Source: Isoetes taiwanensis (lineage: Eukaryota; Streptophyta; Lycopodiopsida; Isoetales; Isoetaceae). Taken from it: DNA of 64,000 bases. Numbering within the stretch: position 1 is the first letter of the stretch; each line of letters begins with the position of its first letter. Positions 1 to 64,000 of the stretch are shown piece by piece. Below the pieces are notes generated by a model that made no database searches, was not told where the DNA came from, and saw only the letters and a program-made list of their open reading frames with translations. The stretch is from assembly GCA_021234155.1 (NCBI GenBank), contig JAJEKV010000063.1, positions 3,409,536 through 3,473,535 on the forward strand, written 5' to 3'. The position numbers and the translations under genes were made by a program.

Positions 1-2720
1 CATGGTAAAAAGTAAGGCATGACAAAAAATGATGAACAATTAAGCCAAAGAATGTTCAAGACGATAAAAACGAGATTTCTAAATCTTGATCGAGCAACGA
101 CTAACTTCAAACCCAAAACTATGATTTAAAGTGTGTTTATCTATCTGTGACATGAATTGGCAAGCTTAAGCTGCATTTCTACAATTGATGTAATAAGGGA
201 TAAGTCTTACCACAACAGGCATTTGGCAAGCCTTGGGCCAGGACCGAATCCCATTTTTCTGTAATTCTCCATGGTGCTGCCATTGAATCTTTGATAATCT
301 CCTCCATTCTAAATCCGTCTTCATAATTTAAGATTGTAAGATGATCTTGGGCAACTCTTTTAGAAGCTGGTCCATTATGGTGCCTCACGGTTTTCAATCT
401 AACATGAAAATGATCTTGAAAAGCTACCAAACAAACAGATGTTTTCATAAAAACAAATAGTTCGACGCATGAAGCTTACCGCGATCTTTTAGAACAAAAA
501 TCACCATCTTAATGGCAGACCAGATCATATGTTGTCCATATTTAAACAATCCGTTAGATATAAGCAAAAAAAAAATTTAGTGATATGGAAAAGAGACCTC
601 GACTAGCAAAATGGAGAATCTTTGGAAAATACCTTCATGTCCCTTCACCGGGACAAACAAAATTTGAATGCGAAAAATGCCATTGACCAAGAACTCGATC
701 GAGGATACGAGACCGATTCAAACAAACGCTAGCCATGAAGCATAGGCTAGAAAAATGAACAATGGCTAAAGATGCATCAATTTTGTAGCGAAATGCAACT
801 GAGCTAGGCCCTCACTAGTGATGGTTGGATTAAGTCAGAAGAAGAAGAAAGCTAGACGAGCGGACTAAATAAAATTACGAGACAAAATTGAGGTGTCATG
901 GCTAGCATTACAATTCTGAGCTTAAGTCTTGTGACCAATGAACGACCTCCCTACATCTAGATTTTATTTCTAGGCTGTTATAGAACATAACATTTATTTG
1001 CGAATAATAACGTTACATGTTTGTGGCTAACTTATCATGCCATATGGTGATGCTGTCTCACAATATCTGCGGACCTACATTTTAAACCCCAGATAAATAA
1101 GAACATGGAGGGATTCAGTTGTAAGAATACAACAAGCTTTTAAAATACACAATGTATGAAATATGCTTCAAAGGAGGTTGGAGAAATAGGCGGCAGATTG
1201 CGATTAAGGCATGTCCGGATATAACTCTAGCGAATTTGCCGGGTTGAAGATCTTGGATAATAAACAATTGAACTGAAACAACACATAAACCCAACATCAT
1301 CCGGGCAGAATGCATGGCGGTGCCTACATCATTACTTGCATATAGAATGCTTCGTAAAGTAAATTGTCAATTGGTTATTTTAAAATCTTAAATACAAAGA
1401 TAAAACTCTTGGCCCATGGTTAAAGAAACCGGCGGATAGAAGCGAGGGGATCATAGAAGCACATCCGCCGATGCCCGGTTCCAATAATGGCAACGAAGAC
1501 TAATACATCAAAAAGTAAAACATTTACGAACTCGCTTACCGACACTCAGAAATGCAACACCCTTCTCAATCGGCGCAATTACATAGTAAAATATTTACAT
1601 AAAACATCATAAATAACACGGAAACGTAAAGTAGAGGCTCCACGACAACCAGCGGGAAACGGTTTGGCACTGCGGTTATGGAAGCGCATCAAATACTCTT
1701 CATTTTTTACTCTAGCAAAAGGTAACGTGCGTTTCACAAAAACAGCGAGGTTTATTTCTTCATTCACGCGGTGTCATGTGAACCATCCAGAGACAACCTT
1801 TGTCTCACCATTGAACCGGTCCTATAACGACCGAGCGCCATTTTCAAGCTATCTTAACTTGTTACAAGGGTAGCGACTAATAGAACATCATGTATTTCCC
1901 CGCATCAGAAATTTTTTGCCGCCATCTTAAAGCGGCATTGGCCCGGCAACCGCGATTGCAAAATCTGCACATTATTCTCATGAAATGCCATCTTCTTGAT
2001 CTCCTTTTTTGTGCACAAGCAATCTCCACATCAAATCTACCCTATTTGTCACGCTTCATATCTTTGAAGCCACAAGACAACATTCAAGCTCTTCCACGCA
2101 TCATTGTGCGCAAACCCACGGCATCATCTAGCGGAACTTCGGCCGCTAGAACTCATCATCGAGGGTCAGACCCTATCTTTGCTATGGAAGCCGAATCCTA
2201 CATTATTTATTGCATTTCCATCAGTTGAACTTGATTTTGCCGACATAATACGCTTGTGGAATTTTGGATGACTACGAAAGCATTCTGGCGTGACCGGTTT
2301 TTAGCGATCATCGGTATATGCTAGGTATATCGCAGGCATATACGGAATAATACCCACATACCCACATAAACGAGGGTTTGCCCCCCTAGGGGCAACCCAA
2401 AAAGAAGAAGAAGTTAGCATGTGTGCTAGTTGTTCATACTGTACACATTGTGTGGACTTGATAGGTGAAATTTGATAGCATATATGATAAGGTATTTTAT
2501 ACTTCAAACCTTGCTAACCCATATGAAAGTGTTGTTTCGTATTAAAGGTATATTTAGGACACAAAATAGGGACAAGTACACTTTGATGTATACAATCCTA
2601 TTCTGTAGTTCCTAACGCAAAGTTACATGGTAACACTAAGGTAACTAGGCACATTCATGCATCTCTCTCACTTTAGGAGCTTTCTTCGAAATACGTTTAG
2701 GAGGAGAATTAGGTCCATGT
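1..2720. other. Intergenic sequence, no recognisable gene
   Basis: No reading frame here gives a protein I recognise. The longest open stretch (179-448, minus strand, 89 codons) has ordinary composition but no known motif and could be an exon remnant or chance. A compact hairpin lies at 2374-2398, with arms GGGTTTGCCCC and GGGGCAACCC (one bulge). A second 8-bp inverted repeat (CGGCGGAT / ATCCGCCG) lies between about 1430 and 1471. Nothing else can be supported. Confidence 0.5.
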
Positions 2721-2759
2721 TTGATCACATGTTTGAAAATTATTCGTTCCACTGACTCT

Positions 2760-3735
2760 GTCTCAGACTTGCATTTTTCAGACCTCAAATCTGCGTTTTT
2801 CACTCTGAACTGCCTTTCTCGACTTGCAAATTGGGAAAGTCCCTCAAAGAAAAAAATCCTACTTAAAAAAAAAATAAAAAATAAAAAAAATTGCTACCTT
2901 TCCCGACACGCGTGTCGAAAACTGTATTTTTCACTCTGAGCTGCCTTTCTCGACCCTCACCATTGTGTTTGTCACTCTGAGCTGCCTTTCTCGACTCGTG
3001 AGTCGAGAAAGGCCCTCTGGTCTGCGTCTTTCACTCTGAACTACCTTTCTCTATTTTATTCTATTCCATTCGACTCGCGAGTCGAGAAAGGCCCTCAATT
3101 TTTTTCCCCTACTTGAAAAAAAGCAGATGTCATGTTTTATTTATTTATTTTATTTATTTTTTTTGCTTTGTGCTACATTTCTCGACTCGCGAGTCGAGAA
3201 AAGCCTTCAAACCTGCATTTTTCAATCTGAGCTGCCTGTCAAAAAAGGTCCTCTGACCTGCTTTTGTTTCAAAAATGACCCTCAGACCTGGTTCTTTTTT
3301 TATTTGTATTATCTGTAGCATCACTTGACTAATTTGATTTTATCTCTTTCAGTCCAGATCGCGAATAGAAAGGACTTGATCGGAAGCAATGGAAAGACCT
3401 GTTCATTGAAGAAAGGGGACAAGAAGAGGTTTGTGACATGGGTTGGACAAGTCAGCACGTTCAGATTTCTATTCTCTTCAAGTTGCTCTCGTGGCTTAGA
3501 ACACCTCCGACCTTGCTCCACACCTTGTTCCCAGTAGGCCGTCTGTGTGCGAAGATGATGTAATAGTTGTGACAGCCGGACCACCAAGGTCTCTTCAACC
3601 ACTATGAAATAGAATGTAATGAAATTATTTATGAATAAAAATTCAGTGTAGAAGAGCACTTCGTTTACAGAGAGATAGCATTTTCATTCATTTTAGATGT
3701 GCTCTTTGCCTTCTCGACTTGCGAGTCGAGAAATA
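2760..3735. repeat. Cluster of CTCGACTCGCGAGTCGAG palindromes
   Basis: A unit made of a stretch like TTTTTCACTCTGAACTGCC followed by a self-complementary core is repeated several times. Core copies: 2904-2917 (diverged, CGACACGCGTGTCG), 2984-3013 (30 bp, mismatched only at the centre), 3071-3084 (perfect), 3178-3201 (24 bp, perfect) and 3711-3732 (centre mismatch). Copies without the palindrome also occur, for example near 2790-2830. The spacing is irregular, so this is a degraded tandem or dispersed family rather than a clean satellite. Function unknown. Confidence 0.8.
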
Positions 3736-4150
3736 ATTTTCCCTAACATTTTTTTTTCTTACAAGAAAAAAGGCATCTTCTAAAGCAATAAAGGGATTTC
3801 AAAAGTTTCGCACGTCCTTTTTGTGTAAGATAACAAGGTTCAAAAAAAAAATGGGAATCACATGTGACCCACTTTAATTAAATGCGACTTAATATAAGTG
3901 AAGCTGAAGGACTACAAGGCCTTGGGTTGAGAGACGGATCCTTCAAGACTGCGCCCTTCATCTCATAAGTTACCGAATTCATCAAAACCAAAACGCAATT
4001 TGAAAGCCTGGGATTTCCATGAATTTTGCCGATTGTAGATTAAATTCAACGATTCCTAGCCTCTTCAGCTGCAAAGAAATCCTTGTTGGCTGCAATATGG
4101 ATAGCCTCACAGTGCAAGAAAGTCTGCACTCGCGTTCGTGCAAAAGTGTG

Positions 4151-4202
4151 AAAAAAAAAAAAAAAAAAAACAATTAAACCCCTCCCCATTTTTTTTTTTT
4201 TT
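4151..4202. repeat. A20 tract followed by T14 tract
   Basis: Twenty consecutive A (4151-4170) are followed 18 bases later by fourteen consecutive T (4189-4202). Facing A and T tracts may be the poly(A) tails of two retroposed sequences in opposite orientation, or simple slippage. No coding sequence can be assigned on either side. Confidence 0.5.
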
Positions 4203-4569
4203 CCCCTTGTCGCTTAAAGCCGGGATAATGGCGAAGAAGGGTCTACTATTCACCTTTGCCTTCCCCCATTTCTCATATAATCTAGAAGCATATAATCAAA
4301 GGTATTCCAAAGAGTATTATCTGGAACTTTTTAATAAAATGAGTGTAAATTTAAATACCCATTTCTCAATTTCAAGCCTAAAAGCACCATGTCATCAATT
4401 ATAGCTAAGAATTTCCGGATAGATGAAGAAAAGAGGTGATTTTCTTACCTCAATTTGCAGTAGAGCTGAAGAGCTCTGATTTCTCTTTCCTGGCTACTTC
4501 ATCAAGGTAAATCTTTTAAATACTTGCCAAATCAGAACCCATCGAACTCATAGAAGGCAACAAAGAAGC

Positions 4570-4700
4570 TAGGAGCTCGCGCCTTGAGGCTCTAGTTGAG
4601 GCACCAAGAGCTCGCGCCTTGTGGATCCACTTGAGGCGCCAGGCGCCAATAGCTCACTCGGCGCTAGGCGCTAGGAACTTGCATTGGCCGCCAGGCACCA
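4570..4700. repeat. Short GCGCCTTGAGGC-type repeats
   Basis: Variants of GAGCTCGCGCCTTGAGGC and GGCGCCAGGCGCC recur four to five times in about 130 bp. Several are self-complementary, such as GGCGCTAGGCGCTAGG. There is no coding signal. It is probably a small foldback-rich repeat; the family is unknown to me. Confidence 0.4.
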
Positions 4701-5288
4701 GGGAAAGAAAAAAGAGATAAACAATGAAACTCGCCTGGCCACTACAAGCACCAGATAAAGACGTTCCCATTTAGGAAGAAAAAAGAACTGACTAAGCCCA
4801 AAATTTATACTGCATGGGAAGCCCATAACACTCGGCAGGAAATCCAAATTTTAATAGTAGGTGGGAACACTGGGCACACTGGGCGGGAACCTTAAAATCA
4901 ACACTCGTGGGAAAACCAAAAATTAAAACTAGGCAGAAACCCCGAAACTAACAACTCGAAACTGACACACGGAACCCCGAAACTAACCCCCCCCCGAAAC
5001 TAATACCCGGTGCGTTCAAAATCATGGAATAATTTCGAATTAATAGAATCATGGTTTTATTTCATAATTGTTCATTACTCACGGTTCACATGATCTAGTT
5101 ATGACATGTAACGTTATCATATTTGGATGCATTCGTAATGGTTTGATATTATATTCTCATGATTCAATCTTTGTCTCTTTCATATATTTGATGTAGAATA
5201 CTGACAACATGTGGGTTTTGCACAATGGGACTCTCTTATAGTAAGTTGTTCTATCTGAGAATAGTTTTCATAGTTGTATTATTTAATG

Positions 5289-6026
5289 CAATATGGTACT
5301 TGGGTCGTAAATTTGGCGTTATTCTTCGTGATGCCATTTCCATTGCGAGAATGGCATTTTAGAGGTCGACCATTTAGTCTTTTATGTTTCCCCCGGTTTC
5401 CGGCCGTTTGTTTCTTTTCTTTGGATTGATTCTTTACATGGCCATAGCTTGAATCCGCCCCATCACGTTTTTGTTTAGCTTGTCTCCATAGTGGTAGCCT
5501 TAGCAAGGCCATATTAATAGTTTATAATCCCTCTTTTTTTGCCGAGAAAGGGAAGAAGAAGAAAGGATCTGGATCTAAGAAATAGGTCTAGCAAAAATGT
5601 GGAAGCACGGACCTTATATATGCTTTAGAAAATATTCAGCTTTGATGGGTACGTGAAGGAAGACGATTTGCACATAAGAAAAGCCGAACTCATGAGAAAG
5701 CCGGAAGAATGCCAATGTAGAAAAGGATAAAGCGGAAGAAAGCCGGATCTGGAGAGGATAACATAGAAGAAAAGCCGATGTAAGAAAGAGAAGAAAGCCC
5801 CATCATTTTTTCGCCTCACAAACCCCCATCATTGCAGAGCTTCATTTATAAAATCATCCTCTTTCATCTCACAACCCCAATTCCTAAAACCATAGACTAT
5901 ATCCATCGCCGCTATGCCATCTTCCTCATCGCCATCGCCATCGGTAGCTCACGCTCGTATCGCCATTCTGCCAAATCGCCCATCGCTGGAGGAGGAGGGG
6001 AAAAATTTTGCCCAAGTACCATATTG
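5289..6026. repeat. Inverted repeat pair enclosing about 0.7 kb
   Basis: CAATATGGTACTTGGG at 5289-5304 has its exact reverse complement at 6011-6026, so a 738-bp segment is bounded by 16-bp inverted repeats. This is the size of a non-autonomous DNA transposon, but I see no convincing target-site duplication. The interior holds a plausible CT-rich leader followed by a serine/proline-rich open start (ATG at 5914) that breaks off at the inverted-repeat zone. Confidence 0.4.
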
Positions 6027-6713
6027 TAAATTCAAGGCATATGGTGCGCCGCCATTTCGGCATGCCATTACCCGGCTAACGCCCGGTCGCGGGACCATAC
6101 ACACATGCCGTATTGGCATCCCATATGCCTTGAACTGGTACATTATGCTTATGTATGATGTCTTGGCCATTTATTAGCACCCTTAAACCCCTACTTAGTC
6201 TTTATGACTAACCCCACGTGTTCATGGTGTAATCAGATAGACATGAGGCTTGAAGGAACGTCAAGCAGTTCAGGGCCTCAACTAAGTTAGAAGTCTGGGA
6301 GATATTTGTGAGCCTTTAGCAAGGCCTTATTATTGTCTTATAAAACTTAACTTGTGGATTCTTAGAGCATAAAGTATTGTCAATGTATAAAGCATAATAT
6401 TACATCTTTGAGAGTTGAGCTCATAGGTGTTATTAGATATGGTTTGGATTAAATATTCAATTCTTTACCTTGAGTTTGGCTTAAGAATGCTTTTGCATTG
6501 CATTGTCCAACTCATGTACACGAACTTGTTATTAGTGATCATGCAAGCCTTGATGGGATCTCGAGTTATCTGGAGGGCCAATCGGTAGGCCCGTTACATT
6601 GATAGTCCAGGGTGCACCTCGTTTAGAGAATATGTAGCACAATAATAGGGGTTCCAGAAGGATTTCATATATGGATGTAAAAATAACAATTCCTAAAACC
6701 ATAGACTATATCC
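5878..6713. repeat. Two exact 27-bp direct repeats 809 bp apart
   Basis: The 27-bp stretches 5878-5904 and 6687-6713 are identical; both begin CAATTCCTAAAACC and end CTATATCC. The foldback at 6031-6134 lies between them. They are too long for a usual transposon target-site duplication, and may mark a local copy made during break repair. Confidence 0.6.
6031..6134. repeat. 104-bp foldback with 14-bp perfect arms
   Basis: TTCAAGGCATATGG (6031-6044) is exactly reverse-complementary to 6121-6134. Inside, the arms pair partially again around CGGCATG, giving a hairpin-capable foldback of about 104 bp. Its inner and outer pairing has many mismatches, so a microRNA precursor is not claimed. A small foldback element is the simpler reading. 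Confidence 0.55.
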
Positions 6714-7300
6714 CTCATTGAATGGGTTGTTATTGATGACGTGGCAGCCATGGTAGGTCACGTGTATGCATACTCAAATCATATAATATTTGCATATTTA
6801 GATTAAGAATTTATTATGAAGATAGCCCATAAATTCATTATTTTATCGCTCTTTCTCGTGCCATTAGTCTTAATGATCAATTTGTCTTATCATACACACA
6901 TACAAATTTGCATTGCATGTAAAAATACTATTATGATAGAAAGATATACATTTTTACGTCCATGAATACCAAGAAAAAGGGGGCTAACCAAGAAAATCCT
7001 TCCCTCCTCTTAGAAGTAAAGTTTTTGCATGATGAAATCTATTCCCAAAATAGCCCTTTGCCAGCCTGGTGTCTGGAATTTTTTTTTTTCTTTATCAGTA
7101 AATAATAAAAGACATATTGAAATAGAGAATAACGGATAAAACAAATAACAAAGAGATGGGAAGGTTAGGTTTCAGATAAAAAATCCATGCTTTTCCAAGT
7201 ATTCAACTCCCTTTTAAAAATCACTAGAACATAAGCTAAGCTAATGCGCAGGTATGAAGGCTGCTTTTTGTCATTGCTATGCTTGCATCGTTTGGGGGCT
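6135..7300. other. AT-rich intergenic sequence
   Basis: Apart from the second copy of the 27-bp direct repeat (6687-6713) and a T10 run near 7080, I see no gene, RNA or mobile-element end here. Confidence 0.5.
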
Positions 7301-7329
7301 GGAACTTAGGTGCTTCTTGATTCAGAATT

Positions 7330-8939
7330 AATATGAAGTCTTTTTGTGCAAATCTGACTAAAGCTTATCAGTTTTGGTTGCTAAACTTGAGAAAAAGTGT
7401 ATTGCTTTGTGGACGTTGGACAGTCCCATCCCTCCTTGTATTCTGGACTATCTATGGAAGATTCTTCTGCATGGCAATACCACGAAGTTGCTTAGTATCC
7501 CTATCGAAATTCACGTCTCTGCTTCAAATGCTTGGGATGAAATTATTACAGGGTTGTAAAAACACTTATTTTGGTGGAATATAGCTAAACTATCCATGCC
7601 CGGAAGAATCACTATGGCTAAATTTGTTCTAGTAATACTTATGTCTATATGGCATCTGCATTAATAGCTCCTCAGTGTGAGATGGAGGAGATTGTGCATA
7701 TCGTCAGGACTTTTATTTGAGGTGGAAATGAAGCAAGAGCTGTGGGCAAGGTAGCTTGAAAGAAGTGCATTACACCTCAGGCAGTTGGCGGTCTTGGAAT
7801 GTTGGATTTTCACCTTCAAAGTAAGGTGATGATATTGAAGTTATTTGGAGGATTCTCATTAGTAAGCATGATTCTCCTGGCCTGAGGTTGCTGATACAGT
7901 CGATTTAGCATTGACTTTCATTTCATAAGGCCACCATTAAGCCTCTCCTTCCTTGGACTTTGCTTTCTAAAGGGGTTGCTTGCTGCTTGGGACATTGCTA
8001 GGTCTCTTTTGCATTACAATCTTGAGGCGTGTCTTTAATTGTCTACTCCATGCTGGTGGATTCCTTTGTAGGACACTCCTGAGAATGTTCTTCTAAGTGT
8101 TGTTGTTCATCCAAAGACACAAGACGATGGATAGTAGTTGGTATAAGCACCATTGCAGCTTGATATGAGTCTAGTCATCTCATGTCATGGAAAGCATTTA
8201 GAACAAAATTCTTATTGTACAGATGGGATAGAGTAATTTGGACTCGTGTTGTTGCATTGTTGCCACAGGATTCTGGCCCACAAATTGAAGTAACGGTATG
8301 GGATTGCCATCAGGGTATCAAGCCAGGGCGCTTTGTTTCTTCTGTATATAAAGTGCTTTTACATTCTGAAATCTTGCTTCCATCTAATAGGTGGCATCTT
8401 CAGGTCCCTCAGCCACAATGGAAAAGTGTTTAAAACATGAATGGGATTTCAGAGCTTTGTCCTGGGTTGAGAGTATTGAGCATTGTTTTTTCTTATGTGA
8501 GTGGCTTCGGCAGGCATGGACTTGGTTGTTAATCCTATTTGGCATGTCTCGATCTAGCCAGCAACTTCTGCTCGCTATCTATCCTGATGCATGGCCCAAA
8601 TGCCAGAAACGAGCTTTTCATCTTGGATGTGGATGGCTTTTATGGTCGATTTGGAAGAGAAGGAGACTATTTATCTTTAAGAGCATGGATACTGCAGATG
8701 AGATTCTTCTTCAGTGCATACGGAATAAAATTATTATGGCTTATAATAATTGTTCTTCTCTTGATCAAGAGAAGAAAGTACTGATTTGGCATACTTATCT
8801 TCAGATTCATTCTTATGCATAGACAGGTGGTTGTGCTCAGTTGGATCAGTTTATCCACTGGGGTTATAATCATGTCTTTGCATTTTATATTGTTATAATT
8901 TTGATTGGTAAATAAAGCTTGTCATCCTTCAAAAAAAAT
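7330..8939 (+). pseudogene. Decayed LINE: reverse transcriptase C-terminal part and zf-RVT-like end
   Basis: Across frames the translation shows the sequence after the palm domain of plant L1-like reverse transcriptases: a W-N-I-A-K-L-S-M-P-G-R-I-T segment, then a GGLGMLDFHLQSK segment. Near 8400-8560 comes a stretch resembling the zf-RVT domain (VESIEHCFFLCEWLRQAW), followed by WLLWSIWKRRRLFIF. Catalytic motifs and the endonuclease are absent, so the copy is 5'-truncated, as LINEs often are. Several frameshifts and stops break it. The 3' end has an AATAAA signal (about 8910) and an A8 run ending at 8938, as expected for a retroposed tail. I could not find a target-site duplication. The family is known; the assignment is by motif order only. 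Confidence 0.75.
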
Positions 8940-10440
8940 ATGTGCTTTAATTTCCATCTGGCCTTCATAAGGGCGACCATTTTCTCTAGTAATGCACAGG
9001 AATTTGTTAGAGGTCCCTATAGTACTTGCTTTTAGAGGGAAAAAGTTGGGCATGGTTCCAAATGGAGTACCGAATTTCTTTTTATCTGTACTAGTGATCA
9101 TAGTTGTTAAGCGGATTATTCTTCCTATCTAACCCTTTGATAAATATATATCAGACGAGAGAGAAAATTAGAAGGGAAAATGAAGGAACAAAATGATGGA
9201 AAAAGTGTGCTTGATTAATGGCAAACTAAGGGCAAGGACATGCGCTATTGCAGTGCCAAAAAGCCATGTCTGAGCTTCTTTTTGGCATTGCTAAACAAGG
9301 TCCATGAAGAAATTGCTCTCTGTTGCGATATGCAAAACTTATGCTAGCCTTTGCTGAATTGGTAACCTCCCACTCCTCGTCCCCGTGGAGCAAATCAAAA
9401 TCGACAAAAACAGATAACATTTGCTCCAAAACTCGATACCAGAAGACGCAATGCCCAAGCTTACTTGCGAATCTCATCATGGGCAAAGCAAGGGAAGAAT
9501 TGGCAAAAATTTGTTGGTGCACTAGAGCTTTACCAGCTCGTTTTGTATATGTTCTGGATAGTTTTGGGACATTTTGTGTGCCAGAGCATGCCCATTAACG
9601 GGTGCTCACACTTTCAATGGTGTCTTAACCATTGCCTTGTTATATATATTGTTGTATTAAATTGGAGTTAGTTAGATTGTCCTCTAGGAAAAATGCAACA
9701 AAATGAAACCTTAGTAACCAATATTTTCCATTTTCACCAACAAGCCTTAAAGAGATACTATAACCGTGTAATTTTAAAATTTGACACAATTAGATTGTCC
9801 ATAATTGGAGGTTCATGTTCATCTTGCACCATTTCAAATTGACGGAAATGTTATTAAACTGGTATTGCATTATTAAATGTTCGATGTTAATATTGGGTTT
9901 AAATGAATCTTTGTGGTAAAAAAATATCATGGAACACGTTACAGTTCATTTTGCATTGGATCTTCTGCTGTTAAGATTCTTCAATCAATTTTGTTGTAAC
10001 AGGTTTGGAATCAAAGAAATGCGAGAAATAAATATGTGCGCTGATGCTAAATATGACTATTGGATCATGCCAACCTGGATGAGCCAAGCATAGATGTTGG
10101 TTATTGAAAGCACTTCTCATTGCCTCACCTATTTGCCTGGGTGTGTAGAAGTAACAAAATTTGAAATCTTAGTCTGGAAGGCCCTGTAGTTGGCGTCATG
10201 AAAAACGAATTTCTTGAGGAACATGCAGAATAGCGATTCGCATGACGCAAGGGTGTGGAAATAAGGTTCTCCAAGATGTAACCAATAACTACCCCCAATA
10301 TGTGTTGAAGCAGGTGAAGATGATTCCTTCACTAACACCAATGGATTTTCTATAACACCAATGGATTTTCTAATGTGTCTACCTTTTGCTCAGCATGTTT
10401 GTTTTATGTGAGCATTATTTACAACAAATCTCGACTTCAC
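8940..10440. other. Intergenic sequence
   Basis: No supported gene. A hairpin-capable inverted repeat is present: TGCCAAAAAG at 9254-9263 pairs with 9278-9287 across a 14-base loop. Open stretches on both strands around 9226-9670 overlap each other and show no domain. Confidence 0.45.
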
Positions 10441-10472
10441 TATTCATATGTACAGCTGGCGGTCACAATCCG

Positions 10473-10492
10473 CCACGTAGACTACCACGTAG
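10473..10492. promoter_or_regulatory. Twin CCACGTAG boxes upstream of the ferroxidase gene
   Basis: CCACGTAG occurs at 10473-10480 and again at 10485-10492, one helical turn apart and about 230 bp before the ATG of the multicopper oxidase gene. The ACGT core is the known binding core of plant bZIP and bHLH factors. A TGGCGG/CCGCCA inverted repeat sits just upstream. Regulation by these boxes is inference. A CT-rich leader-like stretch follows at about 10515-10550. Confidence 0.35.
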
Positions 10493-10717
10493 GATGCGAC
10501 ACAGGTATGGCTAACAGGGCATTCTTCTTCCTTTTCTTCTTCTTCTAGGAAGTTGGCCGGATCAAAAAATGTCAAGCATTGGTTTCCAAGCCACACACGT
10601 CCATGTCTGTTTTGCTTTACTCCCTGTCCTGCACTGCAGCCCCTGGAATTCAATAATATCCTTCCTAACACACCCTGTTATCTTGCAGCTTCTGGGCTCA
10701 ACCTTTTCTATCTAAAA

Positions 10718-12931
10718 ATGCAAATTCTATGGCCGATTCTTTTGCTTCTCTTTCTTTCTCTGTGCCCTGTAGTTATTGCAGAGCTGAATGCGAATCTGTT
10801 TGATGTTGCAAGCTTGAGACAGTTTATCCAACAGCTTCCTGATTTGCCAAGAATCAAAGCCTACAAGCAGGTACATGCAGAGCTTTTTGTTCCAGCAAAT
10901 ATCAGCATCGGAATGCATCATGTCAAATGGGTGAGCCATTAATTTTTGTTTCCCTGCCAAAATATGTGTATCTTTTTCTTACAACCGCCACTTTTGTCAG
11001 CACTAAAATTAGTTTGTTTGTCCAACTTTTGATGATTTCTCCAACATCACTTTTTTGTGGATGTAGAAATTTCATCCTGATATTCCAGCAACGACAGTGT
11101 TTGCATATGGGCAAAGCAAGGATGAAGCAACAGTTCCAGGGCCTATAATAGTGGCCAGAAGAGGGATTCAAACACATGTTTTGTGGGAAAATCATCTGCC
11201 AAAAGACCATATCTTACCCATCGATAGAACTATAGCTATTGCAAGTCCAAAAAAAGGAGTACCGGCAGTAGTTCATCTACATGGAAGCCTGTCTGAACCA
11301 GAGAGTGATGGCAACTCCAATGCTTGGTTTACAGCTAATTTTGAAGAAAAGGGTTCAGCATGGAGCAAGCAAATGTATTCTTACAGCAATATTCAGCTGC
11401 CTGGTACTTTGTGGTATCATGATCATGCAATGGGGCTTACTAGGGCCAACATTCTTGCAGGCCTTTCAGGAATTTATGTTCTTGAAGATCCTCAATTGGA
11501 GAAGCCCTTTAAGCTGCCTTCTGGATCTGAATATGATAAACTCATGCTCATTTGTGATAAGGCCTTCTACAGAAACGGATCTATTTACATGTCAACAACT
11601 GGCAACAATCCTGAGATACATCCACAATGGAATGTAAGCATCTGTTTCATATATTTTCTTCAGAGTGGAAAGCTATTTGACATTGACAACACCTCTAATA
11701 TGGTGCCCCCTACTTTTCTCATAAAAAATACTCTTTACTATTTAACTACTACTGCTGGTCATGATACTGCTTCAAGCTTTACACTATTCAACTAGTGCTG
11801 GTCATTTCAGCATACTTTTTCAGCAGATTATGCAAGCCTACATAGTCATTCATAATTCAAGTATGTTTTAGTCTCTCATCCATTTTGCTCTCTTGTTTGC
11901 AGCCTGAGTACTTTGGTGATGTGATAATAGTTAATGGCAAAGCATGGCCTTACTTGAAGGTCCGGCGCCGCAGGTACCGGTTCCGCCTTGTCAATGGAAG
12001 CAATGCTAGATTCTTCAAACTTGCGCTTAGCAATGGCCTCAACATGACCCAAATTGGGTCAGATGCATATTACTTGCCTCGTCCAGTTCTTCAAAAGCAA
12101 ATACTTCTGGCCCCTTCTGAAATAACAGACTTCATCATAGACTTTGCAGAGTGCGCAGGGCAAGAAATTATTTTAACTAATTCTGCTCCATATCCATTTC
12201 CTGACGGAGATCCAGTAAATGCCCAGAATGGACATGTTATGAAATTCATTGTAGATCATATACCAACTGAGGACTCAAGCACGATTCCAAAGTTCCTAAT
12301 TCCCATTCAAAAGCTGAAAGTTAAAGATGTTGCCAAGATTAGGTATATCACTATGTTTGAGTATGAAAGTTCCACAGAGGAACCTACACATTTGCTCCTA
12401 AATGGATTAAGGCCGGAGTCTCCGGCAACAGAGATCCCGACATCAGGAACCACTGAGCTATGGCACATAATCAACCTGACTGATGATAACCATCCTTTGC
12501 ATATGCATTTGACAGGGTTTCAGGTGATGTCAGAACAAAAGCTCAGGAATGTGGATGAGCTCAGAAATTGTTTGCAAAAGAAGGCTGCTGAACAATGCAA
12601 TGTATGGAGCTATGTTAAGGGCCAAGCTAAAAGAGCTTCCAAGAATGAAAGGGGATGGAAGAATGTGTACAAGATGAAGCCTTCTCATGTGACTAGTTTT
12701 CTTATCAGGTTTTCCACTCCGAATGGGGAGCCATTTCCATTCAATGCTTCTGCTGAGCCTGGATATGTCTATCATTGTCATGTAAGCACTTCTATTCCAG
12801 AAATTATAGTCCCTTTTCTCCCTCCCCCTTGTTTTTTTGGTTCTGTCTAACCAATTCAGTGTTGGCCTCAGATTTTGGATCATGAAGATAACCAAATGAT
12901 GAGGCCCTTCAAGATTCTGTCTTGGCCTTGA
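10718..12931 (+). CDS. LPR1/LPR2-like multicopper oxidase (ferroxidase), four exons
   Basis: Exons join at 10718-10930, 11067-11633, 11903-12781 and 12872-12931. All introns are GT-AG, and the frame stays open for 572 residues, close to the roughly 580 of Arabidopsis LPR1. A hydrophobic N-terminal signal peptide (residues 1-21) is followed by three cupredoxin-like domains. All copper motifs are visible: HLHG, LWYHDHAMG, HPLHMH and HCHILDHEDNQMM, covering the type 1, 2 and 3 sites, with a methionine at the usual axial position. LPR proteins are cell-wall or ER ferroxidases that oxidise Fe(II) and set root growth arrest under low phosphate; that role here is by family. The start is the ATG directly before the signal peptide. 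An in-frame upstream stretch from 10553 is probably leader. Neither frameshift nor stop is seen, unlike every neighbouring gene remnant. An expressed gene is likely but unproven. Confidence 0.93.
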
Positions 12932-14087
12932 TGTGAATCCTAGAAAAGCTGCATGCAAGAGAAAGAGGTTGTGTATCTGCTCCATTCATCAAATCAGTGG
13001 AATATTTGGAATTAAAGTCCATATTTGGAAAAGGATGTGGTGTCCTTACGTGATAGAAGGGAAGAATACGCTGATCCTCACCACTGGTGTTGAACTTAAT
13101 TTTTTCAATCTAGCAATTCGTAAGCAACAAAGAAATGTGAAAATATATAATATCGTCCCTTTAGGGCGGGGTCTCATGTAGACGTTGACATCGATCGGTA
13201 GATGTCAAAAACCCAAAATAAAAGGGTCACATTATGCAGTTTCCTGATATGAAACCAAATCACCAATGTAAAATAGCAAGTTAATATGAAATATGATTAA
13301 AGAAAGTAGGTTGTCCAATAAGTTTTTCGTTGTTGGAATTTTTTTTTTGGCGGAAGGTTTTGTTCTGTGGTTGGAGATAGGCAGAATATCTGGTTGAAGA
13401 TAGCATGTGTTTATGTGAGTGCTTTATAAGCCTTTGGCAGATTTGTGTCGAATTGAGGTTTTTGCATCCAGCACAAGCTCATGGGATATTCTTTGTTCAA
13501 GGACCAGGTAGCACAGGTAAGTTCGACAGTTTATTTTTTGGGTTTCTTTTATTCTTGTATTCTTTGGGCTTGATCTCTTGTTTTAGTTGTCGATGAGTGC
13601 TTGGGCTGCCATGCTCACTTCTATTTATCTGCTCAAAAACCATTGAATTCGATGATCTATGGGCATCAAAATGTAGGGTGTTGTAGAATACCTCAGCTAT
13701 ATTTTGCGCGTCTAGCTCTATCGGGGCCGTATCCACATTGTATGTGACTCCATTTGCTTGCAAGATGCCTTCACGATTTGGCTGCCTCCTCCTCGCTGAG
13801 TTTTGAAGCATCATTGTGCCTGTAGTCATTTTGCCAAGGCAATTTACATTGAAATTAGTAATTTGAGTCTTGAAGATGCAAAATAAGGACAAAGGAAAAA
13901 CATTGAGGATAATAAAGGCGGGCTTAAAAATTGGCCATTCCTTCATTACAATATGTAACCATACCTAATACTATATGCACACAAAGGATTAGCATGATTG
14001 TCGTCGCGACCAAAAACTCCATGATAAAAAAACTTCGAATGTCACACACACAAGAGAGAGCTGGGGCCAAGAACAACATGCCATATG
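12932..14087. other. Downstream and intergenic sequence
   Basis: No gene is assigned. A minus-strand open stretch at 13497-13946 (149 codons) contains a readable central part (ITNFNVNCLGKMTTGTMM and onward) that might be a retroelement or exon fragment. I do not recognise it, and both ends look like non-coding sequence. Confidence 0.4.
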
Positions 14088-14437
14088 AAGATACTATGCA
14101 TGCATGTCTAGGCACATGCATGCACAACCAAACCAATGGTTCACAGAAGATACCATGCATGCATGTCCAAGAATATGCATGCACCAAACCAAACCAATGG
14201 TTCACAGAAGATACTATACATGCATGCCCAAGAACACGCATGCACCAAACCAAACCAAGAAGATACTATACATGCATGTCCAAGAACATATATGCACCAA
14301 ACCAAACCAATGCTTCACAGAAGAAATGCATGTCCAAGAACACGCATGCACCAAACCAAACCAATAATTCACAGAAGATACTATGCACGCATGCTTAAGA
14401 ACACACATGCACAAAACCAACCCAATGGTTCACAGCA
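14088..14437. repeat. Minisatellite, about six copies of a 61-bp unit
   Basis: The unit runs AGAAGATACTATACATGCATG, then CCCAAGAACACGCATGC, then ACCAAACCAAACCAATGG and TTCAC. I count six imperfect copies. The third lacks its end (ATGGTTCAC), the fifth lacks part of its start, and the others vary at single bases. Each unit carries the alternating CATGCATG core, twice in most copies, which is palindromic and also matches the plant RY element. The open frames across it on both strands follow from the repeat and are not taken as genes. Confidence 0.85.
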
Positions 14438-15156
14438 CAAAACTTAACAAACATACATGGTGCGCTCTGTAAATACCCCAACCATACGCACACGCAAATA
14501 TAAAGCACAATCATATGAAAACCTTAGCAAAATAACCGTATAATTATATATTTTGGACGATGAACCATTTTTTGTGATATTCTTATGATCAAACAACTAT
14601 TATTACTGATGGTGAAAAACTTTTTGATATTTTCTCATATGAATATGCCCAAAGGTTTTTCGTGTTTTGGACGTCAAATATTTTTTACGGCAGTCGAAAG
14701 ACTCATTTTACCCTATTTTTTCTCTCTTAGACAATTGGTATTTTACCTTTAGGTTGGAGCGTTTTTTTTAGACCTTTTCTTAGAATCAATTTTCTGATAT
14801 ACGTTTTCACAAGCGTTTTTTAGAATCATTTTTTTTTTAAGAAAACAAAACAAATTAATCTGCAACAAGACTATCTACAACAAGCTTGTTGTAAGCGTCG
14901 TCTTGGATTTGTGGAAGGACATAGATATGTTATTTGATACGGATCAGAGCAGATAAGGCCATATGATTTATAAGTAAACCTTTATGTGCATGCACGAACA
15001 CATGTATGATTGAGAAGTTTTGTTCGGAAAGGCTACTTTTTATACCCACATCGATACATGTGCTTCTACTTATCTTTTTAAATCAAAATCTTTTGATTTC
15101 TAACAAACAAAATAGCTTCAATCTCTCGAGCCAACAAAACAACTTCCAAATACAAT
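14438..15156. other. AT-rich spacer
   Basis: AT-rich sequence with several T-runs. No coding, RNA or repeat signal that I can support. Confidence 0.45.
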
Positions 15157-15377
15157 TTATACGATATACTGCAAGCATTGAAAAAACATTGCAAAAATAT
15201 GAACAAGATGTTGGAAATCGACATCCGAATTCAAGCAATTGCTAGGGCAATCGCAGTGCCTGCACCTCTCAAATAATCTATATTTATGCCAAGCTAGGAT
15301 GACATTACTTTCAAATCTAGCTACGTCCAAGAACGTTGTCGCTGGCCTATGTAGCTCTGCAAGAACGTTGGCCATTT
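15157..15377 (-). pseudogene. LRR receptor kinase, last segment, separated from the rest by a transposon
   Basis: Read on the minus strand from 15377, the sequence gives A-N-V-L-A-E-L-H-R-P-A-T-T-F-L-D-V-A-R-F and continues to a stop at about 15157. Joined to the kinase segment that ends at 23042, it continues the subdomain XI motif: RTRPSMREM is followed directly by ANVLAEL with no frame change. It is therefore the C-terminal tail of the same gene, moved 7.66 kb away by the insertion at 15378-23037. See the entry for 23042-24906 for the kinase itself. Confidence 0.85.
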
Positions 15378-15402
15378 GGGTGCAAAATCGGTACTGGGTA
15401 GC
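15378..15402 (+). repeat. Left terminal inverted repeat of the 7.66-kb transposon
   Basis: About 24 bases match the right end with three or four mismatches: GGGTG[C/T]AAAATCG, then TA, then TGGG. It is preceded by the target duplication ATTT at 15374-15377. Confidence 0.8.
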
Positions 15403-15849
15403 AGAAATCACCGTCCAGACGCCGCTTACAAGTGCTTAAAATCGGTGTGTTTTAAACACGACGTGCGTGATTGAAGTATTGACATGTAGGGTGCTTGGAT
15501 CAAATGACAAATGAGAGAATCATGAACATGTTTGGTGCGGAAAACATGAATGCACAGTAGCCCATATATTCACGGATGGCGGGCTAACCCATCTTAATTC
15601 AAGCAAAATGGAGGGACTAATTGTTTCCAAGAATTGCACGAACCGAAATTCAACAATTTGCCCTCACCAATTCAAAGAATACACGTAAATCGGGATAGAT
15701 GAAACCCAATTCCTCTCCCCGCTTCAATTTCTGAGCCATTGATGCGACAAGGAAGAGAGATCGAGGCGAGATTGTATGCAAAGAAGGTAGCAATGAAGAA
15801 GAATTCCCCTTCTAAAGATTCACCCTTCAAAGACGAATAAGAAATTGAG

Positions 15850-18000
15850 GCCGAGTGGACCAGCGGAATAAGAGAAATTTCAAAGAGAAATTTATGAAGT
15901 ATTCAACCAAATTAGTACAAATGTTGATGACAATGACAAAGGCCGCATCATTGACAGTCTTCTTTGGAGGGCAAAGAGATTTACCAATTGCTTCTATATA
16001 AAGAAATCTAAGCGGTTACTATGGCCGAAAGCAAATGGTGAAGAATTTGAAGGAAACAATGCAAGAACATAAGTTTGAGAGGAATTATGACATGCTTCGT
16101 GCAAGGAAGTCCACCACGATAATGGCAAAGAAGGTACAAATGGTGTCAAGCCATTGAATCAGCGAGAAGTGGCCGATTGCTCAAAGATCCCCAAAAAACA
16201 ATTTCAAATGCTTTTCAAAGAAGGGTGCAAGCTAACAAAGGGGAAGGACCTTGGTCAATGTTCGGGGAGGAGGAAGCGGATGGATAGCATGTTAGATCAC
16301 AATAGAGAAGTCGTTATCAAGTTCTGACGAAAAATACAAGAGTTTCTCCATACAAGAAAGACGGAGGAAGTATGTATCGAGAGGCAGGGAATAAAGATGG
16401 AACATCAATTCACCTTCTTGAAGTCACCAAGTAAGTATTCATCCTATATTGTAGGGTTCATTATATGTAGCATTTATTTGGCATTCACACGATTTCCTGC
16501 AGTTGCAATTCTACCTCGGGTTTAGAGAGGAGAATCCTCATATCAAAATTGCATTGCGGACTTTTGAGAGGTTGAAACCTAGTTTTGTAAGGAGGATCGC
16601 GTGAGAGGCATACATCTTTGTTGCATTTACCACTTGAAATTTGAATACATCATGCAAGGATTGAACTGAGAAAATCGGTGGAGTTCATGACAATTGCAAC
16701 CGCCATGTGAGATTTGTGGCCCTGGCCCGAGAATGTGCGAGCCAAGGAGCATACAATCAAGTGTACCAGATGATTTATGGAGACAAGTGGTCCGCAAACA
16801 AAGGTGATGATGAGGAGTGGTTTGATCATAACCGCTTGATGTTGGCGTGTAAAAAATGTGGGTTGGATAGAATTAGAAAATGTCCACAGGAAATGGATGG
16901 CACGGGTTCAAGACTAGTTACTTGGAAGACATTTGAAAAGCAACCCGTGGACCGGGACGGTTCAGGGATCCAAGAAAGGCTTTGAGGTACAAACTGCCTT
17001 GAGATTAGTACGAATGACGTAAGTCCCAAAGAATTTCAAGAGGAAGTGAAGAAGGTAATATTAGATTTTGTTCCACACAATTACATAGCACATTGGCGAG
17101 GCTATCCGGTTTTAAAACAAGCGGTGTGTCATCATTTCGGAAGATACAATTGTATCACGTTATTGACTTTCTTGAAAAATTACAAAGATCAAGATCCGGG
17201 GATGAGCCCCGGTCAATGCACCGGTATACGGACCAAGTTTCTATACTTGTTCACATAACATATAGGCATGACAAAAGTCTTGATATTCCTGTTCTGTCTG
17301 ATTTAAGAAGACCGTCCAAAGAAGAGAAAAAAAACGAAAGGTTGGAGCGGATCGGGAATAGACTCAACAACGGTAGGAAAGATCATAAAAGAGACTCACT
17401 TTACATTTCCGATGATAAAGTGCATGACTCATTATTTGTGGAACACCGCCTACAAAAGTATGTTGCATGGCTTAAGGAACAGGAAATAGAGTATGAGAAG
17501 CATTGGTTTTGGAGTGATGGCTGCTCATCACAATTCAAGTCGAAAACCTTTTTTTTCTTAGGCGGTACTTCACAATCAATGACAAGGAAATAGTGTGGAA
17601 CTACTTTGCCAACGCTCATGGTAAAGGTGAACATGATGGTGCGGTCTTTGTTATCAAAAAGGTCGCTAAGTAAGGAACAACTCAAACCCAATGGTGTGCA
17701 ACCGAGGCATGCTAAAGATATTGTAAAATTTACGTGTACATATTTCAATGATCTACCGGTCGATGAAACAGATGAGATCAAAAGATATTTTTGGGAAATT
17801 GAACTGTTGTTGTGGCAAACATGGAAGAATATGAAATTGAAACACTCAAAGGCACAAAGAAGATTCATCAGTATCGGACTGTCGTGAGGACTAGACCAAA
17901 AGCAGGGCTTGCTCATAGATGCACATCATGTTTCTCGCTTTCGTTTTGCATGGATCATAATTGGGACTCTGCATCAATACAGTAGATTAGGAAAGTGGGA
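15850..18000 (+). pseudogene. Broken transposase-like gene with SDGCSSQFK and HGKGEHDG motifs
   Basis: Summed over three frames, the sequence reads as one decayed protein. In order: MLACKKCGLDRIRKCP with a TWKTFEK segment (about 16840-16935), VKKVILDFVPHNYIAHWRGY (about 17050-17110), DQVSILVHITYRHD (about 17235), LYISDDKVHDSLFVEH (about 17400), HWFWSDGCSSQFKSK (about 17500), then after a frameshift YFTINDKEIVWNYF and HGKGEHDG (about 17565-17640), and a Cys-rich end HRCTSCFSLSFC (about 17910-17950). I recall this motif order from repetitive proteins in plant and invertebrate genomes, but I cannot name the family with certainty. Spaced Asp residues in RNase-H-like surroundings suggest a DDE/D transposase. 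At least three frameshifts are needed, so this copy is dead or contains introns I could not place. Confidence 0.6.
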
Positions 18001-18839
18001 GGTAACCCGACTTAAAACCGGGAGTTGAGAAGAAAAAGGAGACTCTTGAACAAGCCAATGAATGGATCGATAATTTGGTAGAGGTAGGTGACAATTTTGC
18101 GGTGAATCTTTGAGGTAGACAATTCGAGAGGGTATGGACTTCTACATCCTCAAGTGCCTGCAGAACCCAAATGCACACTTGAAGATTCATACGAAGATGG
18201 ATGGGGGCAAAAATTTGGAGTGCATGAGGTTATCTTAAGTGGATTGTATTATCAATTCTTGGGTAATTTCAAGTATATGTTGCTCACTAAACAACCCAAA
18301 GCCTCAGGTGCAACGTACATGTGGTAAGATATCCTAAAATTGATATGGAAAAAGTAGAAGGCCTGACGACATGTACAAATTTCCACAGAGACCCATGAAA
18401 AATTATGGCCAGTCTCCCAATAACAATGTAATTGTTTGACACTTAACGAAATTGATGTTATTCTTTTCAAGTGATTTGTTGTTCCAAAGACCTAAGCATG
18501 TAAGCACATATTTTTTTATATATATTAACAATAGTGAGGATGCACAAGGGGTGGTGTGCATGGACACGCATTTGAAATGAAGATTGAATTGTTGTTTATA
18601 AGAATGTAGATTTGTGACATTGGAATAAGGTTCAATTATTTATTTTGGTACCATCACTATCCCAACATTCTTGGCAAAAATATATTGTCAAGGCGTTTCC
18701 TCGATGTGACATGTGTCAATTCGGTAGTCATCTGAAAATATTGCGGCACGGTTCTGAATTAATTGTTATGTGAGGTTTATCGTGCAATTGGACGCCTAAG
18801 CCGCGGGACTTAAGCGGTAAAGCCCACAAGCTCACGCTC

Positions 18840-19300
18840 ATACAAGCTCTCCGCCAATTCATCCATCAGCCAATTCCCTCCTGCACTCAGCCCAATCCGC
18901 ATTCCTCCCAATCCTCCCAAGATGAAGCGAGCACATAGCGAGGAGCCGGGAGGTCACCTCGGGCGGCGCTTACTAAGCGTAGAAGAGGTGTTCCCTCCAC
19001 TCTTCCGCCTCTGCCGGGAAGTGCTTGCGCCTCCCACTCTGGCTTCTTCTCTCCGCCCACTCTACTCGCCTCCCGGTTTGAGGAGTCGATTCCGATTCCT
19101 CATCTTCCATTCCTATGAGGAATCGAGAAAATGAGGAATCGGAAAATAATTGCGGGAATATGTCACCGCAAGCGATCACGCGAGGGATGGATAGGCTAAG
19201 AAGAGGAAGAGGAAGAGGAAGAGGAAGAGGAAGAGGAAGGGAAGAGGAAGAGGAAAGGCGAGGAAAGCCGACTTGGAGGAGCCGTGGCTTTCCTTAAAGG
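18840..19300 (+). other. Exon-like GC-richer segment with GAGGAA repeat, paralogous to 39.7 kb
   Basis: A CT-rich leader precedes an ATG at 18922 (MKRAHSEEPGGHLGRR...). The segment then has CGATTCCTC and GAGGAATCGAGAAA motifs and an AAGAGG hexanucleotide run (about 19197-19262) that would encode alternating Arg-Gly and Glu. A diverged second copy of the same arrangement starts with an ATG at 39751 (MKRSAHLRREVSSKR...). Both have a splice-like GGTACAT after a TTGGAGGAGC or TTCGAGGAGC stretch. Shared layout in two places argues for part of a mobile element rather than a host gene. No function can be given. Confidence 0.5.
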
Positions 19301-20290
19301 TACATACAAATTTTCATTTGTTTTACGTTTTCATTTTTTTCGTTTGTTTAATCTTCGTTTGTTTAATTTTTTAGTTTGTTTCATTTGTTGCGGATGGAGA
19401 ATGAATGCGAGGAGCATGAAGATGAAGAAGACATCCCTTGAAGAAGACACCCCCTGAAGAAGACACCCCCTTGATGAAGAAGACAACCCCCTTTGAAGAA
19501 GACACCCCTTTTGAAGAATACACCGGCCTCGGGGCCAAAATTTTGTAAAATTTTTTGTAAAAATTTTGTACATTGGCCTAATGGCCTTTTTTTTATAAAA
19601 AATCTTGTTTACCATCAAACTTTGTTGTAACTTTGTTTCTTGTTTCATTGAGATCTCTTCTTCTTCATCTATGAAATGTTATTTTTGTCTATCTATCAAA
19701 TTTATGAAGTTCGAATTCCTGTGCAGTCCATTCAGATTCTGCTTGAATGTAACAGTGCTCTAGCTCTTTCATTAGTTTCAAACACTAAGCATTTTAATCA
19801 CTTTCAGCAGTGCCCGTTGAGTAAACAGCTTTGAACACACGAAAGCACTATGCAATAAATGACTACATTTAAGCAGGTTATATGGCTTAACAATAAGCAC
19901 TGCACCTTACCTGCATGACAGTAAGCACATGATGACATTAAGCAACTACATAAAAGTATCTGTCACTGCAAGACAATAAGCAGTATCTGCCATTAAGACT
20001 CAAACCATAGCACTTGCAGGCAATTTTTTTTTTAAGCACTTGATAAGTTTTAAGCATCCCTTTCAGTCAGCATTGAAGTATATATAAACAATATAGCAAA
20101 AACTTATAGACAAGTCTGCATTGAACTACATAAACAATATAGCAAAAACATTCTTAAATTAAGATAAAGATGGTACATGAAAAGTGTAGGATTCCTTGGC
20201 CTAAATAAATGACAAACAGACCAATAATCATGGAGAATGACAAAGCGTCATCACCATAAACCTTCTCAATTCCTCCTTCACAAACCTGGC
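19301..20290. other. Transposon interior rich in TAAGCA motifs
   Basis: Between about 19780 and 20090 the words TAAGCA and AAGCACT recur more than ten times in non-coding sequence, on the same strand. They resemble the subterminal AAAGCACTT words of this transposon family and may be degenerate binding sites. That link is inference. Confidence 0.4.
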
Positions 20291-20295
20291 AGAAT

Positions 20296-20976
20296 CTAAA
20301 TCAAGTTTTTCGAAAGTCTTTCCAAGCATAGCTTCATAATCTTTCTATCTGTCTTAGGCCAAGGCTTGTATCTATGTGTATTCTTCACCAGTAACTTCAT
20401 TTCTTCCTCAGTCTTGGCCTGCAGTATTTCTTCTATCTTTGGGGTGAGTACTGGTAGCACTTCATCATGGACATCCATCTTGAATGCAGGTACCCGCAGA
20501 AATTTCCAGGGACTGCTAAGGTAAGACTTGTACAATGAATCATCAAGAAGCAAAGTCTTACCCGAGAATCTTGGGTATGACTCATATATTTTTCCAAGTG
20601 GCTTCATCATGATCGGACGGCCCAGGGTTTGTTAGGTGGTGAAAAACCGGTTACGCACACATTTTCCCCGTCCCCATACAAATTCAAATCATCCCTCAAA
20701 TCGACATAGTACTTGCACACATCTTCCACATTGGAGAGTTGCATTGATGACCATATACCAACACAACACTTCAGAACAAAGTCTTCAAGAAGAACATACG
20801 CTACGGTCTCGAATATCACTTTCTTTACGCTTAGTGTATGTCATTGTCAATCCCGCTTCCAAGCGTATGTGTTCATTTGCACCAAATGTTTTACCAACAC
20901 ACCATTTAAATCCAAGACAATGAGTTTATCTTTGGGCGGCAAATCAATATTTAGTACGTTGGAACATCCCGAATAC
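20296..20976 (-). pseudogene. FCP1/SCP1-like phosphatase (HAD family), broken
   Basis: On the minus strand an exon starts after an intron-like TGTGTAG at 20977 and gives KLIVLDLNGVLV, which matches motif I of FCP1/SCP1-type CTD phosphatases, although the second Asp of DxDG is Asn. VGIWSSMQLSNVEDV follows (motif II region), then in another frame KPLGKIYESYPRFSGK and TLLLDDSLYKSYLSSPWK (the DDS motif III region). The C-terminal frame is open from 20610 to 20296. Stops near 20850 and 20607 and at least one frame change break it. Such enzymes dephosphorylate RNA polymerase II CTD or similar substrates; this copy probably cannot. It lies wholly inside the 7.66-kb transposon, so it may be a captured host gene or normal cargo of the element. 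Confidence 0.7.
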
Positions 20977-21323
20977 CTACACAACAGAATTACTACATGA
21001 ATAAATAGATGAAGATGAAAATGAAAAATGGGTTGAATGTGGAAACCTTTATCAGACAATGAGGATTCTCGACTCCAACAGAATGAACTGTAATCCTACA
21101 ATTAATGCAACAAAAGAAAATCAATAATATTCAATGTTTTAATCAACACTAAGTTGTGGCCTTCTTGCCCAACAATGCCCATACCCCTTTCCGGGTTAGT
21201 AATGGCGTAATCACTTGTTGAAGATCGGGCTCACCAAACTTGAGGGCCCGATTACGCATTTTCTTGAACACACTTCGATATGTGTGGTGTCATGATTGAG
21301 GCCCTTCCGCATCTTTTGCATAG

Positions 21324-22985
21324 CTACTTCTTGTTCTCTTTCTTGTAGCCCCGAACAACTACTTTGCTATCCTCCACCTTACCCCTCTTTGTTCTTACGC
21401 CCTTTCCTTTTACGCAAATATTGACCAAGTTGCCCTCATCCGATGGAATTACTCCCTCAACTTCCTTAGGTGCTTCGATTATTGGCCTGTCCGTTGTTTT
21501 TTCCACAACCCCAGTCTTTGTGTTTACGACTTCTTCTATAGCTTCTTGGGCGACTTCTTGGGTGGTGGTGGTGGTTCTGTTGTTGCAATCAAATCGATCA
21601 CAATTGATTTGCTCCTATAGGACTTTGCAGGTGTTGTGCATCTTCAAATGGCACCATTGTCCTTCTTTGAACCCTCAACGGTGAGACCTCAATTGCGGAT
21701 CCGGATTAACACATTCTTTTTGGTGTACTATTTGAAGCACACAGCAACATGGCCAAAACCTAGCTTCGTCAAATACACCCTCCGGCACCTTTCGGGGCAA
21801 CCATGAATACATTGTCCTCCTCTCAACAATGAACAACAAGCTATATGATACTCATGTTGGCAATTCGGTGCTAAACTTAACCATAAGCTTTAGTGAATTC
21901 CAGGACCACATCTTAAACATGTATAAAATGAATCTTCCACTAGCAACTTATCTCATTATAATAGTAGAGATGCTAAATGTTCTTGAGGAGTATCCATTTT
22001 CAGCTTCCACAAATTGTTTATGTAGAAATCACGAAGTCTCGTTCTTCTTCGAGAACTTTTAACTCCTCCTCAAGTTTGAGTTTCACGTTTGACCCGCTCA
22101 TTAACGGATGTAGGGGTTCATTGCTTTTTGTACCTTGTTCATTGCCAAGTTTCCATCCGACGGTCGCTCCAAATCTTTAATTTACGCCTCCAACTCACAT
22201 GTTGGATTAAGCGAACTCCTCCGTTTTGTAGCCAAATCATTTGTGGCCTGTCTTAAAACCTGTTTTTTCAGCCTCTTCCAACATCATTTTCTCGTAATTC
22301 AGAGGCCTTCTCATTGCCTTTCAGCTCACTTCCCTCTTTTGCTTCCATTCTTTGTGATAAGTAAAAGCGATATTCCAATCTCCTGACTTTGCATTCTCTG
22401 AAAGGTTTTTATGTTTTCATCACATGCACCGACCTCATTTGATCCAAATTGCCACCTTTGGCTTTGCCTTCATTTCCGAGTTTTCCTAACATGTGCTACA
22501 ACATGCGCCTCTGTTTTTACTTGTCTATTGTTGTGGTATCTTTGACATTGCACGCAACAAAATGCAGCCCGGTTTTTTGTGTTCCTCAGGTGCAAGTATT
22601 GATCTAGTGCAATTTTCAAACGCAAAAGCAAAGGGCCAGGTTGCTTTCTTACTTATTTGTTGTGACAATTCTTGTAGATTTTTCGGCAGAGTGTTTCCAA
22701 CTTCTCTTGAAGATGCTCCTTTGCACAGTGCCATTTTATCTTTCCCTTGTTCAACTTCTTTGTCCAAACAGAATCCCAATCTCGATCCGTGACATTATTT
22801 TCCAACCAAGCTTCTTCCTCGTGGGGCTTCACCCCCGAATTGCACAGACCTCTGATGGTGTGAAAATCATCCGCGCTCCATGCCTCCATCGTCAACAGTG
22901 AAACACTGATCTGAGTTTTTGCGCCCAGGGGGAAAGGAGGGAGAAGGGCGTGACGGGCTTCGACGTCCGCGAGTTTTAGCACTTA
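21324..22985 (-). pseudogene. Decayed unknown gene inside the transposon, reading toward the phosphatase remnant
   Basis: Starting close to the right terminal repeat, the minus strand is open from 22982 to 22653, with a likely start at MEAWSADDFHTIRGLC and acidic and tryptophan-rich text after it. Further down, fragments suggest a coiled coil (about 22090-22030: LKLEEELKVLEEERDF) and a lysine-rich basic stretch (21506-21324: GKGVRTKRGKVEDSK). The fragments are in different frames. They may be the 5' part of the same gene as the FCP1/SCP1-like domain at 20296-20976, or a separate transposon protein. I do not recognise a family. Confidence 0.35.
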
Positions 22986-23013
22986 AAGTGCTTAAACGCT
23001 TCGCCAAAAGTTG

Positions 23014-23037
23014 TACCCCACTAGCGATTTTACACCC
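23014..23037 (-). repeat. Right terminal inverted repeat of the 7.66-kb transposon
   Basis: Reverse complement of the left end with few mismatches; it ends TTTTACACCC. It is followed by ATTT at 23038-23041, which is also the end of the interrupted kinase codon series. Confidence 0.8.
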
Positions 23038-23041
23038 ATTT

Positions 23042-24906
23042 CCCGCATACTTGGTCTAGTACGTGGATTCTCATTTGTGCACAACAACGCTAGCCTCAGA
23101 ACAGTAAGTATTTCCTCTTCTTCCTTTCCTTGATAATCCCTTATCCTGGGGTCAAGGACCTCGTCAACAGACTCTGTTTGCTGGATAACAAGCCTAACAC
23201 ACTTCCCTAAATCCACATCTTCTGAAGAACTGGAATCAACAGTTTTTTCCGGTAATTAGTTCTAGAAGCACCATTCTGAAGGCATAAACATCAACTTTTT
23301 CGTTCACCTTCATAGTGTAATAATAGTCTGTCAGGGAAATTATGCATGTTAAATGAAAATTTAAAATTTCAGAGATATTTTGAGGTCTCTGGACTTACCT
23401 CGTGCTATGTATCCGTATGTGCCAACAATAATTATAATAGATACAGATAATCCATCTTTGTCAATCAATTTTGCTATTCCGAAGTTTGTGATGCAAGGCT
23501 CCATGTTAGAGTGTAACAACATATTGCTGGATTTGATGTCACGATGAATAATCTGGGGATGAATATCATGGTGCAGGTATGCCAATCTATGTGCAGTGCC
23601 TAATGCAATGTTGTATCTTGTTTTTCAATCAAGAGCAAGTGTCCTATGCAGAGCATCTCTGAGGCTTCCTACTTCCATGTACTCATATATGATTTAACCA
23701 ATTCCATTCTAGGCTGAGTACTCAATGATGTTTATTAGATTTCTATGTTGTAACTTGCCTACAGTTTCTAACTCCCTTTCAAATGTTGCTCCTACTGTCT
23801 TTTTTGGATAGCTTCAGTTTTGTTACTGCAAGTTATTGTCTAGATCTGCTAAGGACTTTTTATATTAATCCATATGCACCTTTTCCTACAACATTATTTG
23901 TGGCATGCAATACTTCCGTTGCAGACGGTTTCCTGGAACCGTTGATAAAGAATACTCTTGCTTTGCCTTTCTGGCACAATGAGACTATTGTTGTATAAAC
24001 AATTAAAAGACAAAGTGCAATTGCTCCAAGAATTATCCCAGCAAGAATGCCTTTTTTAGCCCCTTTTTTCTTTTTCTGATGTAGTCACAGTGCAGGATGT
24101 ATTTGAAGTGCACAACTTCTGGTTGCTAGCAAATGACAGAGGATAAGAAATCAGGAACCCTTTCCATGATTGGGGAACATCTTCTAATAAATTGTTATAT
24201 GAGACATCTACACATATCAGCTTTGCCATGTGATCTTCTAACTTGTTATGTCACAAGTCCATCTGTTCAAGTGAAATATGTCTAATTCAGCCGGTATATT
24301 CCCAGTCAGCTTATTGTAACTTAGATTAAGCATATTTAAATGCAAGTGCTCAATTTCTCGAGGTATGGAACCTTCCAGTTCGTTATCTCCCATTCTCACC
24401 TCCACAAGAGAGAGATTGCAACAAAAAAAAAAATAAAACTTGGGATTTCGTCTGCCAGTCTATTCCCTTCAAGGATTAGAGTTTCCAAAATTTTGAGACT
24501 ATTCATCTCTTGTGGGAGATTGCATGCAAGAAGGTTATTGCTCAAGTCCAGATAGACCATTTCTGTGCAGTTGGCAAACTCTCTGGTGGAATCTTAGATC
24601 CATTTACCAAGTTAAAAGAGATGTCCATATATTCCAGTTTTGATTGTGAGCAAAATCTAATTTTTGAAGTTCTTGAAGAGCAGATATTTGGGAGGAAATA
24701 CTTTCACTTGGAGATGGGCAGGAGAGATTAAGAGCACTAACCATGAGGCCATCGGTGTGGCAGGAAATACCGACCCACAAGCACGGACTAGAATCAGAGG
24801 CATTCCAAGAGTGTAGCACATCTGTGGGATTTGCAACAACAATTGAAAAAGCTCTCTTGATCAAAATGGAAACGTTTGCAGAAACAAGCCATCTAGTTTT
24901 GTACAA
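23042..24906 (-). pseudogene. LRR receptor-like kinase, decayed and interrupted
   Basis: Read down the minus strand: an LRRNT-type cap (VLHSWNASDSSPCLW, VGISC) near 24830-24750; a few leucine-rich repeats (EGSIPREIEHL, LNLSYNKLTGNIP) near 24380-24280; a membrane segment GILAGIILGAIALCLLIVYT near 24040-23985; then the kinase. That gives GKGAYG (glycine loop, about 23880), FERELETVGKLQHRNL (about 23760), LAYLHHDIHPQIIHRDIK (about 23560), TNFGIAKL where DFG is expected, GTYGYIA, and RTRPSMREM ending at 23042. Several in-frame stops (for example near 23700) and frameshifts kill it, and most repeats are missing. The DFG Asp is Asn and APE is lost. The tail lies at 15157-15377 beyond the transposon. 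The subfamily resembles clade XI receptor kinases (inference). Confidence 0.85.
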
Positions 24907-25120
24907 TATTGTCTCCTTAAATCAGAGGTTATCTTGATAATCTTCTGAATTGCATCAGCCCGTTATAGTTGAACCTAGTTCACATCATGGGGGATGTGTC
25001 CATTCACATTCTCGTTCATCAGAAAGAGTGGCTAAAATGTCAGACCCAACAGGCGCAGATAAATGCCTTCATATTTTGACTTCAAGTCTTGACATTGCCC
25101 TCATTCTCTATAGTTGTCTA

Positions 25121-25668
25121 TGTTGGAGTTCATATCACAATTTGTTTATTAATCTTTAAGTGCATATAGTAGAAGACCACAGACAATATCTGTACATACT
25201 TGAGAAGACAGAGAAATGATCTAAGGTTGAAGTCAGAAGGATAAGAGCAGGCATTTGTAGATATGCTCAGATTCATATTTGATCTAAGCAAATGAAAGAG
25301 TTCTTAGGTTTAGCAATTGACCTAAGAAAATGATATATTCCTATGGTTATTTGTTAATCATTGAAAAACAGTTGCGAACCATTGAATTAAAACAGGGGAA
25401 TATTCGAAGCCTCGACGAGATGCTTGCAGCCAAATTTGGTTTGAACTGGCTCGGTCCAATGCAAAACAAACATGAAGATTGTGTTGAATCTGAAAACCTG
25501 CTAGCGGTCTGGCATCACCGCCAGACTGCTAAGATTAAAAGAAGATGTAAGATAGGTTATAATTCAGTTGGTGCCACGGTGAGCAGATTGATTCGAAACT
25601 GTGGAAAGATCAAAGATAAAAGGGTTTTGTGAATTGAATCTATATTGCTACAGTATCTATTATAGTTC
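25121..25668 (+). repeat. 5' LTR, left part
   Basis: Matches 36475-37020 of the 3' LTR nearly base for base and stops at TATAGTTC, where the foreign insertion begins. It includes an open frame from 25330 (MIYSYGYLLIIEKQL...) that is also open in the 3' LTR. Confidence 0.93.
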
Positions 25669-26490
25669 TAAACTAGAAACGTGTGCCCGGCGATGCCGGG
25701 CATTAGTCATGGATGTGTGAAATGAGTCGAGGTGATAAAATTTGAAAGTGTTGTAAAATATGTAGATGTAATCATACTCCTAGGTTAATATATGAAGGGC
25801 ATTGTGTGTATGTATGTGGCCTGGCCTGCATACGATTGAACAAAAGGCATAGGAGGGTGGAAGGGAAGGACCTTAAGATTTATATTCTTATTTATCTCAA
25901 AATCAATTAACCGAATAATTTAAGGAGTAGATTTTGTATATCACATATACGTATCTACAACTTTAAAATTTTTGGGTACATAGAGAGCATATAGTCTTAG
26001 AAATATTGTTAGCTAGCACATCAAATTAGAGAGAAATCCCTTTGAGTAATGTATGTCGGAATAAAAGTGGTTAATACATAGTTTAACTGTATTAAAAAAA
26101 AGAGCGTAATTTCTATAGGTGCAATGGTGTTTGGAGCTGCAAAAGAGTTAAGATAGATACAGAATGGTTAGGGCAAATATTTTTTTCACAAAGGGTCATT
26201 TATGATATAGAAATACAATGCTTAGGGCAAATATTTTATGCACAAATTGCGTCTTCCATTGGCTCTATAGTTTAGCATGCTTCGTCCTTTAATCTGAAAT
26301 TGAAAACATTTATTTGATAATAGATAGATAGCATATGTAGGGTATGTGTTAACTTGGTTATCGATAAAAGGTTCTAGATTTAAACATTAAATATAAATTT
26401 ATTCAACAAATGTTCGCCTACTTCAAAGTTCTAAACATGTCAAAATTCTATGCTAAACACATCCCGAAAATTATGCATGAAATCAGATTT

Positions 26491-26598
26491 ACACAAAGTA
26501 ATTCTTAAGCACCTCTTTTCCCCAAGAGGCAAGTCAAAACAATTGACACAAAGTAATTCTTAAGCACCTCTTTCCCCAAGAGGCAAGTCAAAACAATT
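26491..26598. repeat. 55-bp tandem duplication
   Basis: The sequence from ACACAAAGTAATTC to AGTCAAAACAATT occurs twice in direct succession (26491-26544 and 26546-26598), with one T missing in the second copy. Each copy holds a CCTCTT/AAGAGG mini-hairpin. Confidence 0.8.
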
Positions 26599-27499
26599 CT
26601 TTGATCTCAGAACCCTTGTCCACATTATAGCACTCCAACAAAGATATTAAGAATGCTATTATGGGGTTTCCTTTGGGATTCATGTCTTGATCGCATCATG
26701 TTGAAACATTTGAAATTGGGAGATCAAGCTATGGAAATTTCTAAACTATGACAACTCTATGCTTTTAAATTGCTTAGCTCTATTTGAACAGAGCTAATCT
26801 CTAGAAAGCATATGCACTTGCAAAATGGACACGTCTAACTTTAATGTTTTTAGAAATTTTTCCTTGGTCATAGGTTTTCCAAAATCCAAAGAATTAATGT
26901 TGAGCAACTTCATCAATATAATGTTTCACCTTGAATTACTCGCAACATTTAGCTATTGTAATCCCCTTGGAGTGACAAACTTTTTCTTAATTCCTGGATC
27001 ATATAGGGGCTCTTTGCTAGCTGCATTGTTACATTCTTCAAGTGGCCAGACGACAAAGTATAGTTTTGTTGTGCTCTTTTCCTTATATTGAATCCCATAG
27101 ACCCGCTGGTGCCCGTGGACGGCATGTTTCAAACATGCATGTTGTCCATGGCATGCTTATATTACATTCTCAATCGCCACGCTAAATTGGAAAAATAAAT
27201 CTATATGCTAATCTTTCTCTGCAAAGGTAGCAAGGGCAGGATGCACCTGTCAAGTTGCAGAACTACCTCCCAAAAGACAAACCTGCATTATAGAATAGAC
27301 TTGAAGATATTAGAGATTAAATGCACAGCAATAAGAATGCAGTTGCAACATACCATCGAAATGTGCCACCATCTTGCAGATGATCTTATTTATTTACCAT
27401 TTCAAAAGACAAATCTCTATGCTAAACTCTCTTTGCATGGGCAGTAAGGAGGAAAGAAAGTACCTTGGAGTGCGAAAATTGTAGAACATTAACTTCATG

Positions 27500-28545
27500 A
27501 TGGATGCTCTATATGATTTGCGTATACTGATTTGAACCAGTCTGCAATAGTTCATCTGAAGAATGGACATGTACCTGGTGAAGAAGTATTTCAAGTATGT
27601 ATATCAAACAAAAGATGGCAAAATTTCCCCACTCATACATAAAACAAAGGAAAAAGGAAAATTGCACACACTACTTAAAGCATACCAGTTGTATGAAAGC
27701 ATGGCAGACACTATATGACTTCTTTGCGCACATGATGCAAATTGCCAGAAATAGCTGCTTGAACATTACCAGAATAATGTGCTTCCACATAATGAATGGT
27801 ATCCCAAAGTAGATGACAAAATCTGCAACCACAAGGATTAAAAAAATTTGATCATTGGGATGGTTGGGAAAGAAGAAACATCATTAAATTTTATGCTTTG
27901 GTATAAATTCTTCATTGATATGCAATATCTACAGTCATGGACAAAAGGACAACAAAAAATGATGGTATTCAAAACAACATAAAAAAAGACGCAGCAATAT
28001 ACATGTATAGTCTGCTCTATTAGAGAAAGTACAAAATGTGAAAGCCCTATCTCAAAGCCCTGCTTCTATTAAACATGCAACGATGAGCATCTCAAGCATG
28101 CAGCACAAAAGAAAAAGTGAAATCATCAAAATTGCTCAGAATAGATAATTGCCCTTTGTGCTCACGGGAATAACAATGCTAGCAAGGGTTTCTAGATCAA
28201 TTTAAAGATTTTGAAAAGCACAAAACATTTTGTAACATACATAAGCAAAAATAATTCATACCTTGCGATTCTGGAACAATACATAATAAGCAATGCCATG
28301 ACTCTCCACGTAAAAGTCTAGTTGTGCAATATGCTGAAAAAAATAGTATCTATGCTGTGTCTGTAAACATAAAAGAAAAAACAATAAATTCAGAAGTCAT
28401 TGTATTTACATGTTCTCATGTATTAGACGAAAAAACAAAACGATGAGAGGAGTGAAATAGTACCTCCATAGCTTGATCTGCATTGCTCTATCCTTATCAA
28501 TCCAGTTCTCTAGAGGACGCTCATAAATGGAACCTTATACAGTAA
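27500..28545 (-). pseudogene. Exon-like fragments of an unidentified gene in the Helitron-like insert
   Basis: Three minus-strand blocks have plausible splice borders and protein-like text: GSIYERPLENWIDKDRAMQI (about 28540-28475), HIAQLDFYVESHGIAYYVLF (about 28335-28265, after TTTTTTTCAG) and FVIYFGIPFIMWKHIIL (about 27825-27770, after GGTTGCAG, before GTAATG). Frames do not join cleanly. I cannot name the source gene; it need not be the RBOH gene. Confidence 0.35.
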
Positions 28546-29639
28546 AAAAAAGAATGACTAAGAGAGAGCAAACTTAAAGAGAGAAGTATTCATAGAAAAC
28601 CTTAGAAGAAGACGAAATGAGGAGAAACATGAAATCCCTATTTAAGCAAAAAAACTCCAGTTGAATCTGTTGCATCTTGTCCTATACACCACCATTGGTA
28701 TTGCTTACGACAAAAGAAAAACTTCCGCAATAGAATGTTTGCTTTTTATCAGGTTGTTGCAGGATACCAATTCTTCAGACACAATCCCTAGAAAGAGACT
28801 AAGCAAGTTCATTCAACGAATCTTCATAAATAAAAGAAGGATCATGAAAACAACATCTTACGAAAACCCTACTTTTGACTAAGGATCTTGAAGCAACTAC
28901 ATGTCCACCTGTTATCTGTATATGGATATTATTAGAGGTAATATTTTCACTTAATGGAAGCTATTAACATTTTCACTGAAGTGTTATAGAATAAGAATTA
29001 AAACAAAAGAAGAACTTAGCAAGATTGTGCCACTTCAATCACACCTCATAAAAGGCAAAATAGCGGTAAACCAGCAATTTCTCTGCCTAGCTCAGTATAT
29101 TTTGCAGCCAGGAACTGGTAGATTTATTCATTTTTGATACCTACCAGATATATTGGATACGCTAGCAACACAAATAAAAGTGTGAACCACCCATATGTTG
29201 TGGACCAATCTAAATTCTTCTATATGGTCTCTGTTAGCTGCATTTCATTATGTTATTTTCTCCACATACAGATGAACATCAGTGTATAATATTTAAAAAT
29301 CCTAAGAAATTCAATAGAACAGTGTATAAAGCTTACGGGATACCATGAATCAAATGGGGTTGGCTTTCAACATGCAAGAATCAAATGCTTCAGCTTGAAA
29401 AGCTCAAAGCCCAGACCGCACCTACGACAGCATTACAAAAAGGACTGCTGACGCTGCAATAACAGATGGTGGAAAGGCCAGAAAAGAGATGTCTGCACAT
29501 CCTCACAATAAAATATTAGGTAAGCATTCGGAAGGAAATGGCTCTGCCTTTCTTGCCCACAAATCATCACCTTTCAACCTGCATTTCCTTCATAAATCGT
29601 CAAAACCAAGCGTGTGCATGTAATAAGAAAAAGGTGTTA

Positions 29640-29901
29640 CGGCACTGATTCTCCACTCCAGAGTACTCGGGACCAATAGCTCCATGACTAATCAGTTGGC
29701 TGTAGTTTTTGTTGGAAAATCTTTGTGACACTCCACCAGCTACTTCCCCTTTCATCAAACTTTCAAGCTGCCATAGCTGCAAGTTCAGGATTTTCTTTGG
29801 TTAGACATGAGTATAGTTGAAAGGCATCCATTTGTGAAAGGAACGCCTTACCTCAATATATCCTAGATTCTCAGGATCTAGCTCTTCCATAAATAATCGT
29901 T
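29640..29901 (-). pseudogene. Two exons of an RBOH NADPH oxidase (captured fragment)
   Basis: On the minus strand an exon from 29901 to 29852 reads RLFMEELDPENLGYIE and ends at a GTAAGG donor. After a 75-bp intron ending TTGCAG, the next exon starts at 29776 and reads LWQLESLMKGEVAGGVSQRF, then NYSQLISHG. Respiratory burst oxidase homologues have MEELDPE.LGYIE.WQLE..L at the second EF-hand region, so the match and the phase-0 junction are convincing. The membrane and flavin domains are missing and no open frame continues. This is a gene piece carried by the insertion, not a working oxidase. Confidence 0.75.
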
Positions 29902-30272
29902 CTGTATAAAGATTGAAATGCTTCGGCATCCTACGTTACATGCGCTCCTCTGAGGCGGAATGCCAAAACGTAGATAGGCAAGCATAGACAGGCTGTAGAC
30001 GAAAAATGAAAATTCAAAATTGGTGTTGCTGCATCCCGCAAGAGGGAGAATGCACGATCTTGCAGAGGCCCGCAGAGGACCCAGCTCAAGAACCAGTTGC
30101 GCAGGCACAGAGAGCATGGAGTGCAAGAAAAGATTTGCATAAAATTGGCATTCAATGCCGACAACCTGCGTCCCGCAAGGGGACATGCAACCGGAGAGGG
30201 AACGCCGCATGCGGCGTAAGATGCGGCGTTCCCTGGCACAATTCCCAACACGCTCCCAAAATAAAAAAGAAG

Positions 30273-30505
30273 ATGAACAAAGGTGCATTATTCTTTGAGC
30301 CAACGGTTTTGTATGATTTGCTAAGTTGAATTTATTAATGTGCCTATACTAAGAGATTGGGATTGATCTAAGAAATAGATGTAATATGAGGTGTTCTTTG
30401 GACATTAAGAATTAATGTCTTTATGTGGTCATAAATTGTTGTGAAACAATGGTTGCATTGTTCTAAGTGAATATTTGTTTTATTCTTGACTCTGAATTTC
30501 TTACA
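30273..30505 (+). repeat. 5' LTR, right part
   Basis: Matches 37024-37256 of the 3' LTR with about three differences in 233 bp, ending in CTTACA. Together with 25121-25668 it makes a complete LTR, which shows that 25669-30272 is an insertion. Confidence 0.93.
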
Positions 30506-30506
30506 T

Positions 30507-30522
30507 TGATATCAGAGCAGGG
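30507..30522 (+). promoter_or_regulatory. Primer-binding site for initiator Met tRNA
   Basis: TGATATCAGAGCAGGG starts two bases after the 5' LTR. It differs by one base from TGGTATCAGAGC, the usual copia site complementary to the 3' end of initiator methionine tRNA. Confidence 0.85.
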
Positions 30523-33500
30523 TTAAGATAGAATGGCCAGTAGGTTTGGTGCAGGATTGCTAAATGCAATAGATGTGTTCAAGGGAGATTTAGGGTTCCA
30601 GGTGTGGAAGGAGAAAGTCAAGCATGTGTACAAGTAGAGGCGCTGTGGGAATTGGTTGAGCCTATTGAGGGGAACAACAATATAAGAGGCACTGCAAGCA
30701 GAGGAATGGCTATTGCAGAAGAAGGAAGTGGTTCTTCTAATGAAGAAACTGAAGGAGTTCAGACACGAGATGTAAGTGTGACATCTAGAGGGTTGACATT
30801 AACAGATAATGCAAAAACAAGAGAAGCACAAGGGATTATTATGAGCAAGGTGAGCTCGAGTATAGTCTTGAAATTAAGGGGTATGAATCCTAGTCAGATG
30901 TGGAACTACATGCTTCTTACCTATGAGGAAAAAACATCCTCACAAATAGATGTGCTGGAAAATAAATTAAGGAGGCTGAAGTTTCATGACAAGGATAATG
31001 TCAAGGATTTTTTTTCAAACATTTGATAATATTATAACTGATTTGGAGGGAGCAGGAGTCTATTACACACAGCAACAACAGGTTCTGGCAATTTCAAGGG
31101 CAGTAACTAGTCTTGGGAATATAGCTATGTTTATAAGAACTTTGGCAAAAATAAGAATGGAAGCTGAAAGAATGTTGAAAACAGAGATAGAACAGAATAG
31201 AGTGATTGAAGATGATGAAGCAACTCAAGTCTTGTTTATAAAAGGAAAGGGCAAGGATGAAAATAAGAAAAGAGGGAAAATAGGTCCATGCTACAACTGC
31301 AACCAGTATGGCCAGTTGAAGATAGATTGTCCTAACATGACAAAAGAAATAAATTGCTATAATTGTGGAGGAAGGGGACACTTTGCATCAAACTGCTCAT
31401 CTCCAAAAATGTTCTCAAAGGGAAAAGAAAAGGGAGCAAGAGGAAATTTAGCAGCAAGAGGAAGAGGAAGGGGTAGATTCAGAAATGCAGAAGCAGATGT
31501 GGCAGAAGAAGTTCATCTTGAAGAAGATACAGAAGAAGAAGAAGAAGATGAGGTAAGGAAAAATTCAGCATTTATTGCTAGTCATGAGAAACTTGCTGAC
31601 AGTGATTTTCTGATATTAGATAGTGGAGCAGAAAAGTCCATTGCATGCAGCCCAAAAATCTTGAAGGAAAAGAAAGGAAGTCAAGGTGGACATATACAAG
31701 TTGGAAATGGTGACTTGCAAAAAATAGAAGATGTTGGAATTCTGGATTTGTTCGATTTGAATGGTAGAATAGTGAATTTGCAGAATGTGTTGTGTGTACC
31801 TAGTCTGGTTAGAAACTTGATTTCACAACTAGTTGATATGGGATTAAAGGTTGTATTTGACAGATCTCATTGTAAGATTTTTGAAGGAAATGAATTAAAG
31901 TTTTTGGGAAGAAGAGTTGGAAATCTTTTTGGCATAAGTTCTCAATCCATTGGAAGTATTAATTTGACTTTGGCACCAAACATAGCATTATGGCATTAAA
32001 GGCTTGGGCATACAAATGTGAAAAATGTTGAATTTATGATAAAGCAAGGTTTAATAGAGTTACATGATAGAAAAACAGAAAATCACACTTGTAGAGGTTG
32101 TATGCTTGGAAAACATTCAAGGCTACCTTTCTCAAAGTCAAAGGGGAAAGCAAAATATATTTTAGAACTAATACATACTGATCTCTGTGGACCCCTAAAT
32201 GTAAGAGGAATAACTGGGAAAAGATATTTTATAACATTTGTAGACGATTTCAGTAGAAAAACAAAATCGTATTGTCTAAATACAAAGGATCAGGCATTTG
32301 AAGCTTTCAAAGCATTCTCAGCAGAAGTAGAATGTGAAACAGGAAAAAGGATAAAATGTGTCAGGTCAGATCGAGGAGGAGAGTATATGTCTAGCAAACT
32401 TTTTAGATATTGCATGGAAAAAGGCATCAAAAGGCAATATACATGCAGTCATACACCCCAACAAAATGGGGTAGCAGAAAGAAAAAACAAGACAATTCTA
32501 AATGCTGCCAGATCTATGTTAAAGCATGCTGGCTTACCTAATTTTCTTTGGGAAGAAGCAGTTAAGAGTGCTGTATTAATACATAATGTATTGCCATCAA
32601 AATGCTTAGAAGGAAAAAATCCAGAGTTTGCTTGGTCAGGAAAAACTCCAAGCTATGAAAAATTTAGAGCATATGGCTGCCTTGGATATACACATATTCC
32701 TCAAGAATTAAGGCAAAAGTTGGATGACAGATCGATTATAAGCTATTTAGTAGGTTATGACATTCACTCAAAGGGTTACAGAATGTATGATCCACTCAGA
32801 AAGAGAGTAATGGTAAGCAGGGATGTGACATTTGTTGAAAATACCCTGTATCGACCATTGCTGGAAGATGTGGTTACAAGAAAAGATGACAGACCTACTG
32901 AAACAAAGAAACTTGTAGATACAAGCACAAAAATAGAAGAAAATGAATCTCATGATGCTTCAGGAGACATGGATTCTGATGATGACAGTATTGATGATAA
33001 TAGTGATGAAAAAGAATCAAGGGAAAGACTTGAATCAGAAGAAAGCAGTAAACCTAATGAATTGTTAAGAAAAAGGAAAAATGAAGGGGAGAGACTTCAA
33101 GAAGAGGTCAACATTGATCTACAAAAATTTGGCAGAAAAGAAAATGGAAGAAGTAACAGACTACAATTGCAAAGAGAAAATGTAGAAGAAGTTAACATGG
33201 TCTTAGAATCAGGAACACCCGAAAGCTTTGAGGAGGCAATTAATTCTTTGGAGTGTGAAAATTGGAAAGAAGCAATGGCAGAAGAAATGAAATCATTTGA
33301 CAGAACATCTACCTATGAGTTGGTAGATTTACCAAAGGGAAAAATTCCTATATGAAATAAATGGGTCTACAAAATCAAAATAAATGCAGATGGGAGTCCA
33401 AAGTATAAAGCAAGATTAGTTGCTCAAGGATATTCACAAAGGAAGGGGATTGACTTTGATGAAACATATTCACCTGTGGTAAAATTAGCAAGCATTAGAA

Positions 33501-34465
33501 TGATAATTGCTATCTCAAACGCTTTAGACCTTGATTTACATCACATGGATGTTTGTACTGCTTTTCTTAATGCAGATCTAGAAGAAGAAATTTACATGAA
33601 ACAAGCTCAAGGATTTGAAGTAGGCAAAGAAAAAGTATAGAGATTGAAAAAGGCAGTCTATGGTTTGAAGCAGTCTCCAAGACAATGGTATTTTTGCATT
33701 GATAATTTTCTGAAAGGATAAAGTTTTACAAAGTTTGATAATGATGGCAATGTTTATATGCTAAAAAGGGGAAATGATTTTTGCATAATGACAGTATATG
33801 TAGATGACTGTATTTTGGCTTCTAACAACTCAGAATTTCTGGATAATTGCAAAGAAATGCTTAATAGGAGATACAAAATGACAAACATGGGAGAACTGTC
33901 ACAATTCTTGGGTATTCAAGTCAAAAGGGACATAATTAACAGGAGGATCTCATTGAATCAAAGTAAGTACATTGATTCTGTTTTAGAAAAATTCAGTATG
34001 AAAGAATGCAATGCAGTAAGAGCTCCAATACTTGCTGGAAGCAAATTGTCAAAGAAATTATGTCCAGAAAATGAGAAAGAAAAGGAGAAAATGAGTAAAG
34101 TGCCATATAGGCAGTTAGTTGGAAGTTTGTTGGTTATTGCTAACAACACAAGGCCAGATATTGCATTTATAGTAAATGTGTTGAGTAGGTACAACAATAA
34201 CCCAGGGTTTGAACATTGGTTGGCAGCCAAAAAGGTGTTAAGATTCTTAAAGGGAACAAAAGATACAGGGATTGTTTACTGCTCAAGTGATTTAAATTTG
34301 AAATGTTATAGTGATGCAGATTGGTGTGGTGATTTGGATGAACGTAAGTCCACTTCAGGTTATATTTTAATGTTGGGAGGTGCACCAATAAGTTGGAGGA
34401 GTAAAAAGCAATCTTCAATAGCACTTTCAACAGCAGAGTCAGAATATGCTGCAACTACTCTAGCT

Positions 34466-36153
34466 GGGTGTAAATATGGTAATGCTACCCAAAAAAACGC
34501 GAAAGCACTTAGCACTTAAAGCACTTGGCTGCGCTCGGCCAAAAGTCATGCCGTAAATGCTTCCTGCCTGTACTTTGTTCTCGGCTAAGTTAGATTAATA
34601 ATTATCACCTCTGATACTCTCCAATCTTTGCATTTTGATGCCATGTAATGTCAAATTTTTTTTTTGCTGAGATAGATTACATGGCAGTTTCGATGTTGGA
34701 TTGGTTTCAATAGAGTATGGAGAAAGTTAGAGAGAAAATAACAAACAAAGAAGACGGTTATCCATTCAAAAAGAAGTAATGGAATTGCAAGGATAAAACT
34801 AAGAAGTAATGGAATTGCATGAATAGTATTAAGATTGTTTTAATCTGAGACGGAATTGCAAGAATGTATTAAGATTGCTTTGATAAAAAGGATCTCAAAA
34901 CTCGATTAACAAAGCTTGATCAATAATGTAAATGACGAAATGTGAATGCACGCAAGACTACTCACAACAATATAGAACAACAATGATCATATAAAAGACA
35001 ATGTTAACCCACTATTAGTGAAAATTGACCAACTTTGAGAGGTCATTTCTCCCGCATCCAAGCTCAGATTTAATTAATTTAAACTGCAAGAGAAAGGCCA
35101 TAGTGTCTACTTTTAGATGCAGGTAAAATCATCAAAAATTATTCATTAAAACTCAAGATATCAAATTCTGAGTTTTGGTATATTTCTGTGACAAAAATCA
35201 GAACACAGTAACAAAAAATCAGAACTTTGAGAGACTCTTCTCACTCCTCATAGCTCAGATTTGAGTGATTTAAATTGCAAGAGAAAGTGCTAAATGTCTA
35301 GTTTTAAATGCATGTGAGATCACTCAAAACCGATCAGCACCACTCAAGATATTAAAGTCTGAATTTTGTATATTCTTGTGACATCAATTTCTGCACCACT
35401 TGTAACAGAAAATCAGCCAAGTTTGAGAGGCTATTTCTCACTCCTCAGAGATCGGATTTGTGTGATTTTGATTGCAAAAGAAAGAGACCGAAGTATACTT
35501 CTAGATCAAAATGAAATCGCTCCAAATAGATTGGTAGAACTCAAGATATCAATGTCTAAGTGCAGCGTCAATTTTCCCATTTGGGAAAACAAAATAACGT
35601 AGATCTAGGATACAACATTAGAGATGCATAATACATTGAAAGAATGGAACAAAAATACTCTTAAGAAAAACAAAGAGTAATCAGATTGTCTCTTCTCACT
35701 TGATTTGAATCCTAAAAAAGCTTCTTCCCAGGTTAAATGGATGCTTTCAAGAGAGCTGCCCACAATTCAATCTCCAATGCAAATGAGATTGAATTATCAA
35801 TCTAAATCAAATTGCAATAAAACATTGTTAATTCACCTATGATTTCTATGCCGATTTGAACTCTAATTTGTGTTCTTATCTTTGCAAAAGAGAAACTCCA
35901 TCAATCTTGTCCCCGCCAATGGAGTTCCGCCCTTGAAGATCCTCGTCGGCCCGATCCTTACCATTTCCGGAGATCTCCCACCGGGATCATCCATCTCATC
36001 GATCCTTACCTCCACGGAATGATCCATCCTATTTCTGGAGTAACAACCCCCCGAGGTCGTTGAATGAAAAAGCACTCGAGGGTAAAGCACCTAAAGCACT
36101 TAAAGCACTTGTCCGGATAGTGCTTTTTGGGTAGCATTACCATATTTACACCC
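34466..36153. mobile_element. 1.69-kb non-autonomous DNA transposon, 30-bp perfect terminal inverted repeats, AGCT duplication
   Basis: The ends 34466-34495 and 36124-36153 are exact reverse complements (GGGTGTAAATATGG at the outer edge). AGCT is duplicated at 34462-34465 and 36154-36157. Removing the insert restores the copia RNase H frame (ATTLA followed by AKEIIW). Next to both termini are AAAGCACTT words: AGCACTTAAAGCACTTGG near 34508-34525 and CCTAAAGCACTTAAAGCAC near 36090-36108. No transposase is encoded; one minus-strand open stretch (36090-35863) begins just inside the right end. End sequence and duplication length tie it to the 7.66-kb transposon at 15378-23037. Confidence 0.92.
35027..35575. 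repeat. Three diverged tandem copies of about 194 bp inside the 1.69-kb element
   Basis: Copies at about 35027-35220, 35221-35414 and 35415-35575 each begin near AACTTTGAGAGG, then a TTTCTCACTCCTC-like word, then CTCAGATTT, GCAAGAGAAAG and ACTCAAGATAT. Divergence is considerable and the third copy is shortened. Confidence 0.75.
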
Positions 36154-36464
36154 AGCTGCCAAAGAGATCATATGGTCTAGAAGATTCTTAAATGAATTGG
36201 GAATAAAGCAGGAAGAGAGCACAATATTATTTTGTGATAACCAGAGTTGCAGCTATGGCAAAGAATCCTGTTCTACACGAGAGAACAAAGCATATTGAAA
36301 TGGAGATGCATTTCATAAGAGACATGGTAAATAAAGGATTCATTCAGTTGAATTATATCAAATCAGAAGATCAATTAGCTGACATTATGACTAAAGCATT
36401 AGGTTGGAGAAGGTTCTTGAAATTGTCAACAGAACTAAATTGCAGAGACATTAAATTGTGACAT

Positions 36465-36474
36465 GAAAGGGGAA
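36465..36474 (+). promoter_or_regulatory. Polypurine tract
   Basis: GAAAGGGGAA immediately precedes the 3' LTR, as required for plus-strand priming. Confidence 0.85.
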
Positions 36475-37256
36475 TGTTGGAGTTCATATCACAATTTGTT
36501 TATTAATCTTTAAGTGCATACAGTAGAAGACCACAGACAATATCTGTACATACTTGAGAAGACAGAGAAATGATCTAAGGTTGAAGTCAGAAGGATAAGA
36601 GCAGGCATTTGTAGATATGCTCAGATTCATATTTGATCTAAGCATATGAAAGAGTTCTTAGGTTTAACAATTGACCTAAGAAAATGATATATTCCTATGG
36701 TTATTTGCTAACCATTGAAAAACAGTTGCGAACCATTGAATTAAAACAGGAGAATATTCGAAGCCTTGACGAGATGCTTGGAGCCCAATTTGGTTTGAAC
36801 TGGCTCGGTCCAGTGCAAAACAGACATGAAGATTGTGTTGAATTCGCAGACCTGCTAGCGGCCTGGCATCGCCGCCGGACTGCTAAGATTAAAAGAAGAT
36901 GTAAGATAGGTTATAATTCAGTTGGTGCCAGGTGAGCAGATTGATTCGAAACTATGGAAAGATCGAAGATAAAAGGGTTTGTGAATTGAATCTATATTGT
37001 TACAGTATCTATTATAGTTCGAAATGAACAAAGGTGCATTATTATTTGAGCCAATGGTTTTGTATGATTTGCTAAGTTGAATTTATTAATGTGCCTATAC
37101 TAAGAGATTGGGATTGATCTAAGAAATAGATGTAATATGAGGTGTTCTTTGGACATTAAGAATTAATGTCTTTATGTGGTCATAAATTGCTGTGAAACAA
37201 TGGTTGCATTGTTCTAAGTGAATATTTGTTTTATTCTTGACTCTGAATTTCTTACA
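36475..37256 (+). repeat. 3' LTR, complete (782 bp)
   Basis: Begins TGTTGGAG directly after the purine-rich GAAAGGGGAA and ends CTTACA before the target duplication GTCTA. It is the uninterrupted reference for the split 5' LTR. Confidence 0.95.
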
Positions 37257-37361
37257 GTCTAATGCTACCAAGGTTTAGGATGAAATAATAGGTACTAATT
37301 GCCAGATCGTTGAGAACATAGCTTGAACTTTTAATGCTTTGGGATGATGGAGAAAAGCCCT

Positions 37362-37848
37362 CCCTTTCCTTTTGCTCTATTCTATTTCCATTTCTTATTT
37401 TCCATTTCTTTTTTATTTTCTCTACTTTTTTTTTTTCTTTTCTTTTCTTTTTTCTCGTCTTTCTCACATGTTTCCTTGTTTTCCCATCCCTTTCCTTCCC
37501 CCTTCCCTGTTCCCGATAACTTTTTTCCCTTTCCTTTTGCTCCTTTCTCCACCTTTTCCCTCTTCTCCTTTTTCTTTGCCCTTTCCCTTCCCTTTCTCTT
37601 TTTTTTATGCCTTCTCTTTTCCCCACCCTTTTTCCATGTCTTCCCTTTTTTCTCAACCTTTTTTCTCTTTCGCCCTTTTCCATGCCTATTTTCCCCTTCT
37701 TTTCCTCCTTTTCCCACTCTTTCCTCCTTTTTTTTTGTGTGCCCTTTTCCTTCATTTTCTTTTCTCCCTTTAGATTTCCATGCCCACTTTTTTACCTTCC
37801 CTTTTTCCATCTCCTCATCCTTTCCTCTTTTCCCTTTCATGTTCCTTT
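37362..37848. repeat. Polypyrimidine block A
   Basis: Almost pure C/T on the + strand, built from CCCTTTTCC-like words with interspersed CCATG (for example TTTTCCATGCC). Long frames of Phe, Pro, Ser and Leu on + and Lys, Arg, Glu on - follow from the composition and are not genes. Mirror-like homopurine-homopyrimidine DNA of this kind can form triplex structures in vitro (general knowledge). Confidence 0.9.
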
Positions 37849-38016
37849 GTTTGGTCTAGTGGTAACACACTAGGTCTAGCAACTATAGGTCTAGGAGTTC
37901 GAGACATAGCCCGAGGAAATCGCACTCTACAGGCCAAGGTGTCCACCTAAAACCCACGAGGCGCAATGTATAAGTGGTTGACGAGGGCCCAACAAGCAAT
38001 ATGTGTGGTGTGGTCG
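37849..38016 (+). mobile_element. tRNA-derived SINE, about 168 bp
   Basis: Inside the pyrimidine block lies a mixed-composition unit with an A box TGGTCTAGTGG (37852-37862) and a B box GAGTTCGAGAC (37895-37905) at tRNA-like spacing: the internal RNA polymerase III promoter of a tRNA-headed SINE. It is flanked by CATGTTCCTTT (37838-37848) and CATGTCCCTTT (38017-38027), an 11-bp target duplication with one mismatch. The body ends near ATGTGTGGTGTGGTCG without a clear A-tail. It does not look like a functional tRNA, because the acceptor stem does not pair. Confidence 0.75.
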
Positions 38017-38017
38017 C

Positions 38018-38803
38018 ATGTCCCTTTTCCATGCCTTTGCGTTATTTGTTTTATTCCCTTTCCACTTCGGTTCTCTCTATTTCCCCTTTTCCATTCTTTT
38101 TTCCCACCTTTCCTTTTCCCTTGCTCTTTTCCCACCCTTTTCCCATTTTTCTTCCTTTTCCTCCTTTTCCACCCCTTTTCTTCGGGTACAATTTTCCTTC
38201 TTTCAACCCTTCCTTTTTTTTCTCTTTTCTCCTCATGTCCTTTTCCCTTTCCCTCCTCCATCACTCCCACAGCACCCCTTTGCCGATCCTTTTCCTTTTC
38301 TTGATGGATTCTTTTCTTTCCATTTCCTCTTTCCCTTTTCCTTTTTTTTCCCCCCCTTTCATTTTTTCCATGCCTTTTTCCATTCTTTTTGTTTTATTCT
38401 CTTATTTCCTATACCCATTTTCCTCTTTTCCCCACCCCTTCTCTCTCTCTTTTCCCTTTTTCTTCCCTTTCCCTTTTCCTTTTCTTTTCCTTTTCTTGAT
38501 GGTTTTTTTCCTTTTCCTTCTTTGCTCTCATGCCCTTCCCTTTCCCTTTCTTTCCCTTTTCCTTGTCCCTTTTTCCATGCCTTTGCATTTGTTTTATTCT
38601 CTTATTTCCTATACCCATTTCCTCTTTTCCTCACCCTTTCTCCTTTCCCTTTTCCCCCATTTCCTTTCTTCAGATTTTCCTCTTCCCTTTTCTCCTCAGC
38701 CCTTCCCTTCCCTTTTCCGCCCTCCCTTTCCTTGTGATTACCTAGGTTCCCAAACCCCATTTCCCTTTCCTTTTCTTTCTTATCTCTTTCCCTTTTCTAG
38801 CCT
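38018..38803. repeat. Polypyrimidine block B, with about 200-bp tandem duplication
   Basis: C/T-rich on the + strand like block A. Two parts resemble each other at an offset of 194-200 bp. TTTTCTTGATGG recurs at about 38296 and 38490, and TTATTTCCTATACCC at about 38401 and 38601. Thus at least 38280-38480 and 38475-38680 are imperfect tandem copies. Confidence 0.85.
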
Positions 38804-39457
38804 CATTAGTGGTTGCCATCTCAAATGGCCTCCTATGTATTTAATTATGTTGGTTTTCCTGACCTAGGGATGCAAACTCTCTCATAAAATGCCACTTGCA
38901 TTATAGCATACAAGAACTCATGATTTGGTGTCTTGGTAGCGTCTTGGCGTCACCGGGCTTCTACATTTCAAAATTTGAATGTAGGTAGAAGCTTTGTATC
39001 GATCGTTTCATTTTCGAGGCGTTTACCATTCTTAACCGATCTTCACTTCATCCTAATACTGGGCTTCCCGCCCCCTACAATTCAAATTTTGAATTGTTTA
39101 ATGTATAAAAGCATGGATTGTAGGAGAATGGACTTTTCGATTTCCATATGCACGCTAAATTTCAAAACGGTTAGTACTGCGGACGCCTTCTAGCTCACAA
39201 AAGCTTATTTGTGTTAGCATAAAAATACCACACCTTGATTTCAAGGCCGTCTGCATCTACACGCATGGAAGTTGCTTGTTGTCAAATTAAAACTTAAACA
39301 CAAGTGAGGTCTTCCAAGACTTACGTGGTTTTCTCGAGGAGGGTTTGAGTGTTTTTAAATCCCACCATCGACATAGTGTGACGAGCATCTTGGTATTAAA
39401 TAGTATGTTAAATTAATTACCTCTGTTCATTTTCGTGTTAAACTCAAATCATATAGG

Positions 39458-39563
39458 TTTAGGAATAAGGTTAAAAAAGGAAGATATTGGATATTTAGGA
39501 ATAAGGTTAAAAAGGAAGATATTGGATATTTAGGTATAAGGTTAAAAAGGAAGATATTAGATA
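39458..39563. repeat. Three tandem copies of a 35-bp unit
   Basis: TTTAGGAATAAGGTTAAAAA with GGAAGATATTGGATA is repeated three times with one or two differences per copy. Confidence 0.9.
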
Positions 39564-39679
39564 TGGCTCAAATTTCTAGATATGCACATAATGGCATGTA
39601 ATGATGGTTGATAGACTGAATACCTAATCATTCCTACGATTTTTACGCCTAATCCAAATTCATATCTATTCCACCTAGA

Positions 39680-40200
39680 TTGGCGCCCATTCTCCTCCCA
39701 ATCCCACCATCTTCGCCAGATCCTCCGCCCAATTTCTCTAGTCCATCGCCATGAAGAGATCGGCCCACTTAAGACGGGAGGTGTCCTCCAAGAGGCCCCC
39801 ACACGGCTGGAAGAGGTGTTCTCCTCCGCAGCTCCCTGCCTACTCTGTTCTGTTAATGCCTTCGATTCTCCGATTCTTTTGACGAGGAATCGAGAATGAG
39901 GAATCGAAAAGAAAGGAGTTCATCACCGTGTTTCTTGAAGGTCGGATAGGAGATTCTTCAAAATGAGTGGTCTACCAATCGGAGAAGAAGCGAAAGATGA
40001 TGAAGAAGATGAAGAAGTTGAAGGCGAATCCGTGACTTCGAGGAGCTCTCATGGCGTTAGTTCATGGTACATGCATATTTTCTTTCTTTTTTAAGCATTC
40101 AACTAACGGTTATTTCTTATTTTTTTTTTGCGATGGTGAAGCGGATGAATGAAATTTGTTAGGGCGAGCACCTCTTATTTTTTTTTTCCTCGTTCTTAGC
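39680..40200 (+). other. Second copy of the 18.9-kb exon-like segment
   Basis: A CT-rich leader, an ATG at 39751 (MKRSAHLRREVSSKRPPH), GAGGAATCGAGAATGAGGAA, a GAAGAT-rich stretch, CTTCGAGGAGC and GGTACATGCATATTTTC follow the order seen at 18840-19400. The frame stops after about 43 codons. It is a decayed relative of a part of the 7.66-kb transposon, so 38.8-43 kb may include the remains of another such element. Confidence 0.5.
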
Positions 40201-41215
40201 CTCCAGCCTTCTTACCATATGGCTGCAATAGTTTTTGTTGTGAATAGACCTCCCCGGCATTTAAATTTACAAAATGATGTAAAATATACGGCCATAAAAA
40301 ATTTTGAATGTAAAAAGTTTTGCTTCTAATTCCATTTGAATACCTAACTTTTTTTTATACATGTGTTACCACTCTTAAGTACATAAGTCATTATCCCTTT
40401 TCAAAGAGCATATTATTTTCAGGATCACACCAAGCTTAATAGTATATATGCAACAAAAAATGGAACACACTAAATTCAAGATCGTGGTGATCCACTTTCT
40501 ATTTGTTGTCAAATTAAAATTAAACACAAGTCCCTCATCAATAGTCTCCATTTGCATATAAAATATCTATCATTCCAAGTTATATTATGTTTTATGAACT
40601 AAAAATGGCCTCCCATCACCATTCCATCGTCATATTTCCGCCCCCTTTTTCGTCGGTTTGTTTTGGAATATTCTCCCTCGAATAAAGGGAATCGATATCT
40701 ATGGCGCTTATATGTGTTTAATTCCTGTTGGTTGTCGACAGATTGACCTAACATCGCATGCTTCTAAAAGCCACTTTGCATTATAGCATACCGGCAACTC
40801 ATGGCCGGTGTCTCTTGGTTTGTCGGACACCAATCATCATCACCCATTCTTGTCTTGGTTCTATTTTCATTTAGAGTTCATTCCCTTCGCCTTCTACATT
40901 TCAAAATTTGAATGTGTAGGTTGAAGGAGTATTAGACTTTTCGTTTTGAAGGGCCATGATTATGCCTTAAAAGTTCTCAGAACGGGATCTTTACTTCATC
41001 CCACATTCCGCCCCCTACAATTAATTTTGAATTTGCTTGTATAAAGCATGGATTGTGAGAGAATGGACTTTTCGATTTCCATATACCGTTGCAAATTTCA
41101 AAACGAGGTTAGTCTGACCGAAAGCCTCAAACGGCGAATTGTGCTGGGGCATACAAATTGTACACATTCATTTCAAGGCCGCGGCGATCCACGGTATGGA
41201 AGTCTAAATGATGTG

Positions 41216-43130
41216 TGGATAAGGATCCAATCGACTTCGGGGAATATGCTCCGGTCTTCAATGCAAAAAAGAGGTCCTAAAATAAGAACTTAGACCTCGA
41301 CATGTTGCGCTTGGCAGCTCAAAAGGGTCGGCTATCTATGGGATGGCAGTTTATATCCATTGGATCCGTTGAGGCAAGAAACCGCTATTTGGGACGTTTC
41401 AAGTTTAGTCGATTTTATGGTGATCGGTAACTCGGCCTCTTGGGATATTGTAAGAGATTGAGAGAGATGAAGGCATTCTAATCGAATACTGCTTCCTTGA
41501 GATGAGCCGCCCGATTGTCGCAAGAGAATTATAACTTAAACCAAAGACTTTTTTTTCTCGCCCATTACTCCACCGTGATGAAGAAAAGGAATGACAGGGA
41601 GAGGGAAACTTTGAGATACAGGAGGGACAAGTCCAAATTGGTGATAGGGCAAATAAGAAAAGATCCAAGAGCTCAAAGAGCAAACTTTGGGCTTCAATGT
41701 AGGTTAAAGAATTTGAAGAAAACACCCCCTTGGCTTGGCGAAAAGGAAGAAGCATTATCGACCGACAGAGGAAGGTTTGGATCCGGTGCATCCGGGGCGG
41801 GGTCCCGCCACAAGGTCCACAAACACTAGCAAAGGCCGGGTTAAGATCCGGGGAAACTAGAAGCAATCTTGGTTAATGTGGTGAAGAACCTAGTGACGAA
41901 CAGAGGAGATAGTGGGACATGATTTGTCAGCCTACAACTCTCCCTCCTCAAGAAGATGGTATTGGAAATGGTACTGGGGAGATCTACAAAAAGAAGTTAG
42001 AAGTGATGATGTACGTGATCATTTTAGGATGATATGCATCGTCCATTAAAGCTTGTTATTACATTCTCTATTCAAAGCCATTCCACTTAAGCATTGAAAA
42101 GAATACAATAAAAGTATTAGCCCCGTCCACAAATTGTCGAGAAGCGGTTACTAGGACAAAATGGTGTATGCCATATTAGGAGAGATGTACCACGTTGAAT
42201 ATTTAGTCACCATAGCCATAAAGATAAGAATGGCAAGGATTGTTTGTGATATAGTTGGAATGAATAGGCACTGTCTTTGGGTTATTTGGTTACTCTTACA
42301 ATTCCTTGTCCAAAATATTATGACTTACCGATTCGCGGCTTAATGGTGAGATTGAGTTTGCATAAAAATTGGATGGTAGGCCAGTTTGAGAAGTGAGGGA
42401 GGTGTCCGTTGTCATCATAGATAGAGCAATTGAGAATGCAATTGCACATGCTAAATCAAACAGAGAATAATAAAAATTACGAAGGTGGCGGGTGGGAAGC
42501 GTGGGAAAGGTGGTTTCTTGTCATTGAAGATGACGCATTGGTTAGGTCTCTCTTTAAAGATTTGAAAGAAACCCACGGTATTGAAATGGGTGTTCAATCA
42601 AGCTGACATCCAAAGTCTAATGTCTGGGTCAGGGAGAAGAATGCAAGTAGATCACTGCAGGTCTAGTATTTTCACTTCAGTTAAAAGCGAAAGCAATGTA
42701 ACATAGTGGAGGACAAAGACTTCAAGGAATTATTATCGCAATCATCTGCAAAAGTCAAATCTTTGGGAGGCTGTTTCCAACCTTGTCGCATAACCAAGCA
42801 AATGCTCCTATGGGAGAAAGAATCTTAAGTTCCATGGCATTTTTCCCATTCCGAGCAGAGTTCTGCACTTTGCCGACTTTGTGAGAATCTCAGCCAGAGA
42901 TGATATTTTTGAAATTGCAGTTAAGTGGAACATTTGAGACAAGAGAAGAGGAAGGAGGTCGTGGGGTTGAACATGTTCTATGGAAGCGGGTTTGTATTGA
43001 ACCATTAGATGACAAAGTCATCGCCTCGTAAGGTGTCAGTGGAGGTGAAAACTCAGGCTATAAAGAATCATAGAGGCTTTGAGCGGAAGTAGGACAGGAA
43101 AGGTCTATGAATTTGGAAATTGCTGGTTGA
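41216..43130. other. Degenerate sequence, no gene assigned
   Basis: A + strand open stretch 41515-41829 (104 codons) has a basic, coiled-coil-like middle (KKRNDRERETLRYRRDKSK) and a Gly/Ser/His end. I do not recognise it. Composition and short broken frames suggest old mobile-element sequence. Confidence 0.35.
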
Positions 43131-43151
43131 TGCGGGCGGGACCCGCCCGCA
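43131..43151. repeat. 21-bp GC palindrome with a one-base centre
   Basis: GCGGGCGGGACCCGCCCGC plus one flanking T and A forms arms of 10 bp around a single A. It stands in AT-rich surroundings and is followed about 30 bp later by an A10 run. Confidence 0.9.
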
Positions 43152-45120
43152 GATGGCGTTCGTTCGTCATTGAGGAAAAAAAAAAAGCATGGATAGTGCA
43201 GATTGTTACCATGGAGAATGGACTCTCGAAGATGAAAATGTTCAGCCGAATAACAAATTCAATAAAGCTTTCATAGGCATGGGAGGTGATCTTTCTTGCA
43301 TCTTTTGATGGACATGGTTTGATGGGCTTCTGTGATTGGGTGTGATGTATTAAATAATATAATGACACTCAGGGGTGAAGTAGTTAAACTTCTCAGACGG
43401 ATGGTTTTGGTGGCTGAAATCATTGAAGGTGCTGAGAACAACCAGTGGTAAACTCATTAGCATAATCAGAAGGTTTGTGGCAAAATTCTAGGGCCCCACT
43501 AACGCCATGTGATTGGAGATCAGGGGACAGGTGGTGGTATATGATGTGGCATGTTCACCCCGGCAAGTACTTGCCTCCAACCTTGTTTACTGTTGCTTGT
43601 GGCTTCAACGTGTTGTGATCATCCTCCATCCAAGTGACGTTGGGGTTGCTATTGCCTGCACATTTATGTGGCTTAGTGCTGAAACTGAGATAATAATAAA
43701 AAGGTTACTTTTGGTTAGTTGTGAAGATCATTTGATGAAAAACTAAAATACAGCATTTATTTGCTCACGACTCTTCTTCATTATCTTCATCATCGCTCGT
43801 AAACATAATCATAATCTTCGTCTTCATCTCTCTTTCCCCTCAAGCGAAGCGATCACTATCAGCATTCTCCATTATCTTAAAATGCTGATTCCTGGTCGGT
43901 TGGTGGTGCGTCATCGTCACCATCCGACCTTCTATTCAACGCTGATTTGCCTCTCGACATGGGAAGGTTGAATTCATTCCTCTTCTTGAAGGTCGTCTTC
44001 AATATCTTACCCAACCACTATATGGAAGAATTCCTCCTCTTCGTTTTGCTATCAGTTTGAGATGTGGGCTAGATAACAGTGGTGATTGATGAGAACTGAA
44101 CTCTAACCGGTGGAGGCTGCAAGGACCTCAAGTTTATCGCGGACATGCTCAGAACGTGCCGAGGCGGATTCTGTCGGTTATCGCGGCTGAACATTAATAG
44201 TCTTGTCGCTGGAACAGTTATTGCTATTCTTCTGCCGTATATCGCGAAATCTTTGCGAGCTTTAAAAACTATTTAGGGGTTTAAGCCGTGGTATGTATCA
44301 TTCTATAGAAATTAAAAAATAGGAAAGCGTAATATTATTTATTAAAACTTGTTGAAACTATTTAGCATTTAAAAAGCAGGCCTCTAGGAGGCCGGGTACT
44401 CGTCGCAGGCTCTGGGAGGCGGGGTAATTTTTACATATAACGTGCCCACTTGTGCGTTCTCATATTAGCAACCTTATCTTCCCGCTCCTTCGGGTTGGGC
44501 CAAACTGACCTCTCCCGCTTCGATTGCGGCCCCTAAGCCCTCTCTTGGGTTATATCTCAAGTAGTGTGATCTAAATGACCGTGATTGTGCACTAAATCAC
44601 CTCCTGTGACTATAATGGCGTCTGTCATTCTTTTCTTTTAGAAAGTGGATCCAGTTTCTCAGCTTATTACAGATATTGCAATTTCCTTGACAAAACTTGA
44701 GACAAAGATAAATGGGCTGGTGGAGGCCATTGAAAGTGATGGGAGCTGAGGATGTGGTAGAAACGAGGATGCGGCCCGGATAAGCAAGATGAGGCTAAGC
44801 GATTTTATGAAACTGAGATCACGTTTGGTTCTGAATCTGATTCAAGATAGATAAAGTTATTAATAATAGTCCTCACGGTAGAATTATAGCATACAGGTGC
44901 CAGGCTTAGCGGTGGCTTTGTATATTCGCATCATGGGATCAATCATATCTAAGCCCGTCTTGTATGTCTGGTGGTGCAAGACCAGTATTATTTGTGCCAC
45001 GTCCTTAACGCTGGCGTTGTCATCACAAGCCACGTGTGAATAGGCGTTGTCATCCACATGCAGGTCATCACCGTCACGCTGGATAACATGTTATGCTTTT
45101 CATTAATAAATTAGGGGTTG
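43152..45120. other. Intergenic sequence
   Basis: No gene supported. TATCGCGG or TATCGCGA words recur three times between 44130 and 44250, and GGCCTCTAGGAGGCC at about 44379 is a short hairpin. The rest shows no structure I can name. Confidence 0.4.
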
Positions 45121-45310
45121 TTAGCAGGGTGTGGAGATCATCTGACCTTGAAAATCCATTGATTGCTACCTAATTGCAAGAATGGCATTTAAAATCTGTA
45201 AACAAAACAAGAGCGGATAGAAGCAAAATAGAGCAAATTTTTCTTTGAAACAAAATATGTACAGCTCACGGATCTTCGCGGTCATACAGGCATAAGTGGG
45301 ACTTCTATCT

Positions 45311-45523
45311 CTAAGCATTTCGAAGCTTCTTCTCCATATCTTCTAGCGCTGCGAAATATTGTGTCTGGGTTGGCGCCTGCGACCCTCGGCTATTGGCCTC
45401 TCGGTACCGGTTAATGTGACCAAGGTCGCTCATGCAATGACCCCTCGTGAATTCTAACATCACGCCTCCATCTTCGTGACCAAGGCGTTTTGATAAGTGA
45501 ACCTCCTTGAATCTCTTCATCAC
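45311..45523 (-). CDS. Small hypothetical ORF with upstream TATA box
   Basis: The minus-strand ATG at 45523 opens 70 codons beginning MKRFKEVHLSKRLGHEDGG and ending AALEDMEKKLRNA. About 145 bp upstream lies TATAAATAG, with a CT-rich leader between them, which is the arrangement of a plant promoter and 5' UTR. There is no domain I recognise; the C-terminus may form a short helix. In the neighbouring duplicate the equivalent frame starts MKRFKEIHDENKPP and stops after 18 codons, so selection for coding is doubtful. It could be the first exon of a mobile-element gene. Confidence 0.35.
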   Translation of the reverse strand: MMKRFKEVHLSKRLGHEDGGVMLEFTRGHCMSDLGHINRYREANSRGSQAPTQTQYFAALEDMEKKLRNA

Positions 45524-45666
45524 CCGTAGGGTGATGTCGCTGACTCACGGTAACACTGGAGGAGGATGAAGATGCTGCATCGGAGGAGAAAGGCGGGCCG
45601 GGCGGAGAAGATGAGCGAAGCGGAGGACGGAGGCCGGTGCGAAGGCAAGATAATCCAGAAGGTCTT

Positions 45667-45675
45667 CTATTTATA
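45667..45675 (-). promoter_or_regulatory. TATA box candidate
   Basis: TATAAATAG on the minus strand, followed by a C/T-rich leader toward the ATG at 45523. The duplicated copy at 46572-46579 reads TATAATAG. Confidence 0.4.
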
Positions 45676-46352
45676 ACGAGGATTTCATAGTAGCTTGAGT
45701 CCACCACGGCCGAAGGGATCTAGTGGGTCGGGAAAATGGATATAGTTACTTCTCGGCGTGGAGTGTGAGGAAAAGGACCGTTACTTCTTCACAACGTCTT
45801 TTCACTTCGAGGAGAAAACGTGTGATAATTTTTGTATTGATAATTTGGGTGATACAATCTACATAAGTAATTTTGCAGTACATAGCAGGATGAAACTCAT
45901 TTGAAGCTTAAAAATGCGGCGACGGCATGGAGATCACATGGCCCGAAATCCGATGATTGCTACCCTAATTGAAAGCAAGGCATTTGGCGTCGTGTGATAT
46001 TAATAAAGCAGACATACATTGGAACAACGAGGATGAAGGCAAAATAGAAAGCTTTCTTTGAAGCAAAAAAATGGGTGGATGGCGGCTAGGGATTCATGCT
46101 GATCCTCAATTTTCATAATCACCCGGTGGCGGTAAAGGGCTGGCGTTCTCATCCTCTGTTGGGGCTTCTTCTCCCTTATCTTCTAAGGCCTGTGAAATCA
46201 TGTGAAGCGATTTCAAGCTACCCTCGACCTGCTGCAGCTTTCGTCGCCTCTTGGTACATAGCCGAATGTTTCCCACGCGAGCTCAGCGTCTACGCCTAGA
46301 TGCGGCCCGACTCCCTCGACAGAGAGGCTATTAGGCTGGCCTCTGGAGGCTA

Positions 46353-46406
46353 CCGGCGGGCCAAGGGCGGTTTGTTTTCATCATGGATCTCCTTGAATCT
46401 CTTCAT
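46353..46406 (-). pseudogene. Truncated duplicate of the 45.3-kb ORF
   Basis: ATG at 46406 reads MKRFKEIHDENKPPLARR and then meets a stop. It aligns at the start with the 70-codon ORF at 45311-45523. It has its own diverged TATA-like word at 46572-46579. Confidence 0.4.
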
Positions 46407-46619
46407 CACCGCTGCCGGTGGGTATTCACAGTAGCTCAGGCGGGGAGTGCTATCTTGGCGTGGTCGCTTGTTAGAGAAGATGATGATGCCATGGACGGAA
46501 AGGTGGAGAAGCAGGCCGGGAAGTAGAAGATGGTGGAAAGGCGGGCGTGGTCGGGCGTGGACATCGGTCTTCTATTATAACATAAGGTCACACGAGTTGC
46601 TTCGCGTCGTGTAGGGAAT

Positions 46620-49600
46620 AAATTAGTGTTTTTGTATGCTACATTCTTGAGATGAATATCACAGCGCAGCCTAAGATATATAATCGGTGATGTATTTGCG
46701 TGATGTAGATAAATACAAATAAAATAATTTTTATTAGGAATTTGGAAGGACAATGCATACATAAATAATTTCACAAATACAAGTTGGAAACATATAACTT
46801 CAATTTAAACGAAACTGTCATTTCCATGCTCTTTCAATCCCACAACACTTGATCCAACAATGATGACTTCCATATTATCGACTGACTTCCAACCTTGGGT
46901 AGATCAAACCGTGACTAAAATTTAACATATTGCTCGCCCATGATTGACTTAGTTGTCAAAATATTGTAACTTTGTATCCCCATAGAATTACTATCACCCT
47001 TTCGAGTGTTTGATGCCAATTGGGAATGGTTCCGAACATACGCAATGGATCCGCAATAAACCAAACTCACTGCACCCCAGAATTTGAAGTTACGCTGAAA
47101 GGCGATTATCTCCCATTCGCGATCTTGAGATGCTCTCGTAACAATGTAAGTCCTTCAATCTTTCACAGCTCCCCGTGCATGTCGGCCAAGAAAAAATCAT
47201 CTACTTCCCACAAATAAGAACCCTGGAAAAACTATCTTCTTCACATTTATCTATATCTGGGCTTATCTTGATAGAAGGGCCTGCAAACTTGAATCTGCTG
47301 GCAGCTTTGCAGGTGGGTCTTCTTCCTGTGGTGATTAGCCTCATCTTGAGCCGTCGAGACTCCGACCTCTCATAGGCTTCTTTAAGCTTTACTTCAAATT
47401 ATAATTGGGCCTTCAAACATCTCTTTGTCCAAATCCTGTAAGTCCATTCAGTTTACCATTGGTAAAATCTTGTCGCTAAGTCTTCCACAACAGCACACAT
47501 TAAGCAACAAAAGGCAGGTTCTCGGTATATCCTTAATAGGTATTCTTTGCCTTCCACTAAAATTAGCGTTATATCGAGACCAACTTTAACATCCTCATCC
47601 CCCATCTATATCACCTTGGATATATCCTCACCGGATTTTTAAGGCCAGTCACGTCGAAGCTAAAACTCCTACATTCTTGCTCTTCTTCTTGTGGGTCCAT
47701 CCATTTTCGTCATAATCGGCATCATCACACATAAGCGGCCCCCCTTGACAAAAGATTTCATTGTTTCGATGCTTATCTTGGTTTGTGACGGAGATACAAT
47801 AACTAAGCAGTGGCAAAAGAAAGTAGATACTTCTTAAGCCGCAGGGGCCGGCCCGGAGGGCGGGTTCGCATTCTTGAAAACATCTTCCTGCTGCAAATGG
47901 GGCGCCTCTAGAGCTGGTTTTGGAATCCACGAGCCGGGGACATACGCGGGCGTGCGGGCAGGCCGGCGGTCCGGGTGACAAAGGCAACCTCGCGATAGCA
48001 TCAAGCTCGCTTCTTGTTGCCAACTCCTTGCGTGACGGATAATCGCGATTGGGCGCCTTCCGCCGTTGTCGCGGGGGCGGATGCATACCATTCCGGGAAC
48101 CACATAACAATCCATGGCCCGAAGCAAGCGGCAACGAAGATGTTTAAGAGCGATGATGCTTTGAACTCAAGTAGTTGTCGATTAGAGGACCACAGTTGCC
48201 GAGAACCCCATCCATTACATTTGGGTTAGGGTTAGGATGATAGGGGTTGGATCCTGCAGCCTTGAAGACTACTATGTGCAACAAAAAGGCTGGCTGCTGC
48301 TGGCGTCGTGTGATCCTCAAAAAAAAAAGCAGTACGAAGCTAGGCTTCTAAGAAGAAATGGACAGAGATTAGAAACATAAAGCCATTGGTGAAAATATTA
48401 TAGAAAAGCTTACAAAAGGCACTTCATTGCAGTCTTTCTTCTTATTATAAAATTTTTGACCATATAGTACTAAGGGATCCCTTACGTAGGCGGCATGTCC
48501 TTGGGCATGAGTCACACTTGGCATGTATTCTTTGCAGGCTGCAGTCCCTCGACGGGCCAAGCCTGCCAAGCTGGCTGAAGCCATTTGAAGAGCATTCGTG
48601 ATTCAGCAGTTATAAGCTGGTATGATGTATCGCTGCCAAATCTCTACAGGCTGGCAGTGGGAGGCCGGAATGACCATCTCGGTGCTGCCGTTCTTGTCGC
48701 GGAAAGCTCCCCAATGCCAGGAGCTTAAATCTTCCGCTTCAATACTACCTCTTACTGACATTTGGGCTGTGCTAAATGGCTCTTCCGTGGCAACCTCCCT
48801 CACTGACATTTTGCGAAATTGTTCCTGTGACTCTTGGAAATCTCCTCGATACTGGTAGCCTTCCCTTTACGAGATTACAGGCCTCCTCCTTTGATTTGAG
48901 GTCACGCTCCACGGGAGGCAGGGGAGGAAAGGAAGAAACTGGCTGGCCATTAGTAGGCATCTTGGCTACACTCGCCCAGTCTCACTATTTCATCCTCACA
49001 TCTCGAGCCAGGAGTGCACCTCCCTACTTGGGGCTGCCTTCTCCGCCCGTCATCATCACAGTTCTTTTCAGATGTAGGCATGGTGGAGGAGAATCTCTAT
49101 CGGAGACTTGGTGGGATGAGGACTAATGTAATCACACAGCCTTACACCACACGGATGGATCCTTGCCGGTTGCTTGGCTGCCATGGCTTCCGGCGGATGG
49201 CGCTTTATACCTCTGAACAACATGAAACTAAGTAGAAGATAAATAAAAAGCCAGTTAAAGTAAAATATGATGGTAGCGTTTTTAATGTTCCATGCAGACC
49301 CTAAAAAAATATAGGACAAATCTGGAACCCTAAAAACGCCAGACAAAAAACACAAATAAAAGCAAGAGATTCAGCGCTAATGAGTAGACAATTTCTTGTT
49401 GATCGCAGACTCCTTTAAACTTTACATTTCCTCTTGCACCTTAACCAACCCCTAATGCCATCAATAAAATAATGGGTATTGACGTCTCTCTTGCTCTTAG
49501 CTCACGATAATATGGCCATTCGCTTTCCATGGTGGGTACGTATAGTAGCTTTCTCCCCCTCTCACATACTAGAATATCACCTTGGTATACGGTATAGTGT

Positions 49601-50841
49601 CAAGCAGCGGCTCCCAAAAAGTTATGCGACCTCTCTTTTTACCATTTCCTTCGTTCTAGTTGACAATTAACGTATAAATATTTGTTTTGGAGAAATATGG
49701 CGAACTTAAAGGACACTTCTCTGGACCTCACATTGGTTGTGGGATGATTAAGTAGATCGACATCCAGCGGACAAAAAATAAGCCATCCACAAAATCGGCG
49801 GGGAAAGCATATCGCCCGAACTTTTGAACTCCCTGCGCCATCTGAAATATATTGCTTGACCTGGCGTGTGAAGATTTTTGGAAACCTCATCCTCAAGCCT
49901 CAGTTTTCGGACATTCGCTTGCACCTCGTCGACCATGCGTTTCTTCATTGCAATTACGTCTATTAGTACATAGCTTACAAAGTTCCTTAAAGGGGCAATT
50001 CAGCGGCCTCATTTACGTGCCTACGTTATAATCATGTCAAGTGAAGCAGATGCTATGTCACTTTGAAGATCATCATACATGAAAGGACAATTCCGATGTC
50101 TATGTGATACGACAAGAGTACACTACTAATACTTTGGTAGAATGACATCCACGACGTAAATAAACATAAACTGCACAATAAATTTGTTTGCTGACAAACA
50201 TCCTTGAAAGAAATGAAAAATAAGGAGATCACCACGGCCGAAACTATCTCTAGCGATTAAGTAGGCGGCGGCTAAGCCCGCGCGTCATGTGGTCGATTAA
50301 AGGTGGTTACCATTTGGGCCATTGGGAAAATTTGTTTTGGTGGAGATAGCTCTTTGTGCATCTTTGGGAAGAATTATATGCATATCGTATTGTTGTACTT
50401 TCCACTTCAAGTAAATTCAACTTGAACTCTTTTATACCTATCAATGTGTCCGCCGCGTCGATTGCCTTTGTATCTATACTCGCCCTCGTTGATGGCGGCC
50501 TCTCCACCTGAACCTAATGTGAGACAAAACCTCCCACTTAAGGGTTAAGTAGAGGCAAGAACCACGAAGTCGGGAGACCTGCAGTTGAGGTGAGAATAAA
50601 TAGAAGCGGAGTGGGCCAGAAGTTTGGGCGTAAAATTTGACGAGGGGTTGTAGTCACTGCAGCGGTGGCGGTCAAAATCACCGTGTTTTAGGCGTGACGC
50701 TCTCTCCGAAAAATCACAGACCATTAAATGCAGTTGAAATAAAAACGACATCCCCCTATGAAAATCGCCATGTGGATGCAGTAGCTGTCCATCCTTCACC
50801 TCCAGTGTCAAACTTCATTAAAAAGTTTCAAACTGATTGGT
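46620..50841. other. Anonymous sequence up to the gap
   Basis: Many short frames, none convincing. The longest (47649-48134, minus, 161 codons) is Arg/Pro-rich at first and reads GGPLMCDDADYDENGWTHKK near its end; I cannot place it. Minus-strand stretches at 48603-48960 look protein-like (SSWHWGAFRDKNGSTEM) but are also unplaced. There is a possible decayed gene or element. Confidence 0.3.
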
Positions 50842-50941
50842 NNNNNNNNNNNNNNNNNNNNNNNNNNNNNNNNNNNNNNNNNNNNNNNNNNNNNNNNNNN
50901 NNNNNNNNNNNNNNNNNNNNNNNNNNNNNNNNNNNNNNNNN
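50842..50941. other. Assembly gap (100 N)
   Basis: Exactly 100 N. A round number usually marks a gap of unknown true length. An open frame that appears to cross it on the + strand is an artefact. Confidence 0.99.
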
Positions 50942-51004
50942 CTGTGTCGGCATTGGGAAATCTTTAGCCGAGATAAGGCCATTTGGATACACAAATCATA
51001 GCCC

Positions 51005-51372
51005 TAATGTTTCTTTTCCCCTCTCCCCATCCTTTTCTTGTTCCCCCTTGTCCCTTCCCTTTTCCTCATTTTCAACCTTTCCACTCTTTTCTGATTTGTT
51101 TTTCCTTCCTTCCTCTCTTTCCCTTTTCTACAATTCTTTCTCTTTCCCCGTTTTCCATATGCCTTCCTTGTACCATGCTTTTTCTCCTTTTCCATCTTTT
51201 CTCCTTCATTTCTCCTTTTCAATATATTTTTGTACCATTTACCTTTTCCTTCTCCTCATTGCCTCCTTTTGGTTTTCAGCCTTTTCTATTGTCTACCTTT
51301 TCCTTTTCCTTTTCCTACCTTTTTGCCTTCATCTATCTCACTTCTCTTTCCTTTTCTGTTCACCCCCTTTCC
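51005..51372. repeat. Polypyrimidine block C
   Basis: C/T-rich on the + strand, with CCCTTTTCC and TTCCATATGCC words. It begins 64 bp after the assembly gap, which suggests that the gap itself may fall in similar hard-to-assemble sequence. Confidence 0.85.
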
Positions 51373-52170
51373 TTGAGATCAATGTAATCCAATCGATGGT
51401 ATGACAAATCAGTATGATTCAGAATTCAAATTCAAATTTTCCTTGCAGTGTCATAATATAAGATAAAGTCAATTGTATGGACTTGTTTGGGATGGATGAC
51501 TTTTCCCATTTTCACCCATTTCTTGAAACATATTTATCTTTATAGGCTGTTCTAGGCTTTCAATGCATATGATGTTTGGTGGGCTTCCTTGATTCCCAGC
51601 TATTATTGCTCTGTTGTAAAAACTAAGAGCATTGATGGTTTGTCATATTTGACTGTTCAATTCAGGAATTTGAAAGCAAGTATGCCCAACGTTATTTTAG
51701 GCTTTCCTTGAGTTTTTCAAACAAATATCTTGTTGCGAAACAAAGCTTGCAAATGTAAATCTTCTTCATATTGTCTTCTTTGGCATTGGCCAGGTTGTAG
51801 TTCGATATTGGTTGGTGTGGAAATGGGCCCACATGCATTCAAGATGGTTGTGATTCAAGATAATCTATTATTTTCATTTGATTTCAGTTTGACACTTATG
51901 GATATCAGTCTAGTTAGAAAAATGTGAAGGAATTCAATAACACCTTAACAGATCCATGCTTGTGTAGGTATTTCTGCGTTGAGATTGGTGCATGTCTTTT
52001 TCCTGGGTAGCGGCACAATGGTATCTTTTGGAGATCGAATCTTAGATTTTGATCTGTGTTGGGCATTATCCTATTCAATTAATTGCCATTGAATCATCTA
52101 CGGCATACATGTTTTCAATTATGTAGCCTTGAACAATTAGCACCGTAAGTTCTGTAAGGCTGAGCGGAGA
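51373..52170. other. Spacer between two pyrimidine blocks
   Basis: Ordinary AT-rich sequence with no gene supported. A 65-codon open stretch at 51730-51927 has no recognisable motif. Confidence 0.4.
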
Positions 52171-52173
52171 TCA

Positions 52174-52432
52174 TGTCTTTCTCACTCTTTCCCTCTTCCT
52201 TTTCTTGCTGCCTCTTTTCTCATTCTCCTCCCTTGCTTTTCCCTTCTCTTTCCTCCTTTCTTTCCTCTTAATCCTTTCATTTCCCTTTCCCGCAATACTC
52301 TGTTTCTTTTCTCCCCTCCTTTCCTTTTCTGCCTTTCGCCCTTTTCCCAACTTTTTCGCATTACCTCTTTTCCTCCCCACCCTCTTCCCATTTTCCATAC
52401 AATTTCTTTTCCTTTTCCATACTCTCTCAATT
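52174..52432. repeat. Polypyrimidine block D
   Basis: C/T-rich on the + strand, TTTCCCTCTTCC-like words, 259 bp. Same strand orientation as the other blocks. Confidence 0.85.
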
Positions 52433-52439
52433 CTTGGAT

Positions 52440-55400
52440 ATCAGAATCGGCTATCTCAGACTTTCCATATGGTAAGTATACTGTCACGAGACATTATATG
52501 ATTACAATATTAAAGCGAGAGGGATCGTTGGGCAGAACAAAGGAATATTCCTCAAGATTCTTTTTTTTCAAAGGCTAAAATAAGGTTAAAAAAAAAAAAG
52601 ACATAAAACATCTTGACTTTAAAATCCTGATTTAGAGGAATAGCTATTTCAAAGTGACACTTTTCTAATAATAAGTTTGATTCAGTATCTTTGACCTCTA
52701 ATTTGAGGAACTATATTTAACAAACTTTAAGTGAAGTTTATAAACATTTTCAAAGTTAGAGGACAATCTTCATTCATTAGTTGGGTCTTTTTCAGTTTGG
52801 TTGCAACACAAAGTGGAGATCACGGAGGGATCCCATCCTTGTCTCATTTATGCCATCTTCGTCACCGCCCAACATCGGCAGGGAAATTAGCAGGTTATGT
52901 TCACTTATCACTTTGTCAATTTGAAGCATTACCACCCTCTTGTACTTTAACAACTTCGTCCTCGCTACAAAGTAAATTAGTTGTTCTAAAGTAAGCGATT
53001 GTCGGTTCAATTTGATGCAGCATAGAATACTCACTGCGTATGTCGCTCATTCTCATGCCTCTTGGTTTTCCCCTTGCTGACTTTTAATTTCAATCATACT
53101 TCAAAAGCGTTTTACGGGCGATGTAGCCATCCGATCAGATCTTGAGTTTGATGCAGAAGGCCTTCCTCTTTGTAATTTTACATGATATACCAGAATATTT
53201 TGCGTCTTGGCAGGGTACATGACCAGTCACTGTGCTTCCTGTAACGGTGGTGCCTCTTGGTGCTGGACCTGCCTAGTTAAAGATTCGTGGAAGGCGTGAA
53301 TAATGGAGCTTCCTCCATTGCCTTAGAGCTAAGTTTTGATTCTGATCGTTTGTTGACCAAAGCTTCTCCACCATTTGGTCTTCTTCAAAAGTACTTAAAG
53401 CCCTTGAAATTCCGCTTTCAATTGCTTTTCAAGGGGTGTGGGGTGCTTCTATTTGCTTTGACTCTTTTGGGTTTTTGGTGGAAATTTTGCTCGACGCAGT
53501 TCTAAAAGCAGGTGTGGGAATATACTCATGACCCTCACGGTGGATCGGATGCTGGCCCAGTGGTGTATTTCTTCCTTACTCCAAAAACTGCATCTATCCT
53601 TCGACAAGCTTGATGTGGTGTTAAGCAGTAATATCATTCGGCAATTTCGGCTTCTTCTCTAGGCCGCGACGAGAAAACCAATTCCCTAAAATTGATGATC
53701 TCCACTAGAAGCTCAACCAGCGGCATGGGGTGTAAGAGTCTTCAATGATTCGAGACTTCATCAGGAGACAAAAAGCCTTCTTTCAGCTGCCGGGCGAGCG
53801 GAGAAAATCTCTTTGTGGTCCTCATCTGGTGTGCTACCAAAGTCCCAGCCAGCTTTTTGAAGATCCCTAGCTCCACTAGCATGGCAGGCAAGCAAGGTAG
53901 TTGAGGTTTAGCATTCTCCATGGGGTGTTACTAAATTTGGGGTGAGTACTAGGAGGTAATTAGCTCTTGCTCACAAAGCACCTTATTAAGAATTATAGCG
54001 ATTGGGTTGGTCACCATGCAAGTTAGGATCGTCAAAAGACATTGCACTTTTGGGCAGCCTTTGAGACCACTTAGCTCCAACAAGGGTGGACCCGCTTGAG
54101 AGAGCATTCCTCTGGCACATCTTTGAGATATTTCAAAGTGAGATAGTAGTCTTTTTGATCCATCCCATCAATCTAGCGGACATATCTACGTTAGACGTTC
54201 AAGAGCTTTTTCCTGTGCTTAGCAAGCTTCCTTCTCGGTGCTTGTTGGTCACGGTGTCTATAAAGCTTAAATTTGTCGCGATGCTCTGTTCAGAATTCAG
54301 GTTCAAAACATTCTTGAAACAAGTTAGAATGAAGAACTTCAACACTTTTTCGACCTCATCTTTCTGCGGTTCTTTTTAAATACTGAATTACACTACGTAG
54401 AGCACCGGACATCCTATGTTTTCGGGGAATTTTGGATAGTAGACTTCGCAATTTGGTGAAGTGAGAGTAAAGGTCTTGGGGTGCATGTTTCTTTGTCTCT
54501 TGGCGGTTGAAGACATAGTTTTTGTGATGTTGTACGTCAAATGATACATTTCTTGTTTGGCAGCTTTTCATGTCTCTCAGGCTGCCAAACTCTGACACCT
54601 AAAGTGCATTGTTGCAACTCTTCTGGTGATCATCGATTGCGGGGACTTTATCCAATCTTGATTATTGAGACATTACAGTGGACCCTGAGCACGGTGAACA
54701 ACCATAAAACATTTCTAGCACACTTTTCACCTCATGTGTTTGGTATTTCTGGGTGTACCTAACAAGTAGGCGTTTCGTTAAAATAAGTATCCTTCAGGCC
54801 CTTTGTTTCTAATTTCACGAGTTTAGCCATGTTCAATTTGGTGATGCAACCCAATGGTGACATCTAGTAGTTCTTAGAATTCTCCTCATTTTATTTCTAC
54901 AATCATAGGTTTTCCTTCTCCACGGATGAACATCTCAATCATAATCCACCACGAATTTTGGGTAGTTTACGTTGAAACGCAATCTAGATTTAGGTTGTTG
55001 CTTCATCTTGATTCCTATAGGTGGCCTCCTCTACCCTCTTGGTATGTTTCCCAGAAAGAGGCCCCTCGTGGCTGATCCGGAAAAGGCGGAGGCCACGGTG
55101 TGCATCATGGAGATGGGAGCACTTTCTGTTGTGGCGCTGAATATTTGGCAGCATCATCTTGTTGAGGGTTCTTGCAAACATATCTCTTCTTGCACTTTGA
55201 AACTCTGCAAGCCCATGTGTCACAGCCATGTGCCCGGTGTTGACTGCAACATGTCCTCATTGTGTGGCGTGTATTGAGAAGTTGTGGTGAATCTACGTAT
55301 TCAGGTAGTCTGACCAGGACGCTATTTGAGTGATGGAGATATGACAAAGGAGTGGGGGGAGCTGTTCGATGGCGTTGCATGTGGAGCACAATGCGCACAG

Positions 55401-56080
55401 GAAGGAACCGAGATGGTGGAAGCATATTACATACAGATGAATGAATGGAAATGATCACATTTTGTCACAGGGACTTAGTGGCCAGGCTGGAAGGGTTGTA
55501 GCAACTGTTTGTTCTGGACTTGGGTGTCGAAGGCGAGCGAGGAGTTCTTTGAGGAGCAGAGATGGAGAAGAGGTGGTATCATGACAAACAACGTCTTGGA
55601 CCAAGGCTCCCTCCGGCCCAGATGAACTAGATACAGCTGGTGGTAAGCTGTTGCAGGTTAACCATCTGCAAGCTGCAAAACATTTGTTGGTAGTAATCTG
55701 AAGTGGTGTGCATTTGCCGGGAATGGGTGAGTTGTCTTGTGAAGGAAGGCAGAAGACAAAAAGCGCAAATGTGACCAGGAATACCACGATTGGCCCACAC
55801 AGCGTACTGTGGAGTTCACATAGAACTTGGACAAGCGTGTCGGTATCACACAAAAGGAAAAAATCGCCCCTACTCCTTCGACTTCCGTGACTCCGGTGGC
55901 AGACCAGTGCCTCGCAAATTTCGCTCGGTGTATTCCGATTTGCATAGGCTTACCATGGACAGGATTGGTCTTTGACTTGTCATTTTATGCGATACTTTTA
56001 ATCATTCAAGTTAGAGCGTCTTTGTCCTTTGTCCTTCGAAATTGTTAAAACACCACTTGACTTTCGTGTTAGTAAGCAGT
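52440..56080. other. Anonymous sequence with one hairpin
   Basis: No gene recognised. GTTTGGCAGC (54555-54564) and GCTGCCAAAC (54581-54590) form a perfect 10-bp stem with a 16-base loop. A minus-strand frame 55853-55455 has a hydrophobic stretch (GPIVVFLVTFALFVFCL) and later cysteines, but no support beyond that. Confidence 0.35.
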
Positions 56081-56085
56081 GTTAA

Positions 56086-58630
56086 GATACACTTTTGCCT
56101 ATCAACAGCCGAAGTGTGATCGAATCTACTGGCTGTGTCCGATCAAACCAAAGTGTATTGGATACATTTGAAGCTAACGATGAAAAGCCAAAGAATACAC
56201 TTTGGCTTAACGGTGAAAGCAAAGTGTATTGAGTGCCCAACTAAGCGATCTAAGAAAAGTGTATTAAAGAATGGCTTTTGCTTTACTTTGTCCAACCAAA
56301 TATATTGAATACATTTTGTATAAGGCTTTAGAATTAAAGGATAACCTTCTTTTAAGTGTCGAAGCGCTTGTTTTCTCTGTTTTGTTACTTTAGGCAGTTA
56401 ATCTGCTCTAGTTTGTTTCCCTAACGACATACCATTACTCGGTAAAACTACGGAAACAACTTTGCTAAGAAGATCGTGAAGCATGCAAAGAAGCACGGTA
56501 TGCAGGTGGCCCTGATTAGCTGTCTGAATGTTTTGAAACTCGGTGGTTCTTTACTAGAAACCATAGGGGCAAGTACTCCCTCAGTCCTGCCATCTGCAGG
56601 TCAGGGGCAGAAAGCATTCCGGCAGTAGTTCGATTACATGGGCCATATAAAGTGTTAGCCAGTGTTGCTAGGCGATGCAGGCGCGGTGGCATTTAATACA
56701 TCACGAGAGGATGTTTGTTCTTGATGAGCGCTATGTTGTTTAAAGGTAAACTTGAGTCACTTTACGATATGTGGCACACTATAAACAAACAAAACCTTTG
56801 TTGTCCATTGTACACCTTGTAAGTTCTTACGTTTGATGAGGCTGTGGTGGCAGAGGAAGAAGAACAAGTGGAAGAGCACTAGCGACCCATACGATAATAG
56901 AGGCAAAGAGGATTTGTGGAGCCATGCAAAAGAGCCACGAAGGCCCAGTGCCATGAAACACTTTATTCTTTGCGCTAAAGAGCGGCTAAGAAGAGAACTC
57001 AGGCATTAACATGACACATCGGAAGAGCCGAAGAAGAACCAAAACAAAGAAGGCAGAGGAAAAAAGGCTTGAAAGCCCACAGTACATTAAAGAAAGTGAC
57101 GAGACCTCGGAAAAATAAGCGTGATAAGCAGGGAAAAGCTTGTGCAAAGGTGTGATGCTCTTGCAAGTAACATCGATGAAATGCCACCAAAACAGCGGTG
57201 AGACCTCTTCAAGTTCGGAAGATCTATACGGATCATTTAAGAACTTGAAGAGACGAGGATCGAGAGCAATCGTATGCTCATGCGCTCCTATAGTTGTACT
57301 TTGTTGACAGCGATTACATTGACCCACCGATTATGACAAAGAAAAATCACGGATACCTACCGCGTTTGTAGTGTTAGGGAACCACGACTTTAAAGCAAGG
57401 AGGCAAGCTGTACAGGGAGAAGTTCAACCTTGAGGTGCTCAGCGGTTGCTGTGCGGGTATATTGTGCTGGCGGGGTGACACCACAATCTTCGGACTGTGA
57501 GTACAAATTGAAGATGAGCCGTGGACAAAATCAGGTTTATGCACGGACATTAGAGCCGGATACATTTTGTCCATTAAGGTTCTTGGAAATGTCATGTCGA
57601 CTTTTTTAAAGCTGTCCAGCGAGAAGAGCTCCGATTATATCTCGGCCGGTATGTGGCCTTTTGTAATTAATCTGATTGCAACTAACCGTAGTATCATTTT
57701 TCGACATAACGATCGAACTCAGTTCAAAAAACTTTTTGTAGCAATGGGTTCGTCTTCCACAAGATCTATAAAGTGATAACCCATTCATACATCTTTGATA
57801 TAAATATACTCCAGAAACAGCAAAAAATCATAATTTTTAAAGTGTATAATATATTGAAACTGTCTGTATATCGTGAAAGATCTTTTCATTCCGCATCTAA
57901 TGCAACAAGCGCAACATTTTGATAAGTGGATCAAAAGTTATGGGGAAAAACAACAACAATGAGTTATTGGTGGTACACATTAGTGGATAATAAAGGGTAG
58001 CCATTCCATTTGGAGTTCATGGGGATTAAAAATGAGATCTCAGTTCCTCGTATATATTTAAAGAAAAATATAAGCGACGACCTAAAGGAAATGACTACTC
58101 CTTAGACTCAAAGAGGCGTGTGCATACAGTGTTTGTCTAAAGTCTGACGAGAACTGTGGACCTCTACTTATTGCCCATGACAAGCTGGTTCCGAGCTTGC
58201 TTTTACCCAGAGGAAGGAAGGGTATGTACGCATTTTGGTTGCGATAGCTAGTCGGCATTCTATGGGCCATTGTACTAAAGCATCAGCATTGCCATGTGTT
58301 TGGTCGCGGGATTTACCATGAAATTTTAATATGTTCGTGCCGGAGACCTCAAAGTAAGGCAGAAGTGGCCAGGACAGAAAAAAGGATCGATGTTGAAAAT
58401 GACTATCAGCTGTCACGGAGAGCTTCAAGTTTGAACGTTAGTTATTAGAAATGTTCTTGCGAGGTTGTGGACCAAAGATTTAGAAGAAATGTGAAGGGTT
58501 ACTGGGGCGTCTTTTGAAGTTTGGCGCCGGAATCCGTGCGGCCCAGAAGCGCGAAGCAAAGCCAAAGTGTATTCCGTATCTGCCTGGCTAACGTCAGGCC
58601 AGTGTGGAAAGCCAAAGTGTGATACACTTT
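56086..58630. repeat. Two clusters of AAAGTGTATT / AATACACTTT words
   Basis: Between 56086 and 56310 the word (C)AAAGTGTATT or its complement occurs six or seven times, including a stem AAGCCAAAG / CTTTGGCTT (56185-56208). A second cluster at 58560-58630 has GCCAAAGTGTATT and the near-palindrome AAAGTGTGATACACTTT (58614-58630). Subterminal repeats of this type are usual near both ends of DNA transposons, so 56.05-58.64 kb may be one element. I could not define terminal repeats or a target duplication. Confidence 0.5.
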
Positions 58631-58639
58631 AACTTCGTG

Positions 58640-60430
58640 TCGTCATGTTCAGACTGCTGGTTCTTGTTGATGGTGTTGTTTTGGCGTGATTGGTTCTTAC
58701 GTAGGCGATACAATTCTCTTGGTTTGGATGTTGCAGCGGAAGGCGTCATTACATATCAAAGGCATGTTTTGATGGAACAATTGAATGTGCAAACATGGGA
58801 GCGGTGCAAGGAGCTTTATCCTATTGCTACATCAGCGAGAGGGTAATTCGGTCACGGCTCAAATTTTGAGAATTTGGGTAAGCACCTTTGAAGTTAGGTG
58901 GCGTAGATTTATAAATATTCCTAATTATTTTGTGGATTTAAGGTGAGAAAAACAGGATTCTGGAAAGGTTTCATGCACGTAAGTTGCTAAAGGAAGACTT
59001 GGCGAGGCGTGGAGTCCCTTGAGCAGGACTGACGTTTATTTTATGGTAAAACAATCTCCTCCATTGTACATAGAATTGCACCAAGCTTATGGCAGTGTAA
59101 GCCTGATTTTCACTTTAAGAAGAAGTATTCTTGTGGTCCCTATGAAGCTACAAGATTAAAAAGCGTTAATCTGGTGGCTCCTTTTAAGCATCACGGTTTA
59201 TTGATTCATGGTAATGAGGATCAACAGGCTGAACCTTGAGGCGGCTGGTGGTATTCCTCCAGTGTGCAAGGCTGGTCTTATCAAACTAGCTTCAATCACT
59301 TTGGATCTCGATGAGGGCCCAGTGATAAAGTGCGGCAAATGGAATACACTGCTTGTTATTTTCTTTTATTTAGCGACCATTGACCTTTCTCTTATGGAAG
59401 GTACAAGCAGAACATAAATTATCTTATGTATTGGAGGCCCGGTACATTAAGCAAAGTCTCTGGAATATCTGCCACGTTAGTTCTGGAGCTTGATGGCAAG
59501 AGGGACCATGGAGCATTCAACACTACTTTAGTGTTTAGAGTTTCTGCGGTGTTGGAAGAGACCCCAGGTGCAGGCGAATTGTGAACCACTACTCCAGGCC
59601 CCAAAAACTCATCAAGCCATCTCATTGACATATTTTCTCGTCGGGAGATTGGAGTTGGCAATCAGGTCTCATTACAGGTACACCATGCATGTGCATAGAG
59701 AAATTTGAAATTGTGTGGTACATGGGACATAGGCAGAGACATGTGAACTGTTAAGATGGATTCAACTTACCAAACCTTTGCAGTGAGAATCAAGGCTAGG
59801 TGCAAATCCTCCTTCAGTTAGCAGGATGGCGTATCCAGTTTGAGCCACCTCTGAGCTCTGATAATGGCGAAGAGTTGTTTTAGCACCAGAGCTAAAAAGA
59901 AGTTGCTCCAGTTGTTAATCTAGAGACAAAGCTACGAAGAGCAGGTTGATTCACGGACAGCGTGATCGACATCAAAAGAGAGCACAGACAAGCGAAGGTG
60001 GTGGCGGTATATCTTGGACCTTTGAATTTAAAGCCAGTTAATAAATTATTTTTGATGTGTGTTACCAAAATATCAAAATATATCTTTTTATTACAATTGG
60101 TGGTTTTGCGTAATTTGATAGATTTATAAAATTTGCCCTTTTCAAGTATGTTGTTTTACAAGAAAACAAGTTCTCCCTGCATGAGGTGCCAAGACAGATG
60201 AAATTGAACTATTGAAGAATCTCGCTCAGCCCAAAGATCCGCTACGGATCATGTTGTGTTTTCACGGGGAATCTTTGCGGCAGGGTTGTCACGGCCTCCG
60301 GTTTCAAATCTATTCTGTTGCTATTCTTGCCACAATTTTTTTCCAGCTTCCTTGAGCGGTTTTCTTCCTGAGATGGCGGTTCTTTGCTGGCCTCCTTCAT
60401 TCGTCCATAGGCGATTGGTCTGTGGACGAT
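58640..60430. other. Anonymous sequence
   Basis: Short frames only (60-80 codons). No domain, RNA gene or repeat border recognised. Confidence 0.4.
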
Positions 60431-60439
60431 AAAAATCAT

Positions 60440-61105
60440 TCACTTTCTTTCTCTTCCCCTTTTCCTCTTCCCTTTCACCATTTCCCTCTCCCATTTTCTT
60501 CGTGCCTTTTTTCCCTTCTCTTTCTCCTTTTTGCCTCCTTTTTTCTTTTTCCTTTATTTTTCACTTTTTCGATGCCTTTTTTTCCCTTTATTTCTCTCCA
60601 TGTCTTTCCTCTTCCCCTTTTCCCATGTCTTTTTTCTCTTCTCTTTTCACATGCTCTTTTTTCGCTCCTTTTTTTTTCTTTCTTCACACTTTTTCTTTTT
60701 CCCATGCCCTTTCCTCCTTCTCTTTTCCGCTTTCCCTCTTCCTTTTTTCCTCGCGCCCTTTTTCATGGATTTTCTTTCGCCCTCCCTCCCCTTTTCTTTT
60801 TCCTTTTCCTTTCCTTTTCATGTTCTTCTCTCTACCCTTTCCTATTCCCCTCTTTCTTTCTTGTCTTCCTTCCTTTCCTCTCTTTTTCCCTTCCCTTTTC
60901 CCCTCCCTTTTCTATTGCCTTTCCCTTTACCTTTTTCCATGCATTTTGGCCTTCCCTTTTCTCCTTTCCTCACCCTTTCTCTCTTCCCTTTTTTTCATGC
61001 TCCTTTTCCCTTCCCTTTTCCCCTTCCTCTTTTCTCTTTTTTCGTGTCTTTTTGCCTTCATTCCCCACTTCTCCTTTTCCTCCTCCACATTTCTTTTCTC
61101 TCTTG
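60440..61105. repeat. Polypyrimidine block E
   Basis: About 665 bp almost entirely C/T on the + strand, with CATG interruptions such as TTTTCCCATGTC and TTTTCCATGCATTTT. It is the longest uninterrupted block of the window. Confidence 0.9.
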
Positions 61106-62035
61106 CCGCAAAATTCAAAACATGACTGATACCCATTCAGTGCAAATTGTCACGATAAATCTTGCGCCCTTGAGTTATTGGATGATCTGGCTATTCAAAT
61201 TCGACGATCCAAATCCAGTCAAAATCCAATACCGTTATAATATAAGATTATATAGATTATATAGAAACATTTACTTCCTCTCGAAGAAAAAAACCCTCAA
61301 CATATTTAGTGTGAGATGGTCCTCTAAGCGAATCTAGTTTTTACAAAGTTCTTTAGGTGATCCATATGTTATGTCATTGTGTGCCTCCTCCTGCATACGA
61401 TCCTTATCTTTATTATTGAAAATTGTGTAAAAGATTCTCAATTAAGACCTCATTCACGCTATAGATCATTAAGCTTGTCGCTATATTAGGGGTACTTGTT
61501 AAGGTGACACATTTATTAGTTGAGTCATTTCAAATATCATGAATGCCTTATTTTTCTCATGATATGTTGTTGTTTGATACATATTTGAGCCCAGTGAGAC
61601 ATTCACCATATTATTGGCGGTGATTAAAATCGTACCATATACAGATTGCACTACTCCAATTGCATGATGTATGCAAAATTGATCATTTTTTGGTTCACTT
61701 GCAACCATACGCAATATCTATCATCAGAAATAAATACCTCTACATATCTAGGACCAGGTTGTCGATCAATCTAGAAATTATTGTTATCTCTTAAATGGTA
61801 CATTTCGGTAGCCAAGTTGATATATTATCGAACTAGCTCTCCCAAAACCTAAAATTGAGAAAATAAAATATCGATATATTAAAATCTGCATGGGCTTTTA
61901 GATTTTAAAATTGTCACTGTCATCTCACTAAGAATGATGTCTTTGCTTGTCAGACAGATCCCAATAATGATCTAATATAATAGAAAGAAACCAAGGTACT
62001 CCATTATTGCTGTCCGGCCATTCTTCTGTTGCCAC
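61106..62035. other. AT-rich spacer
   Basis: Nothing coding is supported. TATAAGATTATATAGATTATATAG at about 61240 is a simple AT repeat. Confidence 0.4.
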
Positions 62036-62350
62036 ACTCTTTTCTTTTTCCTTTTCCTCATTCACACTTCCCACTTTTTCCTTTTCCCTTTTTTTTCATT
62101 TCCTTGCATGCTTCCTTTTCTTTTCTTTCTTTTTTTCTTCTTTCTGTCCTTGTTTCCCCTTCCTTTCCTTCTTCCCAAGCCAGTTCTTTTTCCTTTTCCT
62201 CTTTCCACCCTTTTCCCTCTTTTTTTCTTTCTTTTCCCTTCCATTCCATTCTTCCATTCCCTTCCATTCCTTCCTTCCACTGTTGTTCCTTCCTTCTTCC
62301 TTCCATTCCATTCCTTCCTTCCTTTTCCATTCCTTGTGCATTCTTCCGCT
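62036..62350. repeat. Polypyrimidine block F with (TTCCA)n
   Basis: C/T-rich on the + strand; from about 62230 the sequence becomes TTCCATTCC and TTCCTTCC repeats, a pentamer-like array. Confidence 0.85.
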
Positions 62351-62694
62351 CCCCTCCATTTTTCTTTCCGTTTCGGTTTCGGATTCGTGGCCGTCTCGTG
62401 GCAAATGTTTCCGCCGCTCCACTCTTCCCTTGCCCAGGTCAGTTGTGGCCATCAGACGCCGGCACTGGTTTTCATATCGGCTTTCCTGAATGCGTTTGTT
62501 GTCCTTTCAGCCTCCTTTTCTTTCATTCCATGCGTTCTCAGTTAACGGCTTTTGTATTCACGTTCTCCAGCCTCATTATGTTTTCCTTCCCTGCACTCAG
62601 CCTCCCGGCCTTTCTTTCTCCACTCCCATCGCCAGTTACTGTTACTCCTTCATCAACCTCCCTCTTCCCGTAGATCCACTTTTCCTCATTTATC

Positions 62695-62838
62695 CTCGAT
62701 TTCCTTCCGGTCCATCCCTTCCTCTTTCTTTCCTTCCGGTTTTGTTCCATTCCATTCCATTTCCATTCCACTTCCTTCCATTCCTTCCTTCCATTCCTCT
62801 TTTCCTTCCTTTCCATGTCCATTCTTTTTCCTTCCTTC
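62695..62838. repeat. Polypyrimidine block G with (TTCCA)n
   Basis: A second array of TTCCATTCCATTCC words, about 350 bp after block F, in the same orientation. The sequence between is GC-richer, with GTTTCGGTTTCGG. Confidence 0.8.
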
Positions 62839-64000
62839 AGGGATCAGGATGTTAATCTGTGGAGTTGGTGGGTTGATTGCCAATCTGGGCCTGTGGATGC
62901 CAGTCAGATGGAGATCTAAACCATACAAATTAGGGTTTGCTTTACTTGACATATATGCTATAACTTTATAATATAAGATAGTCACATATATGATGAATAT
63001 TACCTTGACGTTAGACATACACAAAGCAATTTAAAGTACTTCCAATTATTTAACTTTAAAGGGTATTTTACACATCTAACACACCTCCACCATCATAGAT
63101 ACGACAAAATTTAGCCATAGAGCTTAAAAACAAATGCTGCTAAGCTGAGAATTAAGTTTGCCTAGATAGGGGCAAACTTTTGGCTATAATTAAATGTGGC
63201 TTAAATGGAGAGACAGCCACCACTGCAATAACATATTTTGGTGCGGGCACATCTCTACATTATCTGTTTGGTGCACCTGCGCGATTCATGAAGTATGATG
63301 TTTCCGAATGTGTGGCCTCCTTGCAGGCTGGCAGTTGGTCGCGTGTTTTGCAGGATCCGCGACAGGCTGAACGCAATGGTGGCAGAAAAACGATCTATCC
63401 CTCCTTGAATTTTTAGAAGAATGGGTAAAACAAGATGAGATTGACTGACAAAAGTGAGCAACTTCGCTAACTTTAGCGATATGACCACATTCGATGCCGC
63501 AAGATAATGATCAACCATTACAAGAAAATGATCTTGGAACGAAGGGCCCTGCTTCGTCCTTGTATCACCATTTTAGCGACCAACTTCAGCTACCACCAGC
63601 ACACAAAACATCGCATAAAGAGTGGGTTTTAAATCGTCGTCGCGACCCACGACGTACAACATTCCTGCAACCACCACTCAGCAACAACAGGCATCCACAT
63701 CTATGCAACTGCCACAAATGATGACAATTTCAAAAGACGCAATTGGCCAAAGCTTGGATGCAATGGATTGCCAATTGCTACTAAAAAAGTGTCGCTTGAC
63801 AAATGAAGACGAGATACTGTTGATCACGTTCTTGGAATGCTAGATGTCAACAATGCATCTGCAACAAAATGCGTCCAAAATTCATTAATGAAAATGAGGA
63901 CATTGATATCTCTACTCAAACGTATACAAGAAAGTGAAAAAGATACTCCCATATGAAGCACAATTTCATTATAATGGGAAAATTTTTAGTAAACTGGAAT
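62839..64000. other. Right-edge sequence
   Basis: AAGTTTGCC (63154-63162) and GGCAAACTT (63171-63179) form a perfect 9-bp stem. Open stretches at 63180-63413 and 63622-63843 on the + strand (the latter with a QQQQASTSMQ start and a DAMDCQLLLKKCRLTNEDE end) look like possible exon or element fragments, but I cannot name them. Confidence 0.35.

Follow-up and report, generated by a model that had tools for sequence, protein, structure and literature searches.

The two elements and their insertion sites

The window analysed here, a stretch of 64,000 nucleotides from the genome of Isoetes taiwanensis, carries two DNA transposons, each flanked by a 4-bp target site duplication (TSD). Element 1 belongs to subfamily D and contains two decayed genes, and element 2 is a non-coding element of subfamily A. 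The features of the locus are the following:

15374-15377, no strand: TSD copy ATTT, adjoining element 1 on the left
15378-23037, + strand: element 1, D-type large element of 7660 bp, delimited by its ends and relatives
15378-15409, + strand: D-type left end GGGTGCAAAATCGGTACTGGGTAGCAGAAATC, 229 exact genome copies
15699-16451, + strand: decayed transposase-like gene, N-terminal part (tblastn with the L015 ORF)
16431-16502, + strand: candidate intron GTAAGT...CAG of the transposase-like gene, read by eye in the sequence
16497-18428, + strand: core plus C-terminus of the decayed transposase-like gene (tblastn with the L014 and L015 ORFs)
20311-22982, - strand: decayed second gene of element 1 (tblastn with pieces of L013, L017, L019, L020 and L021)
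22575-22982, - strand: second gene, N-terminal region (tblastn)
21743-22495, - strand: second gene, coiled-coil-like region (tblastn)
within 21164-21940, - strand: second gene, RING-like region (tblastn)
20635-20969, - strand: second gene, NIF/FCP1-like domain (tblastn; NIF match of D-type L021 at E 1.3e-6)
20311-20730, - strand: second gene, C-terminal part (tblastn)
23006-23037, - strand: D-type right end GGGTGTAAAATCGCTAGTGGGGTACAACTTTT, 282 exact genome copies
23038-23041, no strand: TSD copy ATTT, adjoining element 1 on the right
34462-34465, no strand: TSD copy AGCT, adjoining element 2 on the left
34466-36153, + strand: element 2, A-type non-coding element of 1688 bp, of the 1.6-1.7 kb class
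34466-34526, + strand: 61 bp in common with A39 and L131, at their second-gene end (98%, alignment), holding the 25-bp end and AGCACTT words
35982-36153, + strand: 172 bp in common with A39 and L131, at their transposase end (90-91%, alignment), holding the other 25-bp end
36154-36157, no strand: TSD copy AGCT, adjoining element 2 on the right

A preliminary description of this DNA had placed both insertions in coding sequence and had held that the empty sites could be reconstructed, and so it proved. Element 1 sits in the minus-strand frame of a receptor-kinase-like C-terminus and element 2 in a Copia RNase H-like frame (both names were given by eye). Cutting out the element together with one TSD copy brings back an open reading frame at both loci, which reads ...NENPRTRPSMREMANVLAELHRPATT... 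at the site of element 1 and ...SEYAATTLAAKEIIWSRRFLNELG... at that of element 2. The description was also right in regarding element 1 as gene-bearing, since it is coding, though decayed (several frames are needed to read the core and C-terminus of its transposase-like gene, which is thus broken), and element 2 as small and devoid of transposase, its longest stop-free frame being 79 aa. It had seen the genes of element 1 and had missed the conservation of the second one across the clan. Element 1 is 90.1% identical to copy L016 and 90.6% to copy L017 over approximately 7.86 kb of summed alignment.

A clan of elements with common ends and 4-bp duplications

A genome-wide search with the element ends gave 229 exact copies of the D-type left end, 282 of the D-type right end and 438 of the element 2 end, and none for each of the three reversed-pattern controls. 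The more general pattern of GGGTGYAAA, 15-45 bases and AAAGCACTT matched the 1.66-Gb genome at 406 places, its reversed control at one; these are matches and not ends, since the word occurs twice and some ends are counted double. Among the 80 D-type left ends used, at least 51 have a listed right end no more than 25 kb away, and 30 of these 51 pairs span 7.4-7.9 kb. From 100 of the 438 A-type ends at least 29 adjacent pairs were obtained, with spans of 271-282 bp (5 pairs), 1,607-1,718 bp (16) and 6.0-11.6 kb (8). GGGTGYAAA may not be fully diagnostic of the clan, given that the left end of the divergent copy L090 was read by eye as GGGTGAAAG. Two E-type copies, L054 and L055, have an identical left flank; neither of them was closed.

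An exact 4-bp duplication flanks 53 of 58 end pairs, not all of which are necessarily independent, as some copies may be segmental duplicates. It was found in the two elements of the window, in 6/6 whole D-type elements, 6/7 D-type flank pairs, 2/2 closed A-type copies, 4/5 C-type copies (one of them, L052, fits 6 bp too), 3/3 copies closed after extension and 30 of a further 33 pairs. In the last set there were no 5-bp duplications (0/33), and unmatched flanks gave 15 chance 4-bp matches in 1056 comparisons. Left out of the 58 are 13 of 20 copies for which a second end was not found; six of these were extended and three closed. The five misses are L034/L035, L051, L099/L100, L101/L102 and L140/L141. 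The left flank of L101 resembles that of L037, so that a duplicated segment holding a mutated copy may account for its miss, which is kept as such. An end-like word at position 4045 of A41 lacked a TSD and was left uncounted. The 53 exact duplications are AT-rich (158/212 bases). Their first base is A in 29/53 and their last base T in 28/53, and the two occur together in 17/53, which is close to the product of the single biases; a palindromic preference was dropped on this ground, the elements moreover not having been read in one orientation.

The word AGCACTT or AAGTGCT occurs within the 300 terminal bases 2-3 times per element in D-type (n = 7) and C-type (n = 5) copies, 5-6 times in A-type copies (n = 4) and only once in B-type copies (n = 2). 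The background is 0.06-0.14 per 150 bases in element interiors, and shuffling the same 300 terminal bases gave 0-0.09. The few words in B-type copies count against the explanation proposed below. As had been suggested for the pair, both elements are DNA transposons and belong to one wider clan, which is marked by GGGTGYAAA ends, TSDs of 4 bp and subterminal words of the GCACTT type.

Two convergent genes

Large A-, B- and D-type copies contain two convergent genes, one transposase-like and a second one. Both were matched in all six extended A- and B-type stretches (A39, B45 and B48, which are closed, and A40, A41 and B44, which are not), and L090 has both in convergent orientation as well. Complete open frames for the two genes were not seen together in any one copy; in L091 the second gene is accompanied by the C-terminal part of the transposase only. 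In a nine-row alignment of the transposase-like proteins, DGC[SA]QFKS is present in 9/9 rows, HGKGEHDG in 7/9 and DF[AV]EN after SVI in 5/9, the rows without one of the latter two being short, broken or altered at that place. In L090, VDGCSSQFKS and HGKGEHDG lie within one frame. The candidate catalytic residues are the D in SVIDFAEN, the D in SDGCSSQFK and, as an ambiguous third, the E or D of GEHDG. From this DDE/D-like motif order we infer a transposase-like protein, putatively with an RNase H-like fold. Searches of Pfam, NCBIfam, PHROGs and the PDB yielded no identifying match for this gene: in the PDB a single protein had no match and a profile only chance-level ones, the weak NCBIfam and PHROGs matches were judged to be due to chance (e.g., MphB, E 7.6e-4, 18.8 bits where the cut-off is 615), and Ppx_C (E 0.0054) was dropped as lying under the cut-off. 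The HTH match of L059, a relative of B-type, is weak (E 0.0016) and likewise under the curated cut-off.

The second gene occurs in copies of types A, B, D, F and G and is about 23-49% identical between subfamilies. Its RING-like and NIF parts are treated here as one putative gene, which may code for a single protein. The spacing C-x2-C...C-x-H-x2-H-x2-C...C-x(2-3)-C was found in 8/8 aligned copies from five subfamilies, preselected with the pattern C..CGL.F; the best Pfam match of this RING-like part (E 2.6e-4, 21.6 bits) is under the cut-off of 27.3. The NIF domain, in turn, is above its Pfam cut-off of 21.8 bits in subfamilies F (E 2.2e-18, 66.9 bits), A (E 9.3e-19, 68.1 bits) and G (E 4.3e-20, 72.4 bits) and in a D-type copy (28.6 bits), a feature in common with NIF/FCP1 phosphatases and UBLCP1. 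The best solved relative is indeed UBLCP1 (3shq, E 1.3e-6), followed by CTDNEP1 (8ujl, E 0.0032). The catalytic motif of NIF/FCP1 phosphatases is D-x-D-x-(T/V). Unlike these enzymes, the element copies read D-x-N-G: of 14 weaker-scoring NIF places 11 were readable and all 11 have it (3 of them not tied to an element), as do the aligned B- and D-type copies, and D-x-D-E was read in all four readable of six stronger-scoring places. Since its D-x-D reads D-x-N, the second protein is probably a catalytically altered phosphatase fold.

Where dS is measurable, the second gene is under purifying selection. The dN/dS of the NIF part is 0.18-0.29 within A (dS 0.96-1.45), 0.20 within G (dS about 1) and 0.20-0.25 between A and F (dS 1.8-2.6), and that of the RING part within A is 0.25-0.26 (dS 1.5-1.7). 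For the transposase the values are 0.27-0.31 within A and 0.13-0.15 between A and B. Less favourable are the higher values of close pairs, which for NIF are 0.33 in A, 0.77 in B and 0.59 in G, for the transposase 0.54 in B and 0.66 in D, and for the RING part 0.43 in A. The majority of cross-subfamily pairs gave no value because of saturation; other NIF pairs of this kind were computable at high dS (0.30-0.66). Such constraint across deep divergence points to a needed accessory function.

Proposed explanation and its alternatives

We propose, with a probability of about 0.78, a clan of terminal-inverted-repeat transposons which most likely move by cut and paste and whose coding elements carry two genes, the second one accessory. 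The coding elements, of about 7-9 kb and in several diverged subfamilies, would have the transposase read from one end and the second gene (coiled-coil-like, RING-like and NIF/FCP1-like) from the other. A DDE/D-type transposase would bind the GGGTG ends and the short subterminal AGCACTT words and make cuts staggered by 4 bp in AT-rich target sites, giving rise to the 4-bp duplications. Element 1 would then be a decayed coding copy of subfamily D, and element 2 a non-coding derivative moved in trans by subfamily A elements with the same ends. The second protein would most likely be a conserved accessory acting in end binding, in the control of transposition or in interference with the host, possibly with ubiquitin- or CTD-phosphatase-linked control.

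The preliminary description had paired the two elements of the window as autonomous and non-autonomous members of one family. The outer GGGTGYAAA, the TSD length and the subterminal words are indeed common to both, but the pairing had to be given up once A39 was found, a larger A-type element of 8,981 bp with both genes, a 25-bp end identical to that of element 2 and subterminal DNA shared with it. Element 1 has only the outer end and the short words in common with element 2, does not match it at the DNA level at E 1e-3 and has broken genes, making it a very improbable source of the mobilising enzyme. The closed 6.0-kb A-type copy L131 was set aside as the coding partner because its transposase core is missing. 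That the second gene is a captured host passenger, outside the transposon's own machinery, we regard as unlikely. Host-type NIF genes do exist in the genome, as does a multi-copy D-x-N-type NIF gene (L065, L068 and L069) which lies outside recognised elements where inspected (L089), and one ancient capture followed by co-evolution could still be accommodated. Against this stand the presence of the gene in five subfamilies at the divergence given above, its convergence with the transposase in A, B, D and L090, and the low dN/dS of its diverged pairs (A, A-F and G). Chance or an assembly artefact has a negligible probability: we found no point in its support, and both the reversed patterns (0 against 229, 282 and 438; 1 against 406) and the unmatched flanks (15/1056 against 30/33) contradict it.

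A further reading, which we hold to be fairly probable and which is compatible with the two-gene clan proposed here, is that of a plant lineage of Sola (Sola1, Sola2 or Sola3) whose extra gene would be unremarkable. The transposase motif order resembles animal sequences that we take to be associated with Sola. By TSD length Sola is the nearest superfamily, in a comparison based on published descriptions. In passages of PMC10741241 and PMC9033089, Sola elements are described as having a DDD transposase, 4-bp TSDs, variable ends and sizes of mostly 2-9 kb and as occurring in Physcomitrella, and a passage of PMC3627910 reports AT-rich 4-bp TSDs for Sola2 in two amoebae. The clan agrees with these accounts in TSD length (53/58 pairs) and composition, large elements, variable termini and a transposase with what may be an acidic triad, and the moss occurrence is a further likeness; what sets it apart from Sola as described is the second gene with its RING-like and NIF/FCP1-like parts. 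Sola is seemingly not common in flowering plants, according to a passage of PMC10741241, and the word is absent from the main texts of two Isoetes genome papers. If the transposase falls outside Sola1-3, the lineage may deserve a superfamily of its own.

CACTA/Spm elements have two gene products and subterminal repeats, and the clan is like them in its large size, two gene products and short repeats close to the ends. It was not assigned to them, as its termini are GGGTG and its TSD 4 bp, compared with CACTA/CACTG termini and a 3-bp TSD (PMC10741241). PiggyBac was rejected on its TTAA target (0/53 exact TSDs), PIF/Harbinger on its 2- or 3-bp TSD and the lack of a Pfam transposase match, and Ginger on its TG...CA termini, against GGG...CCC here, and the lack of a Pfam integrase match. 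Pattern-led scans confirmed no relatives among 35 stretches of prokaryote genomes (7 more, read in frame, were unrelated by eye) or 600 stretches of viral contigs, a second viral scan gave 0, and tblastn found none on plasmids; covering prokaryotes, viruses and plasmids, this search says little about plants or animals.

The Sola2-Fanzor chimeric elements (PMC3627910) likewise add a protein, an unrelated one, to a transposon with 4-bp TSDs; the extra gene of the clan has diverged across subfamilies alongside the transposase. Narrow word combinations retrieved no published transposon with a NIF/FCP1 or RING accessory gene, and the literature searched offered no transposon precedent for a RING-like finger beside a phosphatase fold whose active site is altered. 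It is conceivable, though we put it forward only tentatively, that this UBLCP1/FCP1-like, D-to-N accessory has co-evolved with the transposase and couples transposition to the host machinery of ubiquitin or of RNA polymerase II phosphorylation. This 4-bp-TSD clan, whose exact ends number in the hundreds in a single seed-free plant genome and whose non-coding derivatives measure about 0.27 or 1.7 kb, offers a concrete test of the interaction of a DNA transposon with ubiquitin or RNA polymerase II control.

Two insertions and their empty sites

Both elements of the window belong to a clan with GGGTGYAAA ends. The coordinates in the preliminary description were exact, and each element is flanked by perfect 4-bp target site duplications (TSDs):

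15378-23037: element 1, D-type, TSD ATTT, in a receptor-kinase-like C-terminus (named by eye)
34466-36153: element 2, A-type, TSD AGCT, in a Copia RNase H-like region (named by eye)

The empty sites could also be reconstructed as proposed there: excision of either element with one TSD in silico opens the interrupted frame again. Two minor features of the window are:

25671-25802, minus strand, outside element 1: weak tblastn similarity (E 3.9e-5) to the central section of the second gene
51517: lone end-like word GGGTGAAAATGGG with an adjoining AAAT-like flank

Ends, subfamilies and target sites in the genome

The genome searched (1,658,258,908 bases, 1110 contigs) contains 406 matches to the loose pattern GGGTGYAAA plus AAAGCACTT, some ends being counted twice (reversed control, 1). 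Exact D-type ends number 229 + 282 and exact A-type ends 438 (controls 0). Groups A (element 2), B, C, D (element 1) and E were sorted by eye from the ends listed, and subfamilies F and G were named from the copies L091 and L090, respectively. Among the matches listed, at least 51 of the 80 D-type left ends used have a right-end partner no more than 25 kb away; in 30 of those pairs the spacing is 7.4-7.9 kb. The 29 adjacent A-type pairs among 100 of the 438 ends listed fall into three size classes: 271-282 bp (5), 1.6-1.7 kb (16) and 6-12 kb (8). Two E-type copies (C941:5642698 and C941:5708312) have identical left flanks and are 98% alike over approximately 1.9 kb, which looks like a segmental duplication.

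The 4-bp duplication suggested from the window holds for the genomic copies, being exact in 53 of 58 end pairs. In one set of 33 pairs, 30 had exact 4-bp and none 5-bp duplications, and unmatched flanks gave 15 chance 4-bp matches in 1056. In the 53 exact duplications, A or T makes up 158 of the 212 letters; 29 begin with A, 28 end with T and none is TTAA. A palindromic target preference, proposed from the A-first, T-last bias, was withdrawn, and no TSD symmetry is claimed because the copies were read in mixed orientations. On its described features, namely the length of the TSD, element size and a reported occurrence in a moss, Sola is the nearest known superfamily (PMC10741241, PMC9033089, PMC3627910).

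Two convergent genes and a non-coding derivative

The best explanation, to which we assign a probability of about 0.78, is a clan of two-gene transposons with element 2 as a non-coding A-type derivative. In D-type copies a transposase-like gene and a second gene run inward from opposite ends. All six joined A- and B-type stretches, extended to approximately 9 kb, match both genes in the same arrangement, and in three of them a second end with its TSD completes the element. Both genes match in the divergent G-type copy L090; the F-type copy L091 has the second gene and only the C-terminal part of the transposase. Reading frames are broken in most copies read. A short stretch adjoining the G-type copy (L090:260-340) starts with GGGTGGAAA and ends with TTTCACCC, and may represent a mini-element or a nested end.

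Types A, B and D share 50-66% identity in the core of the transposase, for which dN/dS within A is 0.27-0.31; none of the profile libraries searched identified this protein. It contains, in this order, a D in SVIDFAEN, a D in SDGCSSQFK and the motif HGKGEHDG, an arrangement that would be compatible with an RNase H-like acidic triad and presumably resembles that of animal sequences associated with Sola.

Element 2 has 30-bp perfect inverted ends and no stop-free frame above 79 aa. A diverged direct repeat (74% over 338 bp) lies in its interior (35031-35557), together with an extra 70% partial match; the offsets are approximately 190 and 390 bp. Its outermost 61 bp on one side match the A-type copies A39 and L131 at 98% identity, and its outermost 172 bp on the opposite side do so at 90-91%. 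A39 (8,981 bp, TSD TTTG, both genes) is its nearest coding relative among the copies read. The pairing of elements 1 and 2 as autonomous and non-autonomous partners was therefore abandoned, since they have no mutual DNA match at E 1e-3 and A39 shares the termini of element 2. L131 (C889:562761-568811; closed, 6.0 kb, TSD ATTT) keeps the second gene and is an intermediate deletion derivative; it was withdrawn as coding partner of element 2, as it lacks the transposase core, and this withdrawal slightly reduced our confidence in the best explanation.

The second gene and its possible origin

In the second gene, an N-terminal region is followed by what is probably a coiled coil (judged by eye), a RING-like finger and a NIF domain; identity between subfamilies is approximately 23-49%. 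The finger scores under the Pfam cut-off, its C/H spacing being common to all eight aligned copies, which were chosen with the C..CGL.F pattern. The NIF domain scores over the cut-off, with UBLCP1 as its closest solved relative. The RING and NIF parts may form one protein; in the copies read, the RING part meets a stop, and some copies have AG-ended acceptor-like sites 5' of the NIF part (by eye). A literature search with narrow word combinations returned no transposon with a NIF/FCP1-like or RING accessory gene.

The motif was readable by pattern in 15 of 20 NIF places fetched: D-x-D-E in 4/4 readable stronger-scoring places (2/6 unreadable) and D-x-N-G in 11/11 readable weaker-scoring ones (3/14 unreadable). 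Among the latter, L072, L075 and L070 sit in L131, L091 and L090, respectively, element copies of which other parts were also read; L064 and L066 (A) and L067, L071 and L073 (G) are placed by similarity only. The others, L065, L068 and L069, have no tie to any element, and because of these 3 of 11 we rate slightly higher than before, though still as unlikely, that the second gene is a captured host passenger gene.

Diverged A pairs give dN/dS of 0.18-0.29 for the NIF part and 0.25-0.26 for the RING part. Between A and F the values are 0.20-0.25 (NIF) and 0.30-0.31 (RING), and diverged G pairs give 0.20 (NIF). Higher values, up to 0.77, occur in close pairs and in near-saturated cross-subfamily pairs, most cross-subfamily pairs being saturated.

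A multi-copy NIF-like gene with the motif LDMNGVLL is present at L089 (C179:238500-246800) and at L065, L068 and L069. In L089 no transposase or RING relative was recognised, and the gene adjoins an apparent reverse-transcriptase fragment (by eye).
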